This document shows, one piece after another, positions 1-64,000 of a stretch of 64,000 nt of DNA (position 1 is the stretch's first letter; each line of letters starts with the position of its first letter). The position numbers and the translations under genes were made by a program. Where the stretch lies: positions 19,555 to 83,554 of the forward strand of contig JALQPE010001686.1 in the NCBI GenBank assembly GCA_030407315.1, given 5' to 3'. The notes under the pieces were generated by a model. It made no database searches, had not been told where the DNA came from, and saw only the letters and a list, made by a program, of their open reading frames with translations. The DNA comes from Asparagopsis taxiformis (taxonomy: Eukaryota; Rhodophyta; Florideophyceae; Bonnemaisoniales; Bonnemaisoniaceae).

Positions 1-2834
1 CGACCGGATATCCCTCCCCGAGGTTGAATACTAGCTGGAGTCTCCAGGGCGTGTGTCGTATCCCTACCCCGCTCATGCGGTATGCGCCTACGCGCTAAGC
101 GCAATTCTTCCTCAAGCTCTCGGACTCTTGTCACTAGTTCATCGAACGTCTTCTGCCTCGCAGTTAAGTCCTTTTCCAATTTTGACACCTTCTCTTCCGC
201 TAAGCGGCGACCTGTACGCTCTGCGCGATAGCGCGTTACTGCAGCATCCCGTCGCTCGCGACTTTCCTTGTACCGAGTACCCAACGTGACACACGTTAAC
301 GCCAAAGTATCCAACGCATTGCGAACGGGGTAACCGTCATCCCGTGGATGAAACACCGACGAAAGTTGGCCATCACCAAGACTATCCGCCAATTGGCGCA
401 CATTCGTAACTGATAATAACTGCGCCGCAGACAAACTGGATTCAAGAACATCCGCGCGAGCGGTAGCACGACCGACCGTACCGTCATCCTCGAGTGACTG
501 ACCGGATTGACGGTCTGGTGACAGAAACGGCGCTGCCATAGAAGCCGGAAGACCCGGACGGGTAGAGCGAGAAAGATCCAGTGGGGCTGGTGGAGGGACA
601 ACTGCCGGGGGTTCCATCGCTTCGTAAGAAGCTGGCTCTACAGGAGCAGTTGGATGAGGAGAGACGCCGGAATCAGCTGGACGATAATGACCAGCAGGTG
701 TCGAACGCCCAGGGCGTGGAACGTGCATCTCCCGTTCGGGTTTGTACATGTAGTCCTCCAAATCTCCGTCGGAGTAACTTGGCGGGTCGACCGTAAGATA
801 GCCGTCCTCGGAAAATTCACCGTCCCGACGAAACGGAGGAGTCTCAACCACAGTCCCGTCCCGGGTAGTATACGCTGCGGCCTTCGCCGGTTTGAAGGGC
901 AAACTCGGATGCGAGTAAAGGAAGATCTTCTCGGGCGCAACGCCTTCGATTGTACAAGCAATCTCCTCTATACCATCGGTGGTCTTGTAAGAAGCCTCGA
1001 GGAGGTCGATGATAACCTTCACATCTACGCTACGTGTCTTCGGTACAACCGGTGATAACGGCATCTCATGGAATGTCTTCCACGTCGTGATAGCCGACTC
1101 TGCCAAGTGTTTGGCCAATACCGGGAGGAACCCTCTAGTCTCTACGAGACGAGCCAATTCCAAACCAATCATGAGCTCTCGCTCTAACAGGACATAGTCC
1201 AAAAACCGAGGCTTCACCCAAGGACGGGGATCCGCCTCTACCACACTGTGGAAATACAGCATCGCTGGTGTATCCCCAATGGGCAAACACAAGGGCGGTG
1301 AGTTCTCGCCTTCCCATCGGGAATCTTCCAACGTCGAATTCAGCTCTGCTGTAGGTACCACCAAGTTCGCAGTGCGATGGTCTATGCTCCGATTAGCTCG
1401 GTAACCGAACACTCGGTAGTCAAGTGACGACACTTGCAAACCGGTAGTCCGGGTTAGGTGACGCGCGTGTACACGCATGTGATGTTCCAACATACCGGTA
1501 TCCGGGCGGGGCGGATACGCAAACCATCTTGACCTAACGATAGGTAAGTCGGGGACGCTCCCTTGATCCGAGTGTGACTCGAACAATCGACGGTTCATCC
1601 GCTCAACGTACAAGGCATCGCCTGGGTGGAGAAGAAAGGTGCGGTCGCACAGCAACGTGTGTGGTACACGGAAATGTCTCATCGGCCGACACGACGGCAG
1701 TTGGGCATAAGCCGACTAGCTGTTATGCAGCGCATGGGTATCACGGTGTTTAACACCTGCCATGAGACGGAGGTCTCGACGTAAGTCGGTAACGTCCTCG
1801 CTTAAAAACTCCCGTAGGGGCAGGCGCGCAAAAGGGTAATACTCCCACGGAGCTCTCAAATACCTTGAAAAAGGCAACTCATGTGAGTCAAAGACCATGA
1901 GCTCCGAAGCATTCGAAGGATAAAATTCGCCTTCGCGACGCCAATCGGCGGAAGGAGCCGGAACCCGCTTGGGCGATGAATAAGTCGGCGCAGCCGTAAC
2001 AGCAGGAGCTGGTTTTTGGTACGGATCTACCAACTGACCTTGTCTTCCTTGCGGTTGCACCGTCTCATATCCACCGGACCCATACGCGGCTCGCGTCGAA
2101 TTGCTGGCAACCAGCCCGCGACCCGCTTCTTCGGCCGCCTTGCGGTTTCGCGCATCGATGATGAATTGCCGATTACGGCTGTATAAGTCCTCATAAGGAT
2201 TCTTGGACTTAACCGGCTCAGCCGTAATGGGATTCTGTGTGGACGAGCGAGGTTTCGCATAAGGATCCGGATACTCCGATGGACGGGGAACGATGGAACG
2301 GCCTGTGACAGCAGGAGCGGCAGAAGTCGCGTGGGTCGAACTGGGCTGCGAAGCCGCAGCAGCGTCAACGATAATTTCTGCCGGTTCCGGCGTGCGGCGC
2401 GAAGGCTGGGGAGTCCCTTGCTTGTCCGATGGCGGTGAACGCGGGGTATCCCGTTGAACTTCAACTTCTTCTACCTCAGGATGAGGGTCGCTTGGGGGCG
2501 GAACTACCGAAGGCAGCACAACCGGTTTACCGGGATTGTCTTTACGAGGCGTAACCTCAGGTGAGGGACTCGGCGGATGGTGAGCGGCCGAAGGTGTCTT
2601 CGCCTGTTCTTGACCAGTCCCTGTAGAGGGTTTAGCCTGCGAACCGGAATCCGGTGGTTGAGAAGAAGAAGCTGGAACGCCAGCAGCGGAAGCGGAAGGG
2701 TTAGTTGTCGGCGTCGCCGGGGTTGGAGTCGAAGGTGCGCGCGACGCCTGATGGCGGGTGGTTTGACGGCGGGAAGCCGCCCGCGTAGAACGTGTTGGCA
2801 TGTTGCCTGTCGGGCTGTTAATGCGATCGACCAT
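1..2834 (-). CDS. Antisense ORF of gypsy family B (partial, one in-frame stop)
   Basis: Reading leftwards from ATG at 2834, the frame is open to a TAG at 1716-1718. The same frame is then open again to base 1, so about 940 codons are visible and the C-terminus lies outside the window. The first 200 or so residues are Pro/Ser/Thr/Ala-rich low complexity. A globular part with Trp, Tyr and Phe follows. Near base 1 there is a charged heptad-like stretch (KLEKDL, ELVTRVRELEEELRLARR) that looks like a coiled coil. It lies just upstream of a polypurine tract and a + strand LTR, so it is antisense to its host retrotransposon. The order low complexity, globular, coiled coil matches the family A antisense protein at 43786-46623. 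Short blocks also look collinear, for example PGDALYVERMNRRLF here against PCDAYFLEDAADERLV there. The function is unknown. The single stop may be a mutation, a sequencing error or readthrough. Confidence 0.6.
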
Positions 2835-3310
2835 GCTGAGTAACAGCAGTCCTTAAATACTCCACTGGAGTCAGAAGCAACGCAACAGACAAGTCGTACG
2901 GTCGCCACAGGCGTGAGGTCTTTCTTGAATCCCGAAGGGACGCCGCGGAAGAACGCAAGGCGGGTATTACCCTTAACGCAAGAAAAATCGCGTATCACGC
3001 GCGCAAACCTCAGCGAGGCACAAGACTTGAATCGCCAGGCGAGATCGCTTCGCAAACCGGCAGGACCGGAGGGAGAACAAGGTTGGACAACACGGCAAAG
3101 CCGGTGAAAGGACGCAAACCTGAAAGGTCGTTACTCAGATGATGAGCGACGCTCGGGAGTGGAACCGTGTGCACGGGTAAATATCAGTCAAATTTTGGCG
3201 GTCAAAATTTTTATCCGGTTGGCCGGCCACGGCGGTGGAAATAATTTGGGAATTTAAAATCAGTAGATTTTTGGAATTGTCGGGACGACAATTGGCTTAG
3301 GAGGGGGCGA
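2835..3310 (+). other. Family B untranslated region with polypurine tract
   Basis: No convincing ORF. The segment ends in a purine-rich stretch, GAGGGGGCGA (3301-3310), directly against the TGTCATACC start of the LTR. This is where the plus-strand primer (polypurine tract) of an LTR retrotransposon sits. On the other strand it is the 5' leader of the antisense ORF that starts at 2834. Confidence 0.55.
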
Positions 3311-3969
3311 TGTCATACCACGCGGTGGTCTGCCCTGGTAGGGTCGTGTCAACATCCTATTGGATGACCCCGGGTCGGGACTGACCAATAGAAACAGCCT
3401 CGCTGTATCTCGCCCAAGTCAAGGGAATGGACCCACTGGGACAATTAAAGACCCCACAAGGGGCAAATTTTAACTAAGCTGACTCAGCTAACTTTACACT
3501 GTAACACTAACAGTTGGTGATCTCGCGGGCTTCCGCAGTCGCCATAATCAGGGATCTGATTGGTGCACATAAGGATATTTATTCCTAACTGTCTACCTAC
3601 CCTAACTGTTTACAGTAACTTAGACTAGTATAAAACGCCTCTGGATTAGCCAGAGTGCTTAACCTTTTAGAGGTAACGTAAACTCACGTGGAATTTACGA
3701 CTCCACTGAACAGTGTTTGCATTGCTCTATTCCATCCTTCCAGGACGAATTAGCTTTAGCTATACAGCTCGACGGGTTACGTCTTTCGCTCCATCAATAC
3801 GCACTTCGTGCGTGAGCACCCCCAACCTTCACCCGGCATTACCGGAAGACCTTTCGTGGTATACACGCCATTGGCGGTTGACGCAAGATTCGCTTGCTCT
3901 ACCACGCTACCGAAGCTCGGGACACCTGTAGGGTGGTTTTGCCGCTTTGCGGATTTTCTACCTACTACA
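3311..3969 (+). repeat. 3' LTR of gypsy family B, copy 1
   Basis: A 659-bp segment that starts TGTCATACC and ends CTACA, matching the 5' LTR of family B copy 2 (52301-52985). Shared landmarks in order are GACCCCACAAGGGGCAAAT, GGATATTTATTCCTAAC, the GTAACGTAAACTCA region and the CGGATTTTCTACCT.CTACA end. The two copies differ by many substitutions and small indels, so they are old or belong to different lineages. A polypurine tract precedes it, which marks it as a 3' LTR. The base after it begins sequence of a family A element. Confidence 0.85.
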
Positions 3970-6718
3970 GTATCTGCCTGGTGACCGCGTCGCCGCTCGG
4001 AATTTAACACCCGAACGACGCGCCCGTCGTGTACGCCAATCCGAAGTGGAGGGATACCCGTACGCCTCGTGCGACCCGCGGAACTCGCCGCTGCACGCGA
4101 ACGCGTCATGGGACGCGCCCCGCCACGACCCGAACCAACGCTTCCCGTCGCGCCATGCGTCGCATCTGCGCGTAACCCGCTCTCCGACTGCGTCGCGCCA
4201 GTCGACTCCCTTTCGTCAACAGAACCCGCAGGAGAACGCTGCATGAAATTGACGACGTCATTTAACGCCGAGCCCATACGGTGAGCGCGTTCGATAGTTT
4301 CCTGAACCCGACGAACAGTCTCCCTCTCCCGAGCGCGATACCCGTCACGCACAGCGGCGATTCGAGCAGCCAACCGACCCCTCTCCGCCTCCAAATTAGA
4401 TTCGACTTCGGCCAACGCACGCTGCGCGGCCTCCTGCGCTGAACCGGCGGAATCGTAACGAGACTGAAGGGCCGCCAACGCTTCGCGACCACCTTCAACC
4501 TCCTTCTCCTGCTTAGCCGCACGACTTTGCATTACGCCGATATCCTTATGCATGCGCTCGATTCGCACGGCATCTTCGTCGATCTTACGCTTCAACGCGA
4601 CCTCGCGAGCCTCGGACTCGGCTAGCGCTTCGCGAGTCTCGCGTAAGAATGACACGGCCTCGTCGCGCGCCTCGTTCGCATCGTCGCGAGCCTTAATCGC
4701 CTCGTCGCGGGCCTTGATAGCCACGTCAAGGCGTCCCAGGGCTTCGTCTCGAGCTTGGGCGACCGAGGTCACACGCGAAAGCGCCTCGTCGCGGTTTTGT
4801 TCAGCAGACGAGATCTGTGCCTGCAAGTTGGCTGCACCCGTTGAATCCGCTAACGCAACGGCGTCTTCGCCATCCACCACCGCCGGCGCCTCCGCCTGGT
4901 CAATAACCGCGACCGCGACCGCGCTCGACGCCGCGACGCTACCAACCGCCGCGCTCGCGCTCGCACCACCCGGAGCGTTAGCGATATCTTGGCTCGGAAT
5001 GGACTTCTTCAACTCCTGCAGTTCGTTATAAACCTTGACGTACTCCGCCCGTAGCGCTGCGTCCAACTGCGTAATGTCAACAGGAGGCCGAGGCGACTCA
5101 GAGAATAACGAATAGCGCCCGTCGCGGAAACGCCGGCGCTCGACGGCCAATAACGCAGCCATGCCGAGGTATTGCGCGTACTCACGCGAATTAGTTGCGC
5201 GCATCACATGCAACTCGTTGGAAGATAAGGCCGACAAGACGGCATCCATGGTCACAACGTCACCCGCTTCCAAGTGCGCGAACGCGCTGCGCGACGGGTT
5301 ACGCGGGGACTTCAACAACAAGTGCGGAATTTCGGTATGACGATGAACCCCGAGCGCGCCGTGCGCCCAGTCTATCACGCCGCGTTCCGCGCTCCAAGGC
5401 AACCACTGGCCACCCTCGTTAAAGTCCACACCCGGGGCGACGTCGAAGACAGGCGTCTCGTCCCAAGGACATGCGCGATCTCCGTCAAAAGACTCTCCAA
5501 ATGCGCAACCGAATACGTGCCGCCACGAACGACCGCCGAAGCGCCGACGCTCTCGATGCCAGCCACGAGTCTGTCGCTCAAGCGAACGATGCGGCGCTCA
5601 ACGAACGCGATATGGAGCCACGCGCAAGCCACCATGACGACCCACTCGCTAAGGGCAACGGCCCAGAAATAAGAACGCGTCTCCACAGGGACGTCAAGGC
5701 CAAGAAGAACGGACGGCGCATAGTGGAAGACACAAGGCAAAGGAACGGAAAGAGATTCTGGCGCCTCCGGCCAGTCGCGCGGATCGTAGCGAGGAAAGAA
5801 AGCGCCAACGCGATCCTCGGGGAACTCGCGAAACTCCGCGTCGCGATACGTGACGAAGTAACCGGCGGAGCGGCGCATGCGTAACTCGCGGTGCGCTTCG
5901 GCACGCATCCCCGCGTCGAAGAACCACGGTACACTGACTTCTCCTTCTTGTTCGATGTCGTTCCAGGGGACACCACCGTCCAACAAGAAGCCGGCGCTAG
6001 GCGCCGCCGCCCACGGGTCAAGATGCGCAAATTCGTCGCGACGCATCGTTCGGAGCCGCGCCAGATGACGCACAAGCCGCTCGTCCGCTGCGTCCTCGAG
6101 GAAATAGGCATCGCATGGAAGATTAGTGGGTACGGCTAAATCGCATAGGGCCGCTTCACGCCGCGCGTCCCACACGGCCTGCGCGTTTTTGTGGCCGGGC
6201 AACACCGCGTAGCGGTTGACGTCGGCGATACGCACCCATTGAAAACGCCGCGGGAAGTATTGAACACGGCCTAGCTCAGTCCAAGTCGGCATCGCGCGCG
6301 GAAGGAAACGGAAGGCAGAAGGGTCTTCGTAGCGCGCACGCGGGACGACGTCGGGTACATGTTGCACAGCAGAAGGAAGAGAAACAGACGAAGGAGCAGG
6401 AATGGACCGCAAAGTCACGCCGACGTTCGTGCGACTCCCGGACGCGGATGCGGGAGCAGCAGTCACGTCCACTGTCGCGTCGATACCGGGCGATGCGTCA
6501 GCGCCGTCCGTATTATGCACACTCGCCGTCGCTGCAACGGGAGCGATCGCGGATGACGCTTGAGCCATGGAAAGATAAAACGGGCTCTCGGGGCTCGCAG
6601 GCGCAGGGGAAGCGAAGCGCGAAGCAGCAGACGGAGTGCGTAGCGGCGTCGCAGCGTCTTCGCCGGAAGGAATGCTGGCCCGCAGCCAGCTCGGAAGGGT
6701 ATCACCATCGTGCGCCAT
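3777..6718 (-). pseudogene. Antisense ORF of family A, copy 1, frameshifted and truncated
   Basis: Same protein as the intact 945-residue antisense ORF at 43786-46623, starting at the equivalent ATG (6716-6718, MAHDGDTLPSW). Near 5478 one G is missing relative to copy 2 (GCGCGATCTCC here, GCGCGATGCTCC there). That shifts the frame after the segment TYSVAHLESLLTE. The original frame then resumes as a second open stretch from about 5429 down to 3777. Its last 60 or so residues are read through the junction at 3969/3970 into the inverted family B LTR and are therefore foreign. The coiled-coil segment with repeated ARDEA units is well preserved. Confidence 0.75.
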
Positions 6719-7681
6719 AGCGTGTGAATCGGTAAGGATGACGGCGAACGCGGGTTGCAAGAGAGAAGGAAGAAGGAGATGGAACAAAAGAGAAGAGGTT
6801 GCAGACGAAAAGAGTAGAACGAAGGAAACGGAAGAGCACGTGAGGAGAGAGATGACGCGCGAGGACGCGCTGTGATGTTAGTCGGGGGGAGTGTGATGCA
6901 ATTTATGTTGCAAGTGCGCGCGCGGGTCGGAGCGATGCGTCGCGTTGAGTCCGCGTGCATCCGCGTTTAGTTAGTTAGTAAGCGAGCGTACGCGTGGCGA
7001 TACAATTACGTGTCACGGCGCGCCTGCGCGAACGCGTGCGATTGCGAGCTTGGCGCCACGTGTAGCTCCTTTTGCGAATTTCCCTTTATTTCCCCTTTTT
7101 TGGGTTTTTTATGACGAAAGTCTTTTTCCCAAATATTTCCCTTTTTGCGTGCGAGCGAGCGGCCGCCGGCCGGCCGCGCAAGGACAACCTGTCCTTAGTA
7201 GTTAGCTATTAATGGTCGTTCCGCTTCGCACCTTACCAATAAACAGCCAGCATCTTCGCAGCTACGAGTTAAGCGTTTAGCGAATCGCGAGGACCGATTG
7301 CGTTGAAACGTTGCGTGCGGGTTGCTCACGATCGCCGACGTTAGCGTGCGCGCTGCGCATAAACCGATCGTCGAACCGCGTCGCACCGCGATAGAGCGCG
7401 TTGCGTCGCACGCCACCAGGCCAGGGATTTACGACCCCTGTGTGGATCGCGTTGTGCTCGAGTTTACTCGGTGATCTCACCCTGAGATCACGGCTTGCGC
7501 CGGCCCGCGAATCCCGTGTTGCGATCGTTCCCTACGCGTTCCGCCGTTGTACCACCCGTTCGCCAGCGCGACCGAGCGACGCGCGAACGCAAGTTCAACC
7601 AGCGCGTTACGGTTCACCTCGCCCTGACACGGCTGCAATTCTAGAACTCCCTTAGCGATCGCCACCCCGGCTGGTCCTACA
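3970..7681 (+). mobile_element. Family A chromovirus, copy 1, 3' part
   Basis: The sequence from GTATCTGCCTGG (3970) to 7681 is collinear with 43880-47583 of the complete family A element. It holds the antisense ORF, the polypurine tract (CGGGGGGAG, 6883-6891) and the 3' LTR. The left part of the element is absent because the family B 3' LTR ends exactly at 3969. The simplest reading is that B inserted into this A copy, leaving the rest of A upstream of the window. Confidence 0.85.
6892..7681 (+). repeat. 3' LTR of family A, copy 1
   Basis: A 790-bp LTR bounded by TGTGATGCAA and GGTCCTACA, preceded by a purine tract. It is highly similar to the two LTRs of the complete element (34120-34908, 46796-47583). 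It contains AATAAA within ACCAATAAACAG, a likely R-region polyadenylation signal, and a conserved inverted repeat with arms GTGATCTCA/TGAGATCAC around CCC. Confidence 0.9.
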
Positions 7682-7917
7682 GAGCGCCTTCGAGAGGTTT
7701 TCCTATAACTCTGTTTGAACAGAAGATGCTAGTGTTCGTAGGGGCCTGCATCGATGTGTTCCAGGGCGCCATATCTCTGCAAGTCACCGGGAAGATGGTC
7801 TAGAAGATGGAACTTGAAAGTTTTGAGACCTGTGGTGTGGAATGGGCCGAGGGTGGAGAGCATTGATTGTTTGAAATAGGAAATGGATTTCTGGAGGCTT
7901 TCTAGTTCGGCGGTAGT

Positions 7918-9947
7918 TCAGTGCTTGATGCGACCGCGTTTCATGACCCATGCGACGAGGTCAGAGTATTGCGTGCAGATGGAAGTGAGGGAGGCTGTCT
8001 CTACTTCGTCACAGCATCTGTCAATGAATGCTGCGATGAAAGGGAACACCATGTCGACATGGTGATAGTCTTTGGCTGCGAGCATGCCGCGTATGCCGTC
8101 CTCCGTGAAGAGGCCGTTCAAATTGGTGCCCTTCTCACCCTTGGAGAAGTCGACATGAAGACCGGTGATGTAGTAGTCGCGTTCGATAGCGGACAGAATG
8201 CTGTTTGAGCCGGCGAGGATGGATTTTTTCACCTTCTTGAAGGTGCGAGGTGTCCCGGAATGGGAGGCAGTGGTGGTGGTGAGGTCTGGGGAGCTGAGGC
8301 GGTGGACAATGCACTGTTTTATGAGCTTTGAGATGCCGAGGTGGAGATTGTGCAGAGGCTCGAAGGAGAAAATGTTGTACGGGTCTAGGGGACTGTTGGT
8401 GGGTAAAAGAGCGGTCGATTCGAGGACAGAGTGTTGTTCGAGGAGGGAGAGAGCTTCGAGCGGAGCAGTTGTATGCTCCTGAGCGCTCTCTTGGCGTGCA
8501 GAGCGTGTATCATCGAGGGAGCGGGGCTGGTGTGGCGCGCTAGATTCAAGTTGAGTGGCGGGGATGTAGCAGCGGTGGCAGGGATGTGTGGTGGTAGTGC
8601 TGTTGCGAGTGCATGACAGCTCTTTGGCCTCTGGAAAGTCGCAGCAATAATTGGCTAGGATGGGAAAGCATTGGCGGGCAGTTGCAGTGGAGTCTGTGCA
8701 GGGGAACCCGGAAGAGAACGCGGTGGATAGGGACGAAAACACTTTTTCGAGTGCTTTATGAATAATATCAATTTTGCGAGCGCGACTAGCAGAACTAGAG
8801 GTTTTCGGCATTTCATCACCGAACAAGGCGTTGGACGAAGGGTTAACAATGTACGGAAGATAACCGACGATGGTGAGGCCGGTACGGATGCAGTGGCGAC
8901 GGAGGGGGGCGGAGAAGTTGAGCAGTGTGACGTGTATGGGGTATGCGACGATTGCGGAGCTCTTGAGGCTTGTGTTGCTCTTGTGGAGTACACTTGGAGG
9001 AGGCCGGCAAAGGAGGAAGGGGTGGGATCAGTTTCCTCTGCCCATACGACCTGTGGATCTTCCGAGAGCTGCACGCGCTGTCTAGTAACCTGGTGCAGCG
9101 TTTTCGCGAATTCTGTGTGTAGGGGATGAGGAAATATTGCGGTGCCGTCTGGGGCGGTCTGTGGGGAGGGGTGGAAGAGAGTATTTTGGTCGTTAGCCAG
9201 TGCTAACTGCCTGCGGAGCATGTCGACTGGGTCGCGGAGGTACAGCTGTGCCGAGTACTTACCAGTTTTGTCTGGAATGATGTGGCTCTTGTAACCTTCG
9301 GTGCGGAAATGTGTTTCGACCATGGAAGCGGTAACGTGGCGACATTCTTCCACGGTGCGAACGGCGCTGTTGAACTTTTCTAGGGAGAATGCGGGGTCTT
9401 GTAGGATGGTGATGACTTCGCTCACGCGGCCAGCGCCGGCCTTCTACTCGAGGGTTGTGAGACTGGCGGCGAGGGATTGCACGAGGAGGTCTGCGCGGGA
9501 GGGGGTTGAGGTTGGTGGCAGTGGAGCGTCACAGGGTGAGTCGCTGGAGGAAGCACGACCAGATTCTGGGTCTGGGGAGCTGGGTTGCGGGGAATCATGG
9601 TCGCTGTTTCGAGCAGGCTCATGGGTGACGGCAGGGACACGAGCGTTGTTGAAATGTTGGGGAGAGGGGTTGAAACGGTAGCGACACGTTCGCTCATGCA
9701 GCGCGAGCGCATAAGCATCTACGCAGTAGTAGAAGCATCCTTCATACTTGCATTCCATGTCGAGTTTTGACGCAAAAGGGAGGATTGCGAGCTGAACAGG
9801 GGAGACTGTGCCGTCCAGATGCGACCAATTTTTTTTGTGGTGCTTTCGAGACTTGGAATGTAACGTGTTCGTTCGTAGTTTTGTGGGTAGTAGTTTTGTG
9901 CTCACTCCAGCTGACATCCCAACGGTGGAATTTAACCGAGAGTTCAA
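7918..9947 (-). pseudogene. Decayed DNA-transposase-like gene (Tnp2/Plavaka-like?)
   Basis: Three minus-strand open stretches read in order. 9947-9444 holds a C2HC-like finger (ECKYEGCFYYC, then ALHERTC). 9425-8655 is the middle part. 8826-7918 holds CHRCYIPATQL, a DPYNIFSFEPLHNLHLG block and GIRGMLAAKDYHHVDMVFP. The N-terminal finger and the later HNLHLG-type block resemble large cut-and-paste transposases of the Tnp2/KDZ/Plavaka kind, but I cannot confirm the family. Around 8990-8860 the frame must change: the more protein-like reading (AYPIHVTLLNFSAPLRR, then GLTIVGYLPYIV) is in another frame than the flanks. A stop separates the first two stretches. No terminal repeats were found. The right-hand end of the family A LTR lies 236 bp below the last stop. 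Confidence 0.45.
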
Positions 9948-10340
9948 TCATTTCCAACTGTTACATCACATTGCGTGCTGGCAACGTGTGCATGGAAGGA
10001 CGAACGACTGCCCTGGGACATGAATTTTCAATTAATTCATTAGTAATAATAAACTTTTTTATTTCCGAACTTCGTGGAATCTGAATGTGCTTTACAGCGG
10101 ATATGCCACGGATCATGTAAGGAAAGCAAATGGATTCTCATATATATGATTATATGTTTATATTTGTTGTTCTCGATCCGGATCTCATTGTTCGGGGAAT
10201 CAGAGACCATGGCTTGGGCCATACTCAATCTCACTGCCGGCGATGATTTCGAGTATGCACAGCAAGACTTAAGCGGACGCAGAAAGCTGTCCGGTCGACG
10301 CCGCAGGCTCCACTCCGCCCTCATCACCGACTGGGATTCT
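9948..10340. other. No gene seen
   Basis: AT-rich stretch between the transposase-like pseudogene and repeat C. A short ATG-started reading frame (from 10209, MAWAILNLTAGDDF) runs up to the first microexon-like unit of repeat C at about 10381. It could be a first exon, but nothing else supports it. Confidence 0.3.
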
Positions 10341-10368
10341 TTGACCGCCTTTGCTTTGTTTAGTGTAG

Positions 10369-11416
10369 AGGATGGACGAAGGTACGTGCGCGAATCTTGA
10401 GGGTATGCATTGAGGGAAGCGTGGGTTTTGAGTCTGACTATTTCCGTTGATGCGATATTTTTCCTTGGAAGCCTGTTGACTCATGGTGTGTATTGAGCGG
10501 AGGATGGAAGAGAGGTACGTGAAGTTTTGAAAGTATGCTGCGAGGGAAGGTTGGTTTTGAGTCTGACTGTTGTGGTTGATTCCGATGTTGTATAGATGAT
10601 GCAGGAATGTTGATGACGGAAGGTAAGTTTCACTGAGCACCAAGACTTGTTTTGCGAAGATATGGACTGCTGACTATGATTATTATTCATTGCAAGGTTT
10701 TTGGATCATGGTTTGTATTGTGTGTAGGATGGATGAGAGGTACATTTGCGAGTTCTCAGGGTATGTAGCGAGGGAAACGTTGGTTTTCAATCTGACCGTT
10801 GCGATTGATTTCGATGTTGCGTAGGTGATGGAGAAATAGTGATGACGGAAGGTAAGTCACATTGGGCGCCCAGACCGGTTGTGCGAAGATGCGGAATGCT
10901 GACTACTTTTCTTGGCTACACGATTACGTGACTTATGGTTTTTATTGTGTGCAGGATGGAACGGGTAAGGTAAGTATGCGAGTTTTGAAAGTAAGCAGCG
11001 AGGGAAGGTTGGTTTTGAGTCTGACTATTTCCGTTGATGCGATATTTTTCATTAGAAGCCTATTGAGTCATGGTTTGTATTGTGTGGAGCAAAGGTAAGT
11101 GTGCGAGTTCTGGAAGTATGCTGCGAGGGAAGGTTGGTTTTGAGTCTGACTGTTGTGGTTGATTCCGATGTTGTGTAGATGATGCAGGAATGTTGATGAC
11201 GGAAGGTAAGTTTCATTGAGCACCAAGACTTGTTTTGCGAAGATATGGACTGCTGACTATGATTATTATTCATTGCAAGGTTTTTGGATCATGGTTTGTA
11301 TTGTGTGTAGGATGGATGAGAGGTAAGTAAGGGAGTTTCTAGGATATCTGTCGTGGTAAGCGTTGCTGTTGAATCTGACTGTTGTGGTTGATTCTGATGT
11401 TTTGTATGTGATGCAG
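10369..11416 (+). repeat. Array of microexon-like tandem units
   Basis: Two unit types alternate. Type a is a 12-nt core GATGGATGAGAG (10728-10739, 11311-11322; variants at 10371 and 10503). It is followed by GTACGT or GTAAGT and about 90 nt containing GGTTTTGAGTCTGACTGT, ending in GATGCAG or GTAG. Type b is an 18-nt core GAATGTTGATGACGGAAG (10605-10622, 11188-11205). It is followed by GTAAGT and about 105 nt ending GTGTGTAG. Every core therefore sits between an AG and a GT, as an exon would. Some units are fused or have lost a core. Similar units occur inverted at 51900-52300. I cannot tell whether these are spliced or whether the GT/AG signals are accidental. Confidence 0.6.
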
Positions 11417-11770
11417 GAGTGGTGAAGCAGGAACGGCAGGACTCAAGGACAGTGAAGAAGGGATCTAGGAAGATGGGGAATGAAGCTGTGAGGTGTTTCT
11501 GGTATGTGTATATTTTCGGGCATACGATAGAAGTGAGAGTGGTTTCAAGTGGTGTAAGATTTTGCTGACCATGTTCATGTTTGATGTCTTGATGATTTAA
11601 TGGGCTGGGGTGGTGTCGAGGAAAGCGGAGATGGAATTGGGAAGGAGCGGATTTTTTGTAATCAAGGTCGTGAGGGTTCTTGAAGTATGTGCGAATGGTG
11701 GTGCATGGCGTTCGGATGGTATGGAGAACGCGATAGTGAGGGAGATGGGTGATCCACGATATGCTGACAG

Positions 11771-11905
11771 GTATTTTGTATTCTGGCTGGATACGTATTT
11801 CGTATTCTGGCTGGATACATATTCCGTATTCTGGTTGGATACGTATTTCCTATTCTAACCGGGTATTTATTTCCTATTCTGACCAGATATGTATTCCCTA
11901 TTCTA
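11771..11905 (+). repeat. 24-bp tandem repeat
   Basis: About five to six imperfect copies of a unit like GTATTTCGTATTCTGGCTGGATAC, with successive drift (Ggctggatac, Ggttggatac, accggg, gaccag). The inverted repeat C copy has about four copies (51405-51495). It lies between the coding-like segment and the hairpin end of repeat C. Confidence 0.75.
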
Positions 11906-12109
11906 GAGAGACGTATTGTATACGAGCAGTTTCCTAAATGAGAGAATAAAATACGGTCCGATATGGGCCCTGAATTTACCATCCGCTGTAATTTATTCCC
12001 TCCCGGTTTTCGCTGATATATTGTATACTGGATGTCGGGTCCTAGTATTCCGCCATATGTACTAGAGAAAGTGGATGTCGGGCCCTAGTATTCCGCCATA
12101 TGTACTAGA

Positions 12110-12170
12110 GAAAGTGGACGTCCGCATCCAAAAATTTTTTATTTTTTTTTGGACGCGGACGTTCATTTGT
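12110..12170. repeat. Imperfect hairpin at the end of repeat C
   Basis: The arms GGACGTCCGCATCCAAAAA and TTTTTTGGACGCGGACGTT face each other across a short AT run. They can form a stem of about 18 bp with one mismatch. A further GGACGTCCGCGTCC follows at about 12213. The inverted copy keeps the same design at 51155-51200. Such sub-terminal palindromes are typical of transposon ends, but a role here is inference. Confidence 0.6.
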
Positions 12171-12422
12171 TCTAGTAAATCTCGGGGCCGACTAGGACCC
12201 GTACTAGAGAGACTGGACGTCCGCGTCCACTTCCGAAAACACAGACGACCGGTGCTTTGGTGGGCAATTGCTTCGGAATATCAAAAGATCCTTGCTCCTC
12301 TTCAGTCCATCTGTATCCTCTATCTTTTCTGGTTATGTTAGTAAGAGGCGTTGCCACTGTAGCGAAATCCTTTACGAATCTTCTGTAGTAGTTACAAAGT
12401 CCAAGAAAGCTTTGAACTTGAG

Positions 12423-13141
12423 TTACGTTCTCTGGTATTTCCGAATTTTTATGGCTTCAATTTTCTTTGAATTTACTTGAATTCCATTTTTGTTTATAAT
12501 ATGCCCTAAGTACTCAATCTCTTGTTTAAAGAAATCGCACTTGGACTTCTTTCCATACAGCTTATGTTTTCGTAAAAGCTCTAGAACTTTTGTAAGATGT
12601 TCCCAATGTTCTTCCTTAGTCTTGCTGTAAATCCAGATATCATATAGATATACTAGAACAAACTCATCAATGTATAGTCTCAGCACATTATTCATTAACG
12701 CTTGGAAACATCCTGGTGCTCCTGTTAAACCAAATGGAGTCACTAAGTATTCAAATTGTCCATACCTGGTTCTGAAAGCTGTTTTGCGATATCAGAGTCT
12801 CTGACCCTTATCTAATGGTATCCAGATCTTAAGTCTATAGACGAAAAATAGTTCGCTTCTCCGACCTGATCCCATACTTCATCAATTCTAGGTAATGGTA
12901 CTTGGTTCTTGATTGTTTGTTTATTTAGTGCTCGGTAGTCTACACACATGCATAGACCACCATCTTTTTCTGGTGTAAATTGTACTGGGCTTCCCCATGG
13001 ACTTATACTTGGTCTGATGAATCCATGGTCCAAAGCCCCTTCAATCTGTTTCTTCATTTCTTCGAGCTCCTTTCTCGATAGTTTATATATTGGTCCCATT
13101 TTGGGTTTTGCTTCTTTTTCTAGGTCTATTCTCATTTCCAC
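12423..13141 (-). pseudogene. Reverse transcriptase of gypsy D, inactivated
   Basis: RT signature blocks are present in order: [83 protein letters not shown] and YLGHIINKNGIQV. Two lesions are visible. A TAG after GYH (near 12810) sits where Gln is usual, and the same frame continues cleanly after it (IRVRDSDIAKTAF). The catalytic YLDD box reads YLYD, so the first of the two metal-binding Asp residues is lost. The thumb end, RNase H and integrase are cut away by repeat C. Confidence 0.85.
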
Positions 13142-13594
13142 TGATCTCTTCGGTGGTAATTCTTTTGGTAATTCTTCAGGGAATACATCACTGTACTCTT
13201 GTAATAGTTTCTCTAATTTAGATGCATCTTGTTCTCTTCTTTCGTCTTTTCATTGATGGTTTGCAGGCCATTCTCCTGATTCATAAGTCTTTCGCGTAGG
13301 ATCTTCCCCTAATAATTTGTGATTTTGCGCAGGACCTTCCCCTGTTTGAGTTTTCCTTGGATCCCTTCCAATCCATGCTCCCTTCTCCATGTTTTCGTCC
13401 TGTGAGCAATCCTCTCTTTTATCTTCTTTAGAGGTTATTATAACCACGTAGTATATATTGCTTTTCGTTTTTCTACACCATCTTGTGAACTGTTTGCTCG
13501 TAAGCATGTATGTCAGGCGGGAATTCCCATGCTTAGAATTTTTCTCTGCGTCCAGAGTAATTAGTCTATTTCTTTGTTTCAGTAACATACGAGA

Positions 13595-14005
13595 TTATTT
13601 CCAATCTATTATAGGGTTGGCCTTGGACAGCCATGATATGCCTAGGATTATGTCGTAAGCAATCCAGTCGACTATATAAGGTTTTACTCTTATCGTCTCT
13701 TCCCCTATCCGTATGGTGAAAATTTTAGAACAAGTGTTCATAGCCACGAGTGTTCCGTCCCATAGTTCAGCGTTAAGGTCCGTATGTTTTCCCTTTATCT
13801 GCAGTTTATTTGCAAACTCTTTTGATATAAATACTTCTTCACATCCACTATCGACGAGGATTAAGCAAGTAGGTTCGCGACTTCCTACCTGAACAGATCC
13901 ATGGAAGTTCAATAGTGTTTGTTTCTTTCCTTCACTACGATCTTTGTACGGTGAGAACGTACAAAGCTTCACAAGGCTTGGTTCACGCAACTCATTTTTT
14001 ATCAT
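13595..14005 (-). pseudogene. Aspartic protease segment of gypsy D
   Basis: Retropepsin-like segment with the catalytic motif VDSGCEEVFIS (DSG in place of the commoner DTG). A later hydrophobic ILGISWL block is the second conserved protease element. It normally cleaves the Gag-Pol polyprotein. It is separated from gag by about 130 bp without an open frame and from RT by a poorly conserved linker (13588-13250), so the polyprotein is no longer continuous. Confidence 0.75.
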
Positions 14006-14133
14006 GTTGTATTTTTTTATTTTTTTGTGTTTACTGATGTTTTCTGCAATGCGCTTCGGTTATAATACAATGACCCGTTGATGTGCCGAGTGCATCAAAC
14101 GGAAGCGTTAGTTTTTTCCGAATTATTGGATAA

Positions 14134-15120
14134 TTAAGATCCCCTCTGGCTAGATTGTGCCCTTTGAACTCCAAATTGGGAGTGGTTCCTCAGTCTTCCT
14201 CCTGAGTGGTTCCTTGCAATGCAATTTGGTTTTCCGCAGACGTAACAAAGCTTATTTGCCATCCTCCTCCTTTTCTCAGCGGGGGATAGTCGTTGGTGAA
14301 AGCCCTGGTTATAAATTCTTCTATTCTGGATGTTTCCGATTTGCATCGGTGTGGGTCCACTGGAGTATCCTGGGTAGTTCGATGTGTATCCAAAGTTTGA
14401 CCCATTGCTAGAGTATAACCCATCAAACTTATCAGCGATTCTCATTGCGTGATCCAATGATTCTGGTTCAACTCTTTCCACCTCTGTTCGGATCTTATGT
14501 TTTAGGCCGTGGCTATAGTGGAAGATTTGTTCGTCATTCTCCATGCTTGGTATTTGCAACAGCCATCTGGAGAACTCCTTGTTGTATTCTCTGACGGAAA
14601 GCAACTTTCCAGTCTGTTTCAGTTCACTGAGTATTTTTCGAGCGTTCAACTCCCTGTTTACAGGTTCAAAGTGTTTCAATAGTTCCCTTTCAAACTCTTC
14701 GAAGGTACTAATATCAACTGCATTGAGAGTTACCAACTCCCACCATTGTAGTCCATCACCCGTGAGGTAGCTAACTGCATAGGTTATCTTAGTTTTCTCC
14801 GATGAAGGAAGGGTTTGCATGTCGAAAAGGTTTCGCAAACTCTTCAACCAACTTCGGGCGTTTCGGCCACCGAACTTTTCTGGTTTACCTATCTCTAGAT
14901 TATCCTTCCTTTGCTCTCTGGCTAGGTTTTGATACTGTTGGTTTGCAGCATCCAATTGGCTTTGAAGGTGACTGATCTGGGATTGCATCCGATCATATAC
15001 TTGTTGGAGTGTAGGTTGTTGTGGGGTAGCCTGTTTTTGCTGATTTGGAGGAGGTTGAGTAACCTGTTGACGTCGGTTGCTTTCGGGTGTAAGCCTATTA
15101 TGAATATTTTCAGAGTCCAT
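14134..15120 (-). CDS. Gag protein of gypsy family D
   Basis: A 328-residue ORF from an ATG. The N-terminus is Gln/Pro-rich, followed by a short coiled-coil-like stretch (YDRMQSQISHLQSQLDAANQ). The retrotransposon-gag core follows (KFGGRNARSWLKSLRNLF, then WWELV, then EFERELLKHFEPVN, REYNKEFSRWLLQI). The nucleocapsid knuckle near the C-terminus reads CYVCGKPNCIARNH. That is C-x2-C-x4-C-x4-H, with the usual third His and fourth Cys exchanged, so zinc binding is possible but unusual. It is the best-preserved frame of this element. The product would form the retrotransposon particle and bind its RNA. Confidence 0.85.
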   Translation of the reverse strand: MDSENIHNRLTPESNRRQQVTQPPPNQQKQATPQQPTLQQVYDRMQSQISHLQSQLDAANQQYQNLAREQRKDNLEIGKPEKFGGRNARSWLKSLRNLFDMQTLPSSEKTKITYAVSYLTGDGLQWWELVTLNAVDISTFEEFERELLKHFEPVNRELNARKILSELKQTGKLLSVREYNKEFSRWLLQIPSMENDEQIFHYSHGLKHKIRTEVERVEPESLDHAMRIADKFDGLYSSNGSNFGYTSNYPGYSSGPTPMQIGNIQNRRIYNQGFHQRLSPAEKRRRMANKLCYVCGKPNCIARNHSGGRLRNHSQFGVQRAQSSQRGS

Positions 15121-15266
15121 AATGAATTAGAGTGTACTTAGAGAGCAAAAGTGTTTTAATCTGAAGTTTCGGTATTTCACGAAGGGAATTTTAATGTTCA
15201 GGATTTTCCAAGTTGGTTCAGTAATTTTCAATTCAATGCGACTTTTATTGATATTTCAATGTTTTT

Positions 15267-15978
15267 CTATTTCTGAGTGTAACACTTGCGAACCTTGCTT
15301 ACAGACTTAGCTGAGTGTTTTCCCGGTTTCTTGACTGAATTCCAGCGTTCAATTTTGCCAGTGTCAGCAGTAAACCTGACCAACCGGAGAAGCTGCTCCT
15401 TGCGGCGGCGGTGCTCTGGGTCGAGCTTGTGTTCGTTGAAATGTAATATATTTTTGAACTCAGTATCGCACAAGTCGCACTGTAAAAAAAGTAACTTACT
15501 GTAACGTCTATCTAAATTGCTTACTGTCTTGGATGTCCCGTCACGATTAAACAAGTGTTTAATGTGATCCTCGGTGGTGTTGTGTACAGCCCACGATTGG
15601 TGCCTCGGTTTCAATACCTGGCAGTATGAGCACCGTAGGCCAGCCTGTCCGTGGTGGCTCTCTAGTCCCAAAGTGGGGCCAGCGCTCAATGCGCCACCAA
15701 AAATCTTATTGGCCAACTCGTCTTCATTCGGCAGTGATTGGCCGATTGGGGCGGTGGAAGCCGTATTAATTTCCGTCTCAGCCGTTTGTACCGGCTTGTC
15801 TGTATCGGAAATAATTTCCGTGGCCGGCGGCTGGTCAGCCGTAGCGGCGTTTTTATTGGCCTGTTCAGCAGTAGGGTTGTACACTGCAATTAAAATTCGT
15901 TATATTTTTCGGTCAGATCGCTGATTGGGCGATGCTACCAGTTGTTAGGTTCCGATAGGTTGAAATGATAATCTTACT
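15267..15978 (-). CDS. U1-type zinc-finger protein, possible intron through the start codon
   Basis: The open frame of about 205 residues ends at 15267. It has an acidic, Thr/Ala-rich N-terminus and then two finger-like units. The first is CSYCQVLKPRHQSW with HIKH further on. The second is CDLCDTEFKNILHFNEH with a second His five residues later, the U1/matrin-type spacing. The C-terminus is basic. The open frame has no ATG at its left end. A GTAAGAT donor at 15977 and a TTTTAATTGCAG acceptor ending at 15884 would remove a 94-nt intron. That would join an A to TG and create the ATG of MYNPTAEQ. Such fingers usually bind RNA or DNA. It could be a host gene or the first ORF of a retroelement (an ACTGGTAGCATC primer-site-like motif lies near 15930-15945). 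The splice model is inference. Confidence 0.5.
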
Positions 15979-16907
15979 TTTTGGGTAAATTTTTGAGTTT
16001 CACGAAGCGGCGCTTATTTCGGCTCAACTTAGGAATTGTTGTTACTGGGTTTTTTGATCTGCCCGAACTCTTCCAGCAGCCATTCCAGTACCTCCTTTAT
16101 AGAATTCTAGATTAACTCGTAGACTACTAAAATCACTACACTAGCCTAGCGATAGTAATTTCATAGACTCGCAGAGTACGGTGCAAATCTAGCTTCTATT
16201 CGCACCTTGCGATCGAGAATACTATAGCTAGTGTAATTTAAACTATTATGGAACCTAGTCATTCAAATAAGGGGTATAATTGCGTAGTGTAAACTATCCT
16301 AGCGTATTGTAAATTTCATAATGGAACTGATCCGACTTGATCATCCAGATGGACGTTACACGAGGACCCTGTTTCCAGCAACTTGGCGACAGCCAAGTGG
16401 TTTCACTATTTTTTGTGATTTCGGGATTGCAATGGAGTTGTCGTGGTTTGCTGTCCATGGGCTACACTTTGTAGCCCACACTATTCAATCTACAAAAAAA
16501 TGGTAGGCTACAATTTAAATCAATATGTAGGTAACACTAGTCCTTTTTTAGTCACTCAGAAGCATTCTATAGGAATTTGGATGAGCGTGCACGACCGTGA
16601 GCGAGTTATAGGGCCCGCAATTTGGGCTGTTTTGTGGACGTTTTAAATTAAAGGTTCTGACGTCTTTTTACTTTACGTGAGCGTACGTGAACGAAATTGT
16701 AAGCCACTTGTCGCATCATTGTAAGCCGATTGACTAACTCGTCGTCAGCTTCGCTTTCGATAGCCTCGGTAACCAAATCGAGTAGAAGCCTGTCGCATGG
16801 GGACTAATGAAATGTGCTGATCGAAAACGTTGGGGAAATTGCAGGAATAAGCATGGAAGCAAACCGGGAAACGGGAGCCTAACTTTTGTCTGCAGATTAC
16901 TGAAAGT

Positions 16908-18185
16908 ATGTCAAACACAAATGGCAGGAATGATGAGCTTTCTGAGGACGACGAAGATGACCTTCTTTTCTTACGATTCTTATGGTACGGGCTGCAGAGA
17001 ACGCGGGGGAGGAAGATGGCAACCTTGGTACGAGGCAATAATCACTCAACTAATCGTCCGAAAATGGTTTCTGTTCGGTTTCGGAACATCACGGGCTGTA
17101 TGTGCCATACTGAATTCATTGAATCTTTCCGTCTATCCAGGGAAACCTTTTCTAGACTGCTCAGCATGATAAGGGATCACAAATATGATGAAGATACAAG
17201 CAAAGCACAGGCGGGCCATGGTGTGTTTATTGACATATGCCTTGCCGTTACTCTCCGCATTTTAGCGGGGGGAAGCTGTTTAGACTTGCAAAGGTTGTAC
17301 GGGATACGTAAAAGTACATTGTACAATGTTTTCCACGCGACATGCGAGTTGCTAATAGAACTAATTCCGTTTCCTGGTCTTTCCTCCAATGGTGGAAAAC
17401 TAAATGGAATTTCATTTGGATTCAAATCGTCACGAAGACTTCCAAATCCGTTAACCGGTTGTGTGGGAGCACTAGATGGCATTTCTATCAAGATTTGCAA
17501 ACCGCTTAGACATCAACGCCCTGCGGCCTATTTTTGTCGGAAAGGTTTCTACTCCCTTCCTGTACAGGCTTTAGTGGACTCTGAATACAGGTTTCTATCG
17601 TTTTCTGCGCGCTGTGTAGGATCAGCTCACGATTCCATGGCACACTCTGTATCTAGTCTAGCTGAGTTTCAAAACAGTGGAAATCTCCCTGTGGAGTACT
17701 GGATCTGCGGCGACGAGGCATACATGTGTACAGAGTCGCTAATAACACCGTATTCGAGATCACAATGCACTGAAAAGGAAGAGAACTTTAACTTTTTCCT
17801 TTCCTCTTATCGTGTGCATGTAGAACAAGCTTTCGGCCAGCTTCTCTCAAGCTGGCGTATTCTCAGATCAAGTCTAGGATACTCCCTGAGAAGAAACACT
17901 CGAATTATTTGTTTGTGCATGAAGTTGCACAATTTTCGTATAGACAACAATGATTGTGACGTCACACTTTACAAAAGGTCTGAAGCAGACTATTCCACTA
18001 TATTTGCCGAGATGGAACAGTGGAGATACGAGGCAAAGCTTCTACAGGAATCGTACGCTACTATAAGTGACGGAGGACCAAGAAGAAGAGTAGGAAGAAC
18101 GATTTCGAGGGAGCGTGATGTGCTGAGGGATCTTTTGTGGGCTAGTGGGAAGAGGCGTCCATCTGGACTTGTTGCGCGGAATTGA
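16908..18185 (+). CDS. PIF/Harbinger-type transposase (DDE_4), intact
   Basis: A 425-residue ORF without breaks. The catalytic core of the DDE_4 superfamily is readable: GCVGALDGISIKI (Asp at about residue 190), then GSAHDSM, CGDEAYMCTESLITPY (Asp at about 269) and YRVHVEQAFGQL (Glu at about 306). A helix-turn-helix-like region lies before it (RLYGIRKSTLYNVFHATCELL). The acidic N-terminus (ELSEDDEDD) and basic C-terminus are normal for the family. Cut-and-paste transposition is its known role, although members have been domesticated in several eukaryotes. I found no terminal inverted repeats, no 3-bp target duplication and no accompanying Myb/SANT-type gene nearby. An immobile or co-opted gene is therefore possible. 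Confidence 0.85.
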   Translation: MSNTNGRNDELSEDDEDDLLFLRFLWYGLQRTRGRKMATLVRGNNHSTNRPKMVSVRFRNITGCMCHTEFIESFRLSRETFSRLLSMIRDHKYDEDTSKAQAGHGVFIDICLAVTLRILAGGSCLDLQRLYGIRKSTLYNVFHATCELLIELIPFPGLSSNGGKLNGISFGFKSSRRLPNPLTGCVGALDGISIKICKPLRHQRPAAYFCRKGFYSLPVQALVDSEYRFLSFSARCVGSAHDSMAHSVSSLAEFQNSGNLPVEYWICGDEAYMCTESLITPYSRSQCTEKEENFNFFLSSYRVHVEQAFGQLLSSWRILRSSLGYSLRRNTRIICLCMKLHNFRIDNNDCDVTLYKRSEADYSTIFAEMEQWRYEAKLLQESYATISDGGPRRRVGRTISRERDVLRDLLWASGKRRPSGLVARN

Positions 18186-20200
18186 AAAGGCTAGTCTTCT
18201 GAAAGCTAGAATCAATTTTTGATGAGAGGATAGTTCGCATCGTGCGCCCCATGTTGCAAGACCCCCATCGGCGATAAATGTATGTTTTTGCGACTCACCA
18301 TTGCCGCTTTGGAGTTGGAATGGCTACATCGATGTAGTGGTCAACTACAGTCGAGCGCATTCGAATAGAAATTGTTGAAATTATAAATTCCCATCCGCAT
18401 TTCGAGCTCAACACATCGACATGGTAAATGCCGCTTGGCCAACTTGAACGTTGCGCACGATTGCAGTCAAACCACAACCGATTCATGCCAACATGTCGCA
18501 TTCATTACCTTGTTGCGCATTGCAAAGTCAAAAATCGACCGCGATGCGGCAAAATACCTGATCTGTTCTGAAACGCAATTCATCGCTGCGTATCATACGC
18601 AATGATTTCGTGTATCCTGCACAGATCTATGACAGTTTGGTTGTATCGCCCTGTGGCTCCAATGGATGCTTGAATAGATGACGCTGTACATAGTGAGAGA
18701 CCATTTCCGTTCGTTCATGGTGTTCTGTATTGTGCAACCAGCGCAGCGCTGAAAGAACAAAAGAGCAAGCGAGCGAAGCGCATGTGGAACAATTTCACGA
18801 GTGGATGTGTCTAACGATACGCTGATGGAACGCAGTGCGCAGCGTGCAATGGACAATGTACCTCGAAAAACTGACAAACGCATGTATCGGCACAATGACA
18901 CCGACCGACACACATAACAATTAGGATCATGTGACGCAGTCGCAACAAATGCACCAAACGCTTTACTTATCTATCGCACATACCACATGTTGCTGTGGAC
19001 GCGCCTCGACGGGCAGATCGATGCGCACAACGGCTGCAAGTGCACCGGCATCACAATTCTACTATCACCGCGCCCAACTGTCACACACCAGCACTTGTCG
19101 AGTCTCCGCCCATCGCCGCAACGTTGAGGCGCACATGTCGATTGCGCCCAACACCGCCACGGGTCACATCATCGGAAAGCACGTATGGTCAAGTGAAGCG
19201 GCGTGTGTGATGTTGAACGATTCGATACTCTCCGGCCATTCCGTATTCCATGAGTGTAGAAACCATTGTACCATACCTCATGTCCGGTGTGACTTAGTGG
19301 TTGTACGAGCATTGGCGATTTATCCCTCTCAATTTTCTTATTTTCACACGACTCCGCAGCCACTTCAACTCCCAGTCGCTCATGTACAACTCGCAATCTT
19401 GGTCATCGCGCTGACCGAGTGTTCTCTACCCCATGTGAGCCACTTCATGTCTGACTGTTGATTGCTTCAGACATCGAATATATCATTGCAGGTCGTGCAG
19501 GGATGAGCATCGTGTCGAGCACACATCGGTTTGACCGGGCTGGCTCAACACTTGCAGCTGCCGTTTGCGAAGATGTCTGTTGTAGACTGCGCGTTGCCCA
19601 GTGTGTATGGAATGTGAACGAGTGTGTGTGAATAGCGAAATGTTGCGAGATGCACTGTATGGAGTCGCTCCACTTTTCCAGCCTCCATGCAAATTCACCA
19701 AATGCGCTTACCTGCCTCCTTGGGTCCACAACGAAAAGGTTGCACATTATTCTCGGAAGTCTAAATCTACTTACCATTTCGTCGTGCACATCTCACTCTA
19801 TTTCGAAACATACTATCTGTGTCGCCCACCGGCATCATCACAGCTCGTCTGCTTCAATTGCAGCCCAATAATCTCTTATGAATCCATAGAACATGCTCTC
19901 TGGTTTAACGACCTCACTAGTACACGTATTCCGACTTCGACTGTAGTGGAGTTGCATCATATGATCTTCGTGGCCTCACGCTACATGGCCGCTGTGGCTT
20001 CGCAGAGTGATGATGGTGCAGCCAACATGCAGTCGGTCTTCGACTGCGGTGTGCAGTACGTGCTGGAGCGACTTGATGGTCGGCAGCTCTCTACAGTTTA
20101 AAAGGCTGTATTCAAGAAAATCTGAGCAAGATTGGTCGGTTACTGTTCCCCCAAGTCGGATATCGCCGTTATGCAAGCAAGCGCTGGCATGTAAATCACT
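18186..20200. other. Unassigned region, no convincing gene
   Basis: Short frames exist on both strands (for example 19601-20101 +), but none has recognisable motifs or supporting context. The last few hundred bases may be upstream parts of the amine-oxidase pseudogene that follows, since 19601-20101 is on the same strand and reads protein-like near its end. Confidence 0.3.
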
Positions 20201-20203
20201 TGT

Positions 20204-20789
20204 GTGGATGCTCATATCGGCGTCAAGTTCGAAGAGGACGATCCCCCTTTCCCAGGCGAAATTACATCCATGTCGCCGCGCACCATAAAGCTCGAATTAT
20301 CCCGTCTCAAAAAGGCTATTCTTGCCACCCAAAAACCAGTTAGAATGGTGGTCGCCTCCCGAAAAGCAGTTAAGGGTGACCGTATTTCCTTGATGGCTAT
20401 ACACCGTTCCTCGTTGACCGTCTTAAGGAGGGTGTGGATATTCGCACTGGTCAGTTCGTGTGTGGCGTGTCAATGCATGACACTGTAACAGGTTCCGTAC
20501 CGCATGAACTTGATGTTTCGGCCCGTATGGCCACACGCTCTCAGAAACGCGCCCGCGTTGCAGAGTCTAGTTCTTCAGAATGAATCGGCGATCCATCGAC
20601 CCCTACGCGCATTGTCTGTGTCTCAAACCGCAGTGGGGAGGTGCATGAATGTGAATATGCTGTTCTAACGCTTCCCCTCGGTGTTCTCAAAGACATTCAA
20701 GGAGAGGGTGTCGTGACCTTTTCTCCACCACTTTCAGAAGAAAAGATGAAGGCTATCGAAGGCATGGGTGTGGATGTTCGCAGTGGATA
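20204..20789 (+). pseudogene. Flavin amine-oxidase (PAO/LSD1-like) pseudogene fragment
   Basis: From 20401 one frame reads TPFLVDRLKEGVDIRTGQFV. After one TGA (20581-20583) it continues to TRIVCVSNRSGEVHECEYAV, LTLPLGVLKDI, VTFSPPLSEEKMKAIEGMG and a stop at 20787-20789. The PLGVLK box followed by F-x-PPL-x-x-K-x-x-AI is the hallmark of flavin-containing amine oxidases such as polyamine oxidases and LSD1-type histone demethylases. The preceding stretch (VKFEEDDPPFPGEITSM, from about 20210) is in another frame with stops in between. The FAD-binding N-terminus and the C-terminus are not visible, so this is a broken fragment. Confidence 0.7.
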
Positions 20790-21180
20790 ACTACTAATTG
20801 TACAGATGGTATTTTCCGTTCGTTTATAGATGAAAACTTCGTTTGTCTCATGCGGCAGTTGCCAATACCATTCAGATGCATTATGGTTGCAAAATGTAAT
20901 TCTGGGGAGTTTTTATACGGATGAATCCCCGGGAGATTGATCCGATGGAGATGGTCGAAGTAACAAATTGCTGGTGGTGGAGGTCACATGGGTTGCGGGT
21001 GGGAGTTTCCGATTCGTAAGAAATATTGTACTGCATATAGAATGACTGCAGAGAATCACCAATAGTTTACTGGAGTGAATATGCGCTCGAGAAAATTTCG
21101 TCATCACTTTATTTGAGCTTTCCATTATCGCAAAAGAACTACGTCAAATTCGTCAGCTACGCCATGTAGCTCAGGAAATT

Positions 21181-22664
21181 TCAGCATCCACGACCAGAGC
21201 TCACCATGTTCCAGCGATCCACCATCGTATCAAATTGTTTCTGTGCAGCAGTAATGAACTTTTCGTTACCGGTCTCTCTTGCTCGCTCCACTTTTCTAGC
21301 CGCATTCTCAAGTAAAGAGATCATCTTGTCTTCTTGTTCAGCCAAGTGAACTAAATCAATCGCATTCTTGCTGTTGCTCCCAGTCTGACTGCTTTCTAGG
21401 GTGTTCCCATTCTTCTCGGCTGACAAATTTGATCTGCATGCTTCTTGGATCCTTCTAGTCCGCACATCAGCCAACTTTCCAATTTTTTGACATGCCCAGG
21501 AAAAGCCATCTTCGTCTTCTTTAAGTTGATCTGTTTGACACCTTTTGCCTAGTAAGGTCGGTTCAGAAGAAGATTGAAAAGGCTTTTTTTTTCGACCTTC
21601 AGTCATTTGATTCATTTGCCATTCGTCAGTGCGAAACTCGTCGTAACCATTTTCATCCTGTCCTGAAATGTCAATGGTTTTCGAAACCAGACGCATGAAT
21701 GTGTCATCCTGATGCGGCGTTCCCATTCGAGCAGTGCAAAATATGACAAAAGCCCGCTTTCCACTGGCTGCAAGCTCGCCGTTTTCAAGATGGCGAAGAA
21801 AGTTGGGAAAACGCTCAGGGTCATTTTGACCTGATTTCTGCCAATGCTGCTTCGGGGCCGTGAAAGCTGCTCGCCCATCGATGAAAGCATCTTTGAGCTT
21901 AGATGCTCGACGAAACTCTAGCGGTTGTGCAGTAGGATCCACGTTATCTATCCTCCCCTCAAATTCCTCCCCTCCCGTGACAGTTGCATTGTTAAACCTG
22001 TCTTCTACTATCGTCCAGAAATGATCCCTCGAAACACCCTCATCCAAATGAGTCCTTTGCAGCAAATCTTCAGTCGCTTGCATCACTGCTGCGCGAGCGA
22101 CCTCATCATCCCTCAAAATTAGCATCAACCGAGCGAATTCGTTGAGAGAGAAACCCTTCTTCTGTGAACTCTGTTCTGCAATATCATCTTCGCAGATTGA
22201 AGTTTTTTCTATATCATGTCTTGAATCTGGACGATTGAAGTCGGTAGATCCTCTATATTCTTTCTTTGATCTGTACCAAGCTCTTCGCATAATCGTCTGC
22301 TCGACAGCAGGAAGCTTTTTAAAATGCAATCTAATGCAGGTGCATTGAATAGAAGCTCTGGCCTACTTTCATTCTGTTTCCGGAATTCATCAATGTTTTC
22401 AAACCCCTTGTTCTGTTTACAAATGTTCTCCAAAGAACCAGACTGTGATAATATCATAGCCTTAACCATTGCACGTGCAACAAGTACATTCTTGTTCCCA
22501 CCTACCTTCATATTCCAATACTTGTTAATGATCCGCAGTTCTTTGTGTGTTCGATCACATAGGAATGAATACAGCAAATCCGGGAAACTGAACTGGTTTA
22601 CAGACAGATTCTTGACTTCTGTTTTTCCCAGATCCTCCGAAGGGCTTTGGATTCTTTCGATCAT
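21181..22664 (-). CDS. Unrecognised protein in two overlapping frames
   Basis: The first part starts at ATG 22664 (MIERIQSPSEDL) and is open for about 150 residues to 22209. The second is open from about 22329 to 21181 in another frame (about 380 residues) and has no ATG at its beginning. The two overlap by about 120 bp, so a frameshift or short intron there would join them. The first part contains KELRIINKYWNMKVGGNKNV, reminiscent of a SAP DNA-binding motif. The second contains FWTIVEDRFNN and HWQKSGQNDPERFPNFL, then a Lys-rich segment and a charged, helix-rich C-terminus. I recognise no family. Codon use looks genuine throughout, and it may be a nuclear or transposon-derived protein. Confidence 0.5.
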
Positions 22665-22754
22665 GTCCAAACGGTCGTCTTGTGTGAGTACATCATTGAT
22701 GTCTATTTCAACCGATCTATGGAAAAGTTCGATGTTAGATGCGTTTCAATGAGT

Positions 22755-24609
22755 TGAACTAGCTCAGCTTCGTATTGCGTTTATTTATGTCCTCTATCTT
22801 CACAGCAATGGCGTATTGCCTCTGGAATGAACTGTGGTACAAACTGACCTCACTGATACATTTCGCAGCATCCTATCAACAGTGCCCAACATGACCGCCG
22901 TCGCACACTCACCGTTTCCTCAAACAGCGAAATTTGCTTAATTCCATGGTACAGACGAATGCCTCCGCATCGAATGCATGCAAATTATCAACGCTCATGT
23001 CTGGAGGATCTAATTTTGCGGACAATATCTCCCGAGTCGAAATTTCGTGGGCAGACTTTGCTGTTGTTAATATCGGAACAGGTCAAATGTAGTTGGGGAC
23101 TGTAGGACATATTTGTGGATCTGTGATGCCGCAAGGGTATCCGCGAGGCTACTTTTCAGTTGTCTTCTATGAGCAAGTTCTGCTCCTATTACGACAAGTG
23201 TTGCAAGATCAGACACTTTCGACCGTTTCCGGAGTCCAGCTTTCGTGCACACCTGTGAGGACATACAGAACTTCCTTACGCGTTTCAACCAACCAGATCC
23301 CTCCATTCCGTCGGTGCACGCTCATCCACGCTCACATGGAATGCCCCTCAGACGGAAACGTCAACACTACGTTACCTACAATTTGAATTTACTAGCCACC
23401 TAGAATAGTAGCTGTTGTAGAAAGTAGAAGCTAGAAACTAGAATAAAAGGATGACTTGCTTCGGCTCCGAAGCAATCATCAGCATCAAGATTTCATCACC
23501 AACCATCATCAACCATCATTCATCATCGCGCACACCGTTCTGCGCCAATCAAAACCGAACACTTGTCATTCTAATTTCGGGAATCGTTTTTCCCATCATT
23601 CGCGGACGTGATAATTAAAATTTAAGCATTCACTCTACCTTGCCACCCCATCAATCTCGCCGGCGAGTCTACTAGTGGCAAAATTGGAGCTAATCGTTTA
23701 TTTTTTCAATTTAAACTAGGGTGGTAAAATGTGGCCTCATATGAGGCCACTTGTCCAGTAGACCCTAGCTTGTTTCTAAAATCCTGGAATGATATGATAG
23801 ATTTAAGGACCAGCAGTGAATAATCTCCTGGACCGCAGTCCTTACTGGTCTGGTCCCGAAATTTTAAACAACTTGGCAGTCCGGGCTATTTTGCTGCTAT
23901 CGGTTAAGATTCTGGCCCAACCCATCATTACTAGCTCGCTGTCTCCGAGTCCTCGTCTATGGTGGACCGCGGGTCCTGTTCATTCCACCCCCTGAAGGTT
24001 TCGGTCCGGTCTAAATCCTCTCTGAAAATACTGGACCGTTTGCAGACTTTGCACAGGCGTAACAAGAATGAGTTTCTTGTGGATGCGGTAAGTGTGGCGA
24101 CTTGTCGCAGATCCCTCCTGAGACAATACTCTAGTCGGAACTGCGCCGTGGAATGACACATACACATCGTAAATTTAGGAACAACACCCCGCGTACAGTA
24201 CCGTTGAGTGTAAGTATCTGCATCGCGCAGTGGGCTTCCAAGTTCGTTACGTGTGGCGGTAGAAACTAAATTACAGTCGAGTGCGACACTCATGACTTGC
24301 CATCACGCAACGCACTCTTACAGTTCGACCTGCTCAGCATCAGATGAAAAACCCCAGCCTTACTCATCTACTGCTCCATCTATATCAACCTATGTGCTAG
24401 CGTGGCTCAACCCGTCACTCCCGCCGTCACACTCATCCACCCTCAAATCTATATCGAGACGCAAAGAACTGTTTCAAAACTGCTCCTTCCGTTTGGGACC
24501 CAAACCACTCCCCTTCTAATCACACCACATCTACTCTGCACAACGCCCGTCGCAGAACGCAACAATTCATCATCCAGCCCACTCAATACCACACCAACCA
24601 TCGCACCTC
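22755..24609. other. Intergenic region, no gene recognised
   Basis: Short frames only (for example 23093-23386 +, 24402-24650 +). It contains a strong hairpin at 23450-23480 preceded by AATAAA, and CATCA-rich sequence at about 23478-23530. The right part abuts the 3' end of the minus-strand glycosyltransferase. Confidence 0.4.
23450..23480. other. Strong stem-loop
   Basis: GATGACTTGCTTCGG and CCGAAGCAATCATC pair over 14 bp with one bulged C and a two-base gap between arms. An AATAAA lies 8 bp before it (23442-23447). It could be an RNA processing or 3'-end structure, or the remnant of a small inverted-repeat element. No function is shown. Confidence 0.5.
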
Positions 24610-25992
24610 TTAGTCCATGTCATATTTCTTCTTCCGTCTCAACCGTCTGACGACTAGCGAAAATGAGCAAACCACGACAAAAATCAAGCTCAACGCTGCG
24701 TAAACCCATTCTAGACCCGTGTCATCCTTTGGAAACACATCTTGTGAATGCACGACCTCCAAAATGGGATACCCCTCCCCGACGAGTCTCCTGCGCCCAA
24801 CACGACTTTCCTGTCGTTTAATTGCGCTCTTGATCACCGGCATCACCTGCTCGACGTCGACTATGTGCGGCCTCCCAGTCACAATGTGAAACGCTTCCAT
24901 TTCATCGTCCAGCTCGTCCTCTGTCTTGACTGCTTTGTCTGCCATATGGCACTGTACGTACTGCAGATGTAGGTTCATGAGATATGGATGCCACCCGGTC
25001 CATTTCTGTGGCATGTAGCGATTCTGAATAATGTTTGCGTCGCAAGTAGTGTAAATCTCTACGATGTCCGCCCCAGGCTTCATGAAAATCGTGCTTGCCA
25101 TTGCGGCTCCATGCGGTGCAATCACGATATCCGCCCAATAGTACAACTCGACCTGCGCTGAAAACGACACTGGCGTGGTGCGTATATATCGCACATCTAA
25201 TCGAGCATCCTTCTCCAGTAGATGAACAATCTGCAGCGCATTTGTCCATTGCCGCCAATTAGTATCATTACGATCGTACACGAGCACATTGATTTGATCT
25301 CCATGCGTCACAAAGCGTTCAACCTGTAAATAATCATACACAGCATCCCGAATAGCACGCAGCGCTTTCGCCTTGTACTCATCCGGCAATGGTACTACAC
25401 CCGAGGTTATCTGCTGAAAACCAAAGCACGAACCGCGCGGGTCCGACCCACCACAATCTGCTCCAAACCACGACAGGCCGCGGAAAACAGTGCGTATCTT
25501 TCCATAACCGCTGACGGTACTCATGGAGGGCTCACCACCGAAGAGAACCGCCTGGCGTGCACAGCCAGCTACGGAGGCCACGGCGGGCCAGGTGCCATTT
25601 TTCGGGTAGGCGCGAAGATCGTTTGTCGGGATGCCGTAATGATGCGCCAGAAGGCCGTACACACAAGGCATCCAGAGACCGAATTCGACGCGAGGCGCAT
25701 CTTCACGTTCACGACATACCGTTAGATCGAACGCCCCCTTGCCGGCAAAGATGACGCGACGGGTTCCGGCACGTGTGCAGTGGGAGAGATAATGTGATAG
25801 AGCCCAGAGGTGATCGTGGAGCGAATGGTAAGGGTTGTAGGGGAGATATGGAAGGAAGATTGCAGTTTCTATGGCATTGTTGCAGGTGGTGTGATGGAAC
25901 TGGAGGCGTGGATCAGCATGGCAAAAATCCGGTCGGCCTGTCGCGCGCGTGTGAAGCAGCAGTAGTGCGAGGAGGATACGCGTCAGGAACAT
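24610..25992 (-). CDS. GT61/EOGT-like glycosyltransferase, membrane-anchored
   Basis: A 460-residue single-exon ORF from ATG 25992. Residues 1-19 (MFLTRILLALLLLHTRATG) form a signal peptide. The catalytic region ends in the block YYWADIVIAPHGAAMASTIF followed by KPGADIVEIYTTCD. This HGA...EI signature is typical of the DUF563/GT61 family, which adds xylose, arabinose or GlcNAc to glycans and proteins in the secretory pathway. Potential N-glycosylation sites are NGT and NDT. Several Cys in the first half suggest a lumenal fold. Near the C-terminus WVYAALSLIFVVVCSFSLVV is a transmembrane helix followed by RRLRRKKKYDMD, so the topology is type I with a short basic cytosolic tail. Most GT61 enzymes are type II, so this arrangement is notable. 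The donor and acceptor cannot be inferred. Confidence 0.8.
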   Translation of the reverse strand: MFLTRILLALLLLHTRATGRPDFCHADPRLQFHHTTCNNAIETAIFLPYLPYNPYHSLHDHLWALSHYLSHCTRAGTRRVIFAGKGAFDLTVCREREDAPRVEFGLWMPCVYGLLAHHYGIPTNDLRAYPKNGTWPAVASVAGCARQAVLFGGEPSMSTVSGYGKIRTVFRGLSWFGADCGGSDPRGSCFGFQQITSGVVPLPDEYKAKALRAIRDAVYDYLQVERFVTHGDQINVLVYDRNDTNWRQWTNALQIVHLLEKDARLDVRYIRTTPVSFSAQVELYYWADIVIAPHGAAMASTIFMKPGADIVEIYTTCDANIIQNRYMPQKWTGWHPYLMNLHLQYVQCHMADKAVKTEDELDDEMEAFHIVTGRPHIVDVEQVMPVIKSAIKRQESRVGRRRLVGEGYPILEVVHSQDVFPKDDTGLEWVYAALSLIFVVVCSFSLVVRRLRRKKKYDMD

Positions 25993-28900
25993 GGTGGATC
26001 GATGCCATGGTGCGACAGTGGTGCAGACAGGGTTGTTGACCTATGAATACTGTGTTGATCGATCCAGACTCTCTGACACCATTGCAAATCAATGGATGCA
26101 CCCGATAAGTTGTCTGGTGTATGAAGCGAGTTTGATTGTCAGGATAACTGTAACTAAATTACGATACGGCGGAAAATACATGAACCACGTGGTGTGTCGC
26201 ACGATATTTCTGCTGGCATTCGATTTCTGGTCTCATATTGGATGGTGTTTTAAAGATGTGAAGGAATTTTGCGTCGTTGGAGATTTACAAAGTTGACAGA
26301 GTGGATGCAGACGGCTATAACGCAGTGATACCTTGTTTCCGTTGGGCGCATAAAATCGGTCACTCGTTTCTTTTCTTTCCTGATTGTTCCAATCAATACA
26401 AAGCGTGTCACAGTAACCTACCTTCCCTTGTTGGCTCGAGTATGTGCATACCGAAGGGTAGCTAGATTCCATTGTCACATTTTACTCTCGAAGAAATACT
26501 AATTTATCAAAAAGCCAAGAGTCTTCATCGTAGTTGTGAAATAAGTTTGCAATGCCCTCGAAACAGAACAGGCTTGTCGATTGGTTTGTTGTGACCAATA
26601 TTTATAACTTTGTGATATATATTAAACTCCGTGATGTATCGTACAGTAGGGAGTGAGTGGGATGAATGCGAAAGGATCGAATGACATCATTCATCTTGAA
26701 CAACTTCGAGGCCAAAACCTTGCGGACGCCATCGATACGCGTCGTGTAAGCTTCATCAATTTCTAACTGGATCAAGTAAAGGTCAACAGTATTCATACTC
26801 CGAATCATTCCCTAATTCCCTCCAAGCTGAGCAACCCTCCAGTATCCTGCAAAGATTTCAGTCCCCAAATTATTTCCCGACACACAGAAACACACGAATT
26901 GGTGCCACAATATCACCATGTTCCATTCTTACACCTCTCTATGCTATCATACCATATTTAAGTCGAACCTCGAGAGCTTTCTCTCTATCCTCAGCACACG
27001 TTGTCACAAAACCTCATCGTCTTTCGTCACTCCAGACGTCCCCTCCCGGCCCGATATCCACAATTTGTGCGCTCCCAATTACACGACGCCCCTAACAGAC
27101 AAATCATAGACCCAAGTTGTGCACGAGTGGTGTTGTGTCACACAGCACCACTCGTACACGGCCACGTCAGTTCATCACCAGCTCTCATTGTGTTGTGCAA
27201 TTCGTGCACCAATCGAGTTGGTGGCATCAACGCTCCATCATCGCTTCCATTTCTCCAACTCGCTTATGCGAACTTGAATTTAATTTAGTAACCCCACCAT
27301 TCTCATTGCCATATTCTTCCTTTCCATATCCGCAACTGTCCCACCTAATCGGAAACATCCGCAAATCCCAAACGGTGTGCAGTCTCTTGCGTTTTAGTGC
27401 AGTAAAATTCAAGTTGATGAAGACGACGCCGATCTCACGCACATCATCCAATCAACATATCACATTTGTGCAACCTTTACAATTTCGACCCGTGCTCCCA
27501 CCCAGTGCTCTTCCAGTACACGTGTAACAATAACCGTGTCCACCACCTCTGTCTGTTCTTGTGACGCTAGCCAGAATACCAACCAACCTCCATCTCCACG
27601 TTTATCCCCGACATCAGCATTTACCGATTTCTCCCTTCACCACGTAGCTTGTACGCGCTCGCAATGAACAGGATCGCAACAAACAGATCCATCGTGATTA
27701 CATTTCCAGTCGGCTGAGGAGCAGCCAATGATTTGCAGTTCTACTTCTTCTTCTGTCCGTCACGAACGATTGCCTCGGGTCGCAGAGAAATAACGTTACG
27801 CTACATGGTCTCGCCCGATAGATTCCATTTTTCTCTGCTCTTGCTGTACCTCGATCGGTGTTCTGCATTGCATAGGCGCTCAATTTGACTGACTGGCGTT
27901 TCAACAGCCGAGCAAGCATTCCGCGGAACGATCCAAGCTCAACAACCCCATTGCATACGTACGCGTATTGGTCTCTGAGACTTTTTGTTTGGCAGCGCAC
28001 GGCAAATAGTTCTCTGTACGAACATTCTGCGCGAGGACAGAGTGAACGGCTCTCGATTGATGACAACGGATTATCTGTGGCGCGATTTATGGTCACGCAC
28101 CCGCACAATACCACTGATCGTAGAATGGTTATGCAACAGACTCTAGACTCTTTGGTCATGAGCTACTCGGCCAACGTGGAAACCTCGTTACGAGCTGCGA
28201 CGCATTTATTGCCAGTGTGTGAAAGCGATGCCGAAACCCCTCGAGCTCTGGATCAGTGGTTCTTCACCACGGACAAAATATGTTGAAGCTGTTGAAACGC
28301 TGGAAAAGTCCAATGAGGTTCTTGCCGAATTTCTGTTAACGTCGGAACTCTGAGTGATCACAGGCATTCCATAAATTTATGGTCCTTCGCTCACATCCGA
28401 TGCCAATGAGCTAGCACAACTGGTGCCTCGAGAAACGCGTGAATTGCTGCACAGAGTGCTGATGAGTGGGTTTCCAGGCCTTTGAACGGAAGCACAGACT
28501 GGTGTGAAAGTGGCAATTGAGTTGAGTCTGTGCGATCTCGCCTGTTCAATATGCTGACTAATCCTGGGGAAACTGCTGCGTACATTATGGTGAGCGATAC
28601 TGCAACAGCAACTGCGCTCTGTACACTGCAACATCAACAGGGTGATGTGTGTGTGATCTCAGAGCTGAGTGTGATTTCAAGAGAAGCTGTTCTAAATTGC
28701 TGGTGCTCATGCAAAGGGTCATTCTCTACAGCTGGAGCGCTGCAGGTTGTAACGAACGGACGAGCGATTCGACAAGTATTACAATAGCGTGACTGCGAAA
28801 CAATCGAACAGTATTTTTCATGTCTAGATGTGGGCAGCAGGGTGGGTGGTGGGAGAACATTCGTTGAAGGTGGTGGGGATATCGAGCTGAACCGCTCAAC

Positions 28901-29370
28901 GACACGATCGAGGTTGGTTGTGAATACAGACGAGGTGAAAAGCGATTGTGCGATCGGCGAGTCGAGGTTATCTGCAGCGCAACACCCGGCTCAGCTGTTG
29001 TTGCAAATAATGCGAACTGAATCGCACCTGAGCAAATACGGTACCTCCTACAATTTGTAGTGTTTGGGCGCAGTTTGTGGTATCACGCGGCCATGGCGGA
29101 TCGGTCAGAATTTGGAAATCGCGGGTGAAACACAGTGTTATGTTTGCAATGTTTTATTTAACAGTTGTGGTTGTGAATGGAGAGGATGTGGGGATTGCAT
29201 GGCAGTCGTACAGCTCTGCGGGGGTGCACGCGGGTAGGGTGAGATGGGGTTGCTTGGTAGCGTAGGCGAGAATATTACGTTTCACCGTTCTACTCTGCAC
29301 CGTCATCATGGACTAAATATTATGGTGGAAGTGGAGGAGAGGGCTGGAGCCGTACGGTCTAGCGCATGGA
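25993..29370. other. Intergenic region, possible decayed coding piece at 28.2-28.8 kb
   Basis: No gene is supported. Around 28190-28450 the + strand reads coherent peptide blocks (KYVEAVETLEKSNEVLAEFL, then DANELAQLVPRETRELLHRV) interrupted by stops. A 28530-28787 frame follows (TNPGETAAYIMVSDTATATA). These may be remnants of one old gene, but no family was recognised. The rest (26.0-28.1 kb) shows only short frames. Confidence 0.3.
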
Positions 29371-29375
29371 GTCAC

Positions 29376-29383
29376 TATATAAA
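29376..29383 (+). promoter_or_regulatory. TATA box of the secreted-protein gene
   Basis: TATATAAA lies 119 bp upstream of the ATG at 29502, in a GC-mixed context. A start of transcription about 30 bp downstream would leave a leader of about 90 nt. The upstream ATG of the longer open frame (29244) lies before the TATA box, which argues for the start at 29502. Confidence 0.6.
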
Positions 29384-29501
29384 CACTGATCCATCGATCG
29401 ATCAACCGGCCGATTACACGCCACCCACACTTGCCCGCTCTGTCCTCCCAACGCATCGGCAATTCATCGACCCCTCATCTACACGACAGTGTATCTCGAA
29501 A

Positions 29502-30065
29502 ATGAAGGTCGTGTTCGTCACCCTGCTTCTGCTCTCGGTCATCTCAACAATCTCGGTACAGGCGAGCAGTGTTTCTGAGCGCGGCCGAGAGATACCCGGT
29601 GCGACAAACGCCAGAAGAATTGCAAATGTACAAAATGGCCATCAATCCCAGCAGCAGGAGCGGGAGGACTCTGGCAATGACGTTGGGGCCGGTGAGACGA
29701 TTGAGGAGATGGACGACGTAGGTGGTTCATTGCCGGTCACTATTCGCAAGAAGAAAGCGTTTGGGGCCCGATTCCCAAGAACGTGCCCCTGCAAACAGGT
29801 CAAGGCCCGTCCTGGAAAGTGCTATTACTTTCTCAAGAGCAAGGGCTTCAAGTGCAAGAGTCGCACATGCGAGCCGCGGTATGTGTGCGTACCGAAGAAG
29901 GTTGCTGCCAAGCTGGCAAAGAAGTTTGGAAAGGTGTTGCTGATGTGTATCAGGCGGGTGACGAGGAAGCGAATTGTGCCGTGGATCAGGAAGGGGCGGA
30001 AGGGATTGTGCAAGTCTATTCGAACGCGCAGGAGAGTGTTCTATGTGCCGTATGTTCGCTCGTGA
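29502..30065 (+). CDS. Secreted cysteine-rich, very basic protein
   Basis: 187 residues. Although the frame is open from 29244, ATG 29502 is chosen because it follows the TATA box and starts a clean signal peptide (MKVVFVTLLLLSVISTISVQ, cleavage near ASS). The mature N-terminal third is acidic and polar (QQQEREDSGNDVGAGETIEE) and may be a propeptide. From about residue 85 the protein is Lys/Arg-rich and holds eight Cys in the pattern CPC, GKC, KC, TC, VC, then two single Cys, suggesting four disulfides. The C-terminus is Arg-rich (RTRRRVFYVPYVRS). Secretion to the cell surface or wall is inferred. Possible roles include a wall, matrix or defence peptide, but I recognise no family. AATAAA follows 145 nt after the stop. 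Confidence 0.7.
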   Translation: MKVVFVTLLLLSVISTISVQASSVSERGREIPGATNARRIANVQNGHQSQQQEREDSGNDVGAGETIEEMDDVGGSLPVTIRKKKAFGARFPRTCPCKQVKARPGKCYYFLKSKGFKCKSRTCEPRYVCVPKKVAAKLAKKFGKVLLMCIRRVTRKRIVPWIRKGRKGLCKSIRTRRRVFYVPYVRS

Positions 30066-30210
30066 CGTGAGGAGCTGGACAGTGCGGGGCAATAGCAATA
30101 GTAGTTGTATGGAGAATGTGCACGAGTTGGTTATGGGGAGTGATTTGATTTGAGATTTGGGACGGTGGGTGTGCGTGCGACGTGTGCCATGTATTGCAAT
30201 CTAATCTTTC

Positions 30211-30216
30211 AATAAA
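30211..30216 (+). terminator. Polyadenylation signal
   Basis: AATAAA 145 nt after the stop of the secreted-protein gene, followed by a short (GAAC)n microsatellite (30230-30248). The position fits a normal 3' end of that mRNA. Confidence 0.5.
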
Positions 30217-31185
30217 TGAATGGGCCGACGAACGAACGAACGAACGAAGAAAAGAATAGATGGATGAGGCGAAAAGGGCGAGGACGAACACGTAGATCAA
30301 TACTCGGAGCAAGGGTGGAAAGCGGTCTTCAATTCATACAACAGTGAATACTGCAATAGAGAGCGAACAGCATATCTATCATGCCATTGAGGCTGCACAG
30401 CGCACCGTGCTGGAGATTGCAAACCGCCTCGCCAGATTCAGAACACACCGGGAGGCATTGGTCTGGACATCATGTTTTTGCTACACACGCATGCGATACA
30501 GCTCCGAAACAAACGTCCTTGCACCTCTCCTAGCAGTCATACCATATCTGTACTGAACCACGAGCGCGCGCTCCCTCTCTCTTTGTCATCACCGCACCTT
30601 GTCACAATACCTCATCGTCTTTCGTCACGACACCACGAATGAAATATGTGCAAATAACTGAAACTGTACAATCATAAAGCTCCACACCACTATCAACACT
30701 CCCGTTCACTGTTTTCATTTCTTCCCAGCATCACAACAACCATACTGCCTCACACCCCCGTTGCAGCCCCTATACTCCGAACCTGCACCAACGTCATCCA
30801 CGATAATAAGCATGTGCTGTGCCGGTCTCCAGACCAGACCGAATGCCATTATCTCGTCATTGCGTGCTCCCTTCTTTCCCTTCTACTATACGTCAGCAGT
30901 AAGAGTTTGGTGGGTGGGTGTGATGGAACTAAACTAGAAAATTTAGTTCCATCACAACCAACCACCTACCACACGCATCCGATTCTTGCTGAACCGATAG
31001 AATGGTTTCAGAATAGTTTTAGTGTCAAGTATCTATATATCTGATACGAGGGCAGGATCTATCGCATCGCGCAATTCTCACGCAGACACTGCCAGTTTGC
31101 TCTATGTCTAACTGTCTGCATGCCTGGCTCAGAATTTTCGAGCTACAAGCTGACCGACCTCGGTAGAAAAAATATTCCGAGCGGA
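30217..31185. other. Intergenic region with hairpin and tRNA terminator
   Basis: No gene recognised on either strand. It contains a (GAAC)n microsatellite, an imperfect 25-bp hairpin at 30909-30966 and, at its right end, the T6 run (minus strand, 31172-31167) that serves as the Pol III stop of the tRNA gene. Confidence 0.4.
30909..30966. other. 25-bp inverted repeat (hairpin)
   Basis: The arms 30909-30933 (ending GTGATGGAACTAAA) and 30942-30966 (beginning TTTAGTTCCATCAC) pair over 25 bp with two mismatches around the 8-nt loop CTAGAAAA. The size resembles a small-RNA precursor or a tiny foldback element. No flanking repeat was seen. Confidence 0.55.
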
Positions 31186-31556
31186 TGTGCCTACCGGGCT
31201 TCGATCCCGGTACCTCTCGTGTAATCAGGTAATCCACGAGCCACAGGGGACCGATGACCTCGCAGAGGCAGACGAGCAGCGCATTTCCCCATAGCTCGGG
31301 ATCTCCTGCGCCCTCGGGAGATCTCTGGCTCGAGGGAATGCGTGTACAGCCGTTCGCCGGCCGCAGGACCGCCGATGCGGCGCGCCCGCGGCACCCCGAC
31401 TCCCTCTGTGGCCCGTGTGCACCCGATTGGAGCGCACCAGAACGCTCCCCCGCGGCCCGTGGAAAGGTTTCACCGCGAACGGGGTGTGTTCATCAGGTTC
31501 CAGCTCGGGAGACCAGGGTATGACACGAGCGCTACTTCCAACTGAGCTACAGGCAC
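31186..31556 (-). tRNA. tRNA-Met (CAT) with a 297-nt intron
   Basis: The 5' exon is 31556-31519 and the 3' exon 31221-31186, giving a 74-nt mature tRNA without CCA. The acceptor arms GTGCCTG/TAGGCAC pair fully (one G-T), with A73. Box A reads TAGCTCAGTTGG. The anticodon stem CTCGT/ACGAG encloses GT-CAT-A plus C, with T33 and anticodon CAT. The variable loop is AGGTA. The T-stem CCGGG/CCCGG holds loop ATCGAAG (box B). The intron, 31518-31222, lies after position 37, the canonical place. A T6 run follows the 3' end. G1:C72 and the anticodon stem argue for elongator rather than initiator, although A54 in the T loop is initiator-like. The intron is far longer than most nuclear tRNA introns, which are tens of nucleotides. 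Confidence 0.85.
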
Positions 31557-34114
31557 ATCCTCTCGCATGGCTGTGCACAGCGAGTGAATGTGTATTTGTA
31601 ATACGAATACAAATTTTGTATGATGCAGATGGGTAACTTACAGCAGTGGCCGGATGCCAATGGGTGTTTCACGGCGGTGGCCGCCGTGGCGATTCTGCTG
31701 CGCCGTGGCTGCGCTGCACCTGCACTGCACTGCTCACTTCGCTGGGCGGTTGGCTTCCAAATTTATTTCAAAAAGATAATCAAATTTGCGGAAATAAACG
31801 TGTCATTCACTGCTGCATTGTGACAGTTATACCGAACAGACGCCAGGTGGATGGAACAGCCGGCCCCTTTGGTCGTGCCGTCCATGCCACTACACACACC
31901 GAACTCGCTAAACACCTTACAGATAGTAGGATAAGTAGAGACAGGCTGTCACACGCGCACCACCGTCCACCGAGAGGGGAACGGGACTATAATAACCGAG
32001 TCCAGTGATCAAGTAAGGAAGAATAAAGAGTTACGGCAATCTCAGTCCAGACACAGTATGTGATCCACCAGGCACATAACGACGCAGTACCGACTCTTCT
32101 CTTCGGTTAGTTAATTGTGGAGCACACGCTCAACTCGTACAAGTCCAATTTCATCAAATAAGTAGTTGTAGAGGATTTTCATGAACCACTTGCTACAGTC
32201 TGCAGCTCATGAGCTTACTAGGAATGGGACCCGTTTGCTTGGGAAACCACACCAACGAAACGAATGGACCACCTACTAGTGCCTCATAGAGAGGCACATC
32301 GAAGTGATTGACGCAGCATCACCACAAACATCCCCTTGTCTATCGTCGGAGGCTGTTCCCGTTTGAGGACAGGTGTGACGTTCATTCGTAGCTGAACTGG
32401 CTCACTTATGTCGACTGCAGAGCTGGTATGGATGTCTGTCACCTTTCTTACTCTTGATGGGTGAGTGCGTGAGTGCATCTTGTACTACTAGTAACAATTT
32501 GAAGCTCCTTCCGATTGATTCATCCTGCATCTATCGTACACCTTGAACGTTTCTTTGGTGGTTTCATGGTGGTGATGAATATAGGAGACTATGAAAGCGA
32601 GTCATGGAGGGTTTCCATCCATGGGTTAGATTTGTGGTGCAATGCCTCTGATATCGATTCGAATCGGGTTTGTGAGCTGTTTTAGGAAAGCACCAAGAGG
32701 CGTTCAAACTATCCTGTCTCAGTACTCAGGCTCGAAGGTAGAGTTAGTAGTTTTTGGCTGATCGCCTGCTTGGCTGTAGGTTTTGAAAAGACAGATACGA
32801 TAAATTGAGAATGTCGGTTCATTTGATACTGGGTTGCAGTTCAGAGGTTGTATTTAGGACCTGAGATCCTGAATGGGTAGAGGGGATAGAACCAACATTG
32901 GGTCAGTGACACACTGAAGGTGGGAGTGATACACTAAAAAGTTTACAACGGGCACTCAGTATGTGAAGGGAGTTCTCAGTGGTGGAATAGGGAAGCAAGA
33001 GGTAGTGGAAGAACTTGGCTGTTGTGGATACAGTGACAACTGTAGGGCTCAAATCGACGCTTAGACGTAAAAGCTTGGGAATCATTTCAAACGTCCCGAG
33101 TAGTCGTCGGGGGGGGGGACTGGTGTCGCACGACTTGATTCTATTATCCCGAAGCGGTGAAGTGCGTTAACACTACCGAAGACCGCCCTCTGTTCTTGAA
33201 TCGGTAGGTGGTAGGGTGGTTGAATCGGACGGGTCTTGATCACTCTTAGACGAAAACAAACCATTACGGTGCACGAGCCGGCGGTGGCTATGTCGGATCA
33301 CGGGAACGGGAAGGTTCTGTAACGGATTGACAACCTGGAGAGAGCGTCGCGACACCCGGATTGTGTCTGCTCCAGATACACACGCTTGAGCGATACTTGT
33401 AACCTTGATCAGCCTCACATGTGCAGGCGTCGTGTTGGCGCTTCGTGGCAACCCGGTGACCACGGTCCGTGACGCATCGACAATGTCGGTACGCAACGGA
33501 ACACTTCCGAAGACGGATCGATTGACACGGGCATGAAAACAGTGCGTCGCCTCTAGATTTGACCTGGATCGTAGCACTAGAGTAATAAGTTGCTCTTTAC
33601 TCATTGGTGATTGGTCACTACTTGTAATAGCGTGTCGGGCCTGAATAGCCCGTTCCGGGGTATCCAACCGGGCGGTCTACGTCGGCAGCCGCGGTGGTAT
33701 TACAATACGTGTACAGTTATCAGTCTCCCTACAGGTGGCGCATACCACGCTCGCACGCGCACCCGCCAGTTGTACACAATTTTGAAATATGTAAAAAGGA
33801 AACTGCCGGGATGCAACGGTCACTACTGGCGATTGCATTGAATGGTCGCGTGAGGTGACACGTGTGTGTCGTCACGTCACTGCGTTACGACAACTTCTTT
33901 GCTCGTACAGCCCAAGTAGCCCATTGGCTTTTTCGATTAGTCGTAAGTGCCCGCCCGTTTTGTGCATTTGTCCCACAAGAATGGTGATCCAACAAGCATC
34001 TGAAGGTCCCTCGTGGGAAGGAGAGGGTAATTGAGGACATGGAACACAGTTTGGAAGTATAGGGAACAGAACCTGTGAGGGAAAGGAGGAAACTGGTACA
34101 GGGAGGCAGCGAGC
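31557..34114. other. Unassigned region left of the family A insertion
   Basis: Only short frames (for example 33173-33667 -) without recognisable motifs. A stretch at about 31824-32060 looks somewhat LTR-like (TGTGACAG start, TATAATAA, AATAAA, CA end), but no partner copy or primer site was found. The last five bases before the element, CTGGG (34115-34119), are the left target duplication. Confidence 0.35.
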
Positions 34115-34119
34115 CTGGG

Positions 34120-34908
34120 TGTGATGCAATTTATGTTGCAAGTGCGCGCGCGGGTCGGAGCGATGCGTCGCGTTGAGTCCGCGTGCATCCGCGTTTAGTT
34201 AGTTAGTAAGCGAGCGTACGCGTGGCGATACAATTACGTGTCACGGCGCGCTTGCGCGAACGCGTACGATTGCGAGCTTGGCGCCACGTGTAGCGCCTTT
34301 TGCGAAATTCCCTTTATTTCCCCTTTTTGGGTTTTTTATGACGAAAGTCTTTTTCCCAAATATTTCCCTTTTTGCGTGCGAGCGAGCGGCCGCCGGCCGG
34401 CCGCGCAAGGACAACCTGTCCTAGGTAGTTAGCTACTAATGGTTGTTCTGCTTCGCACCTTACCAATAAACAGTCAGCATCTTCGCAGCTACGAGTTAAG
34501 CGTTTAGCGAATCGCGAGGACCGATTGCGTTGAAACGTTGCGTGCGGGTTGCTCACGATCGCCGACGTTCGCGTGCGCGCTGCGCATAAACCGATCGTCG
34601 AACCGCGTCGCACCGCGATAGCGCGCGTTGCGTCGCACGCCACTAGGCCAGGGATTTACGACCCCTGTGTGGATCGCGTTGTGCTCGAGTTTACTCGGTG
34701 ATCTCACCCTGAGATCACGGCTTGCGCCGGCCCGCGAATCCCGTGTTGCGATCGTTCCCTACGCGTTCCGCCGTTGTACCACCCGTTCGCCAGCGCGACC
34801 GAGCGACGCGCGAACGCAAGTTCAACCAGCGCGTTACGGTTCACCTCGCCCTGACACGGCTGCAATTCTAGAACTCCCTTAGTGATCGCCACCCCGGCTG
34901 GTCCTACA
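34120..34908 (+). repeat. 5' LTR of family A copy 2
   Basis: 789 bp, TGTGATGCAA...GGTCCTACA. It contains AATAAA at 34465-34470 (within TACCAATAAACAG), a likely poly(A) signal. A pyrimidine/T-rich block (34306-34373) includes GGGTTTTTTATGACG. A perfect inverted repeat at 34698-34718 has 9-bp arms around CCC. Confidence 0.95.
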
Positions 34909-34910
34909 AC

Positions 34911-34928
34911 TGGTCTCTCGACCTAGAA
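34911..34928 (+). promoter_or_regulatory. Primer binding site, family A
   Basis: TGGTCTCTCGACCTAGAA starts two bases after the LTR. TGG is the complement of a tRNA CCA end, as in gypsy elements. Family A copy 3 has the same site (55479) and family B has TGGTCTCTCACCCTAGAA (52987). I could not match the primer tRNA. It is not the tRNA-Met gene in this window. Confidence 0.7.
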
Positions 34929-35485
34929 TTGCGCGAACCGACGTGCGAACTCAGCGAAGCACAGAAACTCCGCTTGGGGAAAACACGGGACGCCAAACCT
35001 ACCGCTTACTCTAATTCTTCTTTTATCCGTTCGTCGTGCGCGACAGCGAGGGCGATTGACGCGTGCGCGCGTATCGCTATCCCGGAAGCGGTGCTATAGC
35101 CTCTCTGGTTTGTATAACTACCCTACCTCTACTACGACGATTCGCCGCGCGGAACGACGCGATCGAAGACGCAGCGCGTGCGCGCGCTAGTTCGCAACCC
35201 TAACGCGGGTTCGGCGGTGCCGAAAATATTGGGTTGGCGAACGATCGAGACCCGTCTTTGCGCGTTCCGAGCGAGGAAGAAGCACTCCTGCGAGCGAACT
35301 CGTCCCCCTCACCCTTACTACGCGCGCCCGATACGCAGACAATTTTCGGGAAGCGCTTCCCTTTTTACTTGCCAATTTTTCGACGCGCCGACGCGAGATT
35401 TTGACGCGCGCCGAATTCCCCTTTCTCCCTTCCCATCATCCCTTTTTCCCTTTTCCCTAGGCGACGATCGAACGCAACCGCGCCG

Positions 35486-37458
35486 ATGGATCCATCCGCG
35501 CCCGAGCGATCGAACGCGCCGACCGAACCGCCGCCAGTCGCGTCGCAAACACACGCAGTCGACGCGCTGGTCGCTTCACATATCCCTGACCCTACCGCTT
35601 CTCCGTGGCCGCCGTTACCGACGCAAGCGCTCGCGAGCATCGACGACGACGCGCAAACGTCCGACGATGGCGCCGCAACGAAGCGCGAGGCCGAGTTCCG
35701 TGTTTCCGACGTGCACGCCACGCCGTCCGCAACGCTTCCGAGCTTGGTTCGACAAGTAGTGGACGACCCTACGTTCCAATGCATGCTCCAGGCTGAAGTA
35801 CGAGCTGCAGTGGACCGCGCTATCAAAGGCCAATCACGTGGACTGACGGCTCAGATGAGGGCGCAAGTCCACAACCTAATCGTCACTACGATGGACTCCC
35901 GCGAGGAGCACAATATTGAACGCGCGAACGTCGCTGCGCGCGAAAACCGAACGCGAACCGCAGCGCGCGCGACCCCTACGAACTACGCGCGCGACGCGGA
36001 CCCCGAAGGATGGCTGGAACTGGCGCGCCAGGACCTGTCATTCGACGACCACCCGCATTCGGATAGCGACAATAGACCCGCGCATCCCGGACTGGTAGAG
36101 ATCCAGCCGTTGAACGAGCTGTTCACGCGCGCGCTTTCGTATCGCACGTACCGCTTGCGTAATACGGACCGCGCGTTTAACCGAACAATTGCGAGCGAAT
36201 TGGCTAACACCGCGAAAATGGTGCGCCATTCGATGCAAGGAGAGAATTTCACGGGCGCTGACGGAATCGCCGTGCTATCGTTCCTGAAGTATTTCAAGAG
36301 CGCATGCGACGACACCGGCGTATCCGAAGGCGCAGCGTTGCCGATTCTCAAGTATTTCCTCGCCGACGAGGCGCGCGACACGTTCCAAACGTACGTGGGA
36401 CGAACGTTCCGAGGCTCGCGCGCGGGCGTCGATTCGATTACGTGCTACGCGGAAGCCGTTCAGTGGCTCCTGCTAACCTATGCGCGCGAAGGCGACGTCG
36501 CGCAAGCGTATCGTGACGTGGCGCAACAAACGCAAGACCCGAAGGAAACCGAAACGCAATTCGCTACGAGACTACGACGCCGCGCGCTGCGCTGCGGCGA
36601 TGCCTTTAGCGAGCGAACGCTTGTTTCTATTTTCGTCGATGGTCTACGACCCTATGCGCAACACCTCGTACGGGACGCGCTGTCTCGCGACCCGCGTCGA
36701 TACACCTTCCGAGAGCTAGTCTCTATGGCGCAGAGCCATGGGGACACGCATCGAGCGATGACGCCGACGACGAGCGCGCGACCGCTACTGCGACGAACGC
36801 CTGCGCTCTACGTGGAAGAGGAGGAGACACCAACGATGCAGGCACTGACCGTGGGGCATACCCCGCCATCAGGCTTCTCATCGCCAAACGTCTCAACCTC
36901 CGCCGCGACGCCGCACGCTCCGCGCGAACGGAAGTTCTCGACCCCGAGCCCCATGCGAAGTCCAACCTCGCTTGGCACCCCTTCGTCGAATTATCGCACG
37001 CCACGCTCTCGCGACGCCTCGCCCGCCGACCGCTCGCGACGCTTTGCGCATAACGACGACCGAGAACGCGAACGCGCGGGACCGTACACGGCGCACATAC
37101 CGCGCGCCACTTACCCACCGCCTATCGTGAGACAGACGGCACCGGCCGACACGTCTCGCACAGCGGCGTTCCGCTGTCTGATATGCCGGAAGTTTGGGCA
37201 TCCTATGGTAAGCTGCCCGCTGCTCTCATCCGAGCAACAGGCCGCAATTCGCGAGATGCATAGCCACGCGCGCGTCTGACGCCCGAAGAGCTGAACCTGC
37301 AGCGTAACGTTCAGGTTTTCGAAGTTTCCGCGGACGATGACGCACGCGAGCGCGAAAGCGAACGCACGCGCGAAGACGACGCGCACGACGGCGAGCAGCT
37401 CACGCCCCACTCGGTTCGCTTCGCAGAAGACCCGGGAAACGCCTACGAGGAGTCGTAG
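35486..37458 (+). CDS. Gag of family A, C-terminal extension frameshifted
   Basis: ATG 35486 starts 597 residues ending at TGA 37277-37279. The N-terminal third is Pro/Ala/Thr-rich. The capsid-like core includes FLKYFKSACDDTGVSEG, the ILKYFLADEARDTF block and FVDGLRPYAQHLVRDALSRD. A proline/serine linker and a CCHC knuckle follow (CLICRKFGHPMVSC, about residues 564-577). Copy 3 continues past this point (HARLTPEELNLQRN) to a stop after YEE. In copy 2 a GT insertion at 37274-37275 ends the frame early, but the same acidic tail remains open to TAG 37456-37458. The family form of gag therefore has about 60 more residues rich in Glu, Arg and Asp. Gag builds the particle and packages RNA. Confidence 0.9.
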
Positions 37459-37502
37459 CGGGTGGGCCGACTCCTCTCCATCCAACGGATACGCGACGCG
37501 CG

Positions 37503-40500
37503 ATGACGCAACCGCCGCGCGAAAAACCGCCTCCGTTACCACCCGAAACAGTGGTCCTGTTTCAGACCCCTACCGCGAACTACAAACTCGAGGTACGCGT
37601 CGGATATAATCTACGCACGGCCACCGCGGTGACCGCTGTGCTTGATACCGGCGCGGGCCCGAGCCTCATTCGCGAGAACGTATTAGGCGCTGATTGGAAA
37701 CACCACGCTACGCCGCCGACGCTGCGTTGCGCGATTATCGACGCGAATGGACGACGCCTCGCGCCGAACGCGTCGTTGCGACTCAGCGTTCTTCTAGGTG
37801 CCCGCGCGCACCTTCAAACTTTCCTGGTGATGCCGCGCTTATCCGTCCCTTGCATTCTGGGAGCAGACTTCATCGACCGTGTGGTTCGGATGATCTATAC
37901 TGGGCCGCAGCGCGCGTTGCGAACCCGCTATGGAGACCACGTTCCAATGCTCCCACGAACGCCGACGAAACCGCGCCGCGCACCGACCCCCAAGACTACC
38001 CGACCGACAGAATTCGCACCAATCCGCGTTGCGCGCCGCACGTCGATTCCGCCGCACGCGACGCAAGCTATCGAAGTCACCACGGGCGCTGACGGACGCT
38101 GCATCACGATACCCGCGACCGACCTCTACGGACAGAAGTTGTTGCGTCTAGCCAATGGTGAAACGCAGGTTAAAAGGAACGTGCCCTTCAGCGTGCATGT
38201 GCACAACGCCGGCACCCGCCTACAGATATTGCCCAAAGGCATGAAGGTGGGCGCCGCAGTGCCCAACCCCGTAGGTTGCCTACAAGTTGCACAAGAGGCA
38301 CCGACCCCGCAAGACCGACCGCCCGACGATGCGACGCCACGCGACGCGACGAACCCGCCGGACCTGCGCGAAGCCGACGGAATTGCGAACGCGACGCCGC
38401 ACTGGGAAGACCTCCTACGCGCGACGCTACGCGATGAGCGAGTAGACGACGACCTACACGCGCGAATTATCGAGATGCTGCGAAAGCACGAGCAAATGTG
38501 GAATGGCACGCTTGGAGCCATCCACGCGACAGAACACCGCATCGAACTGGTTCCGGGGGCGACCCCCGTCAACCAACCGCCGTACCGCGCCGGACACGCG
38601 TCGCGCGAAATTATCCGTACGCAAGTGGATAAGATGCTCCGCGCTGGAGTGATCGAACCTGCTACATCGGAATGGGCGAGCCCGGTCGTAGTCGTGCCTA
38701 AGAAGGACGGGACTTCCCGCTTCTGCATCGACTACCGCCGCTTAAACGCCGCCACCGTCAAGGACGCGTATCCGATTCCGCGCATGGACGATTGCGTCGA
38801 CTCGCTCGGTAACGCGACGGTTTTCACTACGCTGGACTGCAATTCGGGATACTGGCAGATCCCAGTGGCGCACGCCGACCGCGATAAGACTACGTTTACA
38901 TCGCACGTTGGTACGTATCGTTTCCGCCGCATGCCTTTTGGGCTTTCGAACGCGCCCGCGACGTTTCAGCGCGCGCTTGACATTTTGCTCGCGAACGTGA
39001 AGTGGCAACATTGCCTTGTCTACCTGGATGACGTAATCATCTTCTCCGCCGACGTAAACGCGCACGTGCACCACGTCGACGAAATACTGGGAATCCTCGG
39101 ACGCGCAGGCGTTTCGCTAAAGTTCGCGAAGACCGAGTTCTTCAAGCGCTCGGTGGACTACCTGGGACATACTATTTCGCCTGGGAAGCTCTCCGTACCG
39201 ACGACAAAGTGCGACGCGCTGCGCGATGCGACGTACCCGACGACGAAGACGCAGTTGCGAAGTTTTCTAGGAACTTGCAACGTATACCGCCGATTCGTCG
39301 AAAAATTCGCGTTCGTAGCCGCGCCGCTTACGCAGCTGCTGAAGAAGGACCAAGGAGACAGCTTACCCGCGCCGACGCCGGAGCAAACGCGCGCGTTCGA
39401 ATCATTGCGACAAGCGATGCTATCTCCGCCTATCCTCCGTCTACCGCGCGAAGGGCACCCGTACGTGCTCGACACTGACGCGTCGCAAGGCCAAATCGGA
39501 TGCGCCTTGCTACAGCTAGACGCGGACGAAGACGTATTACATCCGGTCGGATACTGGTCGCGCACGCTTAACGACGCGGAGCGAAATTATTCGACGACGG
39601 AACGCGAATGCCTCGCGGTAGTATGGGCAGTGCTACTACTACGCGCGTACCTAGAAGGACGGAAGTTCACGGTTCGCACGGACCACAATTCGCTGCGCTG
39701 GATTCTAAACATGACCTCTGCGGAAGGACGACTCGCGCGCTGGCGATTGCGACTCGCCGAGTTCGAGTTCGACGTATATATATAGAAAGGGTAAACGCCA
39801 CGTTATCGCCGACGCGCTCTCGCGAATGGCCACGCGAAGCGGCGACGAGACGGAAATACCGGACGAGATACCCTGCTTCGACGCCGCGAACATCGTTGAA
39901 CCGCACGCGGACGCTTATGCGCGAACCGATACCGCGCTACTATGCGACTACGCAGAATACTACCCGAGTTTGGACTGCCTACTGGCAACTCGGTCATGCA
40001 TCGAACCGCCTGTGTCCACTGACGAGTGGATACGCGAGCAGGCGACGGACGAATTCTGCCAAAACGCGAAACGCGATGTCGAAACCGCGCCGCAGTCGCG
40101 CTTTCACCTGTCCCCCGATGGGATACTTATGAGGACCGCGCCGCTCGACGACGCCACGCAGATAGTCGTGCCCGAAGCGATTAAGGGGCGCATTTTGCGA
40201 GCGAACCATTATGCGGTAACTGCAGGACATCCGGGCGCGCGGCGCATGTACGACGCCATCCGACGCGCGTACTACTGGCCGATGATGAGCGTGGACGTCT
40301 ACACTACAGTGAGACAGTGCGATGCGTGCGCACGTAACCGCGTTACGCAATATCGCCATACGAACGCCCTGAAGCTATTCCCCGCGACGCGCCCGCTCGA
40401 AGACGTCGCTATCGATATCCTTGGTCCGCTGCCCGAGACTCCGCGCCAACGCCGCTTCGTACTCGTAATCGCAGACCGCTATAGCAAACTCTGCCGACTC

Positions 40501-41733
40501 ATCGCGCTCGGACGCGTATCCGCACTCGCCGTTGCGAAGGCATTTTGCCGAGACTGGGTTTTCGTCTATGGACCGCCGCGCACGCTACTTTCGGACAATG
40601 GGCCGCAATTCCGCTCGAAGCTGTTTCAGGAGACTTGCGCGCTGATGGGTACGCGGAACATATTTACGACGACATACCATCCGCAATCGAATGGACAAGT
40701 CGAGCGCATGAACCGCACTATCGTAGCGACGCTGCGCCATTATGTAGATGAAGAGCGCAGAGATTGGGACGAGCATTTAGACGCGCTCGCGTACGCTTAC
40801 AACCGCGCGATACACCGCTCGACGAATACGTCGCCGTTCGAACTCACGCTCACGCGCTATCCCGTATCGCTGGGAACGGAGCAAGTGGACACGATTCGCA
40901 GCACGCCATTCCTTCGCATGGAATTTCTCGCACGATTATCGGACGCGTACGCACGCTCGGCGAATGCGTTGAAGAAAGCGCAAGCGAGATACAAGCGCGA
41001 CTTCGACCGCGGCGTGCGCACGGTGAATAAGGATATCAAGGTGGGCGATCAAGTGTACCTGGACACTCGCGCGGGAGCGACGACACGAACACAACGCAGC
41101 GACGCAGCGCACACGTCGAAGTTAGACTACCCTGTGTCGGGCCCTTTCCCGGTTATAGGCTGCCGCGGACACACGTACGAAATCATAATCGACGGTGTCC
41201 CCGAACTCGTCAGCTCCGATCGCGTTCGCATGGCACCGCGCTACGCGACGCATGCGCCAACGACGTTGGACGACGTAGAAGAAGACACTAACACGGAGAA
41301 CGCGAACGACGCAGAGCGACGGGATGAACGCGAAATTAACGAGGCGCGCAAGGTCGACCCGGAAGCCGGGTATGGGACGCGCGAGTTCATGATTGACAGG
41401 CTAACAGCCGAGGGCATCGACGACACCGGCGCGCCCGTATTCCGGGTGCGCTGGAAGGGCTACTCCCCGCGCGATGATACGTGGGAGCCCGAAGCGTCCC
41501 TGCCCGCGCCTATCGTCGCCCGTTTTCGCCGTGATCAAGGACGGCCCGCCTCTAAAACCGCTGCGCGCGCTACTGCCGACGGCCCTGCGGCGCTGCGTAA
41601 CCGCCGAAGTCGCTCAACGAAGCGCTCAGCCCCGAGGGAGGCACCCGATGGCGCGCCGCGAAAAACGACACCTACCCGCATCAGCGCGCGTATTGCAAGC
41701 CGACAAATGACGCCTCGTGCGCAACGCAATTAA
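37503..41733 (+). CDS. Pol of family A: protease, RT, RNase H, integrase, chromodomain (one frameshift)
   Basis: ATG 37503, 44 bp after the gag tail. The protease has LDTGAGPS (about residue 48). RT has FCIDYRRLNAATVKDAYPIP, the FTTLDCNSGYWQIPV block and YLDD (about residues 507-510). RNase H has VLDTDASQGQIGCAL and TDHNSLRWIL. At about 39770-39800 one extra base relative to copy 3 gives a stop (39783-39785). The continuation is open from 39826 to 41733. Integrase there shows the HHCC finger (H...GHPGARR, then CDAC), the DD35E triad (Asp about 197, Asp about 257 in SDNGPQF, Glu about 293 in QVERMN, numbered from 39826) and a C-terminal chromodomain (41382-41530: FRVRWKGYSPRDDTWEPE). Chromodomains of chromoviruses steer integration to histone-marked heterochromatin. 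Confidence 0.92.
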
Positions 41734-43785
41734 TGCAGGAAGCGTTGCGGGGGGGTTGCCATCCACGCGCGTTTACGTCGACGAAGAAGCTGTGCAAGTG
41801 CCAGCTGATTACCTGGCAGTGGTAAGCATCCAAGCGCAAACACAGCTACCCGCCTTGCATCACGCCAAACTACTATCGGCAGCAGGGACCGGAAGGGGAT
41901 ACGACTTATTGCCGCCAAGCGTCGCAGCGCCACGCAACCGCTTCGTCGCACAACGCGCAACCGCTCCTTCGGACGCCACACAACCGCTTCGTCGCACAAC
42001 ACGCAAACGCTTCCTCGAACGCCTTGTAACCGTTTCGTCGCACGCCACGCGATCGCCGTTCGCGCCAACGCCTCGTCGTTCGGCACGCAACGCCCGGTTC
42101 GTCGTACGCCTTGCAACACGCGTCGCATCGTCGTTCGCCACGCCCCGCGCAATCGACATTCTACCGCTGAATGACCTGAAACTACTGCCGCACGCAATGA
42201 AGCGACGCCGCTCGCGAGCCGCGTACGTGTGCGCCTGACAGGTTGAACACGATTCGACGTTTGCCCGCCGCGCTACTACCCGCGCCGACTACCCGCACGA
42301 AGGCGCGCCGCCCCGGACTAAGCTGCCTGAATCTCGACGCTTGACAACACACGAAGGGGCCCTCACAGACGCTGGTCGGTCCGGCATCGACACGCGTCGC
42401 GCGGGACGCCACCACCGCGAAGATATTGAGCCCCCTCGCTGACGCTCGAGACGTTGCCTGTTAAGAAGTGCGATAAGCGCGAAAAGCCCATGACGGACGC
42501 TGCGTCAATCTCGCTAAACAGGCGCCACGCAATATTCGCCGCTTGCGTTTCGGTCGCCTTTCGTTCGCCACGCGCTATCCGCCGTTTACGCCACGTAACG
42601 CCTAACGACCGTCTACCGCCACACGGCCACTGCGCCACTACGCTCGTTGGAACCGCCGCGGATACGAACGGCCGCGTATCTCTGGATTCGTTGCGAGTTG
42701 GGCCTCGACTAACACCCGACCTACTCCAGAGGCCGCGACATGCGCGGGACCACGCGATGCGTTTTCGCGCGAAAAAAGGGGAGCGACACTGGCGCTGGCG
42801 TGCGGGCTGGCCCGGCTATTTAGCAATTCTACCGTCCCACTCGAATTGTCCCATTGGAAAAATGCGACGAAAGGGGCACCCGAATCGCGCCGCCGTCAAG
42901 TTGGCCCCCGCACCGTGACGAACTGTCCCCTACTGCCGTCACCTGATTGGACGACAACATACGCGAACTCCAGCGAGGCGCTCGAAGCTGGTGGAAGGAC
43001 GCATACCCCTGGACGCACGCAGCCCCCTACCGAGAATATAGTGGTGCCCACGTGCATGGTTCCCCCTCAACCCAAGCGTGGAGAATGAGGCTCGCTCCAA
43101 GAAGGGAAGAATGTGACCCCACCCGAGCCCCCTAGGTACCATTCGGCCGTCCGCTCTAGTCACGGGACAATAGACACGGTAGCAAACGGTGAACGCCGGT
43201 AGTAGGCGACGCGAACGACGGATGCGAAAAAGCGAACGAACCGGCGACGCGAACGACGAATGCGTAAGGCGGCACGAATTGACGACGCGAAGCGGAAGCG
43301 AACAACGAATACGCATGCGAAAATTAACCAGCGACGTCGAGGATTGCGCGTGACGAACCGACGAAACGAAACCGCTACGACGAACTCGTACCGACGCGCT
43401 ACCCGTCCATACTCCCTTCTTCTACCCCCCCACTCAAACCTTTCTCGCTTCGCAACGTATGCATACTACCCCTCCCTTCCCCCCGCGCGCACGACTGGAC
43501 GCCGCCGGCCGCGTGCCCTCCGAACGCCGACGTGGGCAGCGGGCAAATACGGTTTCAAGCAACGACACGCGCGCCCCTTCGCGGAAACACCGGCTCGTGC
43601 ATGCATTTGACGGAACCCGCGTTGCGCTGTCGCTCACTCAAAAGCTGCAGGAACCCTGGCGTTTCACGGCCGCAAGCGTGTCGGACGGGAGGAACCCCGC
43701 ATTACGAAGCGCTAGGTGGAGATACAAACAAGGAGAGTTTATTTCAAAAGAGGATGCAATGCGAGGAGGAGGAACGAAGTGATAG
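41734..43785. other. Spacer between pol and antisense ORF, with degenerate repeats
   Basis: No gene on either strand. 41930-42130 carries imperfect tandem units like CAACCGCTTCGTCGCAC separated by CGCCACGC. 43190-43330 has CGACGCGAACGACGAATGCG-type units, the region that has expanded to a pure 9-bp array in copy 3 (63117-63327). The end of the antisense ORF lies at 43786. Confidence 0.6.
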
Positions 43786-46623
43786 CTAAGACGGAGGCGC
43801 GCGCGTGTCGTCGTCTCGACGCGAAGCGCGGCTCGACGAACTGGCTGCCGCACCGCGCGAACGAGCACGGCTTGAAGCCGTATCTGCCTGGTGACCGCGT
43901 CGCCGCTCGGAATTTAACACCCGAACGACGCGCCCGTCGTGTACGCCAATCCGGAGTGGAGGGATACCCGTACGCCTCGCGCGACCCGCGGAACTCGCCG
44001 CTGCACGCGAACGCGTCATGGGACGCGCCCCGCCACGACCCGAACCAACGCTTCCCGTCGCGCCCCGCGTCGCATCTGCGCGTAACCCGCTCTCCGACTG
44101 CGTCGCGCCAGTCGACTCCCTTTCGTCAACAGAACCCGCAGGAGAACGCTGCATGAAATGGACGACGTCATTTAACGCCGAGCCCATACGGTGAGCGCGT
44201 TCGATAGTTTCCTGAACCCGACGGACAGTCTCCCTCTCCCGAGCGCGATACCCGTCACGTACAGCGGCGATTCGAGCAGCCAACCGATCCCTCTCCGCCT
44301 CCAAATTAGATTCGACTTCGGCCAACGCACGTTGCGCGGCCTCCTGCGCTGAACCGGCGGAATCGTAACGAGACTGAAGGGCCGCCAACGCTTCGCGACC
44401 ACCTTCAACCTCCTTCTCCTGTTTAGCCGCACGACCTTGCATTACGCCGATATCCTTATGCATGCGCTCGATGCGCACGGCGTCTTCGTCGACCTTACGC
44501 TTCAGCGCGGCCTCACGCGCCTCGGACGCAGCCAGCGCCTCGCGAGTCTCGCGTAAGAATGACACGGCCTCGTCGCGCGCCTCGTTTGCATCGTCGCGAT
44601 CCTTAATCGCCTCGTCGCGGGCCTTGATAGCCACGTCAAGGCGTCCCAGGGCTTCGTCTCGCGCTTGGGCGACCGACGTTACACGCGAAAGCGCCTCGTC
44701 GCGGTTTTGTTCAGCAGACGAGATCTGTGCCTGCAAGTTGGCCGCACCCGTTGAATCCGCTAACGCGACGACGTCTTCGCCATCCACCGCCGCCGGCGCC
44801 TCCGCCGGGTCAGTAACCGCGACTGCGCTCGACGCCGCGACGCTACCAACCGCCGCGCTCGCGCTCGCATCACCCGGAGCGTTAGCGATATCTTGGCTCG
44901 GAATGGACTTCTTCAACTCCTGCAGTTCTTTATAAACCTTGACGTACTCCGCCCGTAGCGCTGCGTCCAACTGAGTAATGTCAACAGGAGGCCGAGGCGA
45001 CTCAGAGAATAACGAATAGCGCCCGTCGCGGAAACGCCGGCGCTCGACGGCCAATAACGCAGCCATGCCGAGGTATTGCGCGTACTCGCGCGAATTAGTT
45101 GCGCGCATCACATGCAACTCGTTGGAAGATAAGGCCGACAAGACGGCATCCACGGTCACAACGTCACCCGCTTCCAAGTGCGCGAACGCGCTGCGCGACG
45201 GGTTACGCGGGGACTTCAACAACAAGTGCGGAATTTCGGTATGACGATGAACCCCGAGCGCGCCGTGCGCCCAGTCTATCACGCCGCGTTCCGCGCTCCA
45301 AGGCAACCACTGGCCACCCTCGTTAAAGTCCACACCCGGGGCGACGTCGAAGACAGGCGTCTCGTCCCAAGGACATGCGCGATGCTCCGTCAAAAGACTC
45401 TCCAAATGCGCAACCGAATACGTGCCGCCACGAACGACCGCCGCAGCGCCGACGCTCTCGATGCCAGCCACGAGTCTGTCGCTCAAGCGAACGATGCGGC
45501 GCTCAACGAACGCGACATGGAGCCACGCGCAAGCCACCATGACGACCCACTCGCTAAGGGCAACGGCCCAGAAATAAGAACGCGTCTCCACGGGGACGTC
45601 GAGGCCAAGAAGAACGGAAGGCGCATAGTGGAAGACACAAGGCAAAGGAACGGAAAGAGATTCTGGCGCCTCCGGCCAGTCGCGCGGATCGTAGCGCGGA
45701 AAGAAAGCGCCAACGCGATCCTCGGGGAACTCGCGAAACTCCGCGTCGCGATACGTGACGAAGTAACCGGCGGAGCGGCGCATGCGTAACTCGCGGTGCG
45801 CTTCGGCACGCATCCCCGCGTCGAAGAACCACGGTACACTGACTTCTCCTTCTTGTTCGATGTCGTTCCAGGGGACACCACCGTCCAACAGGAAGCCGGC
45901 GCTAGGCGCCGCCGCCCACGGGTCGAGATGCGCAAATTCGTCGCGACGCATCGTTCGGAGCCGCGCCAGATGACGCACAAGCCGCTCGTCCGCGGCGTCC
46001 TCGAGGAAATAGGCATCGCATGGAAGATTAGTGGGTACGGCTAAATCGCATAGGGCCGCTTCACGCCGCGCGTCCCACACGGCCTGCGCGTTTTTGTGGC
46101 CGGGCAACACCGCGTAGCGGTTGACGTCGGCGATACGCACCCATTGAAAACGCCGCGGGAAGTATTGAACACGGCCTAGCTCAGTCCAAGTCGGCATCGC
46201 GCGCGGAAGGAAACGGAAGGCAGAAGGGTCTTCGTAGCGCGCACGCGGGACGACGGCGGGTACGTGTTGCGCAGCAGAAGGAAGAGAAACAGAGGAAGGA
46301 GCGGGAATGGACCGCAAAGGCACGCCGACGTTCGTACGACTCCCAGACGCGGATGCGGGAGCAGCAGTCACGTCCACCGTCGCGTCGATACCGGGCGATG
46401 CGTCAGCGCCGTCCGTATTATGCGCACTCGCCGTCGCGCCAACCGGAGCACTCGCGGATGACGCTTGAGCCATGGAAAGATAGAACGGGCTCTCGGGGCT
46501 CGCAGGCGCAGGCGAAGCGAAGCGCGAAGCGGCAGACGGAGTGCGTAGCGGCGTCGCAGCGCCTTCGCCGGAAGGAATGCTGGCCCGCAGCCAGCTCGGA
46601 AGGGTATCACCATCGTGCGCCAT
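43786..46623 (-). CDS. Intact antisense ORF of family A (945 residues)
   Basis: From ATG 46623 to the stop at 43786, uninterrupted, on the strand opposite gag-pol and ending about 170 bp from the 3' LTR. The frame is open further upstream (to GTG 46743) with a hydrophobic stretch, but MAHDGDTLPSW is the first ATG. Residues 1-140 are Ser/Ala/Pro-rich. A middle globular part of about 450 residues follows, with many Trp/Phe and one hydrophobic helix (SYFWAVALSEWVVMVACAWL). Then comes a coiled coil of about 200 residues with heptad ARDEA units (KARDEAIKDRDDANEARDEA). The tail is Arg/Ser-rich. No known domain was recognised. Family B carries a counterpart with the same layout. A frameless gag-pol beside an unbroken antisense frame suggests it is or was under selection. 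Expression would need a promoter in or near the 3' LTR on the minus strand. Confidence 0.8.
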   Translation of the reverse strand: MAHDGDTLPSWLRASIPSGEGAATPLRTPSAASRFASPAPASPESPFYLSMAQASSASAPVGATASAHNTDGADASPGIDATVDVTAAPASASGSRTNVGVPLRSIPAPSSVSLPSAAQHVPAVVPRARYEDPSAFRFLPRAMPTWTELGRVQYFPRRFQWVRIADVNRYAVLPGHKNAQAVWDARREAALCDLAVPTNLPCDAYFLEDAADERLVRHLARLRTMRRDEFAHLDPWAAAPSAGFLLDGGVPWNDIEQEGEVSVPWFFDAGMRAEAHRELRMRRSAGYFVTYRDAEFREFPEDRVGAFFPRYDPRDWPEAPESLSVPLPCVFHYAPSVLLGLDVPVETRSYFWAVALSEWVVMVACAWLHVAFVERRIVRLSDRLVAGIESVGAAAVVRGGTYSVAHLESLLTEHRACPWDETPVFDVAPGVDFNEGGQWLPWSAERGVIDWAHGALGVHRHTEIPHLLLKSPRNPSRSAFAHLEAGDVVTVDAVLSALSSNELHVMRATNSREYAQYLGMAALLAVERRRFRDGRYSLFSESPRPPVDITQLDAALRAEYVKVYKELQELKKSIPSQDIANAPGDASASAAVGSVAASSAVAVTDPAEAPAAVDGEDVVALADSTGAANLQAQISSAEQNRDEALSRVTSVAQARDEALGRLDVAIKARDEAIKDRDDANEARDEAVSFLRETREALAASEAREAALKRKVDEDAVRIERMHKDIGVMQGRAAKQEKEVEGGREALAALQSRYDSAGSAQEAAQRALAEVESNLEAERDRLAARIAAVRDGYRARERETVRRVQETIERAHRMGSALNDVVHFMQRSPAGSVDERESTGATQSESGLRADATRGATGSVGSGRGGARPMTRSRAAASSAGRARRTGIPPLRIGVHDGRVVRVLNSERRRGHQADTASSRARSRGAAASSSSRASRRDDDTRAPPS

Positions 46624-46787
46624 AGCGTGCGAATCGGCAAGGATGACGGCGAACGCGGGTGGCAAGAGAGAAGGAAGAAGGAGATGGACAAAAGAGAAGA
46701 GGTTGCAGACGAAAAGAGTAGAACGAAGGAAACGGAAGAGCACGTGAGGAAAGAGATGGCGCGCGAGGACGCGCTGTGATGTTAGTC

Positions 46788-46795
46788 GGGGGGAG
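46788..46795 (+). promoter_or_regulatory. Polypurine tract, family A copy 2
   Basis: GGGGGGAG directly before the TGTGATG start of the 3' LTR. The same tract precedes the LTR of copy 1 (6883-6891). It is the expected plus-strand primer of reverse transcription. Confidence 0.8.
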
Positions 46796-47583
46796 TGTGA
46801 TGCAATTTATGTTGCAAGTGCGCGCGCGGGTCGGAGCGATGCGTCGCGTTGAGTCCGCGTGCATCCGCGTTTAGTTAGTTAGTAAGCGAGCGTACGCGTG
46901 GCGATACAATTACGTGTCACGGCGCGCTTGCGCGAACGCGTACGATTGCGAGCTTGGCGCCACGTGTAGCGCCTTTTGCGAAATTCCCTTTATTTCCCCT
47001 TTTGGGTTTTTTATGACGAAAGTCTTTTTCCCAAATATTTCCCTTTTTGCGTGCGAGCGAGCGGCCGCCGGCCGGCCGCGCAAGGACAACCTGTCCTAGG
47101 TAGTTAGCTACTAATGGTTGTTCTGCTTCGCACCTTACCAATAAACAGTCAGCATCTTCGCAGCTACGAGTTAAGCGTTTAGCGAATCGCGAGGACCGAT
47201 TGCGTTGAAACGTTGCGTGCGGGTTGCTCACGATCGCCGACGTTCGCGTGCGCGCTGCGCATAAACCGATCGTCGAACCGCGTCGCACCGCGATAGCGCG
47301 CGTTGCGTCGCACGCCACTAGGCCAGGGATTTACGACCCCTGTGTGGATCGCGTTGTGCTCGAGTTTACTCGGTGGTCTCACCCTGAGATCACGGCTTGC
47401 GCCGGCCCGCGAATCCCGTGTTGCGATCGTTCCCTACGCGTTCCGCCGTTGTACCACCCGTTCGCCAGCGCGACCGAGCGACGCGCGAACGCAAGTTCAA
47501 CCAGCGCGTTACGGTTCACCTCGCCCTGACACGGCTGCAATTCTAGAACTCCCTTAGTGATCGCCACCCCGGCTGGTCCTACA
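46796..47583 (+). repeat. 3' LTR of family A copy 2
   Basis: 788 bp, near-identical to the 5' LTR. Differences seen by eye are one T fewer in the CCCCTTTT run (about 46998) and A to G in GGTGGTCTC (about 47374). The latter breaks one arm of the conserved inverted repeat. CTGGG, the right target duplication, follows at 47584-47588. Confidence 0.95.
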
Positions 47584-47619
47584 CTGGGGCGCTGATAGAG
47601 CTGAAAGACTAAGGATCGA

Positions 47620-47985
47620 CTATTGCCGCGCATCAAAGCCAGATAAGGTAGGAGCAGGCAAACACCAACTGAGATCCGCAAGTTTTGAGTGCAGCGACAC
47701 GAACACGTCCAGTGATACACCAGGAGGGCGGAGACGCCTGGCTGCTGCTTGATATGCACGAACAATCTCACGCCACTCGTGGTATGAGCAATGCTGATTC
47801 GACAATGCAACAATAATTTGCAATAGTTCGACATATTTACTCTTTGTGGGTGTTCCAAACATTTGATAACCAGCCCAACAGAGCTCCAGGACCCATTTTG
47901 CGCTTGATGTAATGGTTTTGCTGTGGAAACTGTTGTTGTGTGTTGAATCCTTCGTCGTCTGCTTTACTTTCGACTCTATGGGTCA
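47620..47985 (-). pseudogene. Unrecognised protein fragment next to copia remnant
   Basis: The minus strand reads from ATG 47985 (MTHRVESKADDEG, then KRKMGPGALLGWLSN). After a one-base frame change near 47862 it continues as KYVELLQIIVALSNQHCSYHEWREIVRAYQAAARRL, stopping at 47620. The blocks look like real protein and may belong to one gene or retroelement ORF. I recognise no family. The family A element inserted 32 bp beyond its stop. Confidence 0.4.
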
Positions 47986-48009
47986 TTGTGTTGGTTTAAA
48001 TACTGTCTA

Positions 48010-51000
48010 CTAGTTTGGTGTAATTTGTATCTGTAATCCATTATAATCATCCGACTGCGGAGGTTCTCGCTGGCAGCGGAGTGTTTTGTTGTTGATAATC
48101 CGACAGCCGCCGCGCTCTGTGGGCTGCGAGAGCCGGAGAAGTGGTAATTTGTTTTTAAATTGTGCCGGTTCAAGTGTTTTTGTGAGGATTTCGGCAGAGT
48201 TGAGTTCTGAACTTATGTATTGGAGTGTGACGGTTTTGCACGCGATTAGTTCTTTTAGGAAGTGGTACTTGACGTCGATGTGTTTTGATTTTGGTGTAGG
48301 GTGATCGGTCTGTGCTGTGGTAATGGCTCCGGAGTTGTCCATACGTAGAATAGTTGGTGTATTCTAAGGATGCTCCAAGTCTTGTAGTAGATTCCTTAGG
48401 CATAGTATATGTTGGCCGGTGTGATAGGCAGAAATGTATTCTGCTGCCCATGTACTGGTGGCAATTGATTTCTGTCGTTTAAATTGCCACGCTATCGGGG
48501 GCTTGTTGTAAGTTATGAAAAGTACCCGAGGTTGAGCGACGAGTAGTTGTGCACGCAGCAAAATCGCTGTCGGAGTATGCTGATAATGTTTCGTTTAGTG
48601 TGCTTTGATAGTGTATGCCTGTATTTGAGGTTCCGCTTAGATATTTGAGTACTCGTTGGGCAGCAATCCAGTGAAAGTGTGTTGGTGATTATGTGAATCT
48701 GCCATGGTATCCGGTAATGAAGCCTATATCGGGCCTTGTGGAGTATGCTAAGTAACGCAAGCTGCCAATTAATGCGCTGTAGTTATGCGTTTTTGTATCG
48801 AGTGGCTTGGAATCCTTTTCTGGTGTGCCAAGAATGTCAGATGCTAAGGGGTATTGTGGCAGGTTTTGTTGTTCGGAGGTTGTATTTGTTGAGGAGTTTG
48901 TTGATGTATGAAGGCTGTGATATGGTGATACCTGTTAGGTCTCGATGTACTTTCCAACCGAGAATGTGGCGGACGGGTCCCAAGTCCTTGAGTGAATACT
49001 TGGATTGAATGTGTTGCTTGACATGTTACCGTAACGTGGCATTGTTGGAGATGACTAAGAAGTCGTCGAGTGTGACGACGCTGAACACAAATTGTGATAT
49101 GTCATTTGGGTTGGTGAGATGGTAAGTGCAGCTTTCGCTTGAGAGTTGGGTGAAATTTTGGAGACGCAGATGACGTGATAGTTCTTTTGTGAATATATGG
49201 CAATCTTGGCGAGCTCCATATATGTTTCCGGTAATCTTCCCTACGTATCCGGGATATTTGAAGCTGCCATCGAATCGTTGTGGTTGATATGTATAGAGGG
49301 TATTGGTGTCGTTGAACGGCTCGTGGAAGAAGGCCGAGTCAAGGTCCTAGTGATGGGCGTCATAGCCGAGCATGGATGCGAGGGCCAGGGACAAGCGAAT
49401 TGCGTCGCGGTCAGCGACAGAGGATGACAGGTTTTCTGGGCCATAGTGTTCATGGGGGCGTTGGAGGTCGCCGCGAAGGTTACACCGTGTTTTTCGGGAT
49501 ACTGGGTTTCCTTTTTCGTCGGTTTTGGTACGTAGCACGAATTTTAGTGGTAACAGTTTGGTATTTGGTGGTATCTGTGATGAAGATGAAGGTATGTATG
49601 TTATGGTGCCTCGACTTTCGAGGGAGTCTAGTTCTTTGTTCTATGATTCTTCCCAGTCTCGAGCGTCTGGGGCTGCTCGTGCTTGAGCTAATGTGGTGGG
49701 TGTCGAAAATTCTATGTTTGCAGCGTTTTGTTGGGTATTGTTTGCAGTTGGTGTGATGTGAGGTTGAATGGTGACGATTGGGTCTTTTTTGGGTCATATG
49801 CCTGGAAGTCGGCTGTTCGAAATCGTGAGACGGTGTCTGTTTTGGCGTCGTAAACGTAGTAGTGGCGATTGTAGATGTGTCCAATGAATTGTACAAGTTG
49901 CGCACGTGGTTCCAGTTTGCGTCGTGGTTTGCGGTTGTGAATGTAGCCATATTGTCCGAAGGGAAGTAATGTGCTTACATCTGGTTTGACTCCGGTCAAA
50001 ATTGCGATAGGTAGTTGGCCATGGGCTGAATGTGGCGCGTGATTATAGTAGTCGACTGCGGCGTGAAGTGCGTAATCCCATAGTTTGAATGGGAGTTTGG
50101 TGGTGTGTAAGAATGCTCTTATTGTTTCCATGAGGGTCCGGTAGACTCGCTCGGCTATTGCGTTCTCTTGAGGAGTATAAGGTATTGTTGGATGTTTGGT
50201 GATGGTATGTTCATTGTAGAATGCCTTTAGGTCGCGAGTGATGTACTCCTTTGCGTTTCCATCGTAATATCAGTGAAAAGATGTGGAGTACTTGCGTGTA
50301 TGCGTTCGATATATATATCAAAAATTATAATTTTTGATGTGAGCTGCGGCTGTACCTTTGTGTAAAGTTGTGTAGACATGCAGGAAACGGCTGTGTTCAT
50401 CTACGAAGGTTGCAAAGTAAATGTTATTATGAGCTGATGTTGCAGGCATTGGGCCGCATATATCAGTGTGGACATTGGAGCTAAGTGAAGCACTGCGGTT
50501 TCAGGTGTGGAATGGCGCCGATATTTGTTTGCAAATAGCACATCCTGTGCAATTGATCTCGGGGGGTGGGTTGTTAAGGGTAGTTGGGAGTCCTTGCACG
50601 AGTTTTTGTTTGGCAAGTTGGTGAATAAGAGTGGGTTGAAGATGAGCTAGGCTAATATGCCAGTCATAGTAAGCGCGAACGATTTCTGTGGGTTGTTTGG
50701 TTGCTGGTGAAAGTGGTGTGGTGGTGGTTGGGACGAATGGTGTTTGTTTTTGGACGACCGAGATTTGTCTGAGGTGGGTTTGGTAATTTGAGTACGAGGG
50801 AATAGTTTTTGTTGAGTGATTGATGCACTTGGTGATTTTGGTTTGGTCCGTGATGCGGAAGAATGATGGAGTTGGGTAAAGTGGTGCATGCGTTTGGTTT
50901 GTGCTTGTGGGTGGTTGAGTTGCGGAAGCTGTTTTTGATGAACGCTTTGGTGGTGTAGTTGCTGCATTTGTGCGGGATGCTTGGGGGTGGTTGAGGTGGT

Positions 51001-51067
51001 TTTGCTGGGAGTGTGTTGGTTTTGGGCGTACGCGGTTTTGTGTGCGGTTTTGAAATGTTGACTGGCT
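48010..51067 (-). mobile_element. Decayed Ty1/copia element, integrase-RT-RNase H part
   Basis: Minus-strand order as in copia. The GAG-pre-integrase/HHCC region is at 51070-50501 (WHISLAHLQPTLIHQL, then CTGCAICKQ). The integrase end is at about 50270-49712 (IPYTPQENAIAERVYRT with the catalytic Glu, then LPFKLWDYALHAAVDYYNH). RT is at about 49480-49020 (ASMLGYDAHH-stop-DLDSAFFHEPF, GKITGNIYGARQD, VVTLDDFLVISNN). RNase H is at about 48561-48010 (PIAWQFKRQKSIATSTWAAE, then KSKHIDVKYHFLKELI). The integrase-before-RT order identifies copia. Stops and frame changes are numerous. gag and protease are missing because repeat C begins at 51068. No LTR was identified. Confidence 0.85.
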
Positions 51068-52300
51068 CACATCTGTGCTTTCGGAAACGGACGCAGACGT
51101 CCAGTCAGTCTAGTACGGGTCCTAGTCGGCCCCGAGATTTACTAGAACAAATGAACGTCCGCATCCAAATCCCCTAATTTTTGGATGCGAACGTCCACTT
51201 TCTCTAGTACATATGGCGGAATACTAGGACCCGTCATCCAATTTCTCTAGTACATATTGCGGGATACTAGAACACGTCATCCAGTATACGATATATCATC
51301 GAAAACCGGGAGGAAATTATAGCGGGCGATAAATGCATGGCCCATATCGGACCGTGTTCTATTCAGTCATTTACGAAACTGGTGCTATACAATATGTGTC
51401 TTTCTAGAATAGGAAGTACGTATCAGGTCAGAATACGAAATACATTTCCAGCCAGAATACGAAATACGTATCCGGCCAAAATACGAAATAGCTGTCTGCA
51501 CATCGTCGATCACCCATCTCGCTCACTATTGCATTCTCCCTACCCTACCATTGCCTTTCTCAGCCATCCGCACATGCATCACGAACCCAGGCCACCTAAA
51601 TCAGAAAAATCAGCTCCTTTTGAATACCATCCCTACTTTCCTCGACAGCAACCTTGCCCGTCTTATCATCAAGACATCACACACGAACATGGTTAACAAA
51701 ATAGTACACGACCTAGAACCCACCATCACTTGTATCCTGTACCCTAAAATGTATGCATACCAGAAACACCTCACATCTACATTACGCATCTTCCCAAATT
51801 CCTTCTTCACTTTCCTTGTGTCCAAACGTTCCTGCTTCATCATTCCTGCACCACATACACGACATCAACCGCATCAGTCAGACTCAGATCCACTTTCCTC
51901 ACTACACACTCTTGAAACTCGCACAAATACCTGTCTCACGTCATAAACACAATACACACCATGATTTACAAACCATGCAGCAAAAAATATTTAAGCAATC
52001 TATATTTTCGCACACCCAGTTTTGACGCTGAATGGAACTTACATTCCTTCATCAGCATTCCTGCTTCACCAATACAAAAACGACATTAACCGCAACAGTC
52101 AGACTCAGATCCAACACTTTCCTCATTACACACCCTTAAAACTCACGTACTTACCTCCCTTCCATCCTTCACACATTACACACCATGACTCACTAAGCTT
52201 CGAATCAATAAAAATCGCATAAACGGGAACAGTCAGATTCAAAACCAACGCTTCTATCGCTGCACACCCTCGGAACTCGCTTACTAACCTCTCTTCCATC
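51068..52300 (-). repeat. Repeat C, right copy (inverted relative to the left)
   Basis: The reverse complement of this stretch is collinear with the left copy: microexon-like units, coding-like segment, 24-bp repeats, TCCTAGTATTCCGCCATATG motif and hairpin end with GGACGTCTGCGTCC. Its inner border, GCTTTCGGAAA near 51075, corresponds to 12235-12245. The outer part ends at 52300, where the family B LTR begins, so this copy is truncated by that insertion. Confidence 0.75.
51610..51843 (-). CDS. Small ORF conserved between repeat C copies
   Basis: 77 residues from ATG 51843, beginning MMKQERLDTRKVKKEFGKMR, with a hydrophobic middle (CTILLTMFVCDVLM) and a basic end. The left repeat C copy carries the same sequence after a CAG at 11416 (VKQERQDSRTVKKGSRKM, FWYVYIFGHTIEV), but its frame breaks after about 45 residues. 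It would be the last exon if the preceding units are spliced. No family was recognised, and conservation alone between two copies is weak evidence of coding. Confidence 0.35.
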   Translation of the reverse strand: MMKQERLDTRKVKKEFGKMRNVDVRCFWYAYILGYRIQVMVGSRSCTILLTMFVCDVLMIRRARLLSRKVGMVFKRS

Positions 52301-52985
52301 TGTCATACCGCCTGGCGGTCCTCTCATACTGAGCCGTGTCGACTCCCTATTGGGTAATCAGTAAGGGACGTGCCAATCACAAGGCACCAGCCAACTGGGC
52401 GTGTTTCCTGTCATTGGGACTAGCGCAAGGCTGTAAATACCCCACTCGGGCCCATCGGCCCCGGCCAAGACCCCACAAGGGGCAAATTTCTAACTTAAGC
52501 TAACCAGCTGTACATTACAATGTAAGCCTAACTGGCAACAACCTCGCGGGTAGGCGAGTGCCGTTAATTGGGCTCTAGTTGGTCAACTAACTGGATATTT
52601 ATTCCTAACCACTAACCCTAGCTTACAGTAGACTTAGTATAAATACGCCACTGGAATAGCCAGTATGCTCGGTTTCTAGAGTAACGTAAACTCAAGTGGA
52701 ATTACGACCCATTGGAACAGTGTTCGCATACCTATCGTTTAACCCTCTCCGGGAAAACCTTAGGGTTAGCTAACAGCTCGACGGATTACGTCACTCGCTC
52801 CATCTATACGCGCCTAGCGTGAGAATCCCTATTTGCACGACCCCTTCCGGGTAGCGACACAATCTCTCATACGAGACTACCCGCTGGGTACACTATAAGG
52901 TTCATCTGCTCTACCACCTCCTCTACCGAGGCTCGGGACACTTGTCGGGTGGTTTGCCGCTCCTGCGGATTTTCTACCTGCTACA
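52301..52985 (+). repeat. 5' LTR of family B copy 2
   Basis: 685 bp from TGTCATACCG to CTACA. It matches the 3' LTR of copy 1 (3311-3969). The primer site TGGTCTCTCACCCTAGAA follows one base later (52987-53004). The five bases before it are CCATC (52296-52300), the expected left target duplication. Confidence 0.88.
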
Positions 52986-53063
52986 TTGGTCTCTCACCCT
53001 AGAACTTTGTACCCTCGGGTAAGTCTCTTTTGGGAGAACTTCCCCTTTAATATCATCTCCACG

Positions 53064-54660
53064 ATGCCTCGTAGCCCTACAGCGGGACCCTCTAGTGAGG
53101 ACATAGCGCCTGCCAGCGACTTATCCGATTCGGATCTGATCGCCGAAGAAGGCGTGGTGATCAACACCCTACAAGATCGGGTTGACCGAATCTTCAACGA
53201 ACGGTTGGAAGAGTTCAAGGCTGAATTCAGCATCGTCGTCGAGAAGATTGTCCAAGACCGCAGGGCGGAGATCGCAGACGCCACGGTCGAAACCGTAATG
53301 GAACTGGTTGAGCCAAAATTGCTGGCCGCCAGCCGAGAAGCCACCCAAGATCGGGACGCCGAGTTCCTAGCGGAAACCTGGAGTCAGGTCTGAGCTGAAT
53401 TCGCTTCACGCGTATTCCGTTTCGAAACTCGTCTGGAAGAGCTTTCGATTCATGGCTTTAATGCCAGTCCGTTAGGACAACAGGAGTTACCTTCGCGCCG
53501 CATCCGATCGGCTGACTTCCAGACCCCACACCCAGTAGGGAGGAAAACGAAGAAGATCCCCGATTGGATCAAGTCGCAGAAGCAACCGGACGCCTGTCGG
53601 ACTGTGTCGACGCCCTCGCCGAGTCGCTATCCCAGACAGGGAACATCTCCCGCACGAGACAACATTACCGTGCCACCAGATCCGAACCGGGAAATTCCTC
53701 GTGGGATGATGAGGAAGGACCTCTTGAAGAAGGATTACTGCCCCTGAAGACTCGCGAACCCGCGTTCGATCAGGTGGTCTCCTATCGGTACTGCCGACTC
53801 AAGAATAAGTCCTTAACGACCGACACCCCAATGGGGACACCAAGAAGCTTATGCAAGCTAACGGAGAAGATCCGTAATTTTAATGCGTCACTAACGCCGT
53901 TCGATGGTACGGAACCCATCGACATCCTCCAGTTCCTCGCGGAATTCCCAGATGCATGCGATTCATGCGGAGTCTCGGAGGGAGAAGCTACCAAGTTACT
54001 CAAGTACTTCCTAGAAGGAGAACCTCAAAGGTTTATCGCCGCTGAGGCGCGAAAGCGCAAGCTTCTCAACCATCTGAATCAACAGATCAATTGGCCTCAA
54101 GCCGTTAACGCCCTTCTGGCTCGCTACGCGACGGACAATGTCCTAGCGGATGCATATGACGCTGTAACGCGTATTCGGCAAGGCCCGGATGAGGGTGAAG
54201 CTGCATACGGAGACAGACTGCAGGACGCTGCTCTCCTGTGTGCGAACGTTTTATTGGAAAGAGATTTGGTCAACTATTACCTCAAGGGCCTACGCCCAGA
54301 GGTTGAACACACACCGTCAAGGTTAACATCGGCCGCTCCGGCGGAGAAGATTTTCTCGCTGTCCGTAACCTTGCTAAAGGACTCGGGGACTCTTTACGAG
54401 CTTCGATGCCCGCGAGACCGAAGGCTTACCCTACTCGGGAAATCGCGGATCGCAAAAGCAAGGCGATTCCCGCTAGCGTACCCGAGGACCAGTCCGCGAT
54501 ATCGCGGACCCCACCGCCTACTTTACCTTCCCCTTCTGGGAACTCGATGGGCGCTCCGATGCAGGCCTCTACCCTAACGGGAGAATATCTCAAGCTTGCC
54601 GAGACTATGATCCCCGAGGGGGCTTTCACTTGGAGATGTCTGGCTGTCGCCACCCGGGGC
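53064..54660 (+). pseudogene. Gag of family B copy 2, broken
   Basis: ATG 53064 (MPRSPTAGPSSED) runs to a TGA at 53391-53393. The same frame then stays open to about 53700, and the gag core is in another frame from about 53564. Core blocks are LTPFDGTEPIDILQFLAEF, the DACDSCGVSEGEATKLLKYF segment and YYLKGLRPEVEHTPSRL. These align with FTGADGIAVLSFLKYF, CDDTGVSEG and FVDGLRPYAQHL of family A. The N-terminus is acidic with helix-rich repeats (VDRIFNERLEEFKAEF). The end of the fragment reads RCL plus, after a one-base shift, CRHPGH, the start of a CCHC knuckle. The family A copy 3 insertion falls right after it. Confidence 0.75.
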
Positions 54661-54663
54661 ATG

Positions 54664-55476
54664 TGTGTGGTGCAATTTAAGTTGGTCGATGGAATCGATG
54701 CGAGCGCGCGCGTTTACGTTAGTCCGCAAGCATCCGTTTGAGTTAGTTTAGTAAGCGAGCGCACGCGTGGCGTCTTGATTACGTGTCACGGAGCGTCAAC
54801 GCGAGCGCGTGCGCGCGTACGTTGCCACGAAACCGCGAGCCGCGCCACGTGTAGCGATTTCCGCGAATTTCCCTTTATTTCCCTTTTTGGGTTTTTTATG
54901 ACGAAAGTCTTTTTCCAAAATATTTCCCTTTTTGCGTGCGAGCGTGCGGCCGCCGCCGGCCGGCCACACAAGGACAACCTGTCCCAAGTAAGTTAGCTAT
55001 TAGTGGTCGCATGGCTTCGCACCCTACCAATAAACAGTCAGCACTTTCGCAGCTACGAGTTAAGCGTTGAGCGCGTCGCGAGGACCGATTGCGTTACGAC
55101 GTTGCGTGCGGATTGCTCACGATCGCCGACGTACGTGCGCGCGCGCCGCGTTTACCGACCGTCGAATTGCGTCGCACGCACCGCGAGACCGCGCGTTGCG
55201 TCGCATACCGCTAGGCCAGGGATTTACGACCCCTGCGTGGATCGTGTTGAGCTCGAGTTTACTCGGTGATCTCACCCTGAGATCACGGCTTGCGCCGGCC
55301 CGCGAATCCCGTGTTGCGATCGACCCTGCGCGTTCCGCCGTTGTACCACCCGATCGCCTCCGCGACCGAGCGACGTGCGAAACGCAAGTTCACGAGCGCG
55401 TTACGGTTCAACACGCCCTGACAAGGCAAGCGATTCTAGAACTCTCTTAGTGACCGCCATCCCGGCTGGTCCTACA
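54664..55476 (+). repeat. 5' LTR of family A copy 3
   Basis: 813 bp, TGTGGTGCAATTTAAG...GGTCCTACA. It is clearly the same LTR as in copies 1 and 2 but more diverged (for example GTCGATGG near the start, extra bases around 55130-55200). The primer site TGGTCTCTCGACC begins at 55479. The conserved 9-bp-arm inverted repeat is intact at about 55266-55286. Confidence 0.93.
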
Positions 55477-56047
55477 ACTGGTCTCTCGACCTAGAATTGC
55501 GCGAACCGACGTGCGAACTCAGCGAAGGAAGAAACTCCGCTTGGGGAAACACGGGACGCCAAACCTATCGCTTACTCTAACTTTCCCTTTCTCCGTTCGT
55601 CGTGCGCGACAGCGAGGGCGATTGACGCGTGCGCGCGTATCGCTATCCCGGAAGCGGTGCTACAGCCTCTCTGGTTTGTATAAACTACCCTATCTCTACT
55701 ACGACGATTCGCGCGCGGAACGACGCGATCGACGCAGCGCGTGCGCGCGCTAGTTCGCAACCCTAACGCGGGTTCGGCGGTGCCGAAAATATTGGGTTCG
55801 CAGACGGTCGAGACCCGTCTTTGCGCGTTCCGAGCGAGGAAGAAGCCCTCCTGCGAGCGAACTCGTCCCCCTCACCCTTACTACGCGCGCCCGATACGCA
55901 GACAATTTTCGGGAAGCGCTTCCCTTTTTACTTGCCAATTTTTCGACGCGCCGACGCGAGATTTTGACGCGCGCCGAATTCCCTTTCTCCCTTCCCATCA
56001 TCCCTTTTTCCCTTTTCCCTAGGCGACGATCGAACGCGACCGCGCCG

Positions 56048-58081
56048 ATGGATCCCCCTACGCGCGAGCGATCGAACGCGCCGACCGAACCGCCGCCAGT
56101 CGCGTCGCAAACGCACGCAGTCGACGCACTGGTCGCTTCACACATCCCTGACCCTACCGCTTCCCCGTGGCCGCCGCTACCGACGCAAGCGCTCGCGAGC
56201 ATTGACGACGACGCGCAAACGTCCGACGATGGCGCCGCAACGAAGCGCGAAGCCGAGTTCCGCGTTTCTGACGTGCACGCTACGCCGTCCGCAACGCTTC
56301 CGAGCTTGGTTCGACAAGTAGTGGACGACCCTACGTTCCAATGCATGCTCCAGGCAGAAGTCCGAGCGGCTGTGGACCGCGCCATCAAGGGCCAATCACG
56401 TGGATTGACGGCTCAGATGAGGGCGCAAGTCCACAACCTAATCGTCACTACGATGGACTCCCGCGAGGAGCACAATACCGACCGCGCGAGCGTCGTTACG
56501 CGCGAAAACCGAACGCGAACCGCAGCGCGCGCGACTCCGACGAACTACGCGCGTACGCGGATCCCGAAGGATGGCTGGAACTGGCGCGCCAGGACCTGTC
56601 ATTCGATGATCACCCGCGCTCGAATAGCGACGACGGACCCGCGCACCCCGGGCTGGTAGAGATCCAGCCGTTGAACGAGCTGTTCACTCGCGCGCGCTTT
56701 CGTACCGCACGTATCGCTTGCGAAATACGGACCGCGCGTTTAATCGGGAAATCGCGAGCGAACTGGCCAACACCGCGAAGATGGTGCGCCATTCGATGCA
56801 AGGAGAGAATTTCACGGGCACTGACGGAATCGCGGTACTATCGTTTCTGAAGTACTTCAAGAGCGCATGCGACGACACCGGCGTATCCGAAAGCGCGCGC
56901 GAGCGTATCTCAATTTCCTGGCCGACGAAGCGCGCGACACGTTCCAAACGTACGTGGGACGAACGTTCCGAGGAGCGCGCGCGGGCGTCGATTCGATTAC
57001 GTGCTACGCGGAAGCCGTTCAGTGGCTCTTACTAACCTACGCGCGCGAAGGCGACGTTGCGCAAGCGTACCGCGACGTGGCGCAACAAACGCAAGACCCG
57101 AAGGAAACCGAAACGCAATTCGCTACGCGATTACGACGACGAGCGCTGCGCTGCGGCGACGCGTTTAGCGAGCGAACGCTTGTTTCTATTTTCGTCGATG
57201 GTCTACGCCCCTACGCGCAACACCTCGTGCGGGACGCGCTGTCTCGTGACCCGCGGCGATACACCTTTCGAGAGCTAGTCTCTATGGCGCAGAGCCACGG
57301 GGACACGCACCGAGCGATGACGCCGACGACGAGCGCGCGACCGCTACTGCGACGAACGCCTGCGCTCTACGTAGACGAGAGACGAGACACCGATGATGCA
57401 AGCTCTGACCGTGGGGCACACCCCACCATCAGGCTTCTCATCGCCAAACGTCTCGACCTCCGCCGCGACACCGCACGCTCCGCGCGAACGGAAGTTCTCG
57501 ACTCCGAGCCCCATGCGAAGTCCGACCTCGCTTGGCACTCCTTCGTCGAATTACCGCACGCCACGCTCGCGCGGCGCCTCGCCCGCCGCCCGCTCACGAC
57601 GCACTGCGCATACCGACGACCGGGAACGCGAACGCGCGGGACCGTACACGGCGCACATACCGCGCGCGACTTACCCACCGCCTATCGTGAGGCAGACGGC
57701 ACCGGCCGACACGTCTCGCACGGCAGCGTTCCGATGCCTGATATGCAGGAAGTTCGGGCACCCAATGGTGAATTGCCCACTGCTCTCGTCCGAGCAGCAG
57801 GCCGCGATTCGCGAAATGCATAGCCACGCGCGCCTAACGCCCGAAGAACTGAACCTGCAGCGCAACGTTCAGGTCTTCGAAGTCTCCGCGCACGCCGACG
57901 CGAACGAGAGCGAGCGACAGCGCGTCGACGGCAACGAGCGAACGCGCGAAAACGAGAGCGCACGCGAGCGCGAGCGCGAAAACGATCGGACGCGCGAATA
58001 CGACGCGCATGACAGCGAGCAGCTCACGCCCCACTCGGTTCGTTTTGCAGAAGACCCGGGAAACGCCTACGAGGAGCCGTA
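56048..58081 (+). pseudogene. Gag of family A copy 3, frameshifted
   Basis: ATG 56048 (MDPPTRERSNAPTEPP), collinear with copy 2 gag. Frame changes occur near 56550 (TACGCGCGTACGCGG), near 56690, near 56895 (GCGCGCGAGCG replacing GCAGCGTTGCC) and near 57375 (GAGACGAGACACC). The end is the informative part. After the CCHC knuckle (CLICRKFGHPMVNC) the frame runs on through a highly charged tail (DANESERQRVDGNERTRENE) to a stop at 58079-58081. This shows what the C-terminus of family A gag looked like before the indel in copy 2. Confidence 0.8.
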
Positions 58082-58126
58082 GCGGGTGGGCCGGCTCCTC
58101 CTCACTCAACGGATACGCGACGCGCG

Positions 58127-61100
58127 ATGACGCAACCACCGCGCGAAAAAACCGCCTCCGTTACCACCCGAAACAGTGGTCCTGTTTCAGACCCCTACCG
58201 CGAACTACAAACTCGAGACCCGCGTCGGGTATAATCAACGCACGGCCACCGCGGTGACCGCCGTGCTTGATACTGGCGCAGGCCCGAGCCTCATTCGCGA
58301 AAACGTACTAGGCGCCGACTGGAAGCGCCACGCTACGCCGCCGACGCTGCGCTGCGCGATTATCGACGCGAACGGACGACGCCTCGCGCCAAACGCGTCG
58401 CTGCGACTTAGCGTTTTTCTAGGTGCCCGAGCGCACCTCCAAACCTTTTTGGTGATGCCACGTTTATCCGTCCCATGTATCTTGGGAGCGGACTTCATCG
58501 ACCGCGTAGTCGAAATTATCTACACTGGACCGCAGCGCGCGTTGCGAACCCGCTATGGCGACCACGTCCCGATGCTTCCGCGTACGCCGACGAAACCGCG
58601 CCGCGCGCCGACCGCGAAGACGACCCGACCCACAGGCTTCGCGCCTATTCGCGCTGCGCGCCGCACATCGATTCCGCCGAACGCGACGCGAGCGATCGAC
58701 GTTACCACGAGCGCTGAAGGGCGCTGCATGTAGTTCCCGCGACTAACCTCTACGCGCAGAAACTACTCCGTTTAACCAACGGGGAGACGCTGGTTCGAAG
58801 GAATGTACCCTTCCGAGTACAGGTACACAACGCTGGCACTCGTCTACAAGTATTGCCCAAAGGCATGAAGGTAGGCACCGCCGTGCCCAACCCCGTGGGG
58901 TGTCTACAAGTCGCTCAGGAAGCGCCGACCCGCAAGACCGACCGCCCGACGACGCGACGCGACGCAACGTTACGACACCGCCGGACCCGCGCGAAACCGA
59001 CGAAATTGCGAACGCGACGCCGCCTTGGGAAGACCTCTTACGCGCGACGCTACGCGACGAGCGAGTAGACGACGACCTGCACGCGGAAATTATCGAGATG
59101 CTACGAAAGCATGAGCGATGTGGAACGGCACGCTTGGAGCCATTCACGCGACGGAGCACCGCATCGAGCTGGTTCCGGGGGCGACCCCCGTGAACCAACC
59201 GCCGTATCGCGCCGGACACGCGTCGCGCGAAATTATCCGTACGCAAGTGGAGAAGATGCTCCGCGCTGGAGTAATCGAACCCGCTACGTCGGAATGGGCG
59301 AGCCCGGTCGTGGTCGTGCCTAAGAAGGACGGGACCTCCCGCTTCTGCATCGACTACCGCCGCTTAAACGCCGCCACCGTGAAGGACGCGTATCCGATTC
59401 CGCGCATGGACGATTGCGTCGACTCGCTCGGTAACGCGACAGTTTTCACGACGCTGGACTGCAACTCGGGATACTGGCAAATCCCAGTAGCGCACGCCGA
59501 CCGCGATAAGACTACGTTTACGTCGCACGTCGGTACGTATCGCTTTCGCCGCATGCCTTTCGGACTTTCGAACGCGCCCGCGACGTTTCAGCGCGCGCTC
59601 GACATTTTGCTCGCGAACGTGAAGTGGCAACATTGCCTTGTCTACCTGGATGACGTAATCATCTTCTCCGCCGACGTAAACGCGCACGTGCACCACGTCG
59701 ACGAGATACTGGGAATCCTCGGACGCGCGGCGTTTCGCTAAAATTCGCGAAGACCGAGTTCTTCAAGCGCTCGGTGGACTACCTGGGACATACTATTTCG
59801 CCTGGGAAGCTCTCCGTACCGACGACGAAGTGCGACGCGCTGCGCGATGCGACGTACCCGACGACGAAGACGCAGCTGCGAAGTTTCTAGGAACTTGCAA
59901 CGTATACCGCCGATTCGTCGAAAAATTCGCGTTCGTCGCCGCGCCGCTTACGCAGTTGCTAAAGAAGGACCAAGGAGACAACTTACCCGCGCCGACGCCG
60001 GAGCAAACGCGCGCGTTCGAATCATTGCGACAAGCGATGCTGTCTCCGCCAATTCCTCTGCCTACCGCGCGAGGGACACCCGTATGTGCTCGATACCGAC
60101 GCGTCGCAAGGGCAAATCGGATGCGCGCTACTTCAGCTAGACGCGGACGACGACGTGTTACATCCAGTCGGATACTGGTCGCGCACGCTTAACGACGCGG
60201 AGCGCAACTATTCGACGACGGAACGCGAATGCCTCGCAGTCGTATGGGCAGTTTTGCTATTACGCGCATATTTGGAAGGACGGAAGTTCACGGTTCGCAC
60301 CGACCATAATTCGTTGCGTTGGATCCTGAACATGACGTCCGCGGAAGGACGACTCGCGCGCTGGCGATTGCGACTCGCCGAGTTCGATTCGACGTCGAAT
60401 ACAAGAAGGGAAAACGCCACGTTATCGCCGACGCGCTCTCGCGAATGGCCACGCGAAGCTGCGACGAATCGGAAATACCGGACGAGATACCCTGCTTCGG
60501 CGCCGCGAACATCGTCGAACCACACGGACGCATATGCTCGAACCGACGCCGCGCTATTATGCGACTACGCAGAATACTACCCGAGTCTGGACTGCCTACT
60601 GGCAACTCGGTCGTGCGTCGAACCGCCCGTATCCACTGACGAGTGGATTCGCGAGCAAGCGACGGACGAATTCTGCCAGAACGCGAAACGCGACGTCAAA
60701 ACCGCCGCGATCGCGCTTCCATCTGTCCCCCGACGGGATACTAATGAGGACCGCTCCGCTCGACGACGCGACGCAGATAGTTGTGCCCGAAGCGATAAGG
60801 GACGTATTTGCGAGCGAACCATTACGCGGTAACTGCAGGACACCCGGGCGCGCGACGCATGTACGACGCAATTCGACGCGCGTATTACTGGCCGATGATG
60901 AGCGTAGACGTCTACACCACGGTGAGACAATGCGATGCGTGCGCGCCGCAACCGCGTTACGCAATATCGCCATACGAACGCCCTGAAGCTATTCCCCGCT
61001 ACGCGCCCGCTCGAAGACGTCGCTATCGATATTCTGGGACCGCTGCCCGAGACTCCGCGCCAACGCCGCTTCGTACTCGTAATCGCCGATCGCTACAGCA

Positions 61101-62170
61101 AGCTTTGTCGACTCATCGCGCTCGGACGCGTATCCGCGCTAGCCGTCGCGAAAGCGTTTTGCCGAGATTGGGTTTTCGTTTACGGACCGCCGCGCACGCT
61201 ACTTTCGGATAACGGGCCGCAGTTCCGCTCGAAGCTGTTTCAGGAAACGTGCGCGCTAATGGGAACGCGGAACATCTTCACGACTACCTATCACCCGCAA
61301 TCGAACGGGCAAGTCGAGCGCATGAACCGCACCATCGTCGCGACGCTGCGCCATTACGTCGACGAAGAGCGAAAGAATTGGGACGAGCACCTAGACGCGC
61401 TAGCGTACGCATACAACCGCGCGATACACCGCTCGACGAATACGTCGCCGTTCGAACTTACGCTCACGCGCTACCCCGTATCGCTGGGGACGGAGCAGGT
61501 CGACACGATTCGCAGCACGCCGTTCCTCCGCATGGAGTTTCTCGCGAAGCTATCCGACGCGTATGCGCGCGCGCAGCGAACGCGTTGAAGAAAGCGCAAG
61601 CGAGATACAAACGCGACTTCGACCGCGGCGCACGCGCGGTGAACAAGAGCATCAAGGTTGGCGATCAAGTATATCTGGACACCCGCGCGGGAGCGACGAC
61701 ACGAACGCAGCGCGACGACGGAACGCGCCCTTCGAAGTTGGACTATCCCGTGTCGGGACCCTTCCCGGTCACAAGCTGCCGCGGGCACACTTACGAAATC
61801 ATAATCGACGGTGTGCCCGAACTCGTCAGCTCCGACCGTATTCGCCTAGCACCGCGCAACGCGACGCGCGCGCCGGTTACGCCAAGCGGCGAAGAAGGAC
61901 GGACTGACGCGGAGGACACAGCGACGCAGCGCGACGTGACGAACGCGTACTCGATGACGCACGCAAGGTAAATCCTGAAGCAGGATATGGGACGCGGGAG
62001 TTCATGATTGACAGATTGACGGCTGAAGGTGTCGACGACACCGGTGCGCCCGTATTGTGTACGCTGGAAGGGCTTCTCTCCGCGCGACGACACTTGGGAG
62101 CCCGAAAGCTCGTTACCCGCGCCCATCGTTGCCCGTTTCCGCCGCGACCGCGGACGCTCCGCCTCTGAAA
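58127..62170 (+). pseudogene. Pol of family A copy 3, frameshifted
   Basis: Protease (LDTGAGPSLIREN), RT (59118-59741, identical in protein to copy 2 over most of its length, with YLDD), RNase H (from 60086, LDTDASQGQIGCAL), integrase (60808-61588, with GHPGARRMYD, SDNGPQF and QVERMN) and a broken chromodomain (about 61990-62120). Frames change at about 58730, 58930, 59115, 59728 (GCGGCG for GCAGGCG), 59887 (one T fewer), 60055, 60385, 60700, 60800, 60950, 61578 and 61965. Nearly all are one-base indels in short runs. Confidence 0.85.
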
Positions 62171-63116
62171 CACTGCGCGCAACACCGAGGTTGACGCCAC
62201 GTCACCGCGCAATCGTGGAAAGCGACCGGCACGCGGCGACGCCTCACGTATAACGCCGCCTAGCCGCGCGAGCGCGCGCATCGCGAGTCGACGAACGCCT
62301 TCGCATGCACCGCGCAACTGACGCGCGGAACGGGGCTGAACACGCCAGTTACGCCCAGCGGAACCGACGCGTAAATAAACACGCGGGCCAAGCCTCCCAT
62401 CGCCGCTTGTCGTTTTCGCCGCGCGACTGCGCCACCGTTTGCCACGCAATCGCGTCTCATCTTTCGCCGCGCAACGCCAAGCGTCACAATCGCCGCGCTT
62501 CCACGCAATTCGTTTTCGCCGCGCAAACCGCGCACCACCGCTTGTCGCGTAGCCGTCTCACGCGCAACCGTCGCATTCCACCGTCCGCCTTCCGCTCCCG
62601 CACGGAACCAAACGGCAAACCGTATCGGGGGGGGGGTCCAGGTGCCGTTCGCCTCCCATCCACCATGCTGACAACGCCAGAATCCCCAGGAGTGGCACGC
62701 CCGACAGCGCAATTACGCGCGAAAAAAGGGAGCGCGCACACCGGATTGGTCGTTGCGGAAGAGGGATTGGCCCATACAGCATGGCCATGTACTGTGCTGG
62801 AAGATTATAGCCCGAAAAACGAGCCGAGGCCGGGGCAGGCCAAAAATGGACGGCGCCGATCTGCCCCGACGCCGTGGCGAGATGCTTCCTGATGGCACCC
62901 CCGGATTGGCTGTTAACATACGCGCGTACGCGACGAACCACACGGGTGGCTGGGAACGACGCAGAATACCAGCAAACGAAAACCTCCGCTGGAAAGGGGG
63001 ATGCCACCCACACGCCCGTCCTCCTCGTCCTGGAAGGCCATGGCGAACCCCAAACCCCCGGGCCGGGACCCCATCTAGACGCTCGCTAAAAACCAGAGCA
63101 TTAGAAACCCAGTCCC

Positions 63117-63327
63117 CGAACGCGACGAACGCGACGAACGCGACGAACGCGACGAACGCGACGAACGCGACGAACGCGACGAACGCGACGAACGCGACGA
63201 ACGCGACGAACGCGACGAACGCGACGAACGCGACGAACGCGACGAACGCGACGAACGCGACGAACGCGACGAACGCGACGAACGCGACGAACGCGACGAA
63301 CGCGACAACGCGACGAACGCGACGACA
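63117..63327. repeat. 9-bp tandem array (GCGACGAAC)n in copy 3 spacer
   Basis: About 23 almost perfect copies of a 9-bp unit, with one variant (GACAACG at about 63303) near the right end. The unit length is a multiple of three, so all six frames are open and give artefactual repeats. Copy 2 has only imperfect related units at the equivalent position (43190-43330), so the array expanded after the copies separated. Confidence 0.9.
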
Positions 63328-63728
63328 AGCGCGACGAGAACGCGCCCGTCCTGTATGCCTAGCGGCCAACAGCTCTATCCCCCTCTCTCCCGCTCGCTCC
63401 ACGCGCCCCTAACCGCGTCGCTCGTGAATTCCGAGCGTCGACGCGGTCACTGGGCAATCACCGCTTCAAGCGGCGACTCGCGCGACGAAATTCGCGTCGG
63501 ACCGTAGCTAATAGCTCTCCGCCCGGACGTCCGCACGACACTCCGAGAAGCTGCTGGACGCCGCCGCAGTAGTGCGCGGCATACCGTCGAGCCTACGCAT
63601 GCGCCGCAAACGCAACCCGCGCCGCGCGGACGAAAGGAAGGATGGGCAGGGGAAGTTACAAAAACATAAGAGGTTTAATCAAGGGAGTAGGATGGACTAC
63701 CGGCTAGCCCGGATGCGGACGAAGAAGC

Positions 63729-64000
63729 TCACTCACGTGCGTTATCCTCGCGGCGCGTGCGTCGGCTCGAAGAACTGCCCGTTGCGCCGCGCGCGCGAGC
63801 ACGACTTGAAGCCGTGTCTGCTTGGTGATTGCGTCGTCGCTCGGAATTCAGCACGCGCACGCGGCACGACGCGCCGTCTTGCACGCCGAGACGCAAAGGA
63901 GGAACGCCGGGACTTGCAGCCGCTGCGGCCGCCGCGCGAGTGCGAGTCGTGGGACGCTGCGCCACCGCGACCAGCCCGTCGCTTCCCACCGCGACCGACG
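63729..64000 (-). CDS. C-terminal end of the antisense ORF, family A copy 3 (partial)
   Basis: Open on the minus strand from the window end to a TGA at 63729-63731. It matches the C-terminus of the copy 2 antisense protein: ARPMTRSRAAASSAGR there against RPTTRTRAAAAAAAS here, then PPLRLGVQDG, the VRVLNSERRRNHQADTASSR block and a Ser/Arg tail. The first 890 or so residues are outside the window. The match places the stop and tail of the family A antisense protein at the same site in two diverged copies. Confidence 0.75.
   Translation of the reverse strand, partial: SVAVGSDGLVAVAQRPTTRTRAAAAAAASPGVPPLRLGVQDGASCRVRVLNSERRRNHQADTASSRARARGATGSSSSRRTRREDNARE

Follow-up and report, generated by a model that had tools for sequence, protein, structure and literature searches.

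A purifying-selected antisense gene in chromodomain Ty3/gypsy retrotransposons of the red alga Asparagopsis taxiformis

Results

The antisense ORF and its carrier element

The window, by which we mean the whole 64,000-nucleotide stretch of A. taxiformis DNA analysed here, contains only one complete family A retrotransposon. On the strand opposite gag-pol this element carries the open reading frame of more than 900 codons that had been noticed in an earlier sequence-only reading. The following features were assigned.

34120-47583: complete family A element of ~13.5 kb, chromodomain Ty3/gypsy, CTGGG on both LTR flanks
34120..34908, plus: 5′ LTR (TG...CA), 5-bp target duplication CTGGG just before it
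34911..34923, plus: putative primer binding site (TGG...) directly inside the 5′ LTR, read by eye
35486-41733, plus: extent of gag-pol
35486..37279, plus: gag ORF
37503..39785, plus: pol part 1 with protease, reverse transcriptase and RNase H
39826..41733, plus: pol part 2 with integrase and chromodomain (33.2 bits for Pfam Chromo, whose cut-off is 25.1)
41734..43785: 2 kb spacer separating the 3′ ends of pol and of the antisense gene
43738..43743, minus: AATAAA hexamer that may serve the antisense gene as poly(A) signal, 45 nt away from the stop codon's first base, kept in A1-A4
43786..46623, minus: antisense ORF of 945 aa from the ATG, between pol and the 3′ LTR
43789..44133, minus: basic C-terminal tail covering roughly the last 110 residues, with 22 Arg and no Lys
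44134..44910, minus: region of linker and heptad-periodic coil (residues 572-830, of which about 626-830 form the coil itself)
44911..46266, minus: most conserved core, residues 120-571
46624..46795, minus: leader of 172 nt from the 3′ LTR edge to the antisense ATG, pyrimidine-rich by eye
46761..46774, no strand: inverted repeat GCGCG-TCCT-CGCGC just inside the polypurine tract
46788..46795, plus: putative polypurine tract GGGGGGAG, read by eye
46796..47583, plus: 3′ LTR, CTGGG directly after it
47140-47145, plus: AATAAA on the sense strand inside the 3′ LTR
3..2834, minus: window copy of the family B antisense ORF, with an in-frame TAG at 1716-1718, running off the window start
3311..3969, plus: family B 3′ LTR as delimited by BLAST of B1 ends against B2 ends, with the B antisense ATG about 476 nt away
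3970..7681, plus: family A 3′ fragment with frame-split antisense gene and 3′ LTR
54717..62180, plus: third family A copy with LTR, gag and degenerate pol

The two LTRs of the complete element share 99.6% identity. Its pol is split, and pol forms a single frame in an A2 copy. The order protease-RT-RNase H-integrase was found in the window element as well as in A2, B1 and C. At the integrase C-terminus, two family A copies exceeded the Pfam Chromo cut-off of 25.1 bits, scoring 33.2 and 27.1 bits; matches in the expected place stayed below it in B (19.5 and 18.6 bits) and C (16.5 bits). The proposed chromodomain Ty3/gypsy identity is borne out in family A, and the chromodomains of B and C are candidates below the cut-off.

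Three copies of family A carrying the antisense ORF had been counted in the window. Only the complete element has an intact one. The 3′ fragment, which starts at the end of the B-element LTR match, has its antisense gene broken across two overlapping frames, and the third copy matches LTR, gag and pol only, contig and window ending together, with its antisense gene lying outside the contig sequence. Many B copies elsewhere are open, with 1073 codons in B1 and 1068 codons in B2.

The antisense frame encodes a protein under selection

From stop to stop the antisense frame spans 43786-46806 (1006 aa). The longest open frame in 1000 order-1 Markov sequences of region 43701-46800 reached 486 codons as compared to 1004 observed. 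In one aligned A1-A2 pair the antisense frame was free of in-frame stops, and the other five frames contained 18-35 each. Differences between A1 and A2 at codon positions 1, 2 and 3 of the antisense frame numbered 115, 79 and 436, respectively. The apparent dN/dS of the other five frames exceeded 1 in four and was 0.16 in the mirror frame.

Whole-ORF dN/dS in family A was 0.08 (A1-A2), 0.12 (A1-A3) and 0.13 (A1-A4), values that are approximate because dS between A subfamilies, at >1, is near saturation; B1-B2 gave 0.20-0.21. In the conserved core the ratio dropped to 0.03-0.05 (A1 versus A2-A4) and 0.09 (B1-B2). These values are comparable to those of the RT-bearing pol pieces (0.06-0.09); in family B the core ratio of 0.086 was higher than the 0.057 obtained for the RT-bearing piece of pol. 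Among close copies, dN/dS was at or above the between-subfamily values (B1 0.20-0.54; A1 0.09-0.29), the pattern that selection on the lineage of active elements would produce. Neutral evolution, named beforehand as one of the outcomes that would refute the proposal, is ruled out by the ratios of both families (A 0.08-0.13, B ~0.20). Purifying selection on the antisense frame is strong in both, and the ORF is a genuine protein-coding retrotransposon gene, which the element probably needs.

Constraint on an overlapping sense frame was also considered as cause of the conservation and rejected. In two aligned pairs the sense frames hold 19-42 stops. Low ratios among them are confined to the mirror frames, at 0.16 in A and 0.30 in B, where the true frame has 0.08 and 0.20, respectively.

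Poly(A) hexamers, leader and inverted repeats

An AATAAA hexamer lies 43-48 nt from the antisense stop in 27 of the 30 A-family loci examined and is the sole long invariant run in the antisense 3′ flank of A1-A4. All three B flanks contain ATTAAA at 106-108 nt from the antisense stop. The same hexamer follows the antisense stop in two of three C loci, the remaining one (L050) being without a hexamer. On the opposite side of the gene, the leader block beside the polypurine tract is kept in A1-A4 in an alignment read by eye, and B and C carry a different inverted repeat at the equivalent place beside the tract.

The convergent layout with its poly(A)-type hexamers would also suit a model in which antisense RNA rather than protein matters, copy number being limited by double-stranded RNA and the open frame being incidental. 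Regulation by antisense RNA is described for yeast Ty1 (PMC12786077). The third-position bias of the antisense frame and its low dN/dS show, however, that the protein sequence itself is selected. The dN/dS values largely refute the RNA model, which we regard as very unlikely.

Occurrence in families A, B and C

The long antisense ORF had been claimed for two families and was seen in three. It is present in at least four diverged A subfamilies, and B and a further family, C, carry an antisense gene in the same place and orientation as A; the orientation was read in five elements (A1, A2, B1, B2 and C). Among the best-scored matches, 36 of 48 for A, 67 of 80 for B (against the 571-aa window piece) and 88 of 100 for the C core were without in-frame stop.

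All 30 A loci fetched, which were best-scored candidates, have LTR sequence adjoining the antisense gene. This argues against a host gene newly captured by one element and passively carried, as do the presence of the gene in several A subfamilies diverged at dS >1 and its single position in the B/C lineage. A single-copy, intron-bearing host homologue nested in the element clade was not noticed among the scored hits. Although cellular gene capture is described for other retrotransposons (PMC7264820), we consider such an origin highly improbable here.

Architecture of the antisense protein

The order of parts previously read from the sequence, a low-complexity N-terminus, a globular middle, a coil and an Arg-rich end, was recovered. 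The core spans residues 120-571 in A and about 285-715 in B/C. The heptad-periodic coil is clear in A and B and weaker in C. In a metagenome relative, the coil carries an indel of 28 aa, corresponding to four heptads. In all three families the tail, taken as roughly the last 110 residues, has a net charge of +12 to +14 and contains 16-22 Arg and no Lys.

The best hydrophobic 19-mer of A (residues 355-373) has a hydropathy of 1.77, borderline for a membrane segment, and reaches 1.70 in A4. A large coiled-coil protein with one such stretch could be a structural or cell-to-cell movement protein, associated with an envelope or particle. In contrast, B and C contain no comparable segment (1.02 and 1.37), and the N-termini are of low complexity and not signal-peptide-like as judged by eye. 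Together with the antisense orientation and the Arg-rich tails, this makes a structural or movement role quite unlikely.

Searches for domains and relatives

The core gave no significant match in Pfam, NCBIfam, PHROGs or PDB. Searches of these collections and of viral contigs returned coil-region matches, chance-level matches or none, with viral scans that may omit records close to host genomes. The A coil gave weak SMC matches, the best with an E of 0.00036 and 18.4 bits where the cut-off is 567. For PF04195 (TRP28), one A1, one A4, one B and one C protein gave no match at E up to 10. Protein searches, in each of which the best ~8000 candidates were scored, revealed two relatives: P0001 from a JGI metagenome, related to A with 66% identity over 78% of the query, and the B2-like fragment P0002 from ENA. 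The suggestion that the gene looks undescribed agrees with the searches made, which produced no described counterpart; antisense ORFs in such a position are, however, known from plants and from the fungal element Boty (PMC7264820).

Each of the three families has many near-identical copies, most of them open, which suggests recent success of these elements. This success and the convergent gene arrangement would be compatible with an anti-silencing factor, which counters a host methylation or small-RNA defence otherwise triggered by convergent sense and antisense transcription. Many silencing suppressors evolve fast, whereas the core evolves slowly (dN/dS 0.03-0.09), and the lack of a significant match to described domains gives no sign of a known suppressor. 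We judge this role unlikely.

Relationship between the A and B proteins

The A and B proteins were compared by pairwise BLASTP, profiles and hhalign, the latter over the whole length and the core only, with shuffled controls. hhalign yielded E values of 0.054-0.11. In the core comparison 20 of 200 column shuffles scored at least as high as the real A-B pair, and over the whole length 6 of 59 within-block shuffles scored as well. The best core-to-core profile alignment, obtained with realignment, covers the motif pair from which homology had been proposed; without realignment, the top whole-length match aligned coil to coil. Homology of the antisense proteins, suggested earlier from short collinear blocks, finds no statistical support, the profile match that had been named as its test being at chance level.

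Gag and pol of A and B are clearly related (family A gag shares about 33% identity with B2 gag and C gag), and the element layout is common to both. On a bolder interpretation, which we consider rather unlikely, the A and B/C antisense proteins would descend from one ancestor, an old defining gene with a new fold in a red-algal chromovirus clade. Its product would recognise the inverted repeat that is particular to each family next to the polypurine tract and link antisense transcription, plus-strand priming and chromatin-directed integration.

Discussion

Antisense extra genes occur in several described elements. In the Retand lineage of flowering plants, antisense ORFs encode a TRP28 domain (PF04195) and a DNA-binding regulator has been proposed (PMC11963269); Retand is a non-chromovirus lineage, whereas the algal family A has a chromodomain and no PF04195 match. 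Gene23 of maize Grande, with a reported antisense promoter of its own and a nuclear product, and the antisense ORF of rice RIRE2 resemble the algal gene in position and orientation, the features by which we liken them, in a different host (PMC7264820). PvRetro13 ORF2 of common bean is antisense, lies before the 3′ LTR and matches an SMC domain (PMC7264820), as the algal A coil weakly does, such matches being generic for coiled coils. Boty brtn of Botrytis is, by description, another antisense extra gene in a gypsy element outside plants (PMC7264820, PMC8365987). HTLV-1 HBZ, an antisense gene near the 3′ LTR of a retrovirus that encodes a nuclear factor (PMC11963269), offers an analogy in mode of action only. 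Env-like aORFs differ from the algal ORF by their sense orientation. The review of these extra genes consulted here gives no established function for any antisense one (PMC7264820).

We lean towards a self-associating, Arg-tailed, nucleic-acid-binding accessory protein that the element itself uses, an analogue of the Grande/Retand and Boty antisense ORFs. Transcription of the gene would begin at the 3′ LTR edge and yield a convergent mRNA of its own, and the product may self-associate through its coil and bind nucleic acid through its Arg tail. As the core is without significant match in Pfam, NCBIfam, PHROGs and PDB, it is the composition of tail and coil that suggests nucleic-acid binding. 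The protein would serve the cycle of the element itself and most probably work in the nucleus. Candidate roles are the handling of element RNA or cDNA, assistance to the pre-integration complex in reaching chromatin, and control of element transcription.

Most antisense extra genes known in LTR retrotransposons come from plants. In a red-algal chromodomain lineage, the core of such a gene is under a constraint similar to that on reverse transcriptase. The three families with their several subfamilies constitute ready replicates, and the poly(A) hexamers, the leader block, the inverted repeat beside the polypurine tract and the conserved core provide handles on the role of the protein. The finding suggests that antisense accessory genes are present in very different retrotransposon lineages and are of importance for propagation.

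An antisense gene in an ordinary carrier element

The complete family A copy (A1) in the window is an element of an ordinary kind, with a long ORF antisense to gag-pol.

34120-47583, + strand: family A element, LTRs TG...CA, CTGGG on both flanks
46623 down to 43786, - strand: A antisense ORF, 945 codons

The genes of this element run in the order gag, protease, RT, RNase H, integrase and chromodomain. In a Pfam search the chromodomain exceeded the cut-off and the gag ORF had no match. Related gag proteins occur in B and C, and C gag matched Retrotrans_gag (Pfam). The putative primer site begins TGG, GGGGGGAG is the putative polypurine tract, and a sense-strand AATAAA lies within the LTR at 47140-47145. 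Pol occupies two frames in the window copy and a single frame of 1463 aa in an A2 copy. Between the end of the antisense ORF and that of pol lie 2 kb. The observed open frame spans 1004 codons, against a maximum of 486 among 1000 order-1 Markov simulations of the region.

Searches covered the host assembly (141.5 Mb in 3156 contigs, with the window at C1566:19555-83554) and scored the best candidates only, so that copy numbers are lower bounds. The A antisense ORF had at least 48 matches including fragments (36 of the 48 without in-frame stop), and at least 95 places were scored with its core, residues 120-571, as query. Core identities lay mostly near 96-100, 91-93, 87-88 and 83-84%, with a few between (86, 89); the names A1-A4 denote these bands. 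Long antisense ORFs in both A and B, as proposed by the sequence-only reading, were confirmed: the B protein (window piece 3-1715) had at least 80 matches, 67 of the 80 free of stops, mostly near 94-100% (B1) or 77-80% identity (B2). The B core as query identified a third family, C, at 53%, for which at least 100 rows were obtained, 88 of the 100 without stop. In all five elements read past the antisense gene (A1 in the window and host loci L045, A2; L046, B1; L047, B2; L056, C), pol occupies the other strand and, read in the pol direction, precedes that gene. The ORFs of an A3 copy on a separate stretch (L058, C2351:97500-102000) likewise oppose the antisense strand; in this copy an internal deletion has fused the beginning of gag, in a single frame, with the middle of pol. 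From the 3′ LTR edge to the antisense ATG the distance is 172 nt in A; in B and C, whose edges were taken as the ends of BLAST matches, it is about 476 and about 498 nt, respectively.

Antisense ORFs in this position are known elsewhere. A review lists Grande, RIRE2, Retand, PvRetro13 and fungal Boty, with function unknown (PMC7264820). The TRP28 ORFs of Retand sit in a non-chromovirus lineage (PMC11963269). Chromoviruses as such are reported from red algae (PMC3605345). Literature listings, drawn mostly from outside subscription journals, showed no description of such an antisense gene in red algae or chromodomain elements. Of 13 phycobilisome matches, 11 fell on one contig (C469), indicating that the host is either a red alga or an organism with a red-algal-type plastid. 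Two matches there scored identically and lie 177,170 bases apart, as they would in a circular plastid contig assembled beyond its full length.

Purifying selection on the antisense protein

dN/dS was calculated by the Nei-Gojobori method from open ORFs only; 24 of 30 fetched A loci were entered, L018-L022 and L027 being dropped because their frame was broken or shortened. This check, named in the sequence-only reading, revealed purifying selection: whole-ORF ratios were 0.08 (A1-A2), 0.12 (A1-A3) and 0.13 (A1-A4), with dS between A subfamilies of 1.2-2.3 (A1-A4 core 3.2), near saturation, and 0.20-0.21 for B1-B2. A1-A2 differences at codon positions 1/2/3 numbered 115/79/436. Core ratios were 0.030, 0.046 and 0.034 for A1 against A2, A3 and A4, and 0.086 for B1-B2, while coil, tail and N-terminus were looser (0.11-0.46). 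Gag gave 0.198 (A1-A2), RT-bearing pol pieces 0.056 (A1-A2), 0.092 (A1-A3, 330 codons) and 0.057 (B1-B2), and other pol pieces 0.14-0.15; gag and pol dS in the A1-A2 pair are much lower because of recombination. Compared with RT, the A core is thus more constrained and the B core somewhat less so. Among close copies, six B1 comparisons ranged over 0.20-0.54 and 16 A1 comparisons over 0.09-0.29, some of them based on very few changes. Such values would be expected if active lineages are held under constraint that weakens once a copy has inserted. The antisense gene is real and strongly selected.

Protein organization and relatedness of the families

The order low-complexity N-terminus, core, coil and basic tail, previously noticed in A and B, was borne out in both and is shared by C. 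Judged without a significance test, hydrophobic residues of the coil recur every 3.5 residues, clearly in A and B and more weakly in C; the cores of A and B show no such periodicity. Compared with A, its JGI metagenome relative P0001 has an insertion of 28 aa, or four heptads. In A, B and C about the last 110 residues include 16-22 Arg and no Lys. The core had no significant match in Pfam, NCBIfam, PHROGs or PDB; weak domain or structure matches fell mostly within the coil, and others were at chance level. Layout and composition are what we infer a possible mechanism from.

Pol is 70-74% identical between B and C and 42-48% between A and either of them, A gag is about 33% identical to B2 and C gag (E below 1e-28), and the B and C antisense proteins share 43% overall and 53% in the core. 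On this scale, an A-B antisense match would be expected below detection. The homology proposed from short collinear blocks lacked statistical support: hhalign of the A and B profiles gave E 0.054-0.11. The core-to-core alignment does pair A VPTNLPCDAYFLEDAADERLVR with B VPHTLLCDRTFLLHPGDALYVE, where the sequence-only reading had noted similarity. Column shuffles reached the score in 6 of 59 trials over the whole length and in 20 of 200 with the core, and the top whole-length match without realignment set coil against coil; A-B homology is therefore not claimed.

Candidate signals flanking the antisense gene

Of 30 A-family loci, 27 have AATAAA at a distance of 43-48 nt from the antisense stop, measured to its first base; four broken loci (L020-L022, L027) had been omitted beforehand. 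In the exceptions, hexamer and stop are changed (L014) or the frame ended early (L018, L019). The A1-A4 3′ flanks are barely alignable save for the run AATAAAC. ATTAAA is located at 106-108 nt in B1/B2 (3/3 flanks of sufficient length; 13 surveyed loci end short of this position) and at 107 nt in the C loci L048 and L049; the C locus L050 has no ATTAAA at 107 nt. On the 5′ side, A1-A4 retain a block beside the polypurine tract and the remaining leader has diverged; conservation of the tract and the LTR end also has other causes.

46761-46774: A inverted repeat, just inside the polypurine tract
3277-3291: B inverted repeat, same place as in A, different sequence

The A repeat, GCGCG-TCCY-CGCGC, falls within the retained block beside the tract and is present in 30/30 loci L001-L030 and 4/4 loci L051-L054; by eye, its stem is longer in A4. 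B and C carry TTGTCG-TCC-CGACAA (window, L048-L050, L055 and L057, which overlaps L048).

Neighboring elements

A B LTR match (window 3311-3970) ends exactly where an A fragment (3970-7681) starts, which suggests that B inserted into an A antisense gene. A gag fragment at 53516-54577, by eye like C gag, adjoins the third A copy. At L056/L057 (C319:8000-23700) a 2 kb LTR-to-gag sequence is repeated at 99.6% identity, possibly marking two tandem C elements with a common LTR. Other mobile elements in the window are represented by a DDE_Tnp_4 transposase-like ORF and a separate Ty3-type capsid ORF (16908-18185, 14134-15120), and a long trinucleotide repeat, translated as (NAT)n or (FVA)n, lies close to the contig end (62713-63412).

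Apparent recombination between A subfamilies

Compared in 500-nt steps, the A1 window element and an A2 copy share 92-99.6% identity over R-U5, gag and most of pol. Beyond this, from late integrase across the antisense gene and into U3, identity falls to 74-88%, and one step had no match. Eight A2 loci are 98.4-99.5% identical to the window in R-U5, and seven of the eight 87-92% in U3. A single template switch during reverse transcription would give this pattern, placing an A1-type 5′ half next to a 3′ half derived from a diverged lineage. The A2 elements (L045, L026 against window 34120-47583) look like single-crossover chimeras relative to A1. A further switch is suggested in L023 (U3 97.7%, antisense gene 78%), and U3 is diverged (88%) in one A1 locus, L021. 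Here, then, the chromodomain-bearing end of integrase moved along with the antisense gene.
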